A stretch of 64,000 nucleotides of DNA. Source: Polytrichum commune. Lineage: Eukaryota > Streptophyta > Polytrichopsida > Polytrichales > Polytrichaceae. The DNA is taken from assembly GCA_950295325.1 (NCBI GenBank), contig OX485807.1, forward strand, positions 10,321,001-10,385,000, written 5' to 3'. Below, one piece after another: positions 1 to 64,000 of the stretch (its first letter is position 1; every line of letters begins with the position of its first letter). The position numbers were made by a program, and so were the translations under genes. The notes beneath the pieces were generated by a model, which saw nothing but the letters and a program-made list of their open reading frames with translations, did no database searches and had not been told where the DNA came from.

Positions 1-260
1 ATAGTACATAAGAGGTGAATGTATAGGCCAATGAACTTTGCATATGATCTCTTTTTGGGATGAAAGTAGTCCCCTGTTTTGTGTCATCAACCATCACATA
101 AAAGAATGTCCTGTTACTGTCAGCCTCAGTTGAGCAGGTCACCTGGACAATTACAAGATAAATCTGCTTCTTGTTTATGAAGATGTGAAGTTTTGAAGTT
201 TTGTTGCAAGCTTTTACAAGTTTGCTTCGGTGAATTTGGATTATTTTTTCAAACTTGCAG
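1..260 (+). other. Intron or upstream part of the auxilin-like gene
   Basis: No exon can be fixed here. The last 20 bases (241-260) are T-rich and end in TTGCAG, a good splice acceptor in front of the large auxilin exon. The reading frame stays open back to 193, but those residues do not resemble auxilin and are most simply intron read-through. Earlier exons of the gene would lie to the left of the window. Confidence 0.5.
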
Positions 261-2916
261 ATCCTCTCACAGTCTTGTCTATGAGTCTGAGTACAAATTG
301 GATAAATTTGATGAATTGAGGTCATTAACCGGTTCATTTTTGACAGAACTGGATCCAGATCGAGTTGAGAGAAGATCATCACGGTCAGGAAAGTCAAGGC
401 AATCTGTGGAGGATGAATTCCTTGGTGCAATCAGTGGAGAACCCAAATCTAGTAGGCAGGCAGGAGCAACTCCTAGTTCGTTGGATAATGGACTAGATAG
501 TCTGAAGCCTGGTTTGAGAATGGAAGCTGAAAATTCAAATCCTTTGGAAGGCAGTTTCATGAGAGGATTTGGACAATCAAGATCAGGTCGAGCTTCAACC
601 CAGTTCAAGTCACCAGCTCAGAGTCCCATGCATCCAAGGAAGGGGGAATCTCTTGATCATTCAGCTGGTCAAGGAGTAAATATTCCCATCAGGAGCAAGC
701 TGAATGTAGAATCAAATCACAACACTACAGCTTCAGCTGCCTCGTCCCTCTCCATGGACGATCCTTTTTCATCTCTTGCTGATGCTGAGGTAGATTCTCT
801 TGGAGAGGATACAACTGCTGATTTTACAGCACCTTTATCTGATGCTGCTGCTTCACTGGATTTGAATGAACCATATACTGGTACTTCTGTCCCTCGAGTA
901 TCGACGCGCCGGAGAAGTCACTTGAATAATGTGGGCACTGGAGAGGCTCTAGTGGATGCTTTGAACGGGTTACCAAGGCCTCCTCCAATAGCTACTTCAA
1001 AAATAAACGACTCCAGCCCAGGAACTTCTGCTCCAGGATCTGGTGGTCGGGTCCTTCCTCGAACACTGAGTAATGAGGAAGGGAGGACCAGTCGGAAAAG
1101 TTACCCGAGCAGTCCTCTTGTTATGGATTCCATGGACAGTCCTGCAGCATCACCTTCATACACCTCAAGACCTCGGAGGAAGAAATTTACAGAAATGTAT
1201 TCGAATTCTAATGGTTCTTCACCAGGTGTTGATGAGCACGCTACCCAATTCGAGGTGAACATGAATGGTTCTCACCAGGATGAAGATACTTGCATCAACC
1301 AGAAATATTCCGATTCAACAGGGGAGGTCTGGTTGACTATAGAAGAAATTAGGCTTGTTACTCAGCCTTCTGCATCTCCGCCCCCATCAAGAGCACCACC
1401 GCCACCAGGACTTGGAAGGCAGAGTTCTCATATTGACAGCCAGCATTCTTCTGTGGAAAGTCCACATGAAGGTCAAGATGAAGAGAAGCCGGAGCTGGAA
1501 AGACAGATCTCGGATCTTGATGCAGTTTCAGGAAATGAAAGTCAGCAGACTGGTGAGGGACAGGGGGTATATGTGATGCCAGAAATACAAATTGTGGACC
1601 TGGGACCACAGATGAAGCCGTCACGAGAAGAGAGGAGGAGGATGCGTGAGCATCTTGAGAAGGAGAGGAGGAGGAGCAACAGGGAGGAAGAGAGACCGAA
1701 GGACCGTGAACGAGATCGAGAACGGGAAAGGAGAGATAGGGAAGGATTGAGGGAGTCACTCTACAGGGAGACTGAGGTTGGACGAGCGAGAGAAACACCC
1801 CGGCCAAGAGAGGGCAGACGGGAGAAGGTTATGCCATTGAGTGAGCCTCAAGATCACCAAGCTACAAGCAAGAAGGAACAGAACGAATCGCAAGACAGAA
1901 TCTACTTACGACAACAAGAGCGAGAGTTCCAAGAGAAGATGGCTAGGTTAGAGGAAGCCAGAGAACGAGAAAAAGAAAGGAAGGCAAGAAAATCTGCAGA
2001 GAAAGCAGCTCTAGAGGCTCGTGAACGTGCTGAGAAGGCTGCAGTGGAGAGGGCTGTGAATGAGGCTCGGCAGCGGGCAGAGAGGGCAGCTCTACAAAGG
2101 GCTGCTGCTGCTAAAGAGCAGGAACGGATCAAAGAAAGGGAGAAGGAGAAGGAGAGGAGAGAAAGGGAGAGGGAGCGAGAGAGGGAGAGGGAGCGGGACA
2201 GGGAGCAGGAGAAGCTGAGGGATAGGATGAGAGAAAAAGAGAAAGGAGTTGCCGAACAGCTACGAAGAGACACATTCCGGGCCACTAGTGAGCCACGGCA
2301 ACGACCAACTGGCTCTGTCCATCAGCCATCCGGACTCTCAAGACACGCATCAGGAATCAACATCAACAATTTGTCTGGAACTCCAGGTCCACACAGAAGT
2401 TCGGTTGGTCCAAAGGCTGTTGATGACTGGACTAACCTCTTCACCCAACCGTCTTCTGCAGATGAGTCTCGAGAAATACCTAATGAGCCTGAGGACAGAA
2501 GGAAATTACGGCTCGAAAAACAAATGCGGATAGAGGAGCGGGCTGCCAAAGCTTTGCAAGAGAAGAACCAGCGCGACCGAGCATTGCAGAGGGAGCAAGA
2601 GGAGAGACAGAGATTCTCAAGTAACCTGGATGCAGAAGTCCGGCGCTGGTCTGCAGGGAAGGAGGGCAACTTGCGGGCTTTGCTTTCTACTTTGCACCTG
2701 ATGTTGTGGCCAGAATGTAACTGGAAAGTTGTGTCTTTGACTGACCTTATCACAGGTCCTTCTGTTAAGAAGGCGTACCAGAAAGCTATATTGTGTGTTC
2801 ATCCAGACAAGGTTCAACAAAAGGGAGCAAATGTGCAGCAAAAGTATATTGCTGAGAAGGTTTTTGATCTCCTCAAGGACGCCTATGCCAAATTCAATGC
2901 CAATGAACTCTATTGA
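261..2916 (+). CDS. Auxilin-like J-domain protein, C-terminal exon (5' end outside window)
   Basis: Auxilin-like proteins recruit and stimulate Hsc70 to strip clathrin from coated vesicles in the cytoplasm. The exon starts after the acceptor at 259-260 and encodes about 884 residues to the stop at 2914-2916. Counting from the open frame at 193, a DPF motif lies near residue 190 (an AP-2-ear type ligand). It is followed by a Ser/Pro-rich disordered region, then a long Arg/Glu-rich charged helix (about 475-700) with an RE-repeat stretch at about 640-690, then 'DDWTNLF'. A C-terminal J domain follows with the HPDK motif at residues 870-873 (2800-2811) and the usual auxilin end. The charged region and J domain match plant auxilin-like proteins closely. 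The J-domain part has no intron here, while in my recollection angiosperm relatives are interrupted there. Family assignment is secure; the 5' structure is not visible. Confidence 0.9.
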
Positions 2917-4227
2917 GTACTCCATTATTTTCAAGACCACTTAGATAAACAGAATAAATCTGGACAGGATTAATGTTTTGATTATGGAACTTTAGTGCTT
3001 GACACAGTTTTTGTGTGTGGGTCAGCTACAACACAAGACTGATATGTCCTCCATGCGTTTACCCTAGCGGTTTCTACTGGCGAGCTTAAGCTCTTCTGCT
3101 GCAGGAGGATGAAGTTTGTATCCTATGGACCAACTTCACTGTTACATTGATCCTGAACGTTTTGACTTGTATCTAAACCAATTATCCCACTTGTGCGGCC
3201 CCGTTCCCACTTGATTCTGAAGCTCAACATTGAAGGAGTAGCTGGAGAATTTCACGGATGGTTGCTCTTTGCAGGGTGGTTTCTTCAGCCTCATGCCCTC
3301 CCCAGCTTGATCGAGAGTCCTGGAGGTGGCTTCTATTGTGTCCCTAGACACAGTAGCTTGGATTGAGTTGTGCAAGCATTCAGGAACTACTGATTTATTC
3401 ATTGGCCCACTTTCTTGTGCGTGCAATATCACGCCAGATTGTGGCTCAACCGTTTTCCCATAGATTGTGGCTGGAGTTTAAAGCTCTGTCGCTCTCAGAA
3501 GCTGATCTCTGATAGTTCACACCAGTATTTTCTCCCAGATAGGCTTCCAGCAGCATCATAGATTATTTGAAAAGCTGGTTTCCAATTCAACAATGGGTGT
3601 TGTGCATTGCCCTACTCTGGTGTGACGTTTATTTCAGAACTCAGTTTCCTCTGGCTCTTTTGTATCTCGTTGCAAGTCTCCAATGTTTCCCAGTGTGTTT
3701 TTCCTGAATTTCTGGGCTGCTGCATGGACCTCCTTCTCAAGTTGTAAATGTTGGTGTGAAGGTAGGAGCACACTGTTGGTTCAGGAAAGCTTGCAACACC
3801 TTGACAATGTTTTGTGAAGGCATCTAGGATTTCATCACCGCACATTTGTTTGTCCTGTGCGTAGGGGTGGAACCTTGGAAATTGGTGTCTCAAGGTTCTT
3901 TGCTGATGCTCACATGTTCTCTTTCCTGCTGGAGGACTCGGACAGAGGAAGCTTGTATGTTGTGCGGCAACGCGATGGATTCATTTTGTGTTTGCTTGAA
4001 TGCAGAGCACACATCAGTAGTGTTCCATAAGGTTTATGCCACTACTTTAATGCTCCTTGAAAGGTGATGGCCTGCCTTCACAAGGGCCAGAATTTGCACA
4101 TACATATGTAAGAGCAAGCTCACTCTCCTTGCATCTGCATCCGCATTTGCACTTTAACATTGGCAAGAGATGCAGGGAGGGTTTATATGTATAATAAGAC
4201 AGGAATTATTTTAACCGTCGACCTACT
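2917..4227. other. 3' flank of the auxilin-like gene; no further gene seen
   Basis: An AATAAA-type signal lies at 2953-2958, 37 bases after the stop, so the 3' UTR could be short. Base composition remains gene-like to about 4070, so a longer UTR is also possible. The short open frames here, on either strand, show no recognisable domain. Confidence 0.4.
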
Positions 4228-4436
4228 ATTCTCTAGTATCAGCTAGTTGTAGATGAACCAGATGAGCTTGAGAAATAACCGGTTGAGGTTTGGGACATTA
4301 GGAAATTTATAGTTTTAGATGAACCGGATTGAGTTTGAGAAATAACCGGTTGAGATTTGGGACTTCAGAAAAATAACCATCGGATGAGTTTGAGAAATAA
4401 CATGACTTCAGAATATTACCGATCATTTTAAAGGAA
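4228..4436 (-). repeat. Partial, rearranged copy of the CCGGTT-rich MITE
   Basis: It contains the phrases 'GATGAACCGG', 'GAGAAATAACCGGTTGAG' and 'TTACCGATCATTTTA', which also occur in the intact copy at 63649-63867. The phrase around AACCGGTTGAG is duplicated inside this copy (about 4245-4310 and 4315-4370). The conserved termini TGATCGGGGAGA/TCTCCCCGATCA are missing, so this is a decayed fragment. Confidence 0.55.
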
Positions 4437-7400
4437 ATTCAAAAGTCAGTATTGAAAACATTGCAGGAAGAGTGGCAGTTTTGGCTGGGTCTGCACCCTG
4501 GACGATGGTCACTTTTCATTCTTAGATGCAGATGCAGATCCAAGAATGGCTGGGCTTGTTCTAAATATGTATATATGTAAATAAGCTCTTTATGCCCCTT
4601 CCCACCTGACTTTACCAAATAATCAAAGTCTTTCCCAAAAACCGGGTAAAGCTCTCTCGATTTTAGCAAAGGCACTTGGTTATCTGATGCACCTACAAGA
4701 AGTTGCTCTGGAGATTTTCGAGTAGTTTTGTTAAGTAGCTTTTACATATGTTTATTGTTTCATCTACCAAGCAATGAATGTTAGATAGTTTTTGTCCCAT
4801 CCCCAATTGTCTTATCACTCATCTATCTTACTATTGGATTTTGTTAATGGAGCTCCTCATGCTCTCATAGCTAAGACTAAAAGCAACCAATCACAAAGGC
4901 CGGAGGTGACACTTTTAAAGATCCTACAGTCTTGCCTCATCTCTAGGTACTAATGGGAGGGTTGGTGCTTGAAGCTTAAAACCTCCGCTTTTAAACTATG
5001 CCATATCATTTGCGAAGTAGGCTTGGGACTGATAGTGGTGCTGGTGTGAAGGCCGTGTTCTAAAATGAACTTTTAGGCATGTGGAAAGGGGATAATTACC
5101 TGGTTTTGCAAGATCTCCAAAGTTGGGGATTGTAAGGCCATTTTGAGCTACCGATTTACCCACAAGCAACTTCCCATTCTAGCGAACAATGCCATTGCTC
5201 AAAGGAGGGGAGGCTGATGAATTCCAAGACTATGGGAGTTTTCCAAGATGCAGGAAAGGGCTAACAAGAGGAACCAACAAGTCACTTTGCACAATTTCGC
5301 ACCATCGGCATTAAAAAAGATCATGTTGTCTTGCTTTGGCATCACACACAATACTGGTACATTCTCACATCTAGATGCAAAGATCATCATATTGTGATGG
5401 AAGTCAATATCTCATCTAGCCACATGTCTGATTGTGTGGGCAATAATTAATTCCTTATCAACCCTAAAAAGTATGAGAAGCTCAATAAACAAACCAAGAC
5501 ACAAAGACCTAAATAAAGAAACATGTAAGGATGTCAACCTTGGAATTTGAAATGTCCATACTATTACTTCTGTGCTCACTAAATATAGTTCACCCACTAA
5601 TGTAGGCTTTAAACCCATATTTGACTCATGGCCGCAACAAAGGACCAAGTACAGGTGAATAAACCTCGCTTCACATTGCAAGACCACATCTCTTTTTCTT
5701 TTCTTGTATGTTGTGTGTGTTTTTGCCAGACTCACAGAGAACTCATTTGAGTTCTAACAGGGAATCAAACATGCAATTTCTGTCTGGGAAAATCTACTTC
5801 TAGCAAAGGGTTAAAGCAATGATTTTCATGGTCATTCAACTTCTGAATATTGACGGGAGCGTTCACGAGTTTCACTGCGATGTGGAGAATTCCTTGGTGC
5901 CGGTTGTTTGTTGATTCTTCTTGTTTGTTAACAATGCTGTGATTGTGGACTTTTGAGAACTTGCAAGGAGGGGTCACAATGTGAAGGGAGAGTGACATTA
6001 ATACAACAACATAGGTACCATGCCTTATCATAGCACTTCCAACTGTTGGCAGTTCTCAACGAATGAATGAATTTGAAAATTTATATTATATATATATGGA
6101 CAATAACACTTGTGTGCATCATTGTACTTGGAACTTTAGAAAGATTTTCACACTTGCACTGCACAGAGTCAAGTGCAAATTTGTTAAAACAGAATCTATG
6201 TGCGTGTACTCACCACGTCTCGACGCATGGTCTGTTCGAGCAATGACGCTCATGCATGTTAATGACACGAATCGGTAAAAAAAAACACCACGATTCTCTG
6301 CACCATGTGAGGCCAAAGAGCAAGACGTTGGTGATGCGAAACTGCATCGCCTTTGGTCAAGTGAGAAGTCCAGAAGCCAAGAACACAATGATGCTTTGAA
6401 GTCACTCAATAGAGTGTGGACTCTGGAGCAACCTCCAAGTGTTGTCAGAAGATGAGAGTGTGAACACAATTTAAGATCCCAGCAAACAGTATCTGTCAAT
6501 GTATTTGATCCTGACGGTAAAACTCTGGATAATGTCTGCCTGATTGTCATGTAAAATGTTTCATCTTCTTGTAACTTTTTAATTTGTTGAAAGGTTTCCA
6601 ATACCTGAGATTATTTAGTTGAGGTCCATCAAGCAGTCATCAGACGTCAAAGTAGACTTTTCTTGGATGTTCAAAAAGGATGACTGCAATTGAGTGCGAG
6701 GACAAAGTGAAGAGGCATTACACTTCTGGAGACCACGTTTTGCATTCCAGGTGACAATTGTTGGCCAATTGAAATGACATCAAATCGACCCAAATTTCAA
6801 ACCTTAGGGAATAACAAACACTAATCTCTACTTTTGTAAAGCATAACTGATAGTTTACTCTAATAAACAGTCTACACGAAACATCCGATTTAGTGTGGCC
6901 CACATTATTCATCATCAACCCAGATTAATTATCTTCCAATGGGTGAGTGACAACCATAGAGGGTGTTACAAGACACTTGGTGCTACATGACAAGTCATGA
7001 AACCCACGCTAATTAGCATGGCACACCAATTTTAATGTTACACTAAATCAAATGTTTAGTGAGCTTAAGATCTTGACCATTTGTTTCACCCTGTTCATGT
7101 TTCACGTGGCATTAGGTATTGTGTACGAAATGGTCGGCACTTGCTACACGCCATTATCATTGCAAGGTGGAAGTAAAGACGGAAAGCATGAATTTTTATA
7201 TATTTTTGGGAACAAAGAAGGTGCGTGGCCACCTTGCTAGTTTTTTTTTTGTGTCAAGTAGAGAGAAGATTTCACGACCGAGAACCGAATCGCCAATCAC
7301 TACACTCGGTTTTGAGTACCTCTCCACTATCATCAGGTAGTTCAGGGTCATCTCAGACTAATTTACAAATTAGTAATCTTCCAATGTTGTAAGACAAATT

Positions 7401-9587
7401 CTTGGTGACGCATGTCAAATGCCCATGATTCATAGGCTTGTAGTGTAAGGTATGTACAGAAGAAGAGGAAGTTGAAAATCATGCAAACTTTCAGCCTATT
7501 CAGCACACTATCATTCAGTGCGACGCGTCCATTATTTGACGTTGAAACTTGAAATTTGGTCCAAACTATTGGTTACTTGGTCCTTTTCCTCACCTTTTTT
7601 TTGAGGGGTAGAAGTTAACACTCAAGGTCTTCTTTTGAGGTACGAACACAGAACCTAGTTCTAGTACCTCCACGAAGTTAAAGCCACAATCCCAACCATA
7701 TTGACTACCAAGTTCCAACTGCCAAATTAAAATAAAATAAAGTAAAATGGCGATCATATATAGCAGAGCTGACAATAATTCTTACTTGTTCACTGGAAGA
7801 TAATAATTCACAGGTCTGTGTCAACGTGTGCATCTTGCCTTCTCGCAGGCACCTTAGAAGTTAAGTAACTGAGACATCACAGAATGAATATATTTTCGTG
7901 GTCATCCTAGTTTGTGGGGCTCTTCTGATTTAATCTTGCAAGTAGCGTATGAAGCATTGAAGCAAGAGAATCAGATAAGCTTGTCAACTACCCACTACGA
8001 CAAGTACTTAAGATATCCCTCCAAGGATGTAGGGCAGAACAACACAGTTTGCACCAATGTTGGGAATGTAACCCTAAGTCCTATTATCCATTTTGGTGTC
8101 TCTCATCTAAACATTATTTTCTTTAAGAATCGTGAGCATCAAGTTGAGGATGGAAGTTGGATGTGACATTCATGTTAATATATTCAAGCGTGACTAGTTT
8201 CTTTTAAACTAACATTCATGTCGGGCGTTCCTTTTGATGTTTGTAACAAACTTTTGAGTTCTTGCAATGAGTTAAAATCCCTCTCAACAAAAAGTTATTT
8301 TCTCCACATAAGTACCATATTTAATATAGCCCTGAGATATGTATCCAATGGCTTATTATGTGATTCAACTTCTGGACTAAAACTTAGTGTTGGGTGATGT
8401 TGTATACTATGGGCCACACTAGGTTATATGCATGCCCATTGTAAATCAGACTACACACATGTCAACATTATTTATCATCATAAGTGTAGGTCACTAAATT
8501 ACGTGTCCAAGCCTTGAGAGCCGCAAATCATTATTATTTTTTATATTCATTAATATATTCATAAGAAAAGCTCATTATGAGTTGAAACATATCCATATAT
8601 CCATACAATCATGCATCTTTGGATTATACTTGTCAACCTCAACATACGAAGAGCACTCAAGGTCACTTAGATTGCGTACTTGAATTTAAATCTACACTAA
8701 CATCAAGGCATTTGACCAATTCAAAAAATAAATAGGGTCACTTTTGACATAATTTACTATAATTGGAAATATGGAGTTCAAATACATGTTGTATGCATGG
8801 AAAGGCCTAGTTTGGGTCTCTTAGACACTTAAGGATTAAGTTAGTAGAGGAAGGAAGTGTTACCTCGAATTGAGAGAACTTGACCCTCATTCCTTGTAGC
8901 CTTGGCGTTATGTTAGGGATCTACTTAGAATAGCTCAGAGGACCATTTTGCACATGATTGGAGCGAGGGGAATTTTTAAATTATGGTGGGAAATTTTATT
9001 GAAAGATGGTAGAGGTAGGAGATCTATCATCTAACTATCATATGGGGGCCCAAATTGCAAGGTGGGAGTGTGATCAACAATAAGTGAATAAGACCCATTT
9101 TTGGGTGTGTCAATGGGAGTAATTGGAAAGTACAATTGGGGTTGAATGGCTTTCCGAGTGTCCTTGGGCTAAGAGAATGGAACTGCACATGTGCTCAATG
9201 CGGTGGCATTTGTCTTGAAGTGTTCAAAGCTATTATAGTGGTGACGACTTTTTGCCTGCTCTAGAAAACAAAGCTATCATTCTTTCTTTTGGTAGCTAGC
9301 CCAATCCTCATCGTCAATCATGTACTCATTTTGTCTCTTTGGTACTTCATCACCAACTAACGGATGATTAGTGAAATCAAGACATACACTTTTGAGGAAT
9401 GTTTTGTGGATTGGTATCAAATTGTAAGAACTCATACCCGTGTAAGTTGAAAGGAGGGAACAACGTTGAAGAAAGTATGGGGATAGTAATACTACTAGCC
9501 CAGAAAGCACCATCACAAGCCTTAAGTGCAAATGGATTGTTGCCTTGGCAACTCCAATCTTCATATCATGCTCAAGCACATGATGAA
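4437..9587. other. Intergenic, AT-rich; no gene recognised
   Basis: About 5 kb with only short, overlapping open frames lacking domain similarity, codon bias or splice context. The only structured piece is a possible SINE-like segment near 7600-7720. Otherwise nothing is supported. Confidence 0.5.
7600..7720 (-). mobile_element. Possible tRNA-derived SINE fragment
   Basis: Read on the minus strand, the segment has a GTGGCTTTAACTTCGTGG stretch followed about 30 bases later by GTGTTCGTACCTC. This is the spacing and style of pol III A and B boxes in plant SINEs. It ends in an A-rich tract. Neither box fits the consensus well and no target duplication was found, so the call is tentative. Confidence 0.3.
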
Positions 9588-10178
9588 TTCTACACGGGTA
9601 GATCACTCTAAGGCATTTTTGTGCACCACGTGCAGCTAGGGTTTTTTTTGTTTTGGAGCTATTTACCTTCAAGGGCTGAATTAAAGCCTCCCTATAATTA
9701 CTTAAATTTCAAAAATGGCCCATTTGTTTGCACCCTTCCATTACTTATATTGTCCAAGTCACTATAATTTTTTGTACTCTATATTCCTTTTAAGTAATAA
9801 AAACTAATCTACTTCCTAACGCACAAGTGTTGAGGGAAAGCATGGAAACAAAGAAGGGTGCAAATAGTAATATCATTGCAAACTTAGTTATGAAGAAAAC
9901 ACATAGGAGACCATAGCAAAGTAATACCATTACAAACATTATTATGATGAAAACACATAGGATCCTTATCTTCAGCCCCTATATTAATTTTACAAAAAAT
10001 AATGGCCCACGTTTTATGTCCATCTAACTTACTTATAATGGGATTGTCTACATTTAATGACCCTTTCATTATTTGGAATTCCTTTATAATTTTTATTTCA
10101 AATGATTTTAATCCTCTCTATATTATGCCGCACGTCGTTTTTAAAATGCATTAAGTGATCTACCCGTGGAATTCTATC
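9588..10178. repeat. Segment bounded by ~50-bp inverted repeats
   Basis: GAATTCTACACGGGTAGATC at 9588 onward recurs inverted near 10128-10178 as GAATTCCACGGGTAGATCAC. Similarity runs on through GCATTTTT and the CACGTGC/ACGTGCG block. The interior (about 590 bp) holds a short internal duplication around AAAACACATAGGA at 9896 and 9950. It may be a small non-autonomous DNA element, but no target duplication is evident. Confidence 0.45.
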
Positions 10179-12787
10179 CAACCCTCTCCTCATCTTAGGT
10201 GGAATTCGAACGTTGCTAGATTTTTTACACTTGATTGTAGGATTTGTAAAGAACCACATTTTGGAGACATGTGAGGGACATGCGATTAGAAGTTGAAGAC
10301 TTATGTTCAAATTTCTCAACTCCTATCACCCTCTCACTGGCAAGATCCCCTTAGGAGGTTTCCTTTACTTCCTTTGTTGCATGCTCGTGAGGGCATGCTT
10401 AGGGCCACTCTGCACATGAGCCAAGGGCCATGACCCATGTAACTGTGAGGGCCCTAGACTCTCATCAAAAGTTGTCTGAGGTCCTTGACTCTAACATGAT
10501 ATGTTAGAATTTGCATTAGGCCTACCCTTTGGAGGTGGGTCTGGTCTAAAGTATCCTCATGTGGTCCAGATATTTCATGTAAATATCCCTAGTCTATCAT
10601 GTAGGATTTCATGTAGATATTTTATCCGTGATAATATATTTGGACCCTTAGACCTTCACCTTTTAGTGTGAAGTGAACTTGAACGGTCTTGGCCTTTTTG
10701 ACCAATGCAAACTTGGACAGTCTGCTTGCACTTGATAACAATTACCTTTTTGCCCAACACAACAACCTTCCTCCACTTGGTCGCACTTTAAGACAAATAA
10801 CTAACAATCTCCAAGTGAAATGTGTGGAATGACCGAATTGAAATAAAAAATGCCTACCTTTGGACTATGTCCACAATCCCCAATTGCACACTCTTAGAGT
10901 GTTCTTGGGAAAAAAATCTTAAATATTGGAAAATAAATAAAACCAAGAAGTTGTTGCCTTTAAGATAGCATTCAAGTTGTTATTGAGAGAGAATCCAAAA
11001 ATAAAGACTTGACGTAAAGGCACTCACCCTTGTTGCACTCTCAAGGCCATTTTCAAGCTCTTGCCATGTTGTCAATGCCAATGTGGTCAAAATGGGCTTT
11101 TGCCGCCCCCAAGACGTTGCTCTAGACCAATACACTGTCCTTCATGAAAATTTGACAAACGAGATCAACACAAAACATGCGTTACCCCCCATAGACCCCA
11201 AACTATATAGCAAGTGGAGAGCAAACAACACCATTATAAAAGCAACAACATGCAATGCACCTAGCTAGACCCCTAGAACCCATCACCCATTCTCCATCAT
11301 GTGCAACCCTGATGTCGTCCATACTTTCTTATCCACTTCTATTGACGTGGAGTCTCCATCTATTTTCATTGTTTTAAACACATGCTTCATTATCTACAAT
11401 CTAGGCAATTCTCCTTAGTTGAAGCTCAACATCGTTTATAGTAGACCAAACATATATGAGATGCTTAGGTGGACCTACTTCTTTCATGAATTTAACTTGA
11501 CATAAATAAACGACTCCCGATCTTTTATCACATCACATTTTTTTAGTGGAACTGCAATCACCCTCCTTGATTCTAAGTAGGGAATCATTGTAAATTATGT
11601 ATTTAAATTCATGATGGGACCTGCACAGTGTGTGCTATTGTAATGGAAGTGTGGGGAGGGATGAAAACATGTGTATGGGGTCGTCGATTGTGTCCTCAAA
11701 GGGTTTGAACTCTACCTCTAAACAAGATCAACTGCGATTTTCATTTCATTTCCTTTGGCGCCAAATTAATTACATACTTCATTTAAATGGATAATTCAAC
11801 TGTCAACAAATCCTCAGTCGTGACAATGTGAGATCATTCAGATTACCAAGAAGGATGTTTTCACCTTTTGGAGATATTTTAAACCCTCCCAATATTTGAG
11901 AACCACTAATATACTCCTTTGTAAGATGAATTCATAGAAGTGCAAAGTCAACTTCATGATTTTGCAGACCAACTTAGTAATAGGTTCTACCAATTCCATT
12001 GGAGTCATGAACCAAGTTCATTGTATACAATCAACTTAACTTTAACTTTCAACCAACTTCACTATATGTTGTGAACAATTTCACGATTTGGCATCCATAT
12101 TCACAACTTCACAAAATCAATTTCATGAATTATATAACTATATTTCATAAAGAATGGTATATCATGTATAAGTTTCTCCTAATCGCTCCCCACAACTAGT
12201 TCTACCAAAACTTTCATTAACCTCTCTTATCCAACCGCAAAACTAGACATTGCACTCCAAACACATTTTGCGCTCTCCTCATGTGACCAACACTCTTCCC
12301 ATAATCAAATCCACAACTGCACTACAGTCTCACATCCACAAGAATTAAGCACTCCAACTACATTGGGTTTGTGTTGCTAGTTTCGATGTACAATAATCAA
12401 AGACCAAAGAAGAACCCGCATTGCTTGCTTCCGGCTTGGAGGTACTATAATGAATGATTGAAGAAAATGGACATCAAGGCTAGAGGCTTATAGGTAAACA
12501 TCGAACAAAGTGGAACCAATGAACAACAAGAAGGCAAAGAACGCAAAACGAGGAGGCGAGAAGTTGAGAATACGAAAACCACAGAGTGCAAAAAGATTTT
12601 ATGAAATTGGCTTGGAAGATTCATGAAGTTGCTAGAGGTAAAAGTCCTTTATCACGAAATCGAGGTGTGCCACATGTCAAGTCGGTTTAGAAGAGTCGTG
12701 AATTGATTTGAAAGGTTCATGAAATTGGTTTAACACTCCGGTAGCATTGGTTGGAAGGTTCATGAACTGCACTAAATATGATTCTTA
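10179..12787. other. Intergenic; no gene recognised
   Basis: AT-rich DNA with scattered direct repeats of 'TTCATGAA'-type phrases near 11940-12120 and 12600-12760. No open frame with recognisable similarity and no convincing splice or promoter context were seen. Confidence 0.45.
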
Positions 12788-12990
12788 GTGCCACCGATTC
12801 TAGTTGTCTTGCTCAATACTAATTGTAAACCGCGGTACAATGTCACCAACACTAATTGTCAACCCAACATCATTTGTCATTTGCTTGTGAATTTTTTTGG
12901 GGAATTATAGATTTACAATGTTGCAATTACTGTCACTTACCAAGTGCCTTTCCATCCAAATTTCAATCACCCATGACAATTTTTCCTCAC
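12788..12990 (+). repeat. Dispersed repeat, copy 1 (partner at 19383)
   Basis: About 200 bp starting with CACCGATTCTAGTTGTCTTG and running through GTCACCAACACTAATTGT and TTTACAATGTTGCAATT to CCCATGACAAT. It aligns along its length with 19383-19590 in the same orientation, with scattered substitutions and small indels. No coding potential or terminal repeat is visible. Confidence 0.65.
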
Positions 12991-14039
12991 AAGTTGCTGA
13001 CAAGAGAAGGTCATGGTTTTGGGCCAACGGCTGAACTCATCCACCATCCATGACACTATTTGTTCACTTATTCATAAGAAGTGTCATCTGAAAAGCTAGC
13101 ATAGTGACATTAAATACCATAAGTAATGTTGCTTCGAGCCTTCATGAAAATTGAGTTTGCACTTCTGCATGAAGTCATCTTACCAAAGAAGGAAAGTAAT
13201 TCCTCCCGCACAGTAATTGCACGGAAAGATGCAATCTCTTTTTTCCTTTCTTCCCCCAAGCTTTTTCCAAAAAGGCTGCAACACCACCAGCCAGAAAACA
13301 ATCCACATGGAGTGTGTTGTTGTTGTTGTGGCCTTTTATGTGGCGGGATGCAACTGCTTGCTCACAACCCACACTCAGCCTACGCCCAAATTAAAGTAGG
13401 GTTGGTTGAGAGCGGACACCACACAAGACGCGCCTAGGGTATAGGCACACTGCACTCCGCAGAGCAGAAGGCCTCCAAGAAGGTTTCATCTTAAATGCTG
13501 AAGATCATCATGTGGGAGGCAGGCAGATCATCGGGAGCCTCGATAAGTGGGTGGAAGTGGAGGCGATGCATTGTCACCACCAGCGAATTTTTTTTCACTT
13601 TTTACTGGGGGGTGAAATGGCTATTATAATGGTTGTTTACATTGCAGTTTCGGCTATGTGAACATGTAAGGAAATTGTAAACATTGCGATGAAATGTGTG
13701 GTAGAATGAAATTGCCGCTATCTAAAATGGACAGTAGAGAAATGCAAATGCGATACTTGTTGTGATGCCTTTTGGAAGTTTAGCTAAGTGAAAAATAAAA
13801 AATATTACAAGGTCACTATTGGAACAAGGAAATGCAGCAGTAAATATGCGAAATTACATCCCACAAATTACGTCACAAAAAATTTAGGAGGAAACCACTT
13901 CTTTATTTACAATGGCATGCATCGCCAATAAGCCGTATGAGATGTAGGCTCTTAAAAGTAGAAGTTATATAAAATCCTTGTATTCTAAATAGTTATGAAG
14001 AAGTGGGAAAAACCCCCTAAATGTCTCATTCTATGCAAA
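12991..14039. other. Intergenic and 3' flank of the ZNF862/hAT-like gene
   Basis: Open frames on both strands around 13110-13437 overlap each other and match nothing I recognise. 13400-14039 lies just 3' of the hAT-like gene on the minus strand and would contain its 3' UTR. No hAT-type terminal repeat was found here. Confidence 0.4.
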
Positions 14040-17000
14040 TCAAACACCAAGTGCATATCGGCCGCGCTTCGGCTTGCAAGCTCTCCAATCTGAAACGACA
14101 TCCTTGTACGGGAATGATGTCAATGTGTAATGTTTTTGTGCAAACATTGTTGTAGCAAGAGGTAAATGTTCAGTTAAGCGGTTGCGGAGTTTGTTCTTCA
14201 AGAAAGAAATATTGGAAAATGTTCTTTCGTCTTCTACGCTCCCAAGAACCTACAAAATGGATGCAAAGAGACAAAGTCAGTAAGAAGCCAACTTGCATCC
14301 AAGAACATGAATACAAAAAGCATGAGAAAGTTTAAAGAAGTAATATATTTTCAAAATATAACCCCGTACCTGGATCATCGCAATTTCTGCGAGCTTAAAG
14401 AACTCGGGAAACATACCCTTCAAAGGGGCAGATTGTGCCAAGGCACGCCATAGTTTGGTTAAGGGATGAATGTGGGTGTCCATGGCCCTCATTGCATGAG
14501 GAGAATTATTCGCCATAGCCACAACAAACCAATGCAACTGCCGATCAAGTGCTATAGCACTCAACACTGCTGGACATGTATCACAAACATTTGTAGCGCT
14601 AGAGAAATCCTTGGTGTGAGCATATGTTTGCTTCAAAGTGTTCATGTACCCTGTGAGTTTGTCCTCATGCCCTGGCTCAAGCCAAAATTGAGGATATACA
14701 ATGGACAGTGCATCCATTACCTCACTAAGGGGGAACCTACTTCCCAATTCCATCACCATCATGGCTGCAGCATCTGCAATAAAAAAACCAACACATTATA
14801 TTCATGCTCATGGATGCAAAGCCTTGATATAATTAAAAGATGCAAAAATATAAATTAAGAAACAAAACTAAAAACAAACACATACCTGCAACCTGACCTT
14901 CACCTCCGATATCGTTCTATCAAATAATTCTCTTGTCACAAAACTCCTCAAGTGTGTGACATGATCAACGCAAGTCGCATTGAGGTGGGAACCGGCTGAA
15001 GTTGACAAATGGGCCTCAAAAACCAAATGCTCAACACAATCATTCACATCTGGATGCCACCTTAGGCGGATGCTCTCATGCGAAAGATCACATATCTTTT
15101 TGAAGCATGAAAATGCATCTGAAATGAATGCATTGTTTGTACAATACAAGTCATTCACATATGAGATACAAAGGCTCAATGCCCTTGTGAAATCACACAC
15201 ATATACACTGGGGGATTGTGCAAAGACAACCAAGGCTTTCACAGCCTCTAGAAGAGGTAGCACTGCAGCCAAGGTCAGTAAGGACTTGATATTAGCCATG
15301 AGTTCATAATTTACCTTGGTTGTCGGAATTGTTGATTTTACAAGATGATCAGAGTACATCTTCACCAAAAGGGTGCGGTATTCCGACAAAACACGTTTTA
15401 ATGGACTCAACATTGAAATCCACCTCGTTTTTACATTTTGAAGAATTTTTCTGCCCTTAGACTCAAGCAATTCAGCAAGTTTTTGGAGCTCCAAATGACG
15501 TTTTGGGGACTTACTAAAATACTTGTGCAAAACAGCCAGTAGGGTTTCAATCCTAGCCACCATCTCCAGATCTGATAGACATTGCATTGCAAGGTTGCTT
15601 CGATGTGCCACACAATGCATGCCTTGCATATGTGGCGCATGAGAAATCTGCAGCTTGTTAATGACACCATTTCTCTTCCCTTGCAAAACTGATGCACCAT
15701 CTGCCCCAAATGCCATGAATCGGTCTCTAATCTGATGTGGGGTTAACCCACCTTCATTAGTGAGTGCACCAAGAATCATCTTGGTTATATTATCGGCACC
15801 ACCACCCTCAGTCACACGTTGCAAGTACAACAACATTGGCACTCTTTCCCAATCTTGAATTGTGTAAACATGCATGCTAATCCAAGATTGGTTGTCCAAC
15901 GTTGTGACTTCATCGCAAGTGATAGAGAAGTAAGGGGCTGTACTTACTATTTCTTTTGTCATTGTTTGCACAACGTTAAACAAACTCTCAGCCATTTCCC
16001 AACCCGACCCCTCGGTCCAATGCTTCAATGGAACCTGCACATATACTCAAGTGCCATTACTAACCAACATGATGTTTCAAAACAAAATTAATAACATGAG
16101 CAACTGAAACTGAAAGGAAATGAAAGATTCTGACCTTAGGAACGCCCAGAAATTGTAACAACTCCTTCATGGGTGGATATTCTGTCATAGGTTTTCCAAA
16201 TTGTAACAAGTGAAAGATGACTGTCATTTGCACTTCCTTGCGTTTTGGAGGAGCCCCAGCTGTAACTAGGGCTCCAATATCATTAACAGGCAGTGCTACA
16301 AATGTCCTCTCAGCACGCTTGTGGACGGAATTTTGGTCCCAATACCATTCACCTTTCTTCGCCTTCAAAGAAGGTAAGTCGCTAAGTGCTCTCTTCCATC
16401 CTTGGTGTTTTTTCAGGTTGTCATCTTTTGCATCCAGTATTTTGTCTCTGCCATTTACTTTAGAGCAGATGATACATCGAACTTTGTCAAATGTACCATC
16501 CCCTTCAGGGTCCTGTTGAGACCATGGGTATTTTGCTACCCAATTTTCTTGAAATCTGCACCAAGACATCATAAAAAACATATCCTCAAAATGCCAAAAA
16601 AATCCCCATAGGAAGTGGCCCCTAAACCCATAATGTTTGGGGAGACACGTGCGTGGCGGGTTTGGGTCGGGTATAGGCCTTCCGGTAGAGGCCACATGTA
16701 GGCCCTTCCAGTATAGGCCAAGAATAAAATGATTAGGTCCTACCGGTTGAGGCCACTTTTTTTCTTGTGAAAACTTGTGAAACTTATTCTTGGCCTCTAC
16801 CGGAAGGCCTAAACGTGACATCTACCGGAAGGGCCCGCTCCACCTCCTCTAGACCGGGGGGGGGGGGGGGGGGTTATACCCGACCCGCCACGCACGTGTC
16901 TCCCCAAACATTATGGGTTTAGGGGCCACTTCCTATGCTGAGGCCCTCAAGAATGGGTACACGTCAAAACTTGAGAAAGAAAAAAACTTGAGAAAGAAAA

Positions 17001-17520
17001 AATATCACACATCAATTGACATGTTAGAAATTGAAATGACACATGCTTAGAAATCGGAAATTGAGACGACATTTTAGAATAATCTTAGCCCTCAGCCCTC
17101 AGCCAATGCATTACTCTCCAAAAAATATAGCCATGGTTAAGGGTTTAGGAGGTACCTTCTTTTCGGAATTTTTCGCTTCTTTGTTGGAGGTTCATGTGAG
17201 GTTGGTAGCAATTGGGTGTCTGATTGCTCATGGAAGCCATCTAAGTTGTTGCTACCACCACTTGAAGGCGCATCGACAGTGAATGGGGAACCACTGATGT
17301 CCAATGCATTAGCCTCAAATGAAGCAGGTACATGCAGTGGGGTGGGAGAAAAAATGGTTGCAGACGCGGTTGAAGAGATCTGGACAACCTCTTGCATTGC
17401 GGTAGTTGATAATTCTCCCCCAGGGGTGATCATCAACACCCTCTGCTTGAAGGAGGGACGTTTTCCAGAACCAGATGCAGGAGGCATTGCCATGGTAGAG
17501 CAACTGCCACCTGCACTCAT
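14040..17520 (-). CDS. ZNF862/C17orf113-type hAT transposase-derived protein, five exons
   Basis: Exons on the minus strand: 17520-17156, 16555-16135, 16034-14886, 14773-14370, 14249-14040, with GT/AG boundaries throughout. Exon 1 encodes a disordered N-terminus ending in a basic KKRKIPKR nuclear signal. Exon 2 begins with a zinc-finger-like module (FQENWVAKYPW, then CIIC and LKKHQGWKRA). Exon 3 carries the RNase-H-like core, with CDEVTTLDNQSWIS, FGADGASVLQGKRNG, MHCVAHRSNLAMQ and KTRWISMLSPLKRV. Exon 5 ends with the hAT-type dimerisation block GSVEDERTFSNISFLKNKLR. Junctions 1/2, 2/3 and 4/5 keep frame. Junction 3/4 does not: exon 3 ends in phase 0, while exon 4 needs one more base. This suggests a one-base loss at the splice site or unusual splicing. 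The start at 17520 is chosen because the upstream in-frame extension is compositionally odd. It is probably a transposon or recently decayed copy rather than a host gene. Confidence 0.8.
16607..16936. mobile_element. Fold-back MITE in intron 1 of the hAT-like gene
   Basis: The ends form inverted repeats of about 64 bp (16607-16676 and 16873-16936). They read CATAGGAAGTGGCCCCTAAA inward from one side and its complement on the other. The interior is itself nearly palindromic, with GGCCTTCCGGTAGAGGCC and its complement facing each other, so almost the whole 330 bp can fold on itself. A run of about 18 G lies at 16855-16872. No clear target duplication was found. It sits inside a GT/AG intron (17155-16556) and does not touch coding sequence. 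Confidence 0.75.
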
Positions 17521-18592
17521 TGCAACTGTCGGAGCATGGGATCGCAGATCCACAGGCGACCACACAAAACCAACTCCCCGGTAGCCATGCGATGTGGAGT
17601 GGCGTGGCACGGCGAACACCAGGAGATCACACAAAACCAGATCGGGCAAAGGCGACGCCAATGCACCAATGCACACACAATGCACACACAACAATTACAC
17701 ATACCACTTCGCAAAACAACAATGCACATACCTGTTGATTGCAGATTCCATAAATAAGATGTCGCCACTCCCAGCTCTGTAACGCCCACTCCCTATAGCC
17801 ACACCCATCATCATCCTCATTAGTGAATGCAGTGAGAATTGTGCACAAACCCTACCTAAAAAATGCCCAGACTTCAATGTGGCTCCAAGCCTCCAACTCT
17901 GACGGCCTCAACAGAACAACCATGCACAACATTGTCTATCAAATCTGGAGTCTGGACTCTGGAGAGAATGGACAATGCACAAGTTCGCCACTAATGGAAC
18001 CAGCGGATGAATCTGCCAGTCTGCGAAAGGGCTTCATCCATATGAACAGGCGGCTGCGAATGGCCAGGAGCGACGTGGAGAATCCGGCGACATAAGGTGG
18101 CGGAGTGGAGGGATGGGCCGCCGATGTGTAGGGTTGGCGAGGTGACCCAATGGCGATGTGATGGAATGGGCGGGAGGTGGGGGCAGCATGGAGGAGCTTT
18201 ACTGCTTCTACTCATGGTAGATTTGGGCGATTTGGGGACACCTAGATTTGATTATTCTAATAGGGAATTTCGTGGCATCATTTAGAATATAGCATTAAAT
18301 GCGAATAATCGCCCAAATAAAATTCGTTGGTCACCACCTTGTTATATAAGCCTTCCAATTAATATACAAGTTATAGCATATTATGTGTGTGTGGGTGTAC
18401 GTGGGCTCCATGTATTGCGGTGATTGCGGGAATCTTCGGTCAACACATCAAAGTCTTTTGGGACCTGAACAGCAAGGAGGAGGCTCAAGTTGTCAGCCAA
18501 AGACTTTTTGGGGAAGAAGGCATGATGGTTGTTAAGAAACTGTCCAACCTCCGATTCCATGCTCGTGACCACATGGGGGAGGCCTGCAACAG
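17521..18592. other. 5' flank of the hAT-like gene; unrecognised short frames
   Basis: It would hold the promoter and 5' leader of the minus-strand hAT-like gene. A 76-codon plus-strand frame at 18387-18617 reads like a fragment of a real protein (…FWDLNSKEEAQVVSQRLFGE…) but I cannot name it. It runs directly into the adjacent MITE, so it may be a captured or truncated exon. Confidence 0.35.
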
Positions 18593-18818
18593 TGATCCGG
18601 GAGATTGTTGGGCATGATCAGTTGAGATCCTGGTGTTTGCAAGTCCAGCCGGTTACATGTTGTCGACATCCTTTGGTTTTCCTGTATTAAACTGGGGTAT
18701 ATTCTTCTATAGATTTCTCTAAACCGATTGGTAATTTTCTTGCAGTATTGAACTTCAACTGGTAATTTCTCAAACTCAACCGGTTCATCTGTAACCAACT
18801 GCCGGTTCTTCCCGATCA
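18593..18818 (+). mobile_element. CCGGTT-rich MITE, copy 1
   Basis: 226 bp bounded by TGATCCGGGAGA at the left and TTCTTCCCGATCA at the right, an imperfect inverted pair. Internal phrases are shared with copy 2: CAAGTCCAGCCGGTTACATG, TTTCTTGCAGT, CTCAAACTCAACCGGTTCAT and AACTGCCGGTT. It has no coding capacity, which fits a small non-autonomous DNA element. Confidence 0.75.
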
Positions 18819-18860
18819 TAGGTTTGCAGAACACTTTCTAAGACACAGTATCCGAATCAG

Positions 18861-19083
18861 TGATCGGGGAGATTGTTGGGCATAATCGGTTCAGATCCGA
18901 GTGTTTGCAAGTCCAACCGGTTACATGTCGTTGACATCCTCCGGTTTTCCTTTATTAAATTGGGGTATATTCTATAAATTCCTCTAAAACGATCAGTGAT
19001 TTTCTTGCAGTCTCGAACTTCAACCGGTTATTTCTCAAACTCAACCGGTTCATTTGTAACTAACTGCCGGTTCTCCCCGATCA
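18861..19083 (+). mobile_element. CCGGTT-rich MITE, copy 2
   Basis: 223 bp in the same orientation as copy 1 and 42 bp after it. The 12-bp termini TGATCGGGGAGA and TCTCCCCGATCA are perfect inverted repeats. The interior is rich in AACCGGTT palindromes. The head-to-tail arrangement points to local duplication or insertion of one copy beside another. Confidence 0.8.
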
Positions 19084-22000
19084 TTGATCAGAATAATCAC
19101 ATAAATCATTAATTCAAGCATTGTGTGATGAATACTTGAAATATCACACACGTATATATATATATATACATATATAGCAGCTCCACACATGCTGGCGGGG
19201 GTGGGCCGGCTGTGACTGCTGCCTCCCACCAGTGTGGGTCACTTTATGGGGGCGCTTTTCAGCTCCTGCCAGAGACTAAATGCAACGAAGCAATTTTATA
19301 TTCATTTTCCAAACGTGTGGCTTTTGAGTACTATTTTATTACAGTATGCAAGTTTTCGAAGCTACGGTACATATTATACTTAATGTCACCAATTCTAGTT
19401 GTCTCGCTCAAATACTAATCATAAACCGTCTGTGTAGCGTCACCAACACTAAATGTAGACCTTACACTATTTTTCATTCCTTGTAATTTTTTTTTGAAGA
19501 ACGTTGGATTTACAATGTTGGAATTCTTGTCACTTACTAAGTGATTCTTCATAATAGTTTCATTCATTCATGACAATAAGTGTTACGTTAAATAAATAGC
19601 ACATTACATAAACGTTAAGATGTAGAATGTACCAAACTTTGTTTCAATGTATGGCATTTGGATGATTGGAAGGAAGTTGCGATGACAATGTTTGTAAAGT
19701 TATTCATACACAATGTCACTAAAAAAGTCAATGCAATGACATAAAAAAATACCATCCCCACAATATACAATATTTTGTGTCGTTAGGGAATGAATGGGCT
19801 ATTATTATTACTATTATTATTATTGGAATTTAGGGTGCGTTTTAGGGCTGCGCCCTTTGCATACACCAATGCTAGATTGGTATAGAGGTGAATGCATGGT
19901 ATCAAGAGTGAACATAAATAATGGTATGCAAGAACTTACATGTGGGTGTCAAAATTGTAATACCACCAATCAAATATCAATTATTGATAGGTTTGTCAAC
20001 GTGAGAGAATCTTTGTATATCCGAGTTATTATCCATGTTGGTACTTAATTGTATTTAGCTAGAGGTGGTAGAGGTATGTGAGGAAATTGATAAAATATAA
20101 ATATCTATAAATAATAATAAAGTGTACACACACACACACACACACACATGTTGTCATATGCATTTTTCATATTATCTACTATTTGACCATCATGATTCTA
20201 TTTATGAAACAATTCCATGATATAATATAAGTATTTCGAAGTCTGGATTTTAAAATAAAGATTCCTTGATTGTGTGCTATGATTTTCTTAATATATTTAT
20301 TGCAAATTACTAGTCCAGTTAGCAAGAGAATTTTGAGCCAACTTGGTCAATATCCTTACTTCTTTATTATTGATTTGTTGTTAATTGAAATTCTTTGGTT
20401 ATTCTTTGTATTATGTGATGAAATACTGTTGTGGATGATTTAAAGTTGGACGAAAAGCCACTAAGAAAGTGATAGTAATTGCAACATTATAAATCTATAA
20501 TACCAAAAATTTGTTTACAAGGAATGACATGTAATGTGAGGTTCTCATTCAGTGTTCGTGAAACTAATCGGTTGGTTTACAATGAGAATCGAGCAACACA
20601 AATAGAAATGATGAACTTAAATACAACAAAGCCCTTTTATTGTTTAGTAGATTGTGGGGGCCCAAGGGTAACATCATAGAAAAGTTTCCTAGGTAGGGGA
20701 AAAGTTTGCACCTAGCGAAATAATTTTTGCTCACACTCACTGGTGGCAATGAATGGAGTCCGTCCATTCACTGCTTAGCCACCACCAATATGTGTGGGCA
20801 ATCTATTACTCACATCAATGACCATGAGTCATGACACCAACTTATACCAAAGTAATAAGAACTTAGTACTGGGTTGGGCAAAGACCGACCATTCACATCC
20901 CCTACCTAGTGTCGCCTATTGAAAGAGAAGTGACATTCCAATATACAAGACTTGTTCCTATCCATTCAAGTGTTGAGTCTTATTGATAGATGATATCTTA
21001 TTGTAGAAGTATGAATGCCAAGGCTAGACGCCAACCTCTTTGAGTTGCCCGCCCCCCCCCCCCCAAAACCCACTATTATCAAGGTAGAAAAAGTCTAGTA
21101 AAAACATGACCCCCATAGATTTATGGTTTGTTCATTTCAAGTCTTCGAACTAATTTGGAGTCTTTAATATTGATTTTAAAGTTAAATTTACCAAAAAAGA
21201 GAAAACTACATGCTATAATAGAATCGCCTACGTTTTCACCTCGGGTGATAGTAGTAGGGGCCCAACTCAAAGAGGTGGACATCTAGCCTTAGCCAAACTC
21301 AAATTTCATGAAGTTCAAGTTCCAACCTCCACAAGCTGTGCAGGCACCCATATTATTGATCTGCTTCACTAAAACTGAAATGGATTGCAGAGTCAGCATG
21401 TTCATTTGCAGCTCACTTTTAGCAGGAATTTGATAGATTTTGGCTGCTGGCCTGCAAATTGCAATGAGTTGTGTCACTCCAAGATTCACACTACAACTAA
21501 GTTATACAATGGATTGAAGTGTTAAAAGTAGTTACCCTCTTGTACTTTCTCCCCAAACCTTGGCCTTGAAGCTCTCTAATCATGTTGCATGAGCATGAAC
21601 AACCACTGGGCACTCGGAGTAGTCATGTTGATGGGGATAAAGCATGGTTGTGGTTTTTGCTTGCATGTATTACGCTCTTTCCATGGAAATAGAACCGAAG
21701 AAAGTAAACTGCAACCACCCCTAGTGTTACAACCCTTGATTGTTGATTGCAAGTAGTCAAATGAAACACATGTTAAATCACTATCATTAGATACTCAAAT
21801 AAATCCACTTAAAAACTAAGTATATCCAAGACCAACATTGAACCTAAAACCAACACTATGGGACTTCAAAATTTATGATTATGGACATAGTGTTGGTTCT
21901 GGGTATTCCTACCTTAAGCTCAGTCTTCAACTGATTACACTACATAGTGGGGCACTTTGTGCAGCATTAGCCTAATTACTGTGACGAGTCACGAACCAAG

Positions 22001-24508
22001 ATCTTGTTGCGCTTAAGCTTAATAGAAGCAGAGGGTCTAGTGTTCCTCACAAGTAAGTAGAGAACATGAGAGAGGCTTAATATGAAAGACCCCAATCTTA
22101 TGTTGTGAGAGCAGTTTATAATTAGCAGCAATGAAGAATTATGCACCGCTTAGCGATGCTCTAAGTTAAGTAATGCAGGATTGCTTCCCTTCAACACACT
22201 GGGTCCTTTCTCTTTGATTTCCATGACATAATTTCTTGAGTTCTAGATATTGTGTGGGCAGTGAGTGCATGAGTGATGTGGAAGCAAGTCTGCAGGAGCA
22301 CATATCCCAAACTTAAAAAAGAATAAATTGTATGTGCTCAATGAATTTATGTTTCAGGTACACCAAGGGTTCTTTGTTACGTTTTCACATTTATGTTTCA
22401 CTGGTGGACTGAAATGAGCTGTTATGTATAGAGTAGTACAGCAGTCTCACCGAAAGTTGGTTTTAAGTTACAGTCACTCCTACACCGGTTCGCCTGACAT
22501 GCGGGCAGGTGGCATTAATTGTTGAGTGTTGTAATGGATATATTTGTTTTGTTCTTTAACTTATCTTTGCTTTCGGTGAGTGAGGCCCTGTTTGTGCGTA
22601 GTAGTGGATGGCAGAGTGATTCGGTGATCCATCATAGCCTTGGACTCTGTTACAGGAATCCCACATTGAGAGTTGCAGTACTTTTCTAAACATGTGGACC
22701 TACTATATCTTCCCCACTAGGATAAGGTACGAGAAGGTGGACCTATGTTTCACTGTGAAAAGTCAAGGCACGGATAGTGTGGTATGTGGGCGGCTCCGTA
22801 AATATGGTGTCCACACTTCAAACAACCAGATGGAAGTTCCCCTATGCACTCGACATCCCATTTTAATTTGGCTCTCCATGATGGCACACACATCCACATG
22901 CCTGCCACCAACACAACACTCATCTTGTCTCTTTCAATACTTATAATTTCCTGTGACTCGATTCCAAAGAGGACGAGAGTTTCTGGGTTGTTGAGCATCC
23001 GCCTTCATTGGGTGAACCTCCAACTACCCATAATAATCTTCCTTGATATCCAAGCCCTGCGCTCAACATTCGTAACTCAACCCAAGCTCTGACGGCAGAA
23101 TGGGAATGTGGTCCGAATTCGTAGGTGTCCATTATTGTGGTGGGAACCCAAAATTAAATTCACGTGACAAACAAACACAAAGCATTAATTGCGTGGTGGT
23201 GTTTCAAGAGCGGCTCACTTACATACAATGCGGGTTCTGATCGTTTCAACTCCAACAAGCTGCGCAAGAACCGCAAAACTTGCACTCCGGGCTTAGTGCT
23301 CGTGCGGGGAGTTGAACTTCTCTCCTCCAAGTTTTGGATCCTGTGAACCAAACAATCAGGTGATCCAAAACAATCCTGCAATCGAAGCTCTCAAAATAGC
23401 CTGCCAAGGACTTGTATTTATCCACCAGGTATGTGGCCCTATTGTAGGCACTTCCAACTCCACAAACGATTTTGACTGTCGCCTCGAATCAGGAATTGTC
23501 TCCTCCGGTTAATAATTGCGTATCACGAAGACCGTCATTTCAAGTGTCCGAATTGGAGTTGAGAGGCAAATGGTATAAGAGGTCAAAGTGAAGATTCTCT
23601 TTCTCTTTGAACGATCACATGGGCTGTCCCATTTGCATTAAGAATCGAACCTAGAACAGTGTCAATATTTCGAGCACGTAGTCCAATCTCATCGTAATAC
23701 AAGTTCGTTCTTGTGTCCGTTTTTAACTACGAGTTGTGCCATACCCCACTCTAATAGAGTCTCCGATTAAGAAGAGTGACCAAACTATGAGTCCCCACAC
23801 ACTTTATTTCAGTGCCTCTTTCGGGCTTCTCAAGTCTGGATTCACTGAGTTTTGGGCCTTTCTTCTCCATCTGTCCAAGTTCAGTGCCTTTTATTAGAAG
23901 CAGAAGTGGAGGACCTTGTGAGTCATTCTGGGCTTTGGGCAGCTTCGTAATGACTGCAAAAAATCATGTGTGACAACTTCCACGAATCCCAGAAGTGCTT
24001 GAGGGGTAGCTTCTCATCACCATTTGATTGTATACTCTGAGTGCTTGCGTGTTGCCATCAAAAGGGCCGTTACAAATGGGAGAGTTCTTCATGTTGATGT
24101 GTACTTTTTTGTTACAATTCATGCTCATGCTTTGTACCCTCAATCAATGAGCTACTAGTGTTGTAACTTGACATCCAACTTTCATGTTGACCATATCACA
24201 TAGCGTTGTGTTCTTGTAGATTTGTGAGCCCTTCTTTGTAGAAGAAAGCCATACCATGGGAATAAGACCCAAGGTATGTACACTAAACATCCAATTAAGT
24301 GTGGTATTAAAAATTGTTGTCCCAAGTTAATTGAGTGGCCTTTGTGATTTGTCATTCAACACCAAGTGTGAAATGATACCATGTCAAGATGTCACAACCC
24401 AATTATTGCACGACAATCATGTGGGTTGAGTGTGGGCCAGACAAAATCAAATGTTTTAGTTAAGTACTTAAATGGACATTAACTTGTACTAGAAATCAAT
24501 GTATGAGG
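19084..24508. other. Intergenic with microsatellites and one dispersed repeat
   Basis: Contains (TA)n near 19150-19170, TTA-type repeats near 19799-19825, (CA)n at about 20126-20149 and a C-run at about 21052-21064. The dispersed repeat 19383-19590 is listed separately. Short frames near 22692-23512 and elsewhere overlap on both strands and look non-coding. Confidence 0.45.
19383..19590 (+). repeat. Dispersed repeat, copy 2 (partner at 12788)
   Basis: Same order of blocks as 12788-12990: CACCAATTCTAGTTGTCTCG, then GTCACCAACACTAAATGTAG, then GGATTTACAATGTTGGAATT and TCATGACAAT. The two copies are about 6.6 kb apart in direct orientation and differ by point changes and small indels. Confidence 0.65.
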
Positions 24509-24616
24509 GCCGTTTTACACATGTGACCAAGGGTTTTGAGAAAAACTTAGGATTTTTGTGGCCACGGTCACCACATCACGTTTAAAAGCCTTGGTCACAT
24601 GACATAGTGTAAAGCG
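24509..24616. mobile_element. Small fold-back element just outside the 16.5-kb transposon
   Basis: About 108 bp. The left arm CCGTTTTACAC…ATGTGACCAAGGG faces the right arm CTTGGTCACATGACATAGTG…AAAGCGG as an imperfect inverted repeat. It lies 42 bp outside the terminal repeat of the large element and is probably an independent MITE. Confidence 0.5.
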
Positions 24617-24654
24617 GACTTAGACCGGGACATAGTGCTTATAATGAAAATCAA

Positions 24655-24658
24655 GAAT
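24655..24658. repeat. Putative target-site duplication GAAT (left)
   Basis: GAAT directly precedes the left terminal repeat and also directly follows the right one at 41184-41187. Four matching bases can occur by chance, so this is supportive rather than decisive. Confidence 0.4.
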
Positions 24659-24686
24659 AACACTATATTCGTTATTTGGAGACTTT
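24659..24686 (+). repeat. Left terminal inverted repeat of the 16.5-kb element
   Basis: Begins AACACTATATTCGTTA. All 28 bases are the exact reverse complement of 41156-41183. The next ~30 bases (…TTTTGAGACTATTTA) also match the terminal region of the decayed related element that ends at 59831. Confidence 0.85.
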
Positions 24687-24992
24687 TTGTTAATTTTGAG
24701 ACTATTTAAGGACGTGGCTTTCACATTTATAGGAATGAAAACACTACAAATATGCTATGTTCCCAATATGGAAACAAATATGAAACTCAAATGCATGTAA
24801 TTACACATATAAAAATAGGGAAATGGGACAATTACAACATTTGCATATAGGAAATCGATATCATATTCATTGAAGAGGGTCAAAATACAAAATGCAAGTG
24901 GAATATCCACTATTAGGCCAAAGCCCTAGAAACACAAATCCACATCTATATGTATTTTAATATAGCCTATACATTTGGACCATGAATAGGCG

Positions 24993-26677
24993 TCACTCTT
25001 TTGTTTTTGAAATACTATTATTAGCCTTTGCGGCCGTTTCTTTTTCTTTTGCTTTCATGTCGTCCATGGCTCTAAATATCTCGGCTCCGCGACTGTAACC
25101 TTGTTTATTCCCATTCCCAGCCCTCGAATATATGCCATTTTCCCATATTGGCCGACCCCCTACCGAATAAGTGGAATACGAATGTGTTTGGGAAACCGAA
25201 CGTCTTGCACTCTTTCGTAGGGCCAAATAACGATCAGACTCGCAAGTCGCAGTCTTCAGTGTTCGCCTATCCAATGACGGAGTGGAGGATGCACGTCCCA
25301 CATCCATGTATATTGGGGTCTGAGACAATGACCATAAATATATATAACGACGTGGGTTAGTATAAGTTACGGATGTAAGTCCGAAAAACCCAAGAATTTG
25401 AAATGCACTAAATTAATATGCGGACATCATGAACGAAAAACTTGAGAATGCCAATAGTGGGGCACCTTGGCCTTCGGGGCGGCGGTTTGATCTTCAGGGA
25501 CATCGAGGGGAGTAGACACAAGCACAACCGGGACGTTCGTAAAGGCCGGGACATCAATGTGGGGTTCATCCATGCAAAGACGCCTGGTCGACCGCGGGTT
25601 TCGAACGTGCTTCTCATTGCGGAGGGGAGATGGGGATGGGGGTAGAGCGTAATTGAGCTTTGCAACCTTTGGAGGAGGGCTATCGACAACTCCGTCTTCG
25701 AACCCCGAGTCTTTGGAGTAATCCACGGCAGAGGCGGCATCGACGGCCGAAAATTGAAATAGTGAAGGCATTGAAACGTCGGTCACACCAATGGAAGGGG
25801 AGCTGGGGCCCGGCTGAGATGTAGACATGCCATGTCCGAGACTTTGGGATGCTTGGTGAGGCAACTAAGGCACAAAAATACATTTACAAAATAAGGAGAG
25901 AAATGTTAGATATAAACATGGAGAGTCCAAGTACAGAGCCAAAAAGTATCAAAGTTCTCATACCAATTTATTGAGTTCAGCAAAGCCGTACAACCTCCTA
26001 AATTCTGTATCTCTTGGGCCTAGAGGTCTATTGCCAATACGATTTGAGAGGACAAAATCCGGGACACTTCCGGAGTGATGGGCAAGCCTTCTAATATAGG
26101 GTCCTAATTCTAACTCTAGGAAGTTGTCGTTTCTATCGCCCTCCCAAGGGTTCGGGAAAATGCAGTTGCCCGGGGGGTTGAGAACGCTCTTCCCCGGGCT
26201 GTCGTCAATGAGGAGCGTGTTCTCCGGAGTGGGCCAATAACCTTGGGGGACCCCCTCCAACATCGGGACGCCCACCCAGAGGTTCTTCCTCAGCACCTTA
26301 AGGAATTGAGGTCCGCGGCCTCCTCCGACCTTGGGTACAATGTTGCCGCTACGGTCATAAAGGTCATCGCAGTGTTCTTGACCGAGAAGCAAGCACGGCA
26401 TTGCGAGTTCTCGGAAAAGGAAACTGACGACGGCCTTCGTGTTGTCCATCAGCATGGAGCTCCAGATGATGACATGGGCCAAGCCGAGGACCTCACGAAG
26501 GAAGCACCTCAAGCCGGGCCGGACGCGCACAACCTTCTTGTTAATTAGTGTATCGAAGCGCCCGCCGTAATCCATGTCTTGTGGAGTACGGTAGGGACCC
26601 TTGGACGCACTATTGGAGATATGTGTGGATTGACAAAGCACGCCATTGAGGTCAAATATTATGAAGTTTTTCCTCAT
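24993..26677 (-). CDS. FCP1/NIF-type HAD phosphatase-like protein (transposon cargo), three exons
   Basis: Exons 26677-25964, 25864-25442 and 25319-24993 join in frame (all phase 0) into about 487 residues. Exon 1 carries the HAD fold: motif I 'FIIFDLNGVL' with D9, where the second motif position is Asn (N11) instead of the usual Asp. Then come 'HVIIWSSM', 'LLLGQEHCDDLY' and motif III 'LLIDDSPGKSVLNP' with D158 and D159. This matches the plant 'DLNG' branch of the FCP1-like phosphatases. Exons 2 and 3 are Ser/Pro-rich and basic, without a known domain, but 'YSRGAEIFRAMDDMKAKEK' is conserved in the decayed relative. ATG 26677 is the first ATG before motif I; the frame is open further upstream without ATG. 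The donor after exon 2 (GTTTTT) is weak. Substrate unknown; catalytic competence with D-x-N is uncertain. Confidence 0.75.
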
Positions 26678-26939
26678 AATATGGCTTTGTCTTTCGGCGG
26701 GGTGGCGACATATCTCCGACGGACCCTGTGATGGCACATACTACCTAGGTGAATGGCACTACCCAGGAAAACCAAATGACAAGCATGCAAAAACGCAACA
26801 AAGAAATGCGAGGCAACAAGTATCCGAAGAACTATCCAGTTCAAAAAATTGTATTAATGTGTTTGGTGATATACATTTCGCGAATAATTTACATTGTCAC
26901 TAAAGGTCTCTCCTAAGATTAATTGAGCCTACACTAGCA

Positions 26940-27005
26940 AAATTGGATCCGCCGCCGCGGGCGAAGTCGAGATTCGAACTCGAAAATATGCACACGCCAC
27001 GAAAG
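26940..27005 (-). mobile_element. Possible tRNA-like/SINE B-box segment
   Basis: On the minus strand, TTCGTGGCGTGTGCATAT is followed by TTCGAGTTCGAATCTCG, close to a pol III B box. The stretch lies between the ParB-like gene and the HAD-like gene inside the large element. No SINE tail or duplication was found. Confidence 0.25.
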
Positions 27006-27055
27006 CTGGCTGACTGGGAACTTACGGACGCGCGTCCGTAAAGAGGGAGGCATGC

Positions 27056-30000
27056 TCAAAGGTTGATTACCTCTTCAGCGGTGAGTTCCTCGCCGGCAGT
27101 GCCTCCCTCACCAGGCCCAGTTGCGGGGCCAGGTTCCGGACGCGCGTCCGTAAATTCGCCCTGCGTGTCTTCCACCACCAACAAATCGGCTCCACCTGCT
27201 TGCGACGCTTGCGTGCCGACGAAAGGTTGATCCTCATGCGAGGAGTCTTGGCCCCCCCGCATATGTACATCTTCATCGGCGAGGGGGGCGTCGCCCATGT
27301 TGACATCTTCATCGTCTCCTATGGCGGGAGGGGAGGGCTCTGGAGCGGCAGCAACCTGGGGAGGGGGCGGGACAACCAACGCGGGGGCCGTATAGGTGTG
27401 CTCCGGTATGTACACCGTGTGGCTGCTAGAAGGAGGGCGCACCAGAACGGGGGGCACGGACATGGCGGGCTCGGGAGCTGCATACACCACTTGGGGTCTT
27501 GCCTGCAAGCTTGCCATCATGCTCATGAATTGTTGGCTTTGAGCCAAGAATTGTTGATTTTGAGCCATGAGGTCGGCGTGCCTCCGAGCAGACTCCAACC
27601 TAGCTTGTTCCATCTCAGCTTGGATGGCGGCCATCTTCCTGGCGTGCTCTTCGTTGGCCTCCCGGAGCCGCATGTCAAGCTCTTCCTTCATCCTCTTCTC
27701 CATCTTCTCGTCCAGCTCGGAGACGGACATGGGCTCTCTCTTCACCTTGCCTGGCTCAGAAGGCAAGGCGGAGATGGAAGCGTACAGCCTCACCTCATCC
27801 TCGTCTTCATTTGAGAGTTCCAAGACGGCGCCTTCGGGGTATTCGTTGTAAAGCGTCTTGTTCCTCTGCCGCCGGCTTGCACGGTAGGAGTCGATATCGG
27901 GCCTCGATATCAACTCTAGCATATCTCTACCTTCCATGGGCGGGAGCGCCGCCTGCTCACTGGGCTCTCCCCCACCAGAGGACGCCGTGCATCCGGTTTC
28001 TGCAGCAAGGTCCGCATCCCTCTCCGCCATAAGCCTTGCAGCACGAGATGGCCCCGCAGTGGAAGGAAGCCCAACTCGAGAAGTGGGAGTCCCAAAGGGT
28101 GATAGACTAGGCATATTTTGAGGCACCCGAATTGGAGTGACGTTGGGCTGCGCCTCCTCTGCATCCATGTCGTCTTCACCCAGGAGATACGCCACGCGAT
28201 ACACTGAATGACGAGCAAGACCGCGCAAGTCTTCCTGCCTGGAGGGCTGTCCCCTTGGAGACATTGGATCATCGTCTCCATCGCTGCCCCACCCGCCTGC
28301 ATGAGAAGGCTCCTCTCTGGAGGCAAGAGGAACAACAGGATGTGGGGTAATGATATCCAAGAAGTCATTGAGATCCATTTTCTCTGCAAGCTTCCTGTGA
28401 TCTTTGCACTCATCCATGTCGCCAGCCCCCACAAACGAGTTAACCTGCAACCCAAGCATCTGCACCAAATAAAAAAAGTTAGTGGATTGTTGGTATCAAG
28501 ATTGAATTGACGGGGAAGATGGACATACAAACATGATGCAGTGTGCATTTTACGGACGTGCGTCCGTAAAATGCACACTGGGTTAGGTTTGATAACTTTA
28601 CGGCCGCGCGGCCGTAAATATGTACTGCAGCGCGGCCGCAAAGTTGAAATGAACTAGGTGGTTAAACTTTACGGTCGCGCGGCCGTAAAGTTGCATCAGG
28701 TGGAGGCATGAAAGTTTTTTTAAGTACTTACCAATGCCGCATAAACAAATTTGGTCCCCCCGAAGACGTTGTACACTGTCTCACTCATCACAGTCACAGC
28801 CTTCAATACTCCTATGTAAAAGTCCATTCGGAGCTCGGTTGCCGGGCAGATTGCGAACATCGCCTCGTCCATTAGCTCCTTGGGGTGTGGAGGCGGCAAC
28901 TGGTAAATTTTCTTGAACACGCTCTTCGCCTTTACAGGCAAACGCCCACTTGGCGAAGACTTCCGTGTCAAGAAATAGAGACATATAGCGCCGACCTGCT
29001 TTACCCCCCTTGCTTCTTCGATGACAGCGATGCCTTCCGTCTTCGCGGGGACGTATGTGCTGTGGAAGATATTGTATTCGAGATCCATCGTCGAGTTGTA
29101 TAGGTCGACGACCGCTACGGATCTCTCTTGGTCCACAATCCACAGCCACACGTTTGGCTCCAGAAGTGCAGGGGACCGAAAGCTCTTGAAAGCTTTCAGG
29201 AAGCTGTCGTAGAAAGGGGTCCCTGGAGGAGGTTGTTTCCAAGAATTTGGAAATGCACGGAAATCAAAGATAGCAAAAGGACAACCCCGGGGGTCATCTC
29301 TCACAGTGGCCCGCGAAGCATGGGTGTCCCACTTGCCGAACTTGAATTGTGATGTCACAGCGCAAAACCTCGCGACACCCTCGAATTTGGCATTATTCTT
29401 TCTATCGAGGAAGTGTTTATACAAAGTTGTCTCCCTTTCGTCGATAGAACCTTTCTTCTCGTTCTTCCTTGAGCGCTGGGCCAAGAACGGAGATGCTGCT
29501 CTTATCAATGCCTTCATTGAGACGCCATTGATGTGGTATGCTATTTTCAATCCCCTCCAGTTGTCCCACACAATGTCACCATCTGCATCTGTAAGGTTGT
29601 AGGCGGGTACCAATTTGCCTATCTCCCTTATAGCCAATGTCTTCTTCTTCCTGTATTCGCACCATTCCTTAATATGGTACGTTGAAGGCTTCATAAACCT
29701 TGGTCGTTTGAGGAAGATTTTTGGATACGGCGTTGTCCTTCTCGGAGTCTCCTTAAGAAGGTGTTCTGCCGCCTTGTAAAGCTCGGCATCGAGCAACCCT
29801 TGGAGGGGACGGAAGAACTCTCTGAGGATTGGAGGCACCTTAATCTTCAAGTCCTCTTTGTACTTCTTCTCCGTCTCAAGGTTGATGAGTTCTCCGTTGC
29901 TGTGTGCATGGAAGACGCGCATCCAGATAGCCCAGGTCCTACCCGACGAAGTGATGAGCTTCAGTTCGCCCTTCAGATCTTGCACTGTCTTCATGCCGCT

Positions 30001-31546
30001 TTGCTTCATGTCAATGCTTGAGAACTTCGTCACAATCGCACTGCTGAATGCCTGCAAGTAGAGAAACAAATGAGTTGTTGAAATGAGATCAAAAAATGGA
30101 ATGAGAACCGTCTAGTTTACGGACGCGCGTCCGTAAACTTGGAGCACACAAAGAATAAAGGGAAAGTTTACGGACGCGCGTCCGTAAACTTGGAGCACAG
30201 AAAGAATAAAGGGGAATTTACGGACTCGCGTCCGTAAATTCATTTGGGAATATTACCTGCCATTTGGGATTCTTGACGACTGCGTTGTCCCTCTCTTTTG
30301 GTGGACAGCCGTGCTCCTCCCACAAGGTCCTACCAGCCACGATGTTGGCTGCCCATAACGCCTCAAACGCTTTGATTTTGTTTGTCTGGTTGAGGAAGGC
30401 AGATATGGCGATGAGCTGATTGGAGTCCTCTGAATGCACGAGAAGTGCCTTCCAATATCGGATTGTGGGTTTCAGAGGGCTCTTCCAATTATCGTCTGCG
30501 AGGAGAGCTTTTGTCGCTTCCACGCTATGCTGGCCGTCCACGATGTAGAATTCCCCTTGCTTAATAATTGGCCAATGTTCTGGTGTGACCTCCACGATTG
30601 GATCCTTTGGGATCACACATATGGTCTGCCGGTCAGCTTTCGGGTTGTTCATGATGTTGTTCATCTGCCACCAGACCCCGCTCTCTTCTTGCACCCGAGT
30701 ATTCATACTTTCAGTGCCCTGGTGGCATTTATAAACATCCACGTCAAATGTGAAATACATGCCCATTGGCCAGCAGGCTTTCGTTTTTTCGTCGAACTCT
30801 TGTTGAATTTTTGTTGATAGATCAGAGTTCGGGCGTTCTCCTTTCTTCAGAAGTGGTGCGACAGTAAGGGTGGAGCTGACATCTGGACCTTCGGTAAGTC
30901 CAGATGACTCCATCTGTGAATGGGAGCGTTTACTGGATGGTCTGCTCCCTCTCGATGCTCCACTTTGGGACGGTTTTGATCCTTCCGGGACTGTCTGTGG
31001 AACACACGGTTGTCGTTCAGAAACGACTTTCTTCTTCTTTTTCCCCTTTCTGGACTCCAGGACTGCCCCATTCACTCTCGTGACATTGTTGAGGAGTCTT
31101 CCAAGCCGCTTATCCGTCCAAGGTGCATTGCATGCATAGTCTTGGAATTCAGTTGCAAGATTGAAGCAACCCGCATCCGGGCTGCCATTTTCGCATTCAG
31201 CCTTGTGGAATGGATGTCTGTGCTCATGAAGAAGAATTGTGACTCTGTCATCTTGTTTTTCAAGATCTATGACGACATAGTCACCTTGGGCCACTCCACA
31301 CTCTACTGACCAATTTTTAACTCTAACCCATTTATCTACATCTATATCTTTGGTATTCATTTGATACCCAAATCTAAGTACGAATGTGTCATTCTCAAGT
31401 TTCTCTACGTAAACTGTCCAGTTGTCTACTGTGTCTTCGACTGGCTTGTAGTGATCGTTGTGGCTTATATCTTTGATGGCGGGTGGAAGTGGAGGCGGAA
31501 GAAACTCAAATGCCTGGTCAATTGCAGGTCTTTTTGTAGATGCCAT
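27056..31546 (-). CDS. Large nuclear-type protein with ParB-like 'DGQHS' motif (transposon-encoded), three exons
   Basis: Exons 31546-30257 (430 codons), 30051-28732 (440) and 28459-27056 (467 plus stop) join at phase 0 with GT/AG introns, giving about 1337 residues. Exon A holds an uncharacterised N-terminal region, a basic KGKKKKK stretch, then 'GEFYIVDGQHSVEATKAL' with D337-S341. This resembles the DGQHR/ParB-like fold, where the motif forms the nucleotide site; the role here is inferred only. Exon B has a conserved 'PFAIFDFRAFP…VWLWIVDQE' block of unknown function. Exon C is acidic and Pro-rich, with a charged coiled coil (about 75 residues, KMEKRMKEELDMRLREANEE…). Exons A and B have clear counterparts in the decayed relative at 53.46-56.96 kb. 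The ATG at 31546 is preceded by the densest palindrome array. Confidence 0.7.
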
Positions 31547-31591
31547 CTACAAATGCAAAAAACAATGCTTAGCATCATGATCAATGTCAAG

Positions 31592-32267
31592 TTTACGGAC
31601 GCACGTCCGTAAATTTTCTACAGGTTGTTTTGAATTATAATGTCAGAATGAACTATCCGAAAAGATTTTGCATATGTCAATACGAAATTTCACATGTAGT
31701 TTACGGACGCGCGTCCGTAAACTATCAACGGGTAGTTGGGGATGAGAATCTCAACTATGAACAAAGATAAGATTTAATAAGATAGTTCTAGTTTACGAAC
31801 GCACGTCCTTAAACTAGTAGTTGGGTTTACGGGGTTAGCACTAATTTACGGACGTGCGTCCGGAAACTAGGAATGGAGTTTACTTGGATGTCACTAGTTT
31901 ACAGACGCGCGTCCGTAAACTAGGAATGGGGTTTCCTCGGATGTCACTAGTTTACGGACGCGCGTCCATAAACTAGGAATGGGGTTTCCTCGGATGTCAC
32001 TAGTTTACAGACGCGCGTCCGTAAACTAGGAGTGGGGTTTACTTGGATGTCACTAGTTTACGGACGCGCGTCCGTAAACTAGGAGTGGGATTTACTTGGA
32101 TGTGACATCCAAGGCGTCCGTAAACTAGGAAAATATATTGTCCATTAGTAATAATATTGTTTTTTAAATATATCCAAAACTTACGGACGCGCGTCCGTAA
32201 GTTCTGGATATATGTTGCATGCTTCACCCACCTGGTGCGTCAAAGTTTGCGGACGCGCGTCCGTAAA
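31592..32267. promoter_or_regulatory. Palindrome array upstream of the ParB-like gene
   Basis: Ten full palindromes and a half-site (near 32112) lie within 45-720 bases upstream of the ParB-like ATG. Between about 31844 and 32078 they are arranged in near-tandem ~53-bp units that share the spacer phrase GGATGTCACTAG. Position directly in front of the start codon suggests a promoter or operator role; this is inference. Confidence 0.5.
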
Positions 32268-32344
32268 CTTCAAGCCCTACATTGGTTAATCTGGTCCTTG
32301 TTAAGAGGGTTCCGGATTTTCAGGAAGGTGGTTTTGTATATGAT

Positions 32345-33140
32345 GCAAAATACAAGCAAACCAGCAAAGAACAAAAAAAACCAAGCAATCAAACAATCCA
32401 GCAATCAAACAATCAAACCAGCAAGTAAAAAAACAAGAAATAAACTAAAACACAATCAAACAAGCAATCTATGTACTTATGCAAGAGGCCAGCAAGTAAA
32501 CAAGCACCCACGCCAGCAAACAAAGCAAAGCAAAGCAGCAAGCACAAGCAAATCAAACAACTGTAAGCAAACAAACACACAAGCAAAAGAGAGAAAAAGC
32601 AATCACAAGCAAGCACATAAACAAAAGATTAAAAAACAATCACAAGTAAGCACAAGCAAGCACAACCAGCTAGCAAGCACAAACAATGATACAAGCAGCA
32701 GACAATCAAACAATTAAACAAGCAAGTCAAAGCAAGAAATTAACTAAAACACAATCAAACAAACAACCTATGTCATTATGCAAGAGGCCAGCAATCAAAC
32801 AAGCAACCAAGCCAGCACAACAAAACACAAGCAAGCACAAGCAATGCAAAGCAAAGCAAAACAAAGCAAATCAGCAAAGCAAAGCAAATCAGCAAAGCAA
32901 AGTAAAGCACAAGCCAAGAAAGCACAAGCAAAGCAAAACACAAGCACAAAGCAAAGCAAAGCAAACCAGCAAGCACAAGAACAAACACAAACACAAACAA
33001 CAAACAACCTTGTGAGGTGACCAGGAGCGCCAACAGCAAGAGGAGCGCCAACAGCAAGAGGAGAGCAAGAGGAGAGCAAGAGGAACGCCAACAGCAAGAG
33101 GAGAGGAGCGCGGAGAGAAGCGCCAACAACAAGAGGAACG
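32345..33140 (+). repeat. T-poor CAAGCA/AAGCAAA low-complexity tract
   Basis: About 670 bp of degenerate CAAGCAAGCACAAG and AGCAAAGCAAA repeats with very few T on the plus strand. It is followed by GAGCGCCAACAGCAAGAG repeats to 33140. The open frames here in all phases are products of the repetitive composition (Lys/Gln/Ser-rich on one strand, Leu/Cys-rich on the other) and are not taken as genes. Confidence 0.75.
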
Positions 33141-33403
33141 CGGGGAGGAGAGGGTTTAGGGTGACAACAACAAACCCTAGAGAAGCAAGAGAGGAGCGTG
33201 AGAAGAATGTGAGGAAGAAGAGCGAGAGAGGGGAGGCGGAGAAATGAGAGGGTGAAAATGGGCGAATGAAACCCTAAAACCCTTAAGTACTCAAGAGGAG
33301 CCCTCCAAACGCCCCGACTCCCAACGTCCCATCCACCCCGCACCCCATTGCCACGTGGCAGAACCCTATAGGTTCATATTGGAGAGGTATGTGGCACACC
33401 TCT

Positions 33404-35069
33404 CCCTCTTTAGTAAGACACGTTTGGAAATCACAAAAAATGTCGTATTATCGACATGTTGTCTTCTCGTTAATATGACAAACGCTGTAAAATTGTCGTA
33501 CTATTGAGCGAATAAAAAAACAAAAGAAATATGAGCTTCAAAACACACACGACGGATGTAAGCAATTATTATATATATTGTATGAAATAATAACGTATAA
33601 CTTCAAACAAATACAAGCGTTCTCAATAATTATTGAAATAAGAGTTCAGTGATCTGAGTCTAGTGTTGCCTACCTAAGTGAAACAAGTTGTCTAATAAAA
33701 AATTAGACAACAATGATGCATAACGTTGACGCTTTAATATTGTACGTGAAAAAACATCATCCAAATGAACCAAATGCAAATTAACATTAAAATCAAAGCC
33801 TTCTGCATTATTGATTCCCAAAACGGCATCCACCAACTCAACAACCATTATACACACTTCTTGCTCAATATCATATGTATATAAGTATTAGTTGACATGT
33901 CACCATCATCCAGTCGCAACATCCAATTACACTAAATATCACTAATCCTATGAAAGTAAGGTACTTTTAACTGTGAACTCAAACACTAAATTTCAACTAT
34001 TAATGGTAATAAGTGGAAGTGACATATAATGTGTACCATTAATTATATGATTAAAATTTAACAATGACAAAAGGAGAAGGGACATGGTAGTAACATAGCA
34101 TGTAAGATACAAATTGTAAAAACATAGCACCAGTGACCATTGGGTTCTGCACCTTGTACTCGAATATAGTCTTTGTTTAAAATAATCTCTTGAAACCCTT
34201 ATTTTCATTAAATAGTGGCAGGCTCTTGGTCTGAAACCTAAATATCACCCTTATTTCATTTTTTCCATGTCGACATAAATATTTATATATTTCACATTTT
34301 CATTCGTAGGTTTATTTGGGAATTGTTGTTCTGCCAACCGACTATGGTGCTAACCCAACTCACACCATATTACTTCATAACTCCACATTTGATATTAGTC
34401 CTTCAATGTAGCATCATATTTATGACAAAGCCCAACTAACATAAGGTGAAGATGCATGACCTAGAGTCATATTAGTCACCTTTCATTTATTAATACCCTA
34501 ACCAAACCCATTCTACAATACAAATCCTAATGTTTATTAAGTTCACAATGATAAGCCTAGGGAAGTTTTCGGTATTGAAACTATAGGACAATATGAGGTT
34601 GAGTAACTCAAGTGTAACATTTTTTTGTCGAGTTGTTGCAATATGAAGGTAAGTGGACTTTAAATGACTAGTACACTAACTATCGCTTATTATTACGAAT
34701 TATGATATGCTACAACTATTTATTGTATGATAGTATATCATTGTCCACAATTAAATTACATCAATAAATTTTTTTTAAAGATTAAGCATTTTGTAAATAC
34801 AAACATCGACATATGCCACTCTTTGGACTCCTCTATCAAGAGTCTTTGAAAATATTTGTATTTGTTTGGAGTTATTAGCTCTTATTTCATATCATCTATA
34901 TTGCCTATTAAACTTGTTGTATATATATCTTTGCGCTCATTTTTATTATGATAATTTCGTATTCCCTCAATAATATGACAACTTTACGCCACTTGTCATA
35001 TGAATGAGAAGACGACACCTAGATAACATGACCTTTTTGTGTTTCTCACACTTGTCATACTAAAGAGGG
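33404..35069. mobile_element. Nested element with ~115-bp inverted termini
   Basis: The left end begins CCCTCTTTAGTA and runs through 'AAATGTCGTATTATCGACAT' and 'GTTGTCTTCTC' to about 33520. The right end (about 34955-35069) carries the same blocks inverted, finishing TACTAAAGAGGG. The 1.67-kb interior is AT-rich with only short frames and no recognisable transposase. It is a non-autonomous insertion within the larger transposon, and no target duplication was seen. Confidence 0.65.
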
Positions 35070-35505
35070 TGAACAATAATGACATTCATGTTCGGTTTGG
35101 ATGAATTTGCATGTTAATCTCTTTAATTCTTGGAGGACATAACTCTCGTCCGTCACTTGAGGTCATCCTAAGCCGGTATCAATAACATAACTTCGAAGTG
35201 CGAGGCTTGGAAGAAATTTCACCATATTTTGAGAAGAACGACATAATACTATGGGTTGAGGGTTTAGGGTTTAAGGGGTTTAGCATGAATGCAAGTCTAG
35301 AACCTAGGGTGAGCATTCAACTACCCTACTTCTTGTAATCATGAAGCCAAATTGCTTGCCTCTCATTTGAGAATTTTAATGATAAAATGAGGTAGTGGGG
35401 GATGTCAATCCAACTACACTCTTTGGAATCTTGTGTCAAGAGTTCTTGAAAATGTTTGTATTTGTTTGGAGTTATAAGCTCTTATTTCATACCATCTAAT
35501 AGGGT
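34816..35505 (+). repeat. Pair of ~90-bp direct repeats
   Basis: CACTCTTTGGACTCCTCTAT…TTTGTATTTGTTTGGAGTTA at 34816-34907 recurs at about 35418-35505 with few changes. One copy lies just inside the right end of the nested element and the other 350 bp outside it. This suggests a local duplication around the insertion. Confidence 0.6.
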
Positions 35506-35693
35506 TGAAGTCATATGCCTATGATATTATCTTGCACAACATTATGAATTAATTCAATCCCTTTGAACATAGGTCTAGTAAGCTTGTATTAAAAGTGCAC
35601 GCAAGGGTATGTATTGAATTTACATCCCTCTTATATATTAAACAACCATCGGGATTCATTGAATCCTTTCACGAGCTTGTATATCACCTACAT

Positions 35694-35960
35694 CAAGTAG
35701 TAGCAAACTGTTTTTTATTCTAGAGTTTTGTTTCCATGGTGACATGGATTGATGTGTTAAGTACTCCATTAAAGAATACCAATTAATATATAAGATCTTC
35801 AAAATCTTTCATCAAAAGTATATGTTAAGAGCAAATGGCTAAAGCCGGCTTGGAACATAAATATTATAATGATCTTCAATGTTTTGAAGCCTTAATTGTT
35901 TTCATATTTGTATCCCTTCATTTCATTTTAAACTTGGGATCACATCAAAGGATAACAAGT
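35694..35960 (+). repeat. Dispersed repeat (partner at about 62411-62690)
   Basis: Shared blocks are AGTAGTAG…, CCATGGTG, TAAGATCTTCAAAA, AATGGCTAAA, ATGTTTTGAAG, TTTCATATT and AAACTTG…CATCA, in the same order and orientation as in the partner copy. It is about 65-75% similar by eye and non-coding. Confidence 0.55.
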
Positions 35961-36379
35961 CCCGGCTAAATCTTTTACTTGCATGTAAGGGGTACAATAT
36001 TAAATGCAAGATGAGAGGAGAGAACATGATATTCTAATATCATAAGATTGTATGCAAAACAATTAAATAGTTGCTAGATTATTTCCGAAGCACATATATT
36101 TTTATAGTCCATGGACTACAAATGTTGTTGTGGTGGTTGATTTTTTATACGATTCTATAATTTTTTGTCCACAAATTCTACAATGAACTCTTAATATTGG
36201 GTACTCCAATAATATAAACCCCCCCTAAACAATGTTTATTGCTCATATAATATTAACCAACTTGCTTTGTTGTACACCATAAATATATAGATGTCTTTTG
36301 CTTTGTCATTATGTGGAGTCATGGTCAAATGCATGTTGGCCGCCATGAATACACATTCCATTGCAAGGCTGGCATTCTC

Positions 36380-37438
36380 CATGTTGGAATATTAGGTTTT
36401 TGTTTTTAGGAAAGAGTTGGCGGCTAGTATCCTATGCTGAAGAAAGGATCCAAGGGAAGACGACGAGTACTTAAAGGAAATCCCCCCACCAAGGGACTCT
36501 TTTTGCATCTCAGATGTGGGTTGCGCTCTTGAGACCCTTGTAGTGTGGTGGATACTTGTTTCGCGCAGGTATAGATCCTATTGCAATGAACCTATTATAC
36601 CCTAAACCCATATTCGATTTGCACTATCTGGATCTCTGAATGCGATGGATTCTATTTCTGACAGGTATTGTTCACGCTTCAAGTGTCCTATTATGACGCC
36701 GCAAATTACGGAACTTTACGGACGCGCGTCCGTAAACATTACATCTCTTGACTTATTTGCTTATTGAATATCTCATATCTTATTGAATATCTCAGTGGCT
36801 CGTTGCATCATTGAGTATCTCAATCTATTTTCATTGGCTCATTGAGCATTTACAAGTAGGTTTACGGACGCGCGTCCGTAAACATGCATCATTTTGGTGT
36901 CACATGGTGGTATGTCATCTACAATGTGGGCTGTGAATTATTATTTGTTTTGATAGTATGCATATTTGTTCTGATGAATATTTACGGACGCGCGTCCGTA
37001 AATCTTGAACCTTTTGCATATGTTCTAGTAATGAGGTAAAGGTAGGTTTTCGGACGCGCGTCCGTAAACATACAAACCTCTTGCATCTGTTTAGTAATGA
37101 GGTAAATGTATGTTTATGGACGCGCGTCCGTAAACAGACAAACCGTTGGTACACATTCAAATACATTACTGGTAAGGCCAGGAGGTAAAATTTAGTGTAA
37201 ATGTAAATGGGGCTGGGACTTCTTGGTTTCTTGCAACCCTATTTGTTTTGGACACAATTGTCATTTGACATAGGGATGTTTACGGACGGGCGTCCGTAAA
37301 CATACATTGTCTAATTTGCCAAGACGTTTGCGCCTAACCCTGACATCTCTTATCAGATAATGATTTGCGGACGGGCGTCCATAAACATACACTGCTTATA
37401 TTTTATCTCATTCTTCATTTGGCTCTCTTGTAGTGGCC
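36380..37438 (+). promoter_or_regulatory. Upstream region of the transposase gene with seven palindromes
   Basis: Palindromes lie at 36715, 36861, 36981, 37047, 37113, 37279 and 37363. The last ends 54 bases before the ATG. This mirrors the array in front of the divergent ParB-like gene. A TTGTAG acceptor-like sequence directly before the ATG (37428-37433) suggests that a 5' leader intron is possible. Confidence 0.45.
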
Positions 37439-40400
37439 ATGGATTCCGACGTCGGTGATAGTGCGTCCGATTTCTCCTCGGAACCGTCAAGCTATGCTAG
37501 CGAGTTTGAGGATGTCGTGGAACAGGAAGCTACAAATGGTGTGGCCGATGCAGATGATGAAATCATACCACCATGTGAGGGTTATTCGCGGGAGCAGTGG
37601 GTTGATCTTGATGTTGTACTACTCAATGCATGTGTTGTTCCCGTGGCCAACGGTGTTTGTAGGAACTCGAATCCAACGGATTGTATTGATGCAAAACCCC
37701 TCGGGGAGGACGATGTTGGGGTGTGCATATTGAACTCCTTACTTCCATCGGAAGTGCCTCCTGGTTGGAGGTTCTCTCTCCGTCGATGGCCTTTGCGAAG
37801 TGTTCATCACGATGGTGTGAGCTTGTGGGATCAATCCCGCCGATTTGAGCAACTGCAACAGTCTTTGTTCGCCACAATGCGTCCCAGACAAGGTCGTCGT
37901 AAATATGATTCCGTTCGTGTGCCTCGTGAACCCACGCAGCGTCGTCGAGATCATACATTGGGAGACACATCTATTAGGTCCGTAGCCACAAAGGATTGTT
38001 GTGCGAAGAAGTGCTGCCAACTATTTCCCCGTGGCAAAATCAAATCTTTGAGGCAAGAGATGTGGCTTGCCGACTTTCGTATGCGGTCTGCAAAGAAACT
38101 TGAAGTACATCGCAACATGCACTTGGATGCCGGATGTTGTAAGGTTGTGACCTTGGAAAATATAGAAGTTTGTTGCCGGGCATGGTACATTATTCATGCC
38201 GTTTCAAAGGCAGATTTTTATAGGTTCCGGAACTACTCGTTGCAAGGAAGGTGTTATCGGTTCCATGGCAACTCAAGTACAAAGAAGCCCAAGGAGGCAA
38301 CACTCCAAGCGGCTGCAACTTTGTCAACCATCATTATGCCATTAGCGGATGCGATGCCACACAAGACACGCACTTTGCCGTCGGGGGAAAAGGTTGTTCA
38401 GATGGTTTTACCCACAGGGACAAAATGGAAGAACATACTCGTGGATGTTAATGAAGTTGGTGAAAATGTTGGATGTGGGCCGATTTCGTTGTCAAAATTG
38501 AGTGTGATCAAGAATCAACAGTTCGCTGAATACATTACGAAGAGACCCGGGGATAAGTTTGCTAGGTGTTCTACTTGTGAAAAATATAAAGGCCTTCGAG
38601 ACGCACATCCAATAGGGACCGAGTCGCACACCAGACATCAACAGAAATACATTGAGCATGTCAACAACCAGGAGGCACACCGTCAAGACTACTACAAGAA
38701 TCGCGCCTTATCGATAATGAGGCCGAACGAGGTGTTGACAATCATTCATGACAAAATGGACCATGCGAAGACCGCTTGCCCTTGTTATGCATGGAAAATA
38801 AAGGCCACAGATGGATATTTCAAGCTGCCAATATCTGTCATAGGTTCGTTGGTTTTCATTTTTTTGGCGTGCCCACATACTCATTTTTAAGAGTTACGGA
38901 TGCGCATCCGTAACTCGTCTGTGCATGGTTGTTCCTTACTTGCGGCAATATCATATTTCCTTCATATATATGATATTGGAATGTACTTCTCATTTGTATG
39001 TCTTAATTCAGGTATGATTGCACATGGCCATGTGGACATCAAGTATGCACATTATGGCTTGGATTTCTATCCAGGCGACGCCAATCATACCGTAGGGTCT
39101 TTTGCAAAACTTCTACGAGATCTTGAGAGTCCGCCAACATCATCCTCGCGTGCTCTTTTTGTTGGATGTGGAACAACTCCGATTTATGAGGCTATGCTAG
39201 AGGGGAAGGAAGTTTGTCTATCTTCACTTCAAGAACCGCCTGAACAACCCGTTCTTGCTAAACCTTTGCCTCGAACTCTACACGTGCAACTTGACAATTG
39301 TGCCAAAGATAACAAATGTCGATACGTGTTTTGTTTCTGGTCATTGCTGGTAGCCAAGGGCATTTTCAAAGAAGTGTTTGTGTCTTTTTTGATGGTTGGC
39401 CACACGCACGATGACATCGACGCTTCATTTGGACGTTGGAGTATGAAGTTGCACGAGGAGGATTTTCCGACAATTCCTCTTCTCATGAAATCATATATGG
39501 ATTTGGACAATGTGCCAGTCATTCCACATTTGATTGAAGAAGTGTCCGATTTCAAATGGTTTATAAAACCATTCATTCTTAAGGGGTCTGACCGACTAGT
39601 GGGCCACACCAAGGCTCAACAATTCCGATTTTATATGCGTGACGATGGTCTGCCCGCCATGCAATTCAAAGTTTTGTGCACTTCCCCGAATTGGGGTCCG
39701 GAAGAAGGGATACTCATTTGGCGCAAAAACGAAGATGGCAAATGTGTGCTACCTGATGGTGAGCCGAAGCCTTGCACACCCAGCCCCATGAGGAATGGGC
39801 CAGAAATCATCAAAGGTATATCCGGATTCATTGAGTATTGGAAAGAATTGTGCGAGGAAGACATCACAAGACGTGTTAGGGATACCCACGAACCATTGAT
39901 TGCGTATTGGGATCGCATTCGCACGGCATTGATAGCATCCGATGTTGATACACATTCATGTTTGACACAAGGGTTTTGGCCACAAAGTCGAGTGACAGTC
40001 GTGGAATCTGAGACCATGTTGTTCAACAATGGGGACGTTCGTGAAGAGTTCGCTGCGGACGATCATTATGTTGGCCCTGCTCGCAATCGACCGGAGCCGT
40101 TGTTTCGTGTTGGGGTTGATTGCCACGAAGGTTATTTGCTGCTCGTACGTGCTGGGGATGAGGAGCATCCCAAGCCAATTTGGTTGGTGAAAGCATTGTC
40201 ATCACCAAACTTTGTTCCAACTAGTCCAAATTTTCGCCAAATTGAGGTGGAATATTGCCGTCCAAGCACCAAAGATCAAAATGTGCTCCAGACATATTTA
40301 GGGTGGGACACCAAAAAAGGTTTCAATGGACAATGGACTCATCATACGAACCAGTTTGGATAAACACAGATACCATACTTTGTGCTTGGAAACCACGCAA

Positions 40401-40539
40401 AGGTTCGAAATCAGAGACAATGACCATCCCGCAAAAACATATAGATTTTGCCAAAGACAACTTGGCACGTATCGCAGCTGCGGAAAACGATCTTGAAAAT
40501 GGAAATGAAGTTGAAGATGAAGATGAAGAGGGGGAATGA
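37439..40539 (+). CDS. DUF7869-type transposase-like protein, two exons, with a 3' frameshift
   Basis: Exon 1 is 37439-38843 and exon 2 starts at 39012; the split codon joins cleanly as GGT (ISVIG|MIAHGH). The ATG at 37439 is used because the in-frame GTG just upstream is not a eukaryotic start. The N-terminus is acidic and Ser-rich. Then come 'CSTCEKYKG' (near residue 377) and 'IIHDKMDHAK', and in exon 2 'LHVQLDNCAKDNKCRYV' (D near 563) and 'FLMVGHTHDDIDASFGRWS' (about 598). This LDN…GHTHxDID pattern is characteristic of DUF7869 proteins, which have an RNase-H-like transposase/integrase look. Read straight, the frame stops at 40363 after about 918 residues. One extra A in the A6 run at 40313-40318 would extend it in frame to 40539 with an acidic tail, about 977 residues. 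The 168-bp intron holds a perfect 26-bp palindrome. Confidence 0.75.
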
Positions 40540-41155
40540 TATTGACGTACGTCGGGACCAAAGTTAGTTGAAATGTGTATTTGTTTGTCATTAATATATG
40601 ACATTGGGGTTGAATATTATATTAGACACATTTTATAGATTACAACTAGTATAATATTATTGCATGACTGTATTGATTTACGGATGTGGAATCACCCTTC
40701 CCATGCGCTATCAAATGTTTTCTAGTATATGTTTATATTTACGGATGTGGAATCCAAACTATTTAATATTGCATATTATGTTAATTTGTAAATTCTAATT
40801 AACATTGTCAATTTATTTTAAGTATTGTTGCAATTGGGATGTGCCATTCAATTCAACCACAATAGGCCAAGAGCTTTATGTTTCGGATGCGATTCCAAGA
40901 GTCAATACATATAAAATTAGATGGCTATTTATGGATTCATTACTTTTGTTCAACACAATCCCAAAAAAACAAATAATCGTGTAATTGTGTCATTTGATTC
41001 TCATCCCCATACTTACTATATTTAGTAATATATAGTTCCATCGCATATGGATTTCTAAAACATTATGATGTAATTGTTCCCGATGTTCCCGATGTTCCCT
41101 ACGTTCACAATATTCGCATCCGAAACTATGGGTCCAATTTATTTTGAGACTTTCC

Positions 41156-41183
41156 AAAGTCTCCAAATAACGAATATAGTGTT
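41156..41183 (-). repeat. Right terminal inverted repeat of the 16.5-kb element
   Basis: Exact reverse complement of 24659-24686, ending …CGAATATAGTGTT. It is followed directly by GAAT (41184-41187), the possible target duplication. It lies about 620 bases after the end of the transposase reading frame. Confidence 0.85.
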
Positions 41184-41187
41184 GAAT

Positions 41188-44100
41188 TCAAGAATTGCTA
41201 GAAATGGATACTCACTAAAGTATTTCATTCAAAATAGATGTCCCTAAAGTTTAATTTTTCTTCCCACATGGTCACCTTATTTTCCATCGAGACAACCTAT
41301 TTAGCTTGTCTCACCACAAAAGCTAGGTGACCACCAAATTATCCGATTTTGGACATGTAGGATTCCATGTCACTTCCTCATCCATTTTCTAACATGCTCA
41401 ACCGTGGTCACTTTTATTTTTGGTGACCTTGTGCTAAAGAAAGTGGGTCAATCACTCATTTCTCAACCAATGACATGTATTAGGAAGCCGTAGTCATGGT
41501 CATTGGTCATTAGTGCAAACATGCCCTAAATATCTTGGATTTGCATTCCAAAATGAACAAGATGCACTATTGAATAATGTTTTGAATGAAGCCTGATACA
41601 CTTCATCATAATAGTCTTTAAGGCACTATGATAATGAAGCATGGGATCACATTCATAGTAACCCCTTCATAATAGAGCCAAACGATCACCTTGGGTAAAT
41701 AGACCTAGTAAGTATCACATTCAGTGTTTTGATATGTTAATGTCATATTGTCACAATGTTTAAATTCGAACACAAAGTTATTGGAATTAACTTGTTTTGT
41801 TAGAAGAATTGAAGATGCTGAGAAATGAAAACCATTGCATGAAAATGATATCCAAGTTTTAAGTGGGTGCATGTGTTTGGGGGGGGGGGTATTCAAATCC
41901 ACAACATCTCTTTCCCAAGGTCCACAATATTGTCTAGGATAACCTCTTATTCTATAGGAGATGATGGAACTCTCCCTAACAACATCAACCATAAAACACA
42001 AGGTGGGAGTGTATTTTGGAATATTAGCCTATCTATATGCGAGCGCGTTAACTATGGCATGGATGTGCATAGGGACACACAATACTTAAATATATGAACA
42101 TAAGTTACTTGATACATCATTGTCTTTAAATCGCATCAACAAGAAAAAGGATAATCACATAACAACCCTATCTGCACAAAGAACGATACATTTGTATTTT
42201 GAGAAACATATGAAGTGCATGTCAACCATTGGGTACCTCATGGATAAGACACAAGGATGACCCAATCGAACATTTTCAAAGATTCATGTTGTGGATAGAG
42301 ATATGACTTAGATACCAAATAAATATCTTGAATAAACTTGTGGTTTTAATCAATCATCATGCAGACTGGTATAAATTTGTTCAAATAAATTTCTATCAAA
42401 ACAAATGCAGTGACTCTAACATTGATACTTACACTATATACATAGAATTTGCATCAATAACAATTAACAAGTTTGGCATTGCATTTTAAAATACACTAAG
42501 GTAGTAGCACCTTAAACCAAGAAGTTAATGTATTTTGGTATACATGTGGTAGCCTTATGAACCGAAAAAATGTCCTAGATAAAAAATTAAAAAAACCAAG
42601 TGTATTGTAAGTCCCCCCCCCCCTCCCCCTCCAATATTGAAATAAACACAAGATTTAAAGTGAAAATTGTGTTGTCATCCTGTACTGTTAAGGAGGGAGG
42701 AATGCCGATTCATGAGCAAGCTCATGTGAGCTTGCTCGAGTTTGAATAATTTTATTTTTGTAAAGTAGGTCCATATGACCATGTCTTTATGTTTCATGGG
42801 CATGCTATGAAAAAAAATCTACAAACCCTAGGCAATTAAATTTATCACGGGTTGTTCAGATTACCTAGACTACGTGGGGACAAGATTAAAATTTAAGTGC
42901 AATACTTCACGGGTCCAACTTCTATATTGATACGTGGAATTGGGTTGCCTTCTCAAATATATAAATTACCCTTGCAAATCACCTTGGTCAAAACTATAAC
43001 ACAAAAATATTTCTTTTCAATTTAAGTAGTATAAGAAGATAGATAATATTGTAACAAATTCTTCTCCCAAATGTTTATACACGATGCAACATGGATACAA
43101 GTTCAAAAGCCTACATTAAATGAGATTTGCAAATGCCAAAGAAAAATAATTGTTTGAAGGGTGGTTAATAAAGGTGCCTGGGTTGGGGAAAATATTTAAG
43201 TTTTTAAAAACTATGCTATGTTATTGAGCATAGTGACCATGTAGGAGTAGTCCAAAAATCTTAACAACGTGAATTTTTATAAAGCATAGGGTTGCTAAAT
43301 AGTATGTGACGGCAAGGGTAAGGTTTGGGAAGAATTCAAAATGATTAGCCACCTCCAAATAAATGATGTTCAACCCTCCTCTCAAATCAAACTTCAACCC
43401 TTGAAAGCAATCTTCTACAACATGCCATTAACTCAATTGGCCCCATGGCCTTGCTGTTGTTTTCTAAAAATTCTTTCATCATGCATAAAGAAGTGGTGAA
43501 ACCTAAGTTATGGAAAGAAATATACGTCTATTAACCAAGGTGAATGTTTGAATCACACAGGCATGATGCAAATTCATTGAGGTCAAATAAAATTTGAGGG
43601 GGCTTGTGGACTCCTGATTTTATAGAAGGGCATGGGTCATACGCAAACCACTTTTCCAAAATTGATAAGGGATGTGCACTTGTGGGGACAAAAACCATCA
43701 AATGACAACATCAAGCAACATCACAACAACCACAACTTTGAGTGTTTGTATTCCATTCGCCAACCACCATATTTGTGTGGTTTTGTGATCTTGTGTACAT
43801 CACTCTAGCAGTTGGAATTGTCCAAAATGCATGCATAAATCCAAATATACTTAAATCTAGTTGTTAGTTTGCTGTGAAGCCAATTTTAATAATTTTTTGT
43901 TGTTGCAATTAACGAAACAATGGGGAAACGGTCTAAATATAGATGGATAAGTAATTCTCATGTGCTAAATTAAGGACCATAACTTTGGAGATAAGAAAGG
44001 GGAGATTTACCCAAGGCTATGGTATGATAGGAAGGGTTGCTAAGTTACAACCCAAGGAGAATAGACATAGTCTAGACATGAAGTCGGAGAGGATATTTTT

Positions 44101-45599
44101 CATTAGAACTTCAGGCCATAGTTGTAAAAGCTAATTTTCTGGTATTGCCGAGAGGGCAATTGTTTGGAACTTACAATAATTTAAATGTATCCAAGGTGTT
44201 TGTACTGGATTGCAAGTTGTGAATTTAATTCTTTGAGTCACAGTTAGTTTATGGTTGAATAATTCATTCCTTTCCTGAGAAGTGCTAAATTATGAAATCC
44301 ATAGTCATCGAGTCTCTGAATAACTCGAGCTCATATTGAATGTTCGTACTATGGTTTGTGGGGAATGAAAATTTGATGTGTGACTCTGGGAAATAAGCCT
44401 GAGTGTTTGTGTGGGAGTGAATTTTGTGAATGGGTGTAGGAAACTCTATACTTTAATTCAAGATTTTTGAATTACTTGTGTGCATTTCTTCTTGAGAGGG
44501 TTATTTGCAATTTATGTTTGCTATTAAGCTTTGAAAGACCTCCAGAGATTTTGTTGGGGAGTCCATGGTCTTGTGTACGTTGTGAGTGATTCTTAGAAGA
44601 GAATCAATGAAAATTGTAATCCAATCTATAGTCTTGGGGAAGATTAATTACCATCAAAGTATTTGAAATGCTCAAACCATTGACTGGGGGATACCATTGA
44701 ATTTTTTCCTATCTCTTGGACATGTTAGTGGTTAGGTGGGTGTGATGTCTCTTAATTGAGTCAAAGTGATGGAAGATGGAATGGTGATCTAATCTAACAT
44801 ATCTTCGGAGAAAAGTTAAGTGTTAAACCATGAGAGGTCAAGATAACAGTCTTGTTTCCATGTTGTGTTAACAACACAATCAAATTGCCTATGAAAACTT
44901 AAGACATGAATTTGGCTCTAAGAAAGTTCACCTAGACCCATGGTCTATGTGCAAGTTTCGAAGAGGACAAGGTTGATGAAAGAAGAGTGATATAAAATAT
45001 ACCTAATAAATTAGGTGAAAGCTTGAGGTTTGATTAAAAGCAACATACACTTGTCATACTGAGAAATTGGTGGGTGTCATTGTAATATGATGTGGGAAAT
45101 TCTTACATGAAGGAAGAAGGTTGGAGGATGAGATATTCTAGAAGAGGATGAGGCAATGGTCTCGACCTTTCAAAACAATGCAGGCTCTATTTACTGACTT
45201 TTGGGAGTTACGAAGCCAAAAGGGCAAATGCAAATTGGCATAGTCTATGAAGGGGAAGTAACCCAACCGAAAATACTTTAGTTTGTACCGAGACTAAGAT
45301 GAGATTGAGAAGATGAATAGTCTCAATGACCTAGCTCTTGTAAGTGCCACTTGGTAAATTGAACTTATGTTGAATTCACCAATATATGCTAGAGTGGAAA
45401 TCTTGAAGTAATTCAGATTTGGGTAATTAAACCTATTAAATGATAGAGATGGAATGAGTGTTCAAATATGCAATTGTTCAAGAAATGAAAGCATAAATCA
45501 AATATCGAGCTAAAAATGGAGAAATGAAAGAACTAAAGCATGTTCAACTAATCTTGTTGTGGCTTGACTTATTGCTGCAATTTATAGATACAATGGTTA
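41188..45599. other. Intergenic; no gene recognised
   Basis: AT-rich DNA with a G-run near 41877-41887 and a C-run near 42608-42620. The few frames of 70-100 codons near 41705-42097 overlap on opposite strands. No repeats with clear ends were found. Confidence 0.45.
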
Positions 45600-47760
45600 C
45601 CTTGGCAAAGACCAGGTAAAAGACCATTGTCAGACAGTACAACTAAGATCTTGCTTAATCAAAGAATATTGAGAAATCATGTAAGGGTGACCGCACCACC
45701 TTTTCAAGTTACATTAAAAGGGTTTAATTCATTCGAGACAATTACATACACCAAAATGCCCTTGGCTTTGGTAAAGAGACTCAAATGGGTTACTACATGC
45801 AAGACAATTAACTATGGTTGTGCCTATGCTTGAGCACCACACTTGGTGTAGTAGTAAATTTTGGATTTTTTCTGTTCAAAACTGGAATTGTAGAAGCATA
45901 GTCTTTACTTAACTAGATATTACCTAGGTGGACTAGTGAGGACAGGGCAATAGTCTAGTGAGAGCTGAACATACATTAGTAAGGGCTATGGTCTGTTGGC
46001 AGCCGAGGCGGTTACATGCACTCGGCATAATTCCAGGAAGTAGAGGTAATATAGTAGGAGAGAGGCATTAGATAGACAAGAGAGGCTGGGAGAGCCGGGA
46101 GATAGAAAAACATATTTTTTGCGTCTCAGATTTTTGTGAACTTACATTGATTGAACTTGTTAGCTTAAATAGTTCAATCTGCAAGTGGCAGATTTGTTGT
46201 ATTCCAGGGTGTATGTACTGGAATTTTGAGTTTGGATTTTGTTGTGATATTCTACTTGTAAAAGGTTGGTTGAGTGAGGCAACATAGTTGGAAGTAGAAT
46301 TTACAGCAGTAAAAGGATAAAATCATATTTATACTTCGAGTCCATTGTCTTGTGGTTGTGTGTTGTTGTCCTTTGTAAGTTTAATGTGGATTTTGACATT
46401 GTTAATTGCAGAATTTACTGTGTCAATGTGAATACGAGTAAACAACAAATGCAGGGATTGCTCTAAGTTGTTTATGTCTAATTCTGATTTGATGGTCTTG
46501 CCTCATCTTGATTGCAACCTTTTAAGTCTATTCTTGCATTATTTATCGGGTAAGGCAGGGACCATAGGCAAATGAATCTACAGTAATTACCGAATTAGGA
46601 ATCATATTGTTTACAGCTATTGCCTAATCAGATTAATTACAAGAGATATTGAAGCTACGTGAGAGGTTTCGAGGCCATTGTCTGCGAGGGATATGGTTCG
46701 AGAGAATAGCCTTACATTCTGCTGATCGTTACAAATAACGAAATCAAGATGTCTAAGTGGATAATTTATCGTCTTAGGCCTCGCATAGGTAATTATTATG
46801 TTGAGGTTACTTGCGCGGAGAGATACAGCGATCTGAGAGAAATTAGAACCTATAGATTTAGTAATAAGCTAAATACTGAGATTACAGTCCATTGACTGTT
46901 TTACTTGAGCACGATGATGAAATAGTTAATGTACCTCAGAATGTAACAGAAACAAATCATGAACTCTGATTGGATATGGTTTTGTAATTGCATTAATATA
47001 ATGTGAAAACCATGTGATGAACCCATCTCGTATAAAGATAAGTAGCTTATCGAAGCCATAAACTTACAGTAGAGAAGATGCATTGTCCTTGTATGGAAAT
47101 ATTTAACTGAACTAAGATTGAGGCTATGGCCTGGCTAGTATAAATGCCATTCGTGTTATATTCTAACTATTGATAGGATGTAAAGCATTCACCTGTCGAG
47201 ACGATTGACTGTGAAGGGTCAACGTGGCGCGGTGAAGATTAATGGACATACCGCGTATGAAAGAGGTGAGTACCGATTGACAACTAAGATCTTAAGGGAA
47301 TTAAGAATCATTGGTAATACCATTATCTTTATGAATTGAATTGCTTAAGCATTGCTTGCAAGAGGGAAAGATAGAAGTAATTAATTAATTTTGTATTTTG
47401 AGAAATAAGAAATGGACAATATAACTTTATGAAATGCGTGAGGATATGTTGACGCGCATAAGTGGTGATGACCTATTGACGCAATGAAGGAGAGAATAAT
47501 TACTTTGATTAAAACTAGGTAGGAGACCATTGTCTGACATTATAACTAAAATCCTCTTAAATTGAAGGAGACGGAAAATCCGGAAAGGATGACTGCACGG
47601 ACTTTTCAAGTTGCATTAAATATGATTAATTAATATAAGATTATTGACCATCCCAAAGTGCCCGTGGCTTTGGTATCGAGACAAAAATGGGTTACTCGCG
47701 CAAGACTATTGACTATGGTTGTGCCTATGCTTGTACACCGCACTTGGTCCAATTAAAATG
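45600..47760 (+). repeat. Two copies of a ~250-bp repeat (45600-45860 and 47505-47760)
   Basis: Shared blocks in order are AGACCATTGTC, 'TTTTCAAGTT(A/G)CATTAAA', 'TGCCC(T/G)TGGCTTTGGTA', 'TGGGTTACT' and 'CTATGGTTGTGCCTATGCTTG'. The copies are in direct orientation about 1.9 kb apart. A 68-codon frame in the first copy is not kept in the second, so this is a non-coding repeat. Confidence 0.6.
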
Positions 47761-48297
47761 AACTCATTGCTAGACTATTGCCTAGAAAATTAGAGTGAGG
47801 CGAGAGACTGTCACATTTGCATGTATTGACATGGAGAAGTTTTTAGAGTTTTTACCCCTTACCCATAAACCAATTGTCAGTCTTAATTTGGAATGAAGTG
47901 AAATAACGTTGTGTTTTCCCTAATAATCCTTATCTGGGACACCTAGATGATAAATAAGTCACATTTTAAGTCTTCCCTGATTGTTTCCCTGGTTGTTTGT
48001 TTAAGCCAAAAACTACACCATAATTGGTTTAATTAAAGTGAACTCATTACCATACTATTGCCTGAGTAAATAATGTGAGATTGAGTGATTGTCAAAATTA
48101 CATGTATTGACATGAAGAGATTTTAAAGTCTTTATTCTCTAAATCATAATATGACTATTAATGAAACCCTAAAACAAAGTGAAAGAACCTTGTGTTTTCC
48201 CCAAATAAACTCATTTGAGACAGTTAGATGATACACAAATCACCTTTTAAGTCTTACATGAGTGTTTTCCCGGGTTTGTTTGTAACCAAAAACCTAA
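47751..48297 (+). repeat. Tandem duplication of a ~270-bp unit
   Basis: Unit 1 (47751-48029) and unit 2 (48030-48297) share blocks. These are AATTAAA(A/G)TGAACTCATT, ACTATTGCCT, ACATGTATTGACATG/GCATGTATTGACATG, TTGTGTTTTCCC, TTAGATGAT and 'CCGGGTTTGTTTGT'-like. It is diverged, non-coding, and directly follows the second 47.5-kb repeat. Confidence 0.6.
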
Positions 48298-48956
48298 CCT
48301 ACATTCGTACATTCACGTGGCATGAGGAGTCCAATCCTTGTGGGAAGGGGGGAGGGGGGGCGCATTTGCAAATAATTTAGAAAACCAAAGTGAGTTAGAA
48401 GTGAAAAGTCATTTAATAATACACTTCAAGTTTAAATTAATTTTTTTTCAAGTGATTGCATCTCAATTGCACAAATTCCAATCATATGCAACAAAGCATT
48501 TTTTGAAATGTATAGATTTTTATTTTTTCTAATTTCATATAGGATTAATGGATATTTTTCAATCATTGCCAGTAATGTTCCTTCAATATTCTCACTTTTG
48601 GCTTTGTAGTATGAGTATTAAACATTATTAGGGAGGCACTTTAAGATTCTGAATGAATTGTTGTATGTTGTAAATGTGATGTGGTCTAATTGTGCTTTAT
48701 TAGAGTGGAGCCTAGGATTTGTCAACACTATAATTGAATAAAGTTATGTGTTACATGATGAAATGTGCTAACATTTGATTGTCATGTTTATGTATACATG
48801 TTTTTCTTTTGTTTGGGTACTACTAATATTTGCTACCTTGTTGTTGATGTCTGTTTAGTTTATAAATGTCTATAAAGATTTTTATTTTTGTCAAAATCTT
48901 GTCTACAAAAAAATAAAAATAAAAACACAAAAATACTTAATCCATTTATAAAACAA

Positions 48957-48993
48957 GGGTTGCTAACTCAATGGTAGAGTACTCGGCTTTTAA
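48957..48993 (+). pseudogene. trnK-UUU: Plastid-derived trnK-UUU 5' exon fragment (NUPT)
   Basis: GGGTTGCTAACTCAATGGTA and the following bases to ...CTTTTAA match the 37-nt 5' exon of plastid tRNA-Lys(UUU), including the UUU anticodon arm. It is followed at once by GTGCGACT, the conserved 5' end of the trnK group II intron. The 3' exon, and any matK, are not in the window; intron-like sequence fades out by about 49125, where a tandem array begins. This is a nuclear insertion of plastid DNA, not a functional tRNA gene. Confidence 0.8.
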
Positions 48994-49129
48994 GTGCGAC
49001 TAAAAAATTTAATACATTTTGAATAAAACAATTTGAAAGTTGGGATCAAAATTTTCTCAGTTTTGGAGAAAACTTGTATGCTAGAAAAAACAAAAGCCCA
49101 TGATTTAGGAATAATCAATGGATACTCAT

Positions 49130-49998
49130 CGACCATCAACATTATTAATGCCGGTTTATGATGTTTATGTCCAAACATATTTTGGGATCAAGGTGGCTTT
49201 ACAAGTTAAATATGAGGCTAGAAGAGGACCAAAAACCCACAGTCATTGGTGGCCATAAGTGTTTTGCCTAACCTCCCAACCTTGGAAGCGACCCTTGACA
49301 CTTCCAATGATGGTTTATGGTATTATGGGCTTAACTCTTTTAGGATCTTGGGTAACTAACTAAGCTTAATATGAGGCTAAGAGGGGTCCCAAAAAACCAT
49401 GGTTGTTGTCAACCATACATTTTTGCCTTCCCTCCCAACGTTAGAAGCGACCTTCAACATTGCCAATATTAATTATAGTGTTTTGGTCCAAATTCTTTTG
49501 GGGACTTGATGGATTATTAAGTTGAAAATGAGGTTGGGAAGGGGATCCAAAAGCCTTGGTCACCATCAATCATACATTTGGCCTTCGTTCCCAACATTGG
49601 AATCATCCTCACCACTGCCAACAATGGTTTATGGCATTTTGGTCCAAATGTTTTTGGAAATATTGGTGGCTTTAGATATTGAATGTGGATCTAGGAAGGA
49701 ACACAAAAGAACATGGCCCCCAAGAGCCATACGTTGTGGCCTTCCTTCCCAGCATTGGGAGTGGCCTTCAACATCGCCAACATTAAATAATGGCGTTTGG
49801 TCCAAAACATTTGGGGGTCTATGTGGCTTTAGGCATTGAATATGATTTTAGGAGGGACCAAAACAAACATGGCCGCCAACAACCATACAATTTTGCATTC
49901 CCTCCCAATATTGGAATCGTCTTTCATCACTGGGCATCGTTGGCTTATGGGGTCTAGTCCCAATGATTTTGGGTGAAAGTGGATTTAAAATTTAACAT
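49130..49998 (+). repeat. Diverged tandem array, ~157-bp unit, about 5.5 copies
   Basis: Unit starts near 49211, 49371, 49528, 49686 and 49842, plus a half unit before 49211. Each unit repeats the phrases CCTCCCAAC(A/G)TT(G/A)GAA, 'ACATTGCCAA', 'TGGTCCAAA' and 'GGTGGCTTTA', spaced identically. The array abuts the plastid trnK fragment. The 105-codon frame inside it (49522-49839) reflects the repeat and is not taken as a gene. Confidence 0.7.
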
Positions 49999-50446
49999 GA
50001 GGATTTTTTTTTTCAATATTTAGCTCTTTGTGGTGATAAATTTTTTTTATGACTTTTCACCTTCAAAATGTTGGGTAGAATTATTTATATTTCCTTTCAT
50101 ATGCGTTTCATGAATTTATGTATTGAATTCTTATTGACTTGGGTAAGGTATTGCATTGGGAGGGAAGGACCCCCCCCCCCCCAACCCCAAATGGTTTCAT
50201 ATGGTAGGGGAGGGGGGGGGGGTGGGTGGGTGGGAGATTCAATATTGGCAAACGAGGTAGTAATCCCACATGTACACTACCAAGGTTGGGCATTTTTTCG
50301 TGTGGGCGATTCTCCTTCACATACACTACCATACTGCTAAAGTGACCATATGTGCATCATATACCTTAGACACATCAAATCCAAGGATTTACCTACACTA
50401 TTCAAAAATGTGGTTTAATATGTACTTGAGATATTTGCGAATATTA

Positions 50447-50477
<31 letters not shown>

Positions 50478-52585
50478 GAGGTCATGGGAGTCACAAACCC
50501 AGTTTGTTTAGAATGCAGGATAGGGGAATACAAGGCTTGTATTACAAAATAATTATGCAAAATGTGTGCATAGGAAACTAAGTGAAGGAAAATATGAGTG
50601 CAACTGCACCTATTTAATATATTAAAATTATTTAGTTCATTATCCTTGAAAACTTAAAAGCAAATAGATGAGTCTTATTTCCAACTCCTAAGAACCACTT
50701 AATCACAATTTACCAAAGAAAGAATAATCAACATGTAATTTCATCTTTAAAGTAAATTACTTCATGAGTACAATCTGCCTTGCAAAGTTCTCAAAAGGTA
50801 TTAATAAACACACATTTCAAAATTTCAAAACAAAAGAACCTCAGAATGGTAGCTCATATTTGAATTTTTTTTCAGCTTGATAATCTATTTAGACTATGCA
50901 TTGCATTGCATAACATTACCATCACATTGTTCATCACTCATTGTTCATGCTTTGAGAGGGTTTTTCATATGATCATGCTTCGTGGCAATATATATCACAA
51001 TAGATTATTTCTCCTTTGCCGAAGATTGTTTATAACTGTGTCACCTATGCATATGTCCATCCCTCAAAGATTTTTGCATTGCATTGATATATGACTCTAC
51101 AAAAAAAATTTCAAAATGTCTACGCCTATTTCTAGAGCACATATATATATATAATTGTTTTTGTCTTTTTGCAAAAGATAATTTGGTCTCATCCTCATAT
51201 TCCACCTCACACATTACTCTTATAAAAGGTGGATGACTTTGACCTTACCCACACATGTTTGAACCTCTTCATCTTCATCTTCCCTCAAGTGAGTATCATC
51301 TTCCTCCTCACTTCCCTCCTGGCAACTATGATGGGGTGGAAGGTGGTGTCATTACATGCTTGTGAGCCCAAAAGGGTGCCCACATTTAGTCTTGGACCCT
51401 TGAAACGTTAGTTGATGCACTTTGAAGTAGCATGTTACTTCACAAAAATATAAAAAGAGTGAAATGTTAGTCTTAGAAGTACCATGTTGTAAGAGGCTAG
51501 GATGTGAGTTGTTATTGTGTTTTTACCTTCGGAAGGATTTGAGTGAATGAGGATAGGTAAGGAGAACTTGGATTGAGTAGTTAGTGAGTAGGCTAGTACA
51601 AATGGATGGAGACAACCAAAGTGACTCAAGAGGCAAGTGCATTCGAATTGGGATGAATGGAGGATCACATGGAGCGCACAAGTGGACCACCTCATCATGG
51701 CCACTTAATGGGGAAGACCCAAGGAAGAATGCAAGGTGGAGGATAAGCAAATTCTCAAAGCACCAATCAAATCACGAGTTAAGCATCGTGGTTTGAATTA
51801 AGTGGTGAGCGACGATTTGGGAAAGTAAGGGGAGAAAGTTATGGCGGCGGAAAGCGAAGGAGGCTAAGTTTGGGTTGAAGCATCCCAAGTTTGGTAAAGT
51901 GTGGTAGGTAGAAAGCCAAGGCTAGTTAAATGTTCGAATTAGGATCCTTGTTGATCATTTGAGGGAGGAAGGCTTAGAAGATAGGATTGGCGCCTACTAA
52001 GTAGGAGGAAATCTCAAGGGCTTATCGTGAGCCTTGAGGGTGCTCACCCCCTCAAGCTTACTATATAATCCCTCATTCTTCCCTCACTCATCCTCTCTTT
52101 CCTTTGTGCTCCAAGGCACCCCACGAGTTATAAGTGTGGGTGTGGGAAGCCATATTGGAGCACATGTGTGTGCTTAGTTTTTAGTTTGAGAGCCAAGGCT
52201 TGTTAGCCGTGAAGAGGGCTTGACCTCTTGGTAGAATTAGTGTTGACGTGAAGGATTTTAAAGTTAATTCATGATTCCAATTTGTGGTACTTTAAGTTCA
52301 TGTTTTGAATACACGTGGTTGCAAGTTCCATGTTTAAGAGTTGAGCACTTGATGTTGTGATGAGTGCAAAAATATACTTGTGTGGATTAGTTAGTCTTAG
52401 TGAAGTTAGGAAATTCTCTCTCTCCCTCTCTTCTCTAGGAAGTTGAGCTCTTAGAGCTCGGGAAAAATTGTGGAATTAGGTAGGGGACTTAGTGGGATTA
52501 GTGGAATTAGGTAGGTGAATTAGGGGGAGGCCTTGGAGAAGCTCTCTTTTGTTCATTTTCTGGTTTTTGTGGTTGAGGGTGGAGA
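49999..52585. other. Intergenic; G-rich tract and microsatellites
   Basis: A C-run (50170-50182) is followed by a G-rich tract (50206-50234), and (TA)n at about 50449-50475. 51000-52585 is AT-rich with short frames on both strands and no domain similarity. No gene is supported. Confidence 0.45.
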
Positions 52586-52795
52586 AACTTAGTTAGAAGT
52601 AGCCGCAGCTAAGGAGCTGGGTTTATGAAGGAGCTGGGTTTATTTAGTTAGAAGTAAGGAGCTGGGTTTATGAAGGAGCTGGGTTTGTTTAGTTAGAAGC
52701 TAAGAAGCTGGGTTTATGAAGGAGCTGGGTTTATGAAGGAGCTAGGTTTATGTAATTAGAAAGTAAAGAGATGGGTTCATGAAGGAGCTTAGTAG
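52586..52795 (+). repeat. Minisatellite with GAAGGAGCTGGGTTTAT units
   Basis: About nine imperfect repeats of a GGAGCTGGGTTTATGAA core. They are interleaved with TTTAGTTAGAAGTAA spacers to form irregular higher-order units of roughly 35-55 bp. No coding frame is preserved through it. Confidence 0.7.
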
Positions 52796-53459
52796 ATAGC
52801 CTACCTAATTAGCTCATAGACAAGTAGTTAGTTACATTATGCTAGTTAGTGTTATGTGTGGCTTTCACAAGTAAATGTATTTGAGATTGACTATAGAGAA
52901 TAGTGTTTTTTTTTTACACTTGCATCCTCTCTTTAAAAATAAACCACGTGCACAACTTAATGGAGAATGTGGAGCACTCTCGCGATGGCAAGACAAAGGA
53001 AGCAAAGACCAAAGGTGCGAGGGAGAGATTGACATAAGTCACATAAGTATTTCTTAATACTTAAAGGCTTATGTACGGTATGGAGACACCAAGTGAGACC
53101 TCTTATAGTAGCGATACGGAATACACAAGTGATAGTTCAAGTGGTAGTATAGAGTCAACGGCACGGACTCCATTTAGGAGAGGGATATCCTTAAGGGCTT
53201 GTGTAGCTAAAGCGGCCGGATGGACGTTAGAAGCAAACAAAGACAAAATAGCACCCGAGCATAAGGAGGTTAAAATAACATAGTTAACTTGTGCATTCTC
53301 CACATACGTATTGAAATTGTACATTGAGTTGTTAAAAGTGAAATTCCAGTTAAATCCAAGACCACTTGAAGGGTGAACCTTGCACTATGGACTCATCCAA
53401 GTCCAAATCCAATACCGCGGAGGAATGTGAGCCCAAACCCACTACTCGGACTACGGACG
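52796..53459. other. Flank of the decayed element; short Ser-rich frame of unknown origin
   Basis: A 70-codon plus-strand frame at 53071-53283 (METPSETSYSSDTEYTSDSS…) is Ser/Thr-rich, ends in a stop and matches nothing I know. It could be part of the 5' end of the decayed element or unrelated. No terminal repeat matching the one at 59831 was found to the left, so the left boundary of the decayed element is unknown. Confidence 0.3.
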
Positions 53460-54600
53460 CTTAAGGGTGGGGGGTTTGGCCTCACAATGCTCTGGGTGAC
53501 TACGTGGATGTTATTCTCGAGAGTTCTCATGTGCAGAATGTCCACATGTTCATGCACCAGTTCTCTGAGCCATTTGACCCCTTGTACGTAAAACATTCTT
53601 GCATTGAGCCAGATGTTATAAAACCAAAGTCTATCTTCATAGATGGAAGCATTTCAAACACAAAGGTTGCAAGTAGATTTCCGAAACTCAAACATGTAAT
53701 CAACACAATAAACAAGGCTCAACAGAGCAAGTCCAAATCACAACAACATGTGAGGAGGAAAGCCACAACTAAAGAAGGCACAAGGATCGTCTAGACCTCA
53801 AATAGTGAGGAAGCCTCGAGCGGTTCCAATCGACTCAAGAAGAACTACTCCTACGGCAACACTGGCTAATAGTGAGATGCTGACGTCATTAAATAGCCGT
53901 CAGACAACTCTTTTAAAGAGGGCAAGAAAATCGGCATCAGTCATGACTAACAAGACAATTTCCATGGAGCTGCGCATGCCAAAGCTTGGACAAGAAGTGG
54001 ATGCATTTGAGATCCAAAAAATCGTGAAAAAATTCACAACCAAGTGCTCCCACTGTTTTTTCATGGGTAGAGATTTCAAGTTCGACGTCAACATCGCTCA
54101 GTGCCACCTAGTGCCACCAGAGAAGTGTGTTCGGACAATAGAAGATGCCTACGTCGATTGGATAATCGCTTAGATAGTGAGCGAGCAATTCAAAGACGAT
54201 ACGCAAACTATTGTAATCATGCCCCAAGGACACAAAAGAATGCCTACCCAGGATATGTGGCCGTCAATTCAAAAAGGAGATTTTTGGCTAATTGATGGTT
54301 AGTACAGTGTGGAAGCGTCAGAAAAAATCCAACCCATGACTGAGTGGGATGATCCCAATCATCAGAAAGAAAAATTGAAGGTGTGGAAGGCCTTGGTGGT
54401 GTGGTCTAACAATGAAACCACACTCAGCGACATCTTCTGTTATGTCAACATGGGAAACAAGAAATGGGCCTATCAAGCTTCATGAATTAGGAATATCATG
54501 GCCTCGTGGGAGGTGTGGGAGGTGTGGGAGTTCTACAGCATGCCTCCCAAGGAGAGGGAGAATGCGAAGGACAAGAATCCAAAGTGGGTGGTGAGTATGG
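53460..54600 (+). pseudogene. Decayed ParB-like transposon gene, exon A
   Basis: Counterpart of exon A at 31546-30257. Segments align in order across frames: GDYVDVILES…QFSEPFDPLY with GDYVVIDLEK…HRHPFHKAE, then FEIQKIVKKF…FKFDVNIAQCH with the STKIQQEF…FTFDVDVYKCH block. FWLIDG*YSVEAS follows, matching FYIVDGQHSVEAT, then KVWKALVVWSNN and PPKERENAKDKNPKW before a GTGAGT donor near 54594-54600. It is broken by several frameshifts and stops. The motif glutamine is a TAG stop (54300-54302) and the next His is Tyr. Overall identity looks low (roughly one third), so this is an old relative rather than a recent copy. Confidence 0.75.
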
Positions 54601-54659
54601 TTTGGGTAGATCGACCCAAACTCTTGTTTTGTTTTATTGTTTGGGTCAATTGACCCAAA
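54601..54659. repeat. Intronic palindromes of the second element (TTTGGGT…ACCCAAA)
   Basis: 54601-54620 is an imperfect palindrome with 7-bp arms (centre AGATCG), and 54640-54659 is a perfect 20-bp palindrome, TTTGGGTCAATTGACCCAAA. A third, TTTGGATCGACCCAAA, lies at 57363-57378. The first two sit directly after the exon-A donor, the same place where the first element carries its own, different palindromes. Confidence 0.8.
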
Positions 54660-56765
54660 TAAATGTAGGAGTTGTTGGTCATGATGTTTTCTTTAAAATA
54701 AAAAACAAATAACATATACATATTTGTCAGCCCTAAACCCTCACCCTTTATGCGTCCTAGTCCGGGTGGGAACTAAGGCTAACATTCACCTAAGTACTAT
54801 GTCTAATTGGAATCATTGAGCCACACTCATTCCACTGACCACCATTATAAAACCCACAACTTTTATTCAGAGAGCACAAGGTAATCAGTGTTCACAAACA
54901 CTCTAGCACCTTGTGATCACCTAACACACATAGTCTCTTTCCAAAACTAATAGAGCCCTAATTCTATAATCACACTTACCACACACTCATCAACTACTTT
55001 GCTCACATAACCATGAGCTGCTAATCTAATTCAATGCAGCCACTTAGGTTGGTCCTACCCTAATCCTACCCTACTAATGAACCTAGGTAAATGCTTGAAG
55101 TCTTGGCTCGGACCAGCTGCCCATTAACCAACTGTTGGTCCTTGTTGGAATCCAGTCTCCACCTGTCAACGCATGTCAACACCCGTCACTCCCCGTCATG
55201 TCCAGCAGAGACGGTTCGGTCTAGCATACCTCCTCGTCTGCTTGGTTGCAGACTCCAACAGCCTTACGGCTTCTCTCACCTCCCAACTGCCTTCCTCTGC
55301 CTTGAATCACAGAGTCTCAATGCAATGAGATACCCATCTCCCGACCAGGAAGCATGGAACCTTCCTCACCAGTGACTTCACTCACCCACATCCTTTTCTC
55401 ACTTGCTGGTAATTGTGACTACTGCCTCTCGAATGTACTCCAACCTATCGAGGGTGGTGAGTTCAGATTTCCCCAGCCTCTGGCTGCCATCTTGCTTGAC
55501 TCAACCCACTTCTGAAGTTACCTCCTTTGTGTGGCGGCACACATTCTTCTCAATGTGCGCCCATGGAAACATGGGATTATTCATCACCTGTCCAGCAAGT
55601 ATTGAACCCGCCCTGCTAATTCAACCCCTCTGCTTCGGAATGATTTATCTTAGTTATCTCATGCCTTCACTTTGAGTTTTCCCAACACTCTCCACCCATT
55701 CATAATACTTCAGTGCCCTCGCTCCTCCGCATTATGGGTAATCCCAACACGACCAACCCCTCATCAACCAAATGAATACATAATATGACTTACAACTTTT
55801 CTACCCGTAGACAGTTCGAAAGTGTTTCTTCCTCGGCTGGCTTTGTCGATCCAAGCCACTTCAGTCTGACAGCTATAACGTTGTTGGCTTCACCTCATGA
55901 AGGGGTTCGCCGAATCCCAGTGATCGGGTCCTTGGCTCACATCCCTCACCCTTGTGAACCAGGGAACCAATTGATGGTTGTGTGATGTGCTTGCTGGACG
56001 AAGTTGACTGTCCTCACTTCGGTGGCGCAATGTACAAGCCTACCTCCAGGGCTCAGATGGCCCAACCGCCTTCGTGGATTCACACCACAAGCCTTTGCCC
56101 CTGAGGCTCCAACCTCCGCTTCCCTGTAACAGAAAACAACACCCGCCGAGAGAGAGAGGCTGGCCAGCAGCCTCCCAACCGAAAACAGTCTGCTGTCCCG
56201 GAAATCTCTAGGGCGAATAGTGCCCATACCCTTGAATGGACACCTTCCTGTCCCAATTCGGTGCCCTTAAACCCAGCCTACAAGGTCCGACCAACAACCT
56301 ACAAGCCTAACACTTAACTCATGATTGATCTCCATCAATATTACCAATGCTAAAAACTCTAGTGCCTAATCCTAAGCCTAAAGCCTAATATTGCAACCAA
56401 ACCCAAAGCCCACTCTTTTTATGTTTTTTTCACCATAAATAAAATTCAAGATCTAAGTTCTAATGATTTCTAAGGTTAACACACATGTGGGCACACGACT
56501 TTGGGCTCACAATATCTAAAACGCGTTCTCTAATCATATGCAATATTTCAAGTACTAAATGATAAACAAATTCTCCTCTATTGATAATGCTTGTCACAAG
56601 CAAAAAAAATATAACGAATTGCAAGGAGAATTTTATTTGATAACAACATCCGAGATTGTTTGGTTGAAGTGGAAGAGCGTGTTCAAGAAGCACAAGACGA
56701 GGACCTGATCGATCCTGACATAGGCCTACATTTCAACGCGACCTCACTTTTCAAGCATTTGAAGA
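54660..56765. other. Intron or insertion inside the decayed element; origin unknown
   Basis: About 2 kb separates the exon-A and exon-B remnants, against about 200 bp in the intact element. 55080-56250 is richer in GC than its surroundings and resembles no part of the intact element, so it is probably a later insertion. No transposase, reverse transcriptase or terminal repeat was recognised. Confidence 0.4.
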
Positions 56766-56960
56766 CCGATTCCCCTTTGGAATGATAGACTTTAGGAACA
56801 TTCCATTTGTTTGAGGGCACCATGAGCACCCCTTCTACGAGCCCTTCTAATCGAAGTTCCTCGACTATGCAAGTCCCAAATTGAGGGAGGTTGACTTCTG
56901 GTTGTGGATAGTCGAGGATAGGAGGGCAAAGCAGGTGTATGAGATTGTGAGGAAATTATA
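56766..56960 (+). pseudogene. Decayed exon B remnant of the ParB-like gene
   Basis: Reads FPFGMIDFRNIP…HPFYEPF*SKFLDYASPKLREVDFWLWIVEDRR with internal stops. It aligns to CPFAIFDFRAFP…TPFYDSFLKAFKSFRSPALLEPNVWLWIVDQER in exon B of the intact gene. Only this conserved block is recognisable, which marks it as the most constrained part of exon B. Confidence 0.75.
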
Positions 56961-57079
56961 GCCTGGTTATGTTGTTTCCAAATTTCACTACATTGTTACA
57001 TCGGCGGAGGGGGTGTATACGACCCTAAACCCAAAAAACGGTCTTGGACCTCCCTTGAAGTAGTTGTCGGGCTTAGAGG

Positions 57080-57260
57080 ATGGCCCGCCGGCGCCATGTC
57101 TACTTCTCCTTGGCTCTCCTCCCCTTGCTGGTCGACTGCTCCATCTTCCCTGTTTCTCCTCCTTGGGCTCTCAGCCCTTTGCTGGTTTGTTGCTCCGTCT
57201 TCTCCACTTCTCCTCCTTGGGCTCTCAGCCCCTTGTTGGTATGCCGCTCCTTGGTCCTGT
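57080..57260. repeat. ~60-bp tandem duplication
   Basis: The phrase CTCCTTGGGCTCTCAGCCC…TTGCTGGT, with flanking GTCGACTGCTCC/TTGTTGCTCC, is repeated about three times at roughly 60-bp spacing. Open frames on both strands here are products of the repeat. Confidence 0.55.
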
Positions 57261-57879
57261 TGCCAGTGCGGCATCCTCTCTGCATGCTCGAGCCCCTAAT
57301 TTTGTTCTAGTATGATGCAGGACAAGAGACTCCACACGAGGTTATATATTGAGACCCACCAGTTTGGATCGACCCAAACTTCCTGGGTCATTGTCTTGTT
57401 GGCATGTTCGTGTCCCCCTTGCTAGGAGGAATTGCTTCCCCACCCCAACCCCATCCATGTCACTCACACCCTTCATCCTCCCACGATCCCTCTATCTCGC
57501 TGTGCTTGATTACGCTCGATCTTGGCGGCGCACAAACAATTTTGTAGATGTAAAATTAGGATAGTGTGAATGGCTCATTCAACGCGGTTCCCCCCTAGGC
57601 AAATTATACATAGAGAATTGTAAGAATAAAATTATTATTTTTGGTGCCTATATGTTTGTTTTTGTGTTCAAATGTATCTTGTGAGCTATTCCCCTCGTAT
57701 ATTTATGATGCCACCAATGGTCCAATTGTTCTTGTGTTTGCACAAAAACTCCGTTATGCTTCAAATGGACATAGCATGACATAGCCATCGTCGCCTTCTC
57801 TCGCTTGTCTCCGCATGGATAGGAGCATAGCGTTGCAGCTCCCCACTGCTCCTCTCCAAGAAGTGTGGAGGACAGTGTG

Positions 57880-59483
57880 GTGGCCCCACCGATTTTACCC
57901 GCACCACCTTTGCCGCCTAAAACCGGGTTCAGGGTGTTCAACCTCAACGGGGTCCTTGTCCAATACGTCCATTGTCCCAGGGTCCCCATGGTGCCTTTTT
58001 GCAAGCCCAAGGATGCAAACTATGATGGCCCCCGGTGTACATCAGGAGCAAGCTCATGTACCTTCGGCCGTGGCTTCGGCGCTTCGTGCAGGTCACCCTA
58101 TCAAAATGGTGGGTGATCGTGTGGAGCTCCATGAAGTCCAAGAACACCCAGGCAGTTGTGGAGTTCATCTTCAAGGGCCTCCAACCCCCATGCTTGGTTC
58201 TAGGACAAGAGTCTTGTAAAACTTTATACACCCCCAACGGCAGGGTTGTCAAGAAGCCCACAACCCCGCCGTAAATCAATATCTTAAGGTCTTGAAACCA
58301 ATTATATGGGATTAGTGTCCCACTATGGTTGGTTGTCCCTACGACGTTTGCCCCACCCATGACAACACATTGATAGTGAACGACATCGCTTCCAAAAACA
58401 TTTTGAACCCGACCTCCAACTTCATGGACAGTCGGGAAGGTCCAAGACTATTTTTTGTTAGACCTCATTAAATACTTTCAAACGCTCGTAGGGAGTGGAC
58501 TACCCGTGCCCCAATTCCTAAGTTGTAATCCAATAGGCAAGAGATACATGGATCCGAGAGACTATATGAACAAAGAGTTGTATTCTCACACAAAATATAA
58601 TACACTCATTTGAGATAGTACATGGTGTGCCATTTGTGTAAAATATGCCTCAAATGTATATCGATTTTCACATGCTCCCTCTCCCCCTTCCCTTGGGTTT
58701 TGTTTGTTTTTATTTTGGCATCAACATTTGGAGCTCTTGCTTGAGGTCGTCAGTGACTCAAACTTGGGAAGCTTCTTCTATGAGACAGTTTATGATGCCG
58801 CATCCACCATTGACTACTCCAAGGAGCCTCTTGATGCCGGCGTCGTCAATAGTCCCCACCCAAGGAAATATTCCGACAATCTCCGTCTCCATCACCACTC
58901 AAGGGCATAGAGCGCAACTGCGTCTAGGCATCCCACTCTCGGCCCCGCGGCAGTATTACACCTCAACGGCGGCTGCGAATGGACGTTTGGCTTGGAAAGA
59001 GTGGACCACCCCCCCCCCCCCCCCTCACATACCTTTGGGGGACGCTTTGCCCCTTCAAGCCAACTTGGACGCGAGCGCCCCTCGTGCCAAGGTAACCCCC
59101 GGCCATGGGTAAACCACACATTACAATCCTTCTATCCTAAAAGGAGCGTGTAACATGTTTGGGTCTTTCTCCTCAAACTAACACATGTTTCTTGGTCTGA
59201 TGCGTTTCAGGTTGTCTCCAACCCTAAGCCTCCGCAATCTAGTGCACTCATCGAGCTGGAGTGTTTGTATGCCATGCCCAGAAATGCAAGACATTCCGCT
59301 TCATCGTATTCGAATTCTTCGTCCTATAATTCGGGCGGTTGACGGAATCCAAAATGTGTTATGGAGGGCCCACGTCCCAACCTTGACTATAGTTGTGGGG
59401 CTGAGATTTTCAGGAATGTTGAAGCAATGCAAGCAAAAGAATCGGTGGCAAAAGAAAAAGATGCAGTCTCCAAGGCTAGATAG
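57880..59483 (+). pseudogene. Decayed HAD phosphatase-like transposon gene
   Basis: Counterpart of 26677-24993 in the same order. FRVFNLNGVLVQ (57934 region) matches FIIFDLNGVLCQ, with the motif-I nucleophile Asp now Asn. After a frameshift come VIVWSSMKSKNTQAVVEFIF and LVLGQESCKTLY, then TLIVNDIASKNILNP (about 58365-58412) for LLIDDSPGKSVLNP. DAASTIDYSKEPLDAGVVNSP (58794 region) matches exon 2, and YSCGAEIFRNVEAMQAKES, ending at the stop 59481-59483, matches exon 3. Multiple stops and frameshifts mean it cannot encode the protein. Confidence 0.8.
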
Positions 59484-59776
59484 GCCATCTAGGCGGAGGG
59501 GTTTGGGCCATAGGCAAGATGATTTTGGGTCGCACTATCCAATGGATGTGTGGTGTTGGCATACTATTCAATTTACATGTCATACATTGTAAATTCTACT
59601 TGCAATAATATGAGTGTCATACAATTTCCCCTTTAATATGATCTAATGTTTGGATTGTCCTACCTAAACCATCTTGATGTGGGTTCTTATTTGGGTTCTT
59701 GATATGAACACCCGCTTCAAAGTATTTGCATCTTCCAACATTCTCCAATATCTGTGTGATTTTATCCATGTTCTTA

Positions 59777-59831
59777 TGTTTTTAAATGTCTCAAAATGCC
59801 CAAAAAGTCCCAAATTGACGAACATAGTGTT
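59777..59831 (-). repeat. Terminal repeat of the decayed element
   Basis: On the minus strand it begins AACACTATGTTCGTCAATTT and continues GGGACTTTTTG…ATTTTGAGACATTTAAA. It matches the left end of the intact element over about 55 bp with few differences, including the TTTTGAGAC(T)ATTTAA block inside the 28-bp repeat. It lies about 350 bases after the HAD pseudogene, as in the intact element. Confidence 0.8.
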
Positions 59832-61768
59832 TATTTTAGTTATATGCATATCACATGTGAACATGTCAGTCCAAGCATACATGTAGAGGATCTCCACATA
59901 CAATCATTTAAAAAAAAATCGAAGCTTGAATGAGGTAGTTGAATACACATAGGCTCCTATTAATGAAATTTTATCAAATGCACATTGCATTGCTCTTGTT
60001 TTGTAACTAGGTTGGGACTACCTCCACACATATAAGAAGAGTGTCACATGCGGAGTTTCAAAGATAACAAATGATAGTATGGATGTGGCAAAGTATTTCT
60101 TAAACACCATGTGAAAATTGTGTAGTAGGTACACAAAAATGTCATTATGAGCACGTTTGAACCTCAAAATGGAACCCCCCTACATAACCCCTTTATGAAT
60201 CATGAGATTTGCACTTTGACGCATGATCCCACAATCATACAAACTCCAATTGCAATTTCACTGGCAATCTTCCTCATTAAAAATGATGTTAAAATTAGAA
60301 TGGGTTCTATGGTTTGCTAATCCAACAACCAAATCTTGGGGTATTTTTATATATAACAATAGGGTGCATTCAAATAAGGTCCACATACTTAATACCTCCC
60401 AAAGAAATACTCTCTTAACATAGTTGAATACCCAAAAAAATGTGGTAAGTGTTGTTAAGGTAGAATTTAGCACAATGTTTTAAAAAGATAAATATCCTAA
60501 GTAAACCACCCCGTCAAGAACTGATTAGTTGGTCACAAACTAACGAAAGGGAAAAAGAATGCTAGTTTATTATTTGACGTCAAATTTGTCCCTAATTCAA
60601 TTAGTTGTTAGATCATCCATTCAATCTATTCAATAGTAGTAATTATTTGGTCTTAATAACTAAGTTGGTCAGGAAATGACTTGTAGGTCCATAGTTATTG
60701 GCATTATGAGTCTTTTACTAGTTGACCTTTTTTATGACCTTGGTGTGCCAATGGTCATGAACTGGACAGAGGGCAAAAACACGTCAAAACATCTAGTTGC
60801 AATGTTTTGACGGGGTGCCAACCTATCAAGTTGACCCACCTAGTAGGTAGTTGTGTTGAAATATGTACAGATTGTCCTAGAGCCTTTTGGCTCTTTTAGT
60901 TCACATGAGCGTAGATAGCTTAGACTCTTATAGAGGGTGTGTATGCTTGTGAGTTCTAGATCTAGGCGGGTAGCATCCTGGAAATATGTGGTAGTCCAAA
61001 CGGATAACAATCCTGGAAAGCAAGCAGTAAAGTGTTGAAAGAAGGATTAAAAGAGTAGACTCATTGTTGGTATTCTCCTGTTGATGCTCTTCTTGTAAGC
61101 TAACATAGTCCTTAGTGTTGACAAGACGAAGGTGTTATATGTGCTACTGTAAGTGTACATCAGATAGCTTGTGATGTATTTCCTAGGAATGCATTAGGAA
61201 GTAGAGAGAGTGGGTATGTGTGGGCCGCTCATGGGAGGATGTCCAGAGCAAGTGGTCAGAATGACCCGAAAACTCTATCATAGGTTGGTAGAATGTTAAA
61301 GAGGTCAAATCCATATTTAGTTTGAGAGAACCACCTCCGGAAGTGGGTTGACCTAACCAAAAATTCTAGTTGTTAGGCAATGTGAAACTGGCAAAATGAC
61401 CCAAAAACTCCACCATAGGTTGGTAGAAGGTTAGAGATGCTAGATCCAAGCTTAGATTGTGGAAACAACCTCTGGAAGTTGGCCGATCGGGCCAAAAACA
61501 TGAGCTAGTAGGTTATGTTCAAGGCATATTTTCAATCCTTAAACGGAAGTTTTAGGGGATTATACGTCGAAGGAGCATTCTAGGGATGAAGGACTAGCTG
61601 GGGAGGTGTTTTTGCAAGGTTTGGACATTACTAGCGGTGAACTAGTTAATGGAGCAAGGAAAGAGTGCGAAAACCCATTAACAGTGCCCTACCTCAAGAA
61701 CTAAAGAAAGTCTCCATGCCTTCTTATGGCCTTTATCCAAATCAACCCATGCATAGTTCTTGCCTAAA
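59832..61768. other. Intergenic; no gene recognised
   Basis: AT-rich DNA. 61240-61500 contains a duplicated phrase around 'GACC(C/G)…AACTC(T/C)A(T/C)CATAGGTTGGTAGAA', so a short local repeat of about 115 bp is present. No coding features. Confidence 0.4.
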
Positions 61769-61810
61769 TCTCATTGTAACAATGCTTATCGTAAGAATGT
61801 TACAATGAGA

Positions 61811-62172
61811 GATAGATAGAAACTCCGGTCCCTTTTTAGCAAGGGGCCGGTGTGAATAAAGTGTTCGTTCGTAACGTCAATGACCCGATGCCCACTGGAC
61901 AAGGGGACATTGGGACAATACTACTCTCCCCTTTCGAGGATGGACACTATAGTGACACACTATACAAGTTCCTAGCTAGCCACTAGTGCCTTGAAGATAC
62001 CGGACATGGTATCTCCCCAAAGGGCTTTGAGGTACCCATACAACAAGGTCCAAGGACCCCCCACCATAGTTGGGTGGACTAAGGTGGTGAGCACCACGCT
62101 GGCATGGGGAATAGAACCCACAACCTCCTCATTGGGGGCCATGAACCCTAACCACCAAGCCAAAGCCCGTGG
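61811..62172 (-). mobile_element. tRNA-derived SINE
   Basis: On the minus strand an A-box-like TTGGCTTGGTGGTTAGGG (about 62162-62145) is followed by a B box GGGTTCTATTCCCC (62119-62106), with tRNA-like spacing of about 40 bases. A tRNA-unrelated body of about 290 bp follows, ending in a pyrimidine-rich TTTCTATCTATCTCTCATTG tail. The arrangement is that of plant SINEs. A clean target duplication was not found, so the ends are approximate. Confidence 0.65.
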
Positions 62173-62410
62173 TGCCTTAGACTATGTGTTCGAAATTAGA
62201 ACATAATTCTAGCTTCAACATTCAACACAATTGGGAGGGCATATGTGATTACCTCAAGATAATTAAGAATCTTTGAATTATGTGATTTCTTAAATTTTTA
62301 CATCTCAACTCCGATTTTGAGACTTCAAACAACAATCTTCAAGGGGAGCAAGCACAATTGAGTATTAAAAAAAATGCTCCGGTCTACTAAAACCATAATT
62401 TTTTTGGTCA

Positions 62411-62690
62411 ATCGCCTAAAAGTAGTAGAAAATTGTTGTTTACATGGGATTTTTTTCCCATGGTGCCCTCTATTGTTGTGTTAGGTACTCAAATATAGAA
62501 TATCAAGATAAGATCTTCAAAACTTATCGTTAAAAGCATTGCTTGACATGTAATGGCTAAATTTGGTTTTGGACATAGATTATGTGACCTCAAATGTTTT
62601 GAAGTTGGATTTTTTTTCATATTCCTTGAACTATTTATAAACTTGACACCATCACACAAGAAATTTTAGAAAACATCAGTCTAATGTAAT
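62411..62690 (+). repeat. Dispersed repeat (partner at 35694-35960)
   Basis: Same block order as the copy inside the large transposon (CCCATGGTG, AAGATCTTCAAAA, TAATGGCTAAA, AATGTTTTGAAGTT, TTTCATATTCC, ATAAACTTG). It shows that this sequence exists independently of the transposon and was probably inserted there. Confidence 0.55.
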
Positions 62691-63648
62691 TTAATAATGT
62701 TTTAGACAAATTTTAGACAATTACATGTTCAACATATTTCTACTTGCACACTACGTGCATTGTCTTGTAAAATACGTAGATTTTTCTTGGAATTCGTCTT
62801 GTCAATGTAAACTGCTTGGCTTTATGGATCAACGTGTTTTTCAACATTCAAAATCAATATATAATTCTGAATCACTTTCACTTAAACCTAAGCAAGGTAA
62901 TGGAGTCATGTACTTGACCGTGCTTATGCCCCATGATCCACAACTGCTAACCAAGTGAGATAGACAAATTCCAATCTCACCCAAAGGCCAAAGGTGTAAG
63001 TGAAGTTGAAGGTGTCCGTTACAGGCGTGAAAGAAGACCTCCTTCCCCACTTCCTTGAGCAACACTCGACTCGAGGTGACGTTAAATGCAAGATCCATGG
63101 CTTGTTCAAGAGGAGATGAGACGATATGGCATCACAACGAAACGCGCCATCAGGTTGTGGCAGTAGTAGTAGTAGTACTACTACTACTACGAAGAGTGCA
63201 AATCATCGTTGAATCCCATTATAGAAGACGGCTGCTGCTGCGTCGCCGGCTGTTGGTGGTAGCTAGTAGTGTAGTAGTCGTCCTTGTTACATCTGAAGCA
63301 AGCATGTTTCATGGTGACAACCGTTGAAGTTAACTAACCGACGGCCGGCCGTACCAAGTGATGAAAGCGGTGGTACTCCGGGGTACACGTCTCGTACTCG
63401 CTTGCCCTTCCTTCTCCATATCACATGGCCTCCCAATAATGCCTGCCAATCATGCCCGATTATGGTGCAATCACAACCACCAAATATAAGTTACATGACG
63501 CTCAACCGGTGTCATATATGCCCTTCCCTTCCCTGCCCTTCCCTGCCCTTTGTCTCATGGACTTACACTCTAGTTCTCATGTTCCTTGAGTTATCATCAC
63601 AGGGGAAGTAAGTAACCTAAGTAGGTAAGTATGGGTTGATTGAAGCAA
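62691..63648. other. Intergenic with trinucleotide repeats
   Basis: Contains (AGT)n/(ACT)n forming a perfect palindrome (63163-63190), GCTGCTGCTGCG near 63231, and a CCTTCCCTGCCCTT repeat near 63522-63550. Short frames overlap on both strands; no gene is supported. Confidence 0.45.
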
Positions 63649-63867
63649 TGATCGGGGAGAACCGGCCGTTAGTTACAGATGAACCGGTTGAATTTGAGCC
63701 ATAACCGATTGAAGTTCAAGACTACAAGAGAATTACCGATCGTTTTAGAGGAATTTATAGAATATACCCTTATTTAATTAAGGAAAACCGGAGGATGTCA
63801 ACATGAAACCAGTTGGACTTGCAAACATTAGGATCTCAACTAGTTATGCCCAAAAATCTCCCCAATT
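63649..63867 (-). mobile_element. CCGGTT-rich MITE, copy 3 (inverted)
   Basis: Begins TGATCGGGGAGAACCGG, the exact terminus of copy 2 seen from the other end, and continues AGATGAACCGGTTGAATTTG. It passes through 'AAAACCGGAGGATGTCAACATG' to a degenerate end 'AAATCTCCCCAATTACT'. Length is 219 bp, and the order of blocks is that of 18861-19083 reversed. Confidence 0.8.
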
Positions 63868-64000
63868 ACTGGATTGAAGGGTTTAGGGCCACCCATCATC
63901 TGGAGAACCCGGATGGTGCCCTGGAACTACAACGACAGAAAGGTCAAGATTCATCCGGAGATTTGTTAATCCGGGATAACTGGGCGATCCGTGCCACTTT

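Follow-up and report, generated by a model that had tools for sequence, protein, structure and literature searches.

The window, the whole 64,000-nucleotide stretch of Polytrichum commune DNA that was analyzed, contains a 16.5-kb segment (24659-41183) whose 28-bp ends match as inverted repeats at 28 of 28 positions and are flanked on both sides by GAAT, as reported in the initial annotation (Table 1). The segment harbors a ParB-like gene with a HAD-like gene downstream of it on the minus strand and, divergent from these, a gene encoding a DUF7869 domain. A search of the host genome with the 28-bp end, allowing up to three mismatches, returned 992 forward and 1002 reverse matches. The reversed-pattern control gave none in either orientation, ruling out a chance origin of the inverted ends. 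Other copies enclosed the same three genes and were flanked by 4-bp duplications. The target-site duplication was exact for 20 of the 21 pairs of perfect ends in the host genome, the exception being located at C4:8945685, and a 4-bp duplication was also present in one copy each of four related elements, designated s2, s3, s4, and lineage B. Uninterrupted empty sites were detected elsewhere in the genome for 3 of 13 insertions of the family (best 40 of 1459 candidates scored; the window's own site lies outside the 13). The shared ends, enclosed genes, duplications, and empty sites bear out the proposal that 24659-41183 is a single mobile unit, present in many copies in the P. commune genome, and fit a cut-and-paste DNA transposon with terminal inverted repeats.

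Table 1. Features of the 16.5-kb element and of a degenerate relative in the same window.
Feature	Position	Strand	Remarks
Left target-site duplication GAAT	24655..24658	.	20/21 exact-end pairs with exact 4-bp duplication
Left terminal inverted repeat (AACACTATATTCG...)	24659..24686	+	28/28 match; genomic copies
Two open frames downstream of HAD exon, perhaps its 3' exons	25427-25864, 24993-25412	-	Matches in s2 and s3
HAD/NIF (FCP1-like) gene, main exon, motif I DLNGVL (DxN)	25958..26740	-	PF03031 3.8e-13; dN/dS 0.18 (s2), 0.28 (s3)
2 palindromes, ParB gene 3' end	27021..27154	.	One inside open frame
ParB-like gene exon 3 (open frame), motif II/III-like start (our reading), then low-complexity	27056..28495	-	dN/dS 0.27
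3 palindromes, ParB-gene intron 2	28549..28689	.
ParB-like gene exon 2 (open frame), putative degenerate beta-class DNA-methyltransferase-like domain	28720..30111	-	Inferred from NVFGGTK and PFAIFDF; dN/dS 0.12
3 palindromes, ParB-gene intron 1	30116..30238	.	One overlaps exon-1 frame tail past presumed splice site
ParB-like gene exon 1 (open frame), box VDGQHSVEA	30218..31546	-	Exon end near 30250 by homology; 95 scored genomic matches; dN/dS 0.10
10 palindromes upstream of ParB-like gene	31592..32267	.	53-bp period in part
7 palindromes upstream of DUF7869 gene	36715..37385	.
DUF7869 gene exon 1	37439..38843	+	dN/dS 0.16
DUF7869 gene intron, 168 nt, GT...AG	38844..39011	+	One palindrome inside
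1 palindrome, DUF7869 intron	38893..38914	.
DUF7869 gene exon 2, DUF7869 domain (LDN...GHTHDDID)	39012..40363	+	PF25273 1.8e-39; dN/dS 0.18 (s2), 0.07 (s3)
DUF7869 gene C-terminal end, out of frame in window copy	40246..40539	+	81/87 genomic matches have longer open frame
Right terminal inverted repeat	41156..41183	-	28/28 match; genomic copies
Right target-site duplication GAAT	41184..41187	.	Same GAAT as on left side
Degenerate fragment of divergent relative	53465..59831	+	ParB-like (31%), exon-2 pieces, HAD (34%), end at 59804-59831

The gene layout was examined within 40 kb of 95 scored matches to the ParB-like exon. A HAD gene was located downstream in 86 cases, a divergent DUF7869 gene upstream in 66, and both in 63, the wrong-orientation controls giving counts of 2, 0, 1, and 1. 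The remaining 32 of the 95 lacked HAD or DUF7869 inside 40 kb, and 33 of 119 HAD matches lacked a ParB match, in both cases partly because only the best candidates were scored. None of the 28 HAD matches of the 60% class had a scored ParB exon upstream, as expected for the s3 type, a ParB-less sub-family retaining two to three degenerate palindromes. The definition of this sub-family is based on one complete copy, which was fully read and has also moved, and on these 28 matches. Thus, the ParB gene is dispensable in cis. The s4 element (17,306 bp, duplication CCCA) retains the three-gene layout with identities of 31% for ParB, 37% for exon 2, 39% for HAD, and 59-65% for DUF7869. Lineage B (about 25.2 kb, duplication TACA) has different ends, the position of the one on the DUF7869 side being established from 15 of 15 further copies, and the same gene layout, with identities of 33% for HAD and 33-50% for DUF7869. 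Its ParB exon had no match with that of the window and was recognized by position and by eye (NGQHTLAA). A further locus (C3:1622001-1642000) harbored DUF7869 and had no ParB or HAD match and none of these ends. The element is shown to be a mobile unit belonging to a family of copies, with a conserved three-gene layout and purifying selection on the main exons.

The identification of the DUF7869-type gene was upheld by a Pfam match (PF25273, 1.8e-39) covering positions 38891-40363 of the plus strand. Interpretation of its 3' end as a further exon and intron was rejected in favor of a frameshift relative to s2. The acidic motifs of DUF7869 are conserved in the window, s2, and s4. An AlphaFold model of the core was a failed fold prediction (pLDDT 32.5), and the RNase-H fold is putative. 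The DUF7869 alignment gave no credible match in a PDB profile search and no relatives in viral contigs or genome contigs, and no paper on DUF7869 was found in the literature searched. DUF7869 is the likely transposase of the element and may be of the DD(D/E) type, acting on the 28-bp ends. A domain of unknown function is hereby tied to a proven mobile element.

Since the HAD gene was present in all five full elements examined, presence alone cannot tell which protein is the transposase. The initial annotation had designated the HAD product a phosphatase. The NLI/FCP1-like domain is there (PF03031), whereas motif I reads DLNGVL in the window, s3, and s4, and DVNGIL in lineage B. FCP1/NIF-type HAD phosphatases carry DxDx(T/V) at this position. 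The phosphatase label is therefore doubtful. Among plant NIF/FCP1-like proteins, with which PF03031 is shared, the product of host gene C2:4740143 (29-33% identical) also has the DxN form (LLVLDVNGLL), unlike the host copy C2:43149594, which has DxD (DVDGLL). The copies in the transposons make up a separate group that is much amplified. The HAD-like protein may derive from a NIF-type host gene of plants and help transposition or its regulation. No credible match was found in the search with the window's HAD exon. Comparison of the two downstream frames with s2 and s3 gave dN/dS values of 0.38 and 0.20 for the first and of 0.91 and 0.14 for the last, which is uncertain.

The extent of the ParB-like gene was corrected to 27056-31546. 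The ParB-like designation was partly sustained. For the window copy alone the best relevant matches were a PHROG ParB-like partition family (0.05) and Pfam DUF6551 (0.2), the latter ranking behind the unrelated Peptidase_S24 (0.053). Pfam scans of the exon returned no ParB entry, and matches in other libraries were weak or absent. A profile built from six sequences of several lineages gave E 0.0016 with one reference set, with none of 100 shuffles equally good and an HH probability of 16%. The signal was absent with a smaller reference set (10 of 100 shuffles equally good), and 2 of 60 shuffles were equally good with a longer protein. The box reads DGQHS or NGQHT in the lineages read. An AlphaFold model of the exon, for which the single relative from the window was supplied, was a failed prediction (pLDDT 30.6). 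Alignments of the ParB exon and exon 2 gave no credible PDB profile match and no relatives in viral contigs, and the search with the lineage-B ParB exon gave no credible match.

In the ParB-like product, a degenerate methyltransferase-like domain appears to be joined to the ParB part. Fusions of ParB and a DNA methyltransferase in phages (e.g. L127, L172) show the same order, a ParB box followed by the methyltransferase, with DxFGGS/T near its end. They are very remote (best E 0.0016), and the Arg of GxxR and the DPPY are not kept in the plant protein. The catalytic motif of beta-class N4/N6 DNA methyltransferases is (D/N/S)PP(Y/W). It was not seen at the place where we would expect it by our own placement of the motifs; the moss proteins read PFAIFDFRAFP / PFGIIDFRSIPG there. 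The domain order is that described for the transposon Sola1-1_Ec32 (PMC12477816), and it could be proposed that the protein is an active enzyme placing N6-methyladenine or N4-methylcytosine in the element that encodes it, as has been suggested in the brown alga. A motif-I-like GDCIFNVFGGTK at the expected place and profile matches whose order is that of phage methyltransferases are consistent with such an activity. The apparent lack of the DPPY-type motif, the absence of the usual Asp from the putative motif I, and the weak motif-I profile score (E 0.052) make it improbable. We favor a methyltransferase-like half that would have lost its catalytic motif and would serve structure or binding.

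The window element contains 26 copies of a 22-bp palindrome, mostly outside exons: 17 of 26 sit in two promoters, that of the ParB-like gene and that of the DUF7869 gene, and 9 of 26 in introns or at the ParB-gene 3' end. Palindromes of this type 1 number 21 in s2 and are absent from s4 and lineage B. In s4, 39-41 palindromes of a second type were found, which are absent from the window element, s2, and lineage B; s3 has one type-2 match at up to four mismatches. A third type is present in 24 copies in lineage B, where 2 of 23 were inside open frames, and in none of the other four elements. Thus, s4 and lineage B retain the gene layout and the 4-bp duplications with entirely different palindromes at like positions. 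The genome contains 1641 type-1 and 11,977 type-2 sites (controls, 0). Among the perfect type-1 sites listed on C1, 52 of 53 were no more than 13 kb away from a scored ParB exon; the area so defined represents 0.47% of C1. The arrays change in step with the ParB-like gene, as expected for a DNA-address system belonging to the element. Growth of tandem repeats or hairpins might have produced the palindromes incidentally, in a duplicated segment where the three genes are merely neighbors. This would account for the partly tandem arrangement (36-135-bp period); such an origin is hardly credible in view of the 4-bp duplications, the empty sites, and the different palindrome sequences at like positions in three lineages.

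We propose, at roughly even odds, a giant transposon whose ParB-like protein recognizes the palindromes found in its own lineage and thereby maintains expression of the element, with DUF7869 as the transposase and the HAD-like protein as a helper. Binding would involve two half-sites of 9-11 bp. The bound protein would most likely keep host silencing out or undo it, like VANC in the VANDAL elements of Arabidopsis. The palindromes could instead be ordinary autoregulation operators, for example for a repressor acting on the divergent gene pair, devoid of any anti-silencing role. The concentration of sites in the two promoters fits that scheme, which the sites in introns and at the 3' end, present in other lineages too, render rather unlikely. 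The CpG observed/expected ratio is 2.72 inside the palindromes and 0.56 in adjoining non-coding DNA; this retention of CpG also speaks against simple operators, though any conserved site would show it. We regard as unlikely, to a slightly greater degree, that the protein serves in transposition or segregation, bridging palindromes to fold the element or partitioning it once excised, in the manner of ParB at parS. Such a function would agree with the ParB-type box, the clustered palindromic sites, and the occurrence in lineage B of sites as close as about 230-240 bp to each end. It is at odds with the window element, in which all palindromes are more than 2.2 kb from either end, with the association of most palindromes with promoters and introns, and with the mobility of the ParB-less s3 copy.

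VANDAL elements are Mutator-like transposons and offer the closest parallel to the anti-silencing function that we favor. Their non-coding DNA carries short motifs in tandem arrays, located ahead of the transposase and within introns of two genes, VANC and VANB; relatives use different motifs, and the VANC regulator evolves faster than the transposase (PMC5735166). The moss element shares motif arrays in introns and upstream of the transposase gene, lineage-specific motifs, and a faster-evolving regulator. VANC carries DUF1985/DUF287 and its quoted motifs are not palindromes, unlike the moss ParB-like system (PMC5735166), and we read the two systems as probably convergent rather than homologous. 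More tentatively, a bacterial ParB-methyltransferase fusion may have been converted, in a group of land-plant transposons, into a catalytically dead anti-silencing factor with sequence specificity, with a parS-like address rewritten in each lineage as whole arrays and present at thousands of positions in the genome. The VANC principle would then have been invented twice, independently, and DUF7869 would be a transposase domain as yet unnamed.

The moss ends contain CACTA (they begin with AACACTA), and giant EnSpm elements occur in algae (PMC12477816). Membership of the CACTA/EnSpm superfamily was rejected, the duplications being of 4 bp instead of 3, and no Tnp2-type domain was detected when the main open frames were scanned with Pfam. 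CACTA/EnSpm transposons generate 3-bp duplications, whereas Sola-1 transposons generate 4-bp duplications, as does the moss element (20 of 21 pairs). The closest published element is Sola1-1_Ec32 of Ectocarpus, a 21.5-kb giant Sola-1 transposon with a ParB-like and DNA-methyltransferase gene opposite the transposase (PMC12477816); the likeness is one of gene arrangement. In the literature covered, a eukaryotic transposon carrying ParB was noticed only in that paper. The gene combination, which the initial annotation did not know as a described plant superfamily, is in part precedented, the HAD gene and the lineage-specific palindromes being features of the moss element that the available text does not mention for Sola1-1_Ec32 (PMC12477816). 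The moss element also differs by its occurrence in a land plant and by a methyltransferase motif that looks degenerate. A J-domain gene, auxilin-like, and 14 NAC loci (28 exon matches) are in keeping with a land plant that has few NAC genes. The ParB/methyltransferase accessory arrangement of algal transposons thus extends to land plants, where a third gene is conserved beside it in this family. The palindrome arrays and their change between lineages, the methyltransferase-like part, the DxN motif, the frameshift, and the Sola-1 precedent are new with respect to the initial annotation. Three natural protein-palindrome pairs are available so far, between which specificity seems to have been switched. 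They open to direct test the question of how selfish elements escape silencing without harm to the host, and might yield sequence-specific DNA-binding or epigenome tools for plants.

The window also contains a collinear, divergent relative at 53.46-59.83 kb, as the initial annotation had noted. ParB- and HAD-type pieces are present there in the same order, but the relative is a degenerate fragment with a single end, and no DUF7869 match was found in positions 42,001-64,000. It harbors two decayed type-2 palindromes, at 54601 and 54640.

The two ends of the 16,525-bp window element are complementary at 28 of 28 positions (24659-24686 versus 41156-41183) and each adjoins a GAAT. Direct comparison thus bears out the inverted repeats and flanks described in the initial annotation, which had also proposed that a genome search with the 28-bp end would recover full-length copies bordered by 4-bp duplications. 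With up to 3 mismatches, this end gave 992 forward and 1002 reverse matches in the host genome (408 Mb, 64 contigs), and the reversed pattern, used as a control, gave 0 in both orientations. By manual count, at least 83 of the matches listed are perfect. Forty-two perfect ends were matched by hand, yielding 21 convergent pairs spaced by 16.5 to 43 kb, and the flanks of 20 pairs were inspected together with the window element as the 21st. An exact 4-bp duplication of variable sequence was present immediately outside AACACTATATTCG in 20 of these 21 pairs, as proposed, but not at C4:8945685 (C1 to C4 designate host contigs).

Empty sites were searched for 13 insertions, other than that of the window, with a single query of flanks joined by one duplication copy; 40 of 1459 candidates were scored. 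Uninterrupted matches spanning the junction were found elsewhere in the host genome for three insertions: C2:43624120 (2 places, 100% across 140 and 139 bases), C3:35656529 (28 places, 99%), and C3:8817954 (10 places, 94-95%, the match extending a few bases into adjacent query blocks). These empty sites are paralogous and lie within repeats.

Genome searches with the ParB-like, HAD, and DUF7869 exons gave 95, 147, and 87 scored matches, respectively, which were combined by script. For 86 of the 95 ParB matches, a HAD match lies no more than 40 kb downstream in the same orientation (79 of these 86 at 3.2-3.6 kb); a divergent DUF7869 match was located upstream of 66, and both partners were present for 63. 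These counts are lower bounds, since the searches score best candidates only; wrong-orientation controls gave 2, 0, 1, and 1. The 28 HAD matches of about 60% identity were treated separately: none had a scored ParB exon upstream, versus 86 of the remaining 119. The three genes travel as a group in these searches; in the s3 copy, a search for a ParB match was negative. The identical score of 23 HAD matches (529.1 bits) points to very recent amplification, although some may be segmental duplicates.

The dN/dS ratios were computed from one tblastn match per exon, with full copies of a second (s2) and a third (s3) sub-family as references. Values were 0.18 (s2) and 0.28 (s3) for the main HAD exon; 0.10, 0.12, and 0.27 for exons 1, 2, and 3 of the ParB-like gene (s2); and 0.15-0.18 (s2) and 0.06, 0.07, and 0.15 (pieces, s3) for DUF7869. 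These low values indicate purifying selection on the main exons. For two open frames located beyond the HAD exon on its downstream side, the ratios were 0.38 and 0.91 with s2 as reference and 0.20 and 0.14 with s3.

Genes of the window element and copies of related lineages (C, host contigs; L, host loci).
Feature	Position	Strand	Length	Domain, structure, or target duplication
HAD gene, NIF/FCP1-like domain	left-most	-		PF03031, 3.8e-13
ParB-like gene	middle	-		three large open frames, read as exons
DUF7869 gene	right-hand	+		PF25273, 1.8e-39
DUF7869 intron	38844-39011	+	168 nt	single intron
s2 full copy	L041+L042		17,343 bp	AAAT
s3 copy	C1, L043+L044		9,730 bp	TTGT
s4 copy	C4:41908980-41926285		17,306 bp	CCCA
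Lineage B copy	C2, ~3656111-3681275		25.2 kb	TACA

The s3 copy has HAD and DUF7869 matches, the DUF7869 frame being interrupted. In s4, all genes are present in the same order between the same AACACTATATTCG ends, with identities to the window element of 31% (ParB), 37% (exon 2), 39% (HAD), and 59-65% (DUF7869). Open frames of Copia-like appearance, judged by eye, adjoin this copy on its right side (L051). The ParB relative that lies in the window at 53.75 kb has its nearest counterpart in s4, and 150 matches of its kind were scored. Lineage B also has the same gene order (HAD 33%, DUF7869 33-50%, and an exon-2-like frame 24% identical to that of s4), with different ends forming a 24/24 inverted repeat. 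Its ParB exon, recognized by eye at the expected position, gave no tblastn match with that of the window. The duplication, read in one copy, could be of 2, 4, or 6 bp; since the DUF7869-side end is exact to ...CCCCAT in 15 of 15 further copies, which diverge from the next base on, it is 4 bp. Immediately beyond the right end, a ParB-like N-terminal piece (C2 ~3681806-3682486, L203, minus strand, 33% identical to the window exon) probably belongs to a different element. At C3:1622001-1642000 (L200+L201), a DUF7869 gene near the Pfam profile was found, and this region had no match to the window's ParB, HAD, or ends. Six copies of a distinct 9+2+9 palindrome, GGTGAGGCANNTGCCTCACC, possibly a fourth address type, are located about 6 kb upstream of this gene.

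Both the DUF7869-type gene and the HAD domain annotated initially were recovered by Pfam, but the phosphatase activity then ascribed to the HAD protein appears doubtful, motif I being of the DxN rather than DxD type (DLNGVL in the window, s3, and s4; DVNGIL in lineage B). The host NIF gene at C2:4740143 reads LLVLDVNGLL and is 29-33% identical to the transposon HAD, and a second host copy (C2:43149594) has DVDGLL; capture of such a gene is a plausible origin. Relative to s2, a frameshift near the 3' end of the window DUF7869 gene places the last ~60 codons out of frame, and 81 of 87 DUF7869 matches have an open frame exceeding the window's 490 residues.

For the ParB-like protein, library scans of the window exon gave weak matches to a PHROG ParB-like partition family (0.05) and, in Pfam, to DUF6551 (0.2), ranked after an unrelated Peptidase_S24 match (0.053); the s2 exon gave YEATS (0.018), and the lineage B exon no ParB-type match. 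The ParB box reads DGQHSVEA, DGQHSVMA, DGQHSVEA, and, in lineage B, NGQHTLAA. For a reference set, 72 open frames were taken from 80 viral loci listed as carrying the motif V(L)D(L)FGG(S/T)G, and 3 of these frames contain a ParB box by pattern; once 18 loci related to one of these had been added, 10 ParB-methyltransferase sequences were retained. Against the pooled set, a six-sequence ParB-region profile aligned with the ParB core (E 0.0016, HH probability 16%, 0/100 column shuffles as good); no signal was detected against the 10 fusions alone (10/100 shuffles as good). For the longer protein, the best match in the pooled set again paired the two ParB boxes (E 0.013, 0/60 shuffles), and the next best paired the two motif I stretches (E 0.052); against the 10 fusions, motif I was best (E 0.095, 2/60 shuffles as good). 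Exon 2 terminates in SETVYNVFGGTKFVYAALVS (window) or GDCIFNVFGGTKPVFAGM (s4), and exon 3 opens with a stretch resembling methyltransferase motif II/III. DFRAFP or DFRSIP occupies the presumed position of the catalytic DPPY-type motif. Judged by these motifs, we read the product as a putative ParB-methyltransferase fusion in which the methyltransferase is probably dead. AlphaFold models of the ParB exon and the DUF7869 core were uninformative.

The window element contains 26 copies of TTTACGGACGCGCGTCCGTAAA (type 1, up to 4 mismatches). Ten lie upstream of the ParB gene and 7 upstream of that for DUF7869; introns hold another 7 (1 in that of DUF7869), and the remaining 2 are at the 3' end of the ParB gene. 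One of the 26 falls within an exon as bounded, and another overlaps the exon-1 open-frame tail past the presumed splice site. None occurred in 20 first-order random sequences. There are 21 type-1 palindromes in s2, and s3 has two to three degenerate palindromes. In s4, 39-41 copies of TTTGGGTCGNNCGACCCAAA (type 2) occupy the corresponding places and type 1 is absent. Lineage B contains neither type, and has 23-24 copies of CCACGGGTGNNCACCCGTGG (type 3). These again lie upstream of the two genes, within the ParB-gene region, and in the intron of DUF7869; 2 of 23 are inside open frames, and the outermost are ~230-240 bp from the ends. Genome-wide, 1641 type-1 and 11,977 type-2 sites were found with at most 1 mismatch (controls, 0). 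For C1, 53 perfect type-1 sites are listed; 52 of them have a scored ParB exon no more than 13 kb away, and the DNA this close to such an exon makes up 0.47% of the contig. CpG is 2.72 times expectation inside palindromes, versus 0.56 in adjoining non-coding DNA and 0.82 in exons.

Since the window element and s4 have identical ends but ParB proteins only 31% identical and entirely different palindromes, whereas both ends and palindromes differ in lineage B, we attribute the two codes, ends and palindromes, to separate proteins. DUF7869 is the more conserved of these and would correspond to the element ends, and the faster-evolving ParB-like protein to the palindromes. The array anatomy resembles that of VANC motifs in Arabidopsis: VANC21 is reported to be concentrated on the non-coding DNA of the element that encodes it, with its motifs arranged as tandem repeats within VANC and VANB introns as well as ahead of the transposase gene, and different motifs serve related VANCs (PMC5735166). 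By this resemblance, anti-silencing or element-specific expression control is, in our view, the likeliest task of the ParB-like protein. The principle of transposition is not new, and the arrangement is a variant: Ectocarpus Sola1-1_Ec32 carries a ParB-methyltransferase gene opposite its transposase, with no mention of a HAD gene, which the moss element has, in the portion of that report consulted (PMC12477816). The moss element is the first case of this arrangement that we have found in a land plant; it also has a third gene that is conserved, and palindrome addresses that differ between lineages. In the literature searched, whose coverage excludes most subscription journals, no paper on DUF7869 was found and, among the matches listed for ParB in eukaryotic transposons, the Ectocarpus report alone was relevant.

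Within the element's intergenic region, imperfect inverted repeats of 39-84 nt (33401-35498), with no blastn match in s2, may be a nested, decayed insertion. Elsewhere in the window, open frames at 14277-16821 (-), with no convincing Pfam match, resemble a hAT-type transposase. A 911-residue open frame at 181-2916 (+) has a J domain at its C terminus (DnaJ 0.00068), resembles plant auxilin-like proteins, and is probably a host gene.
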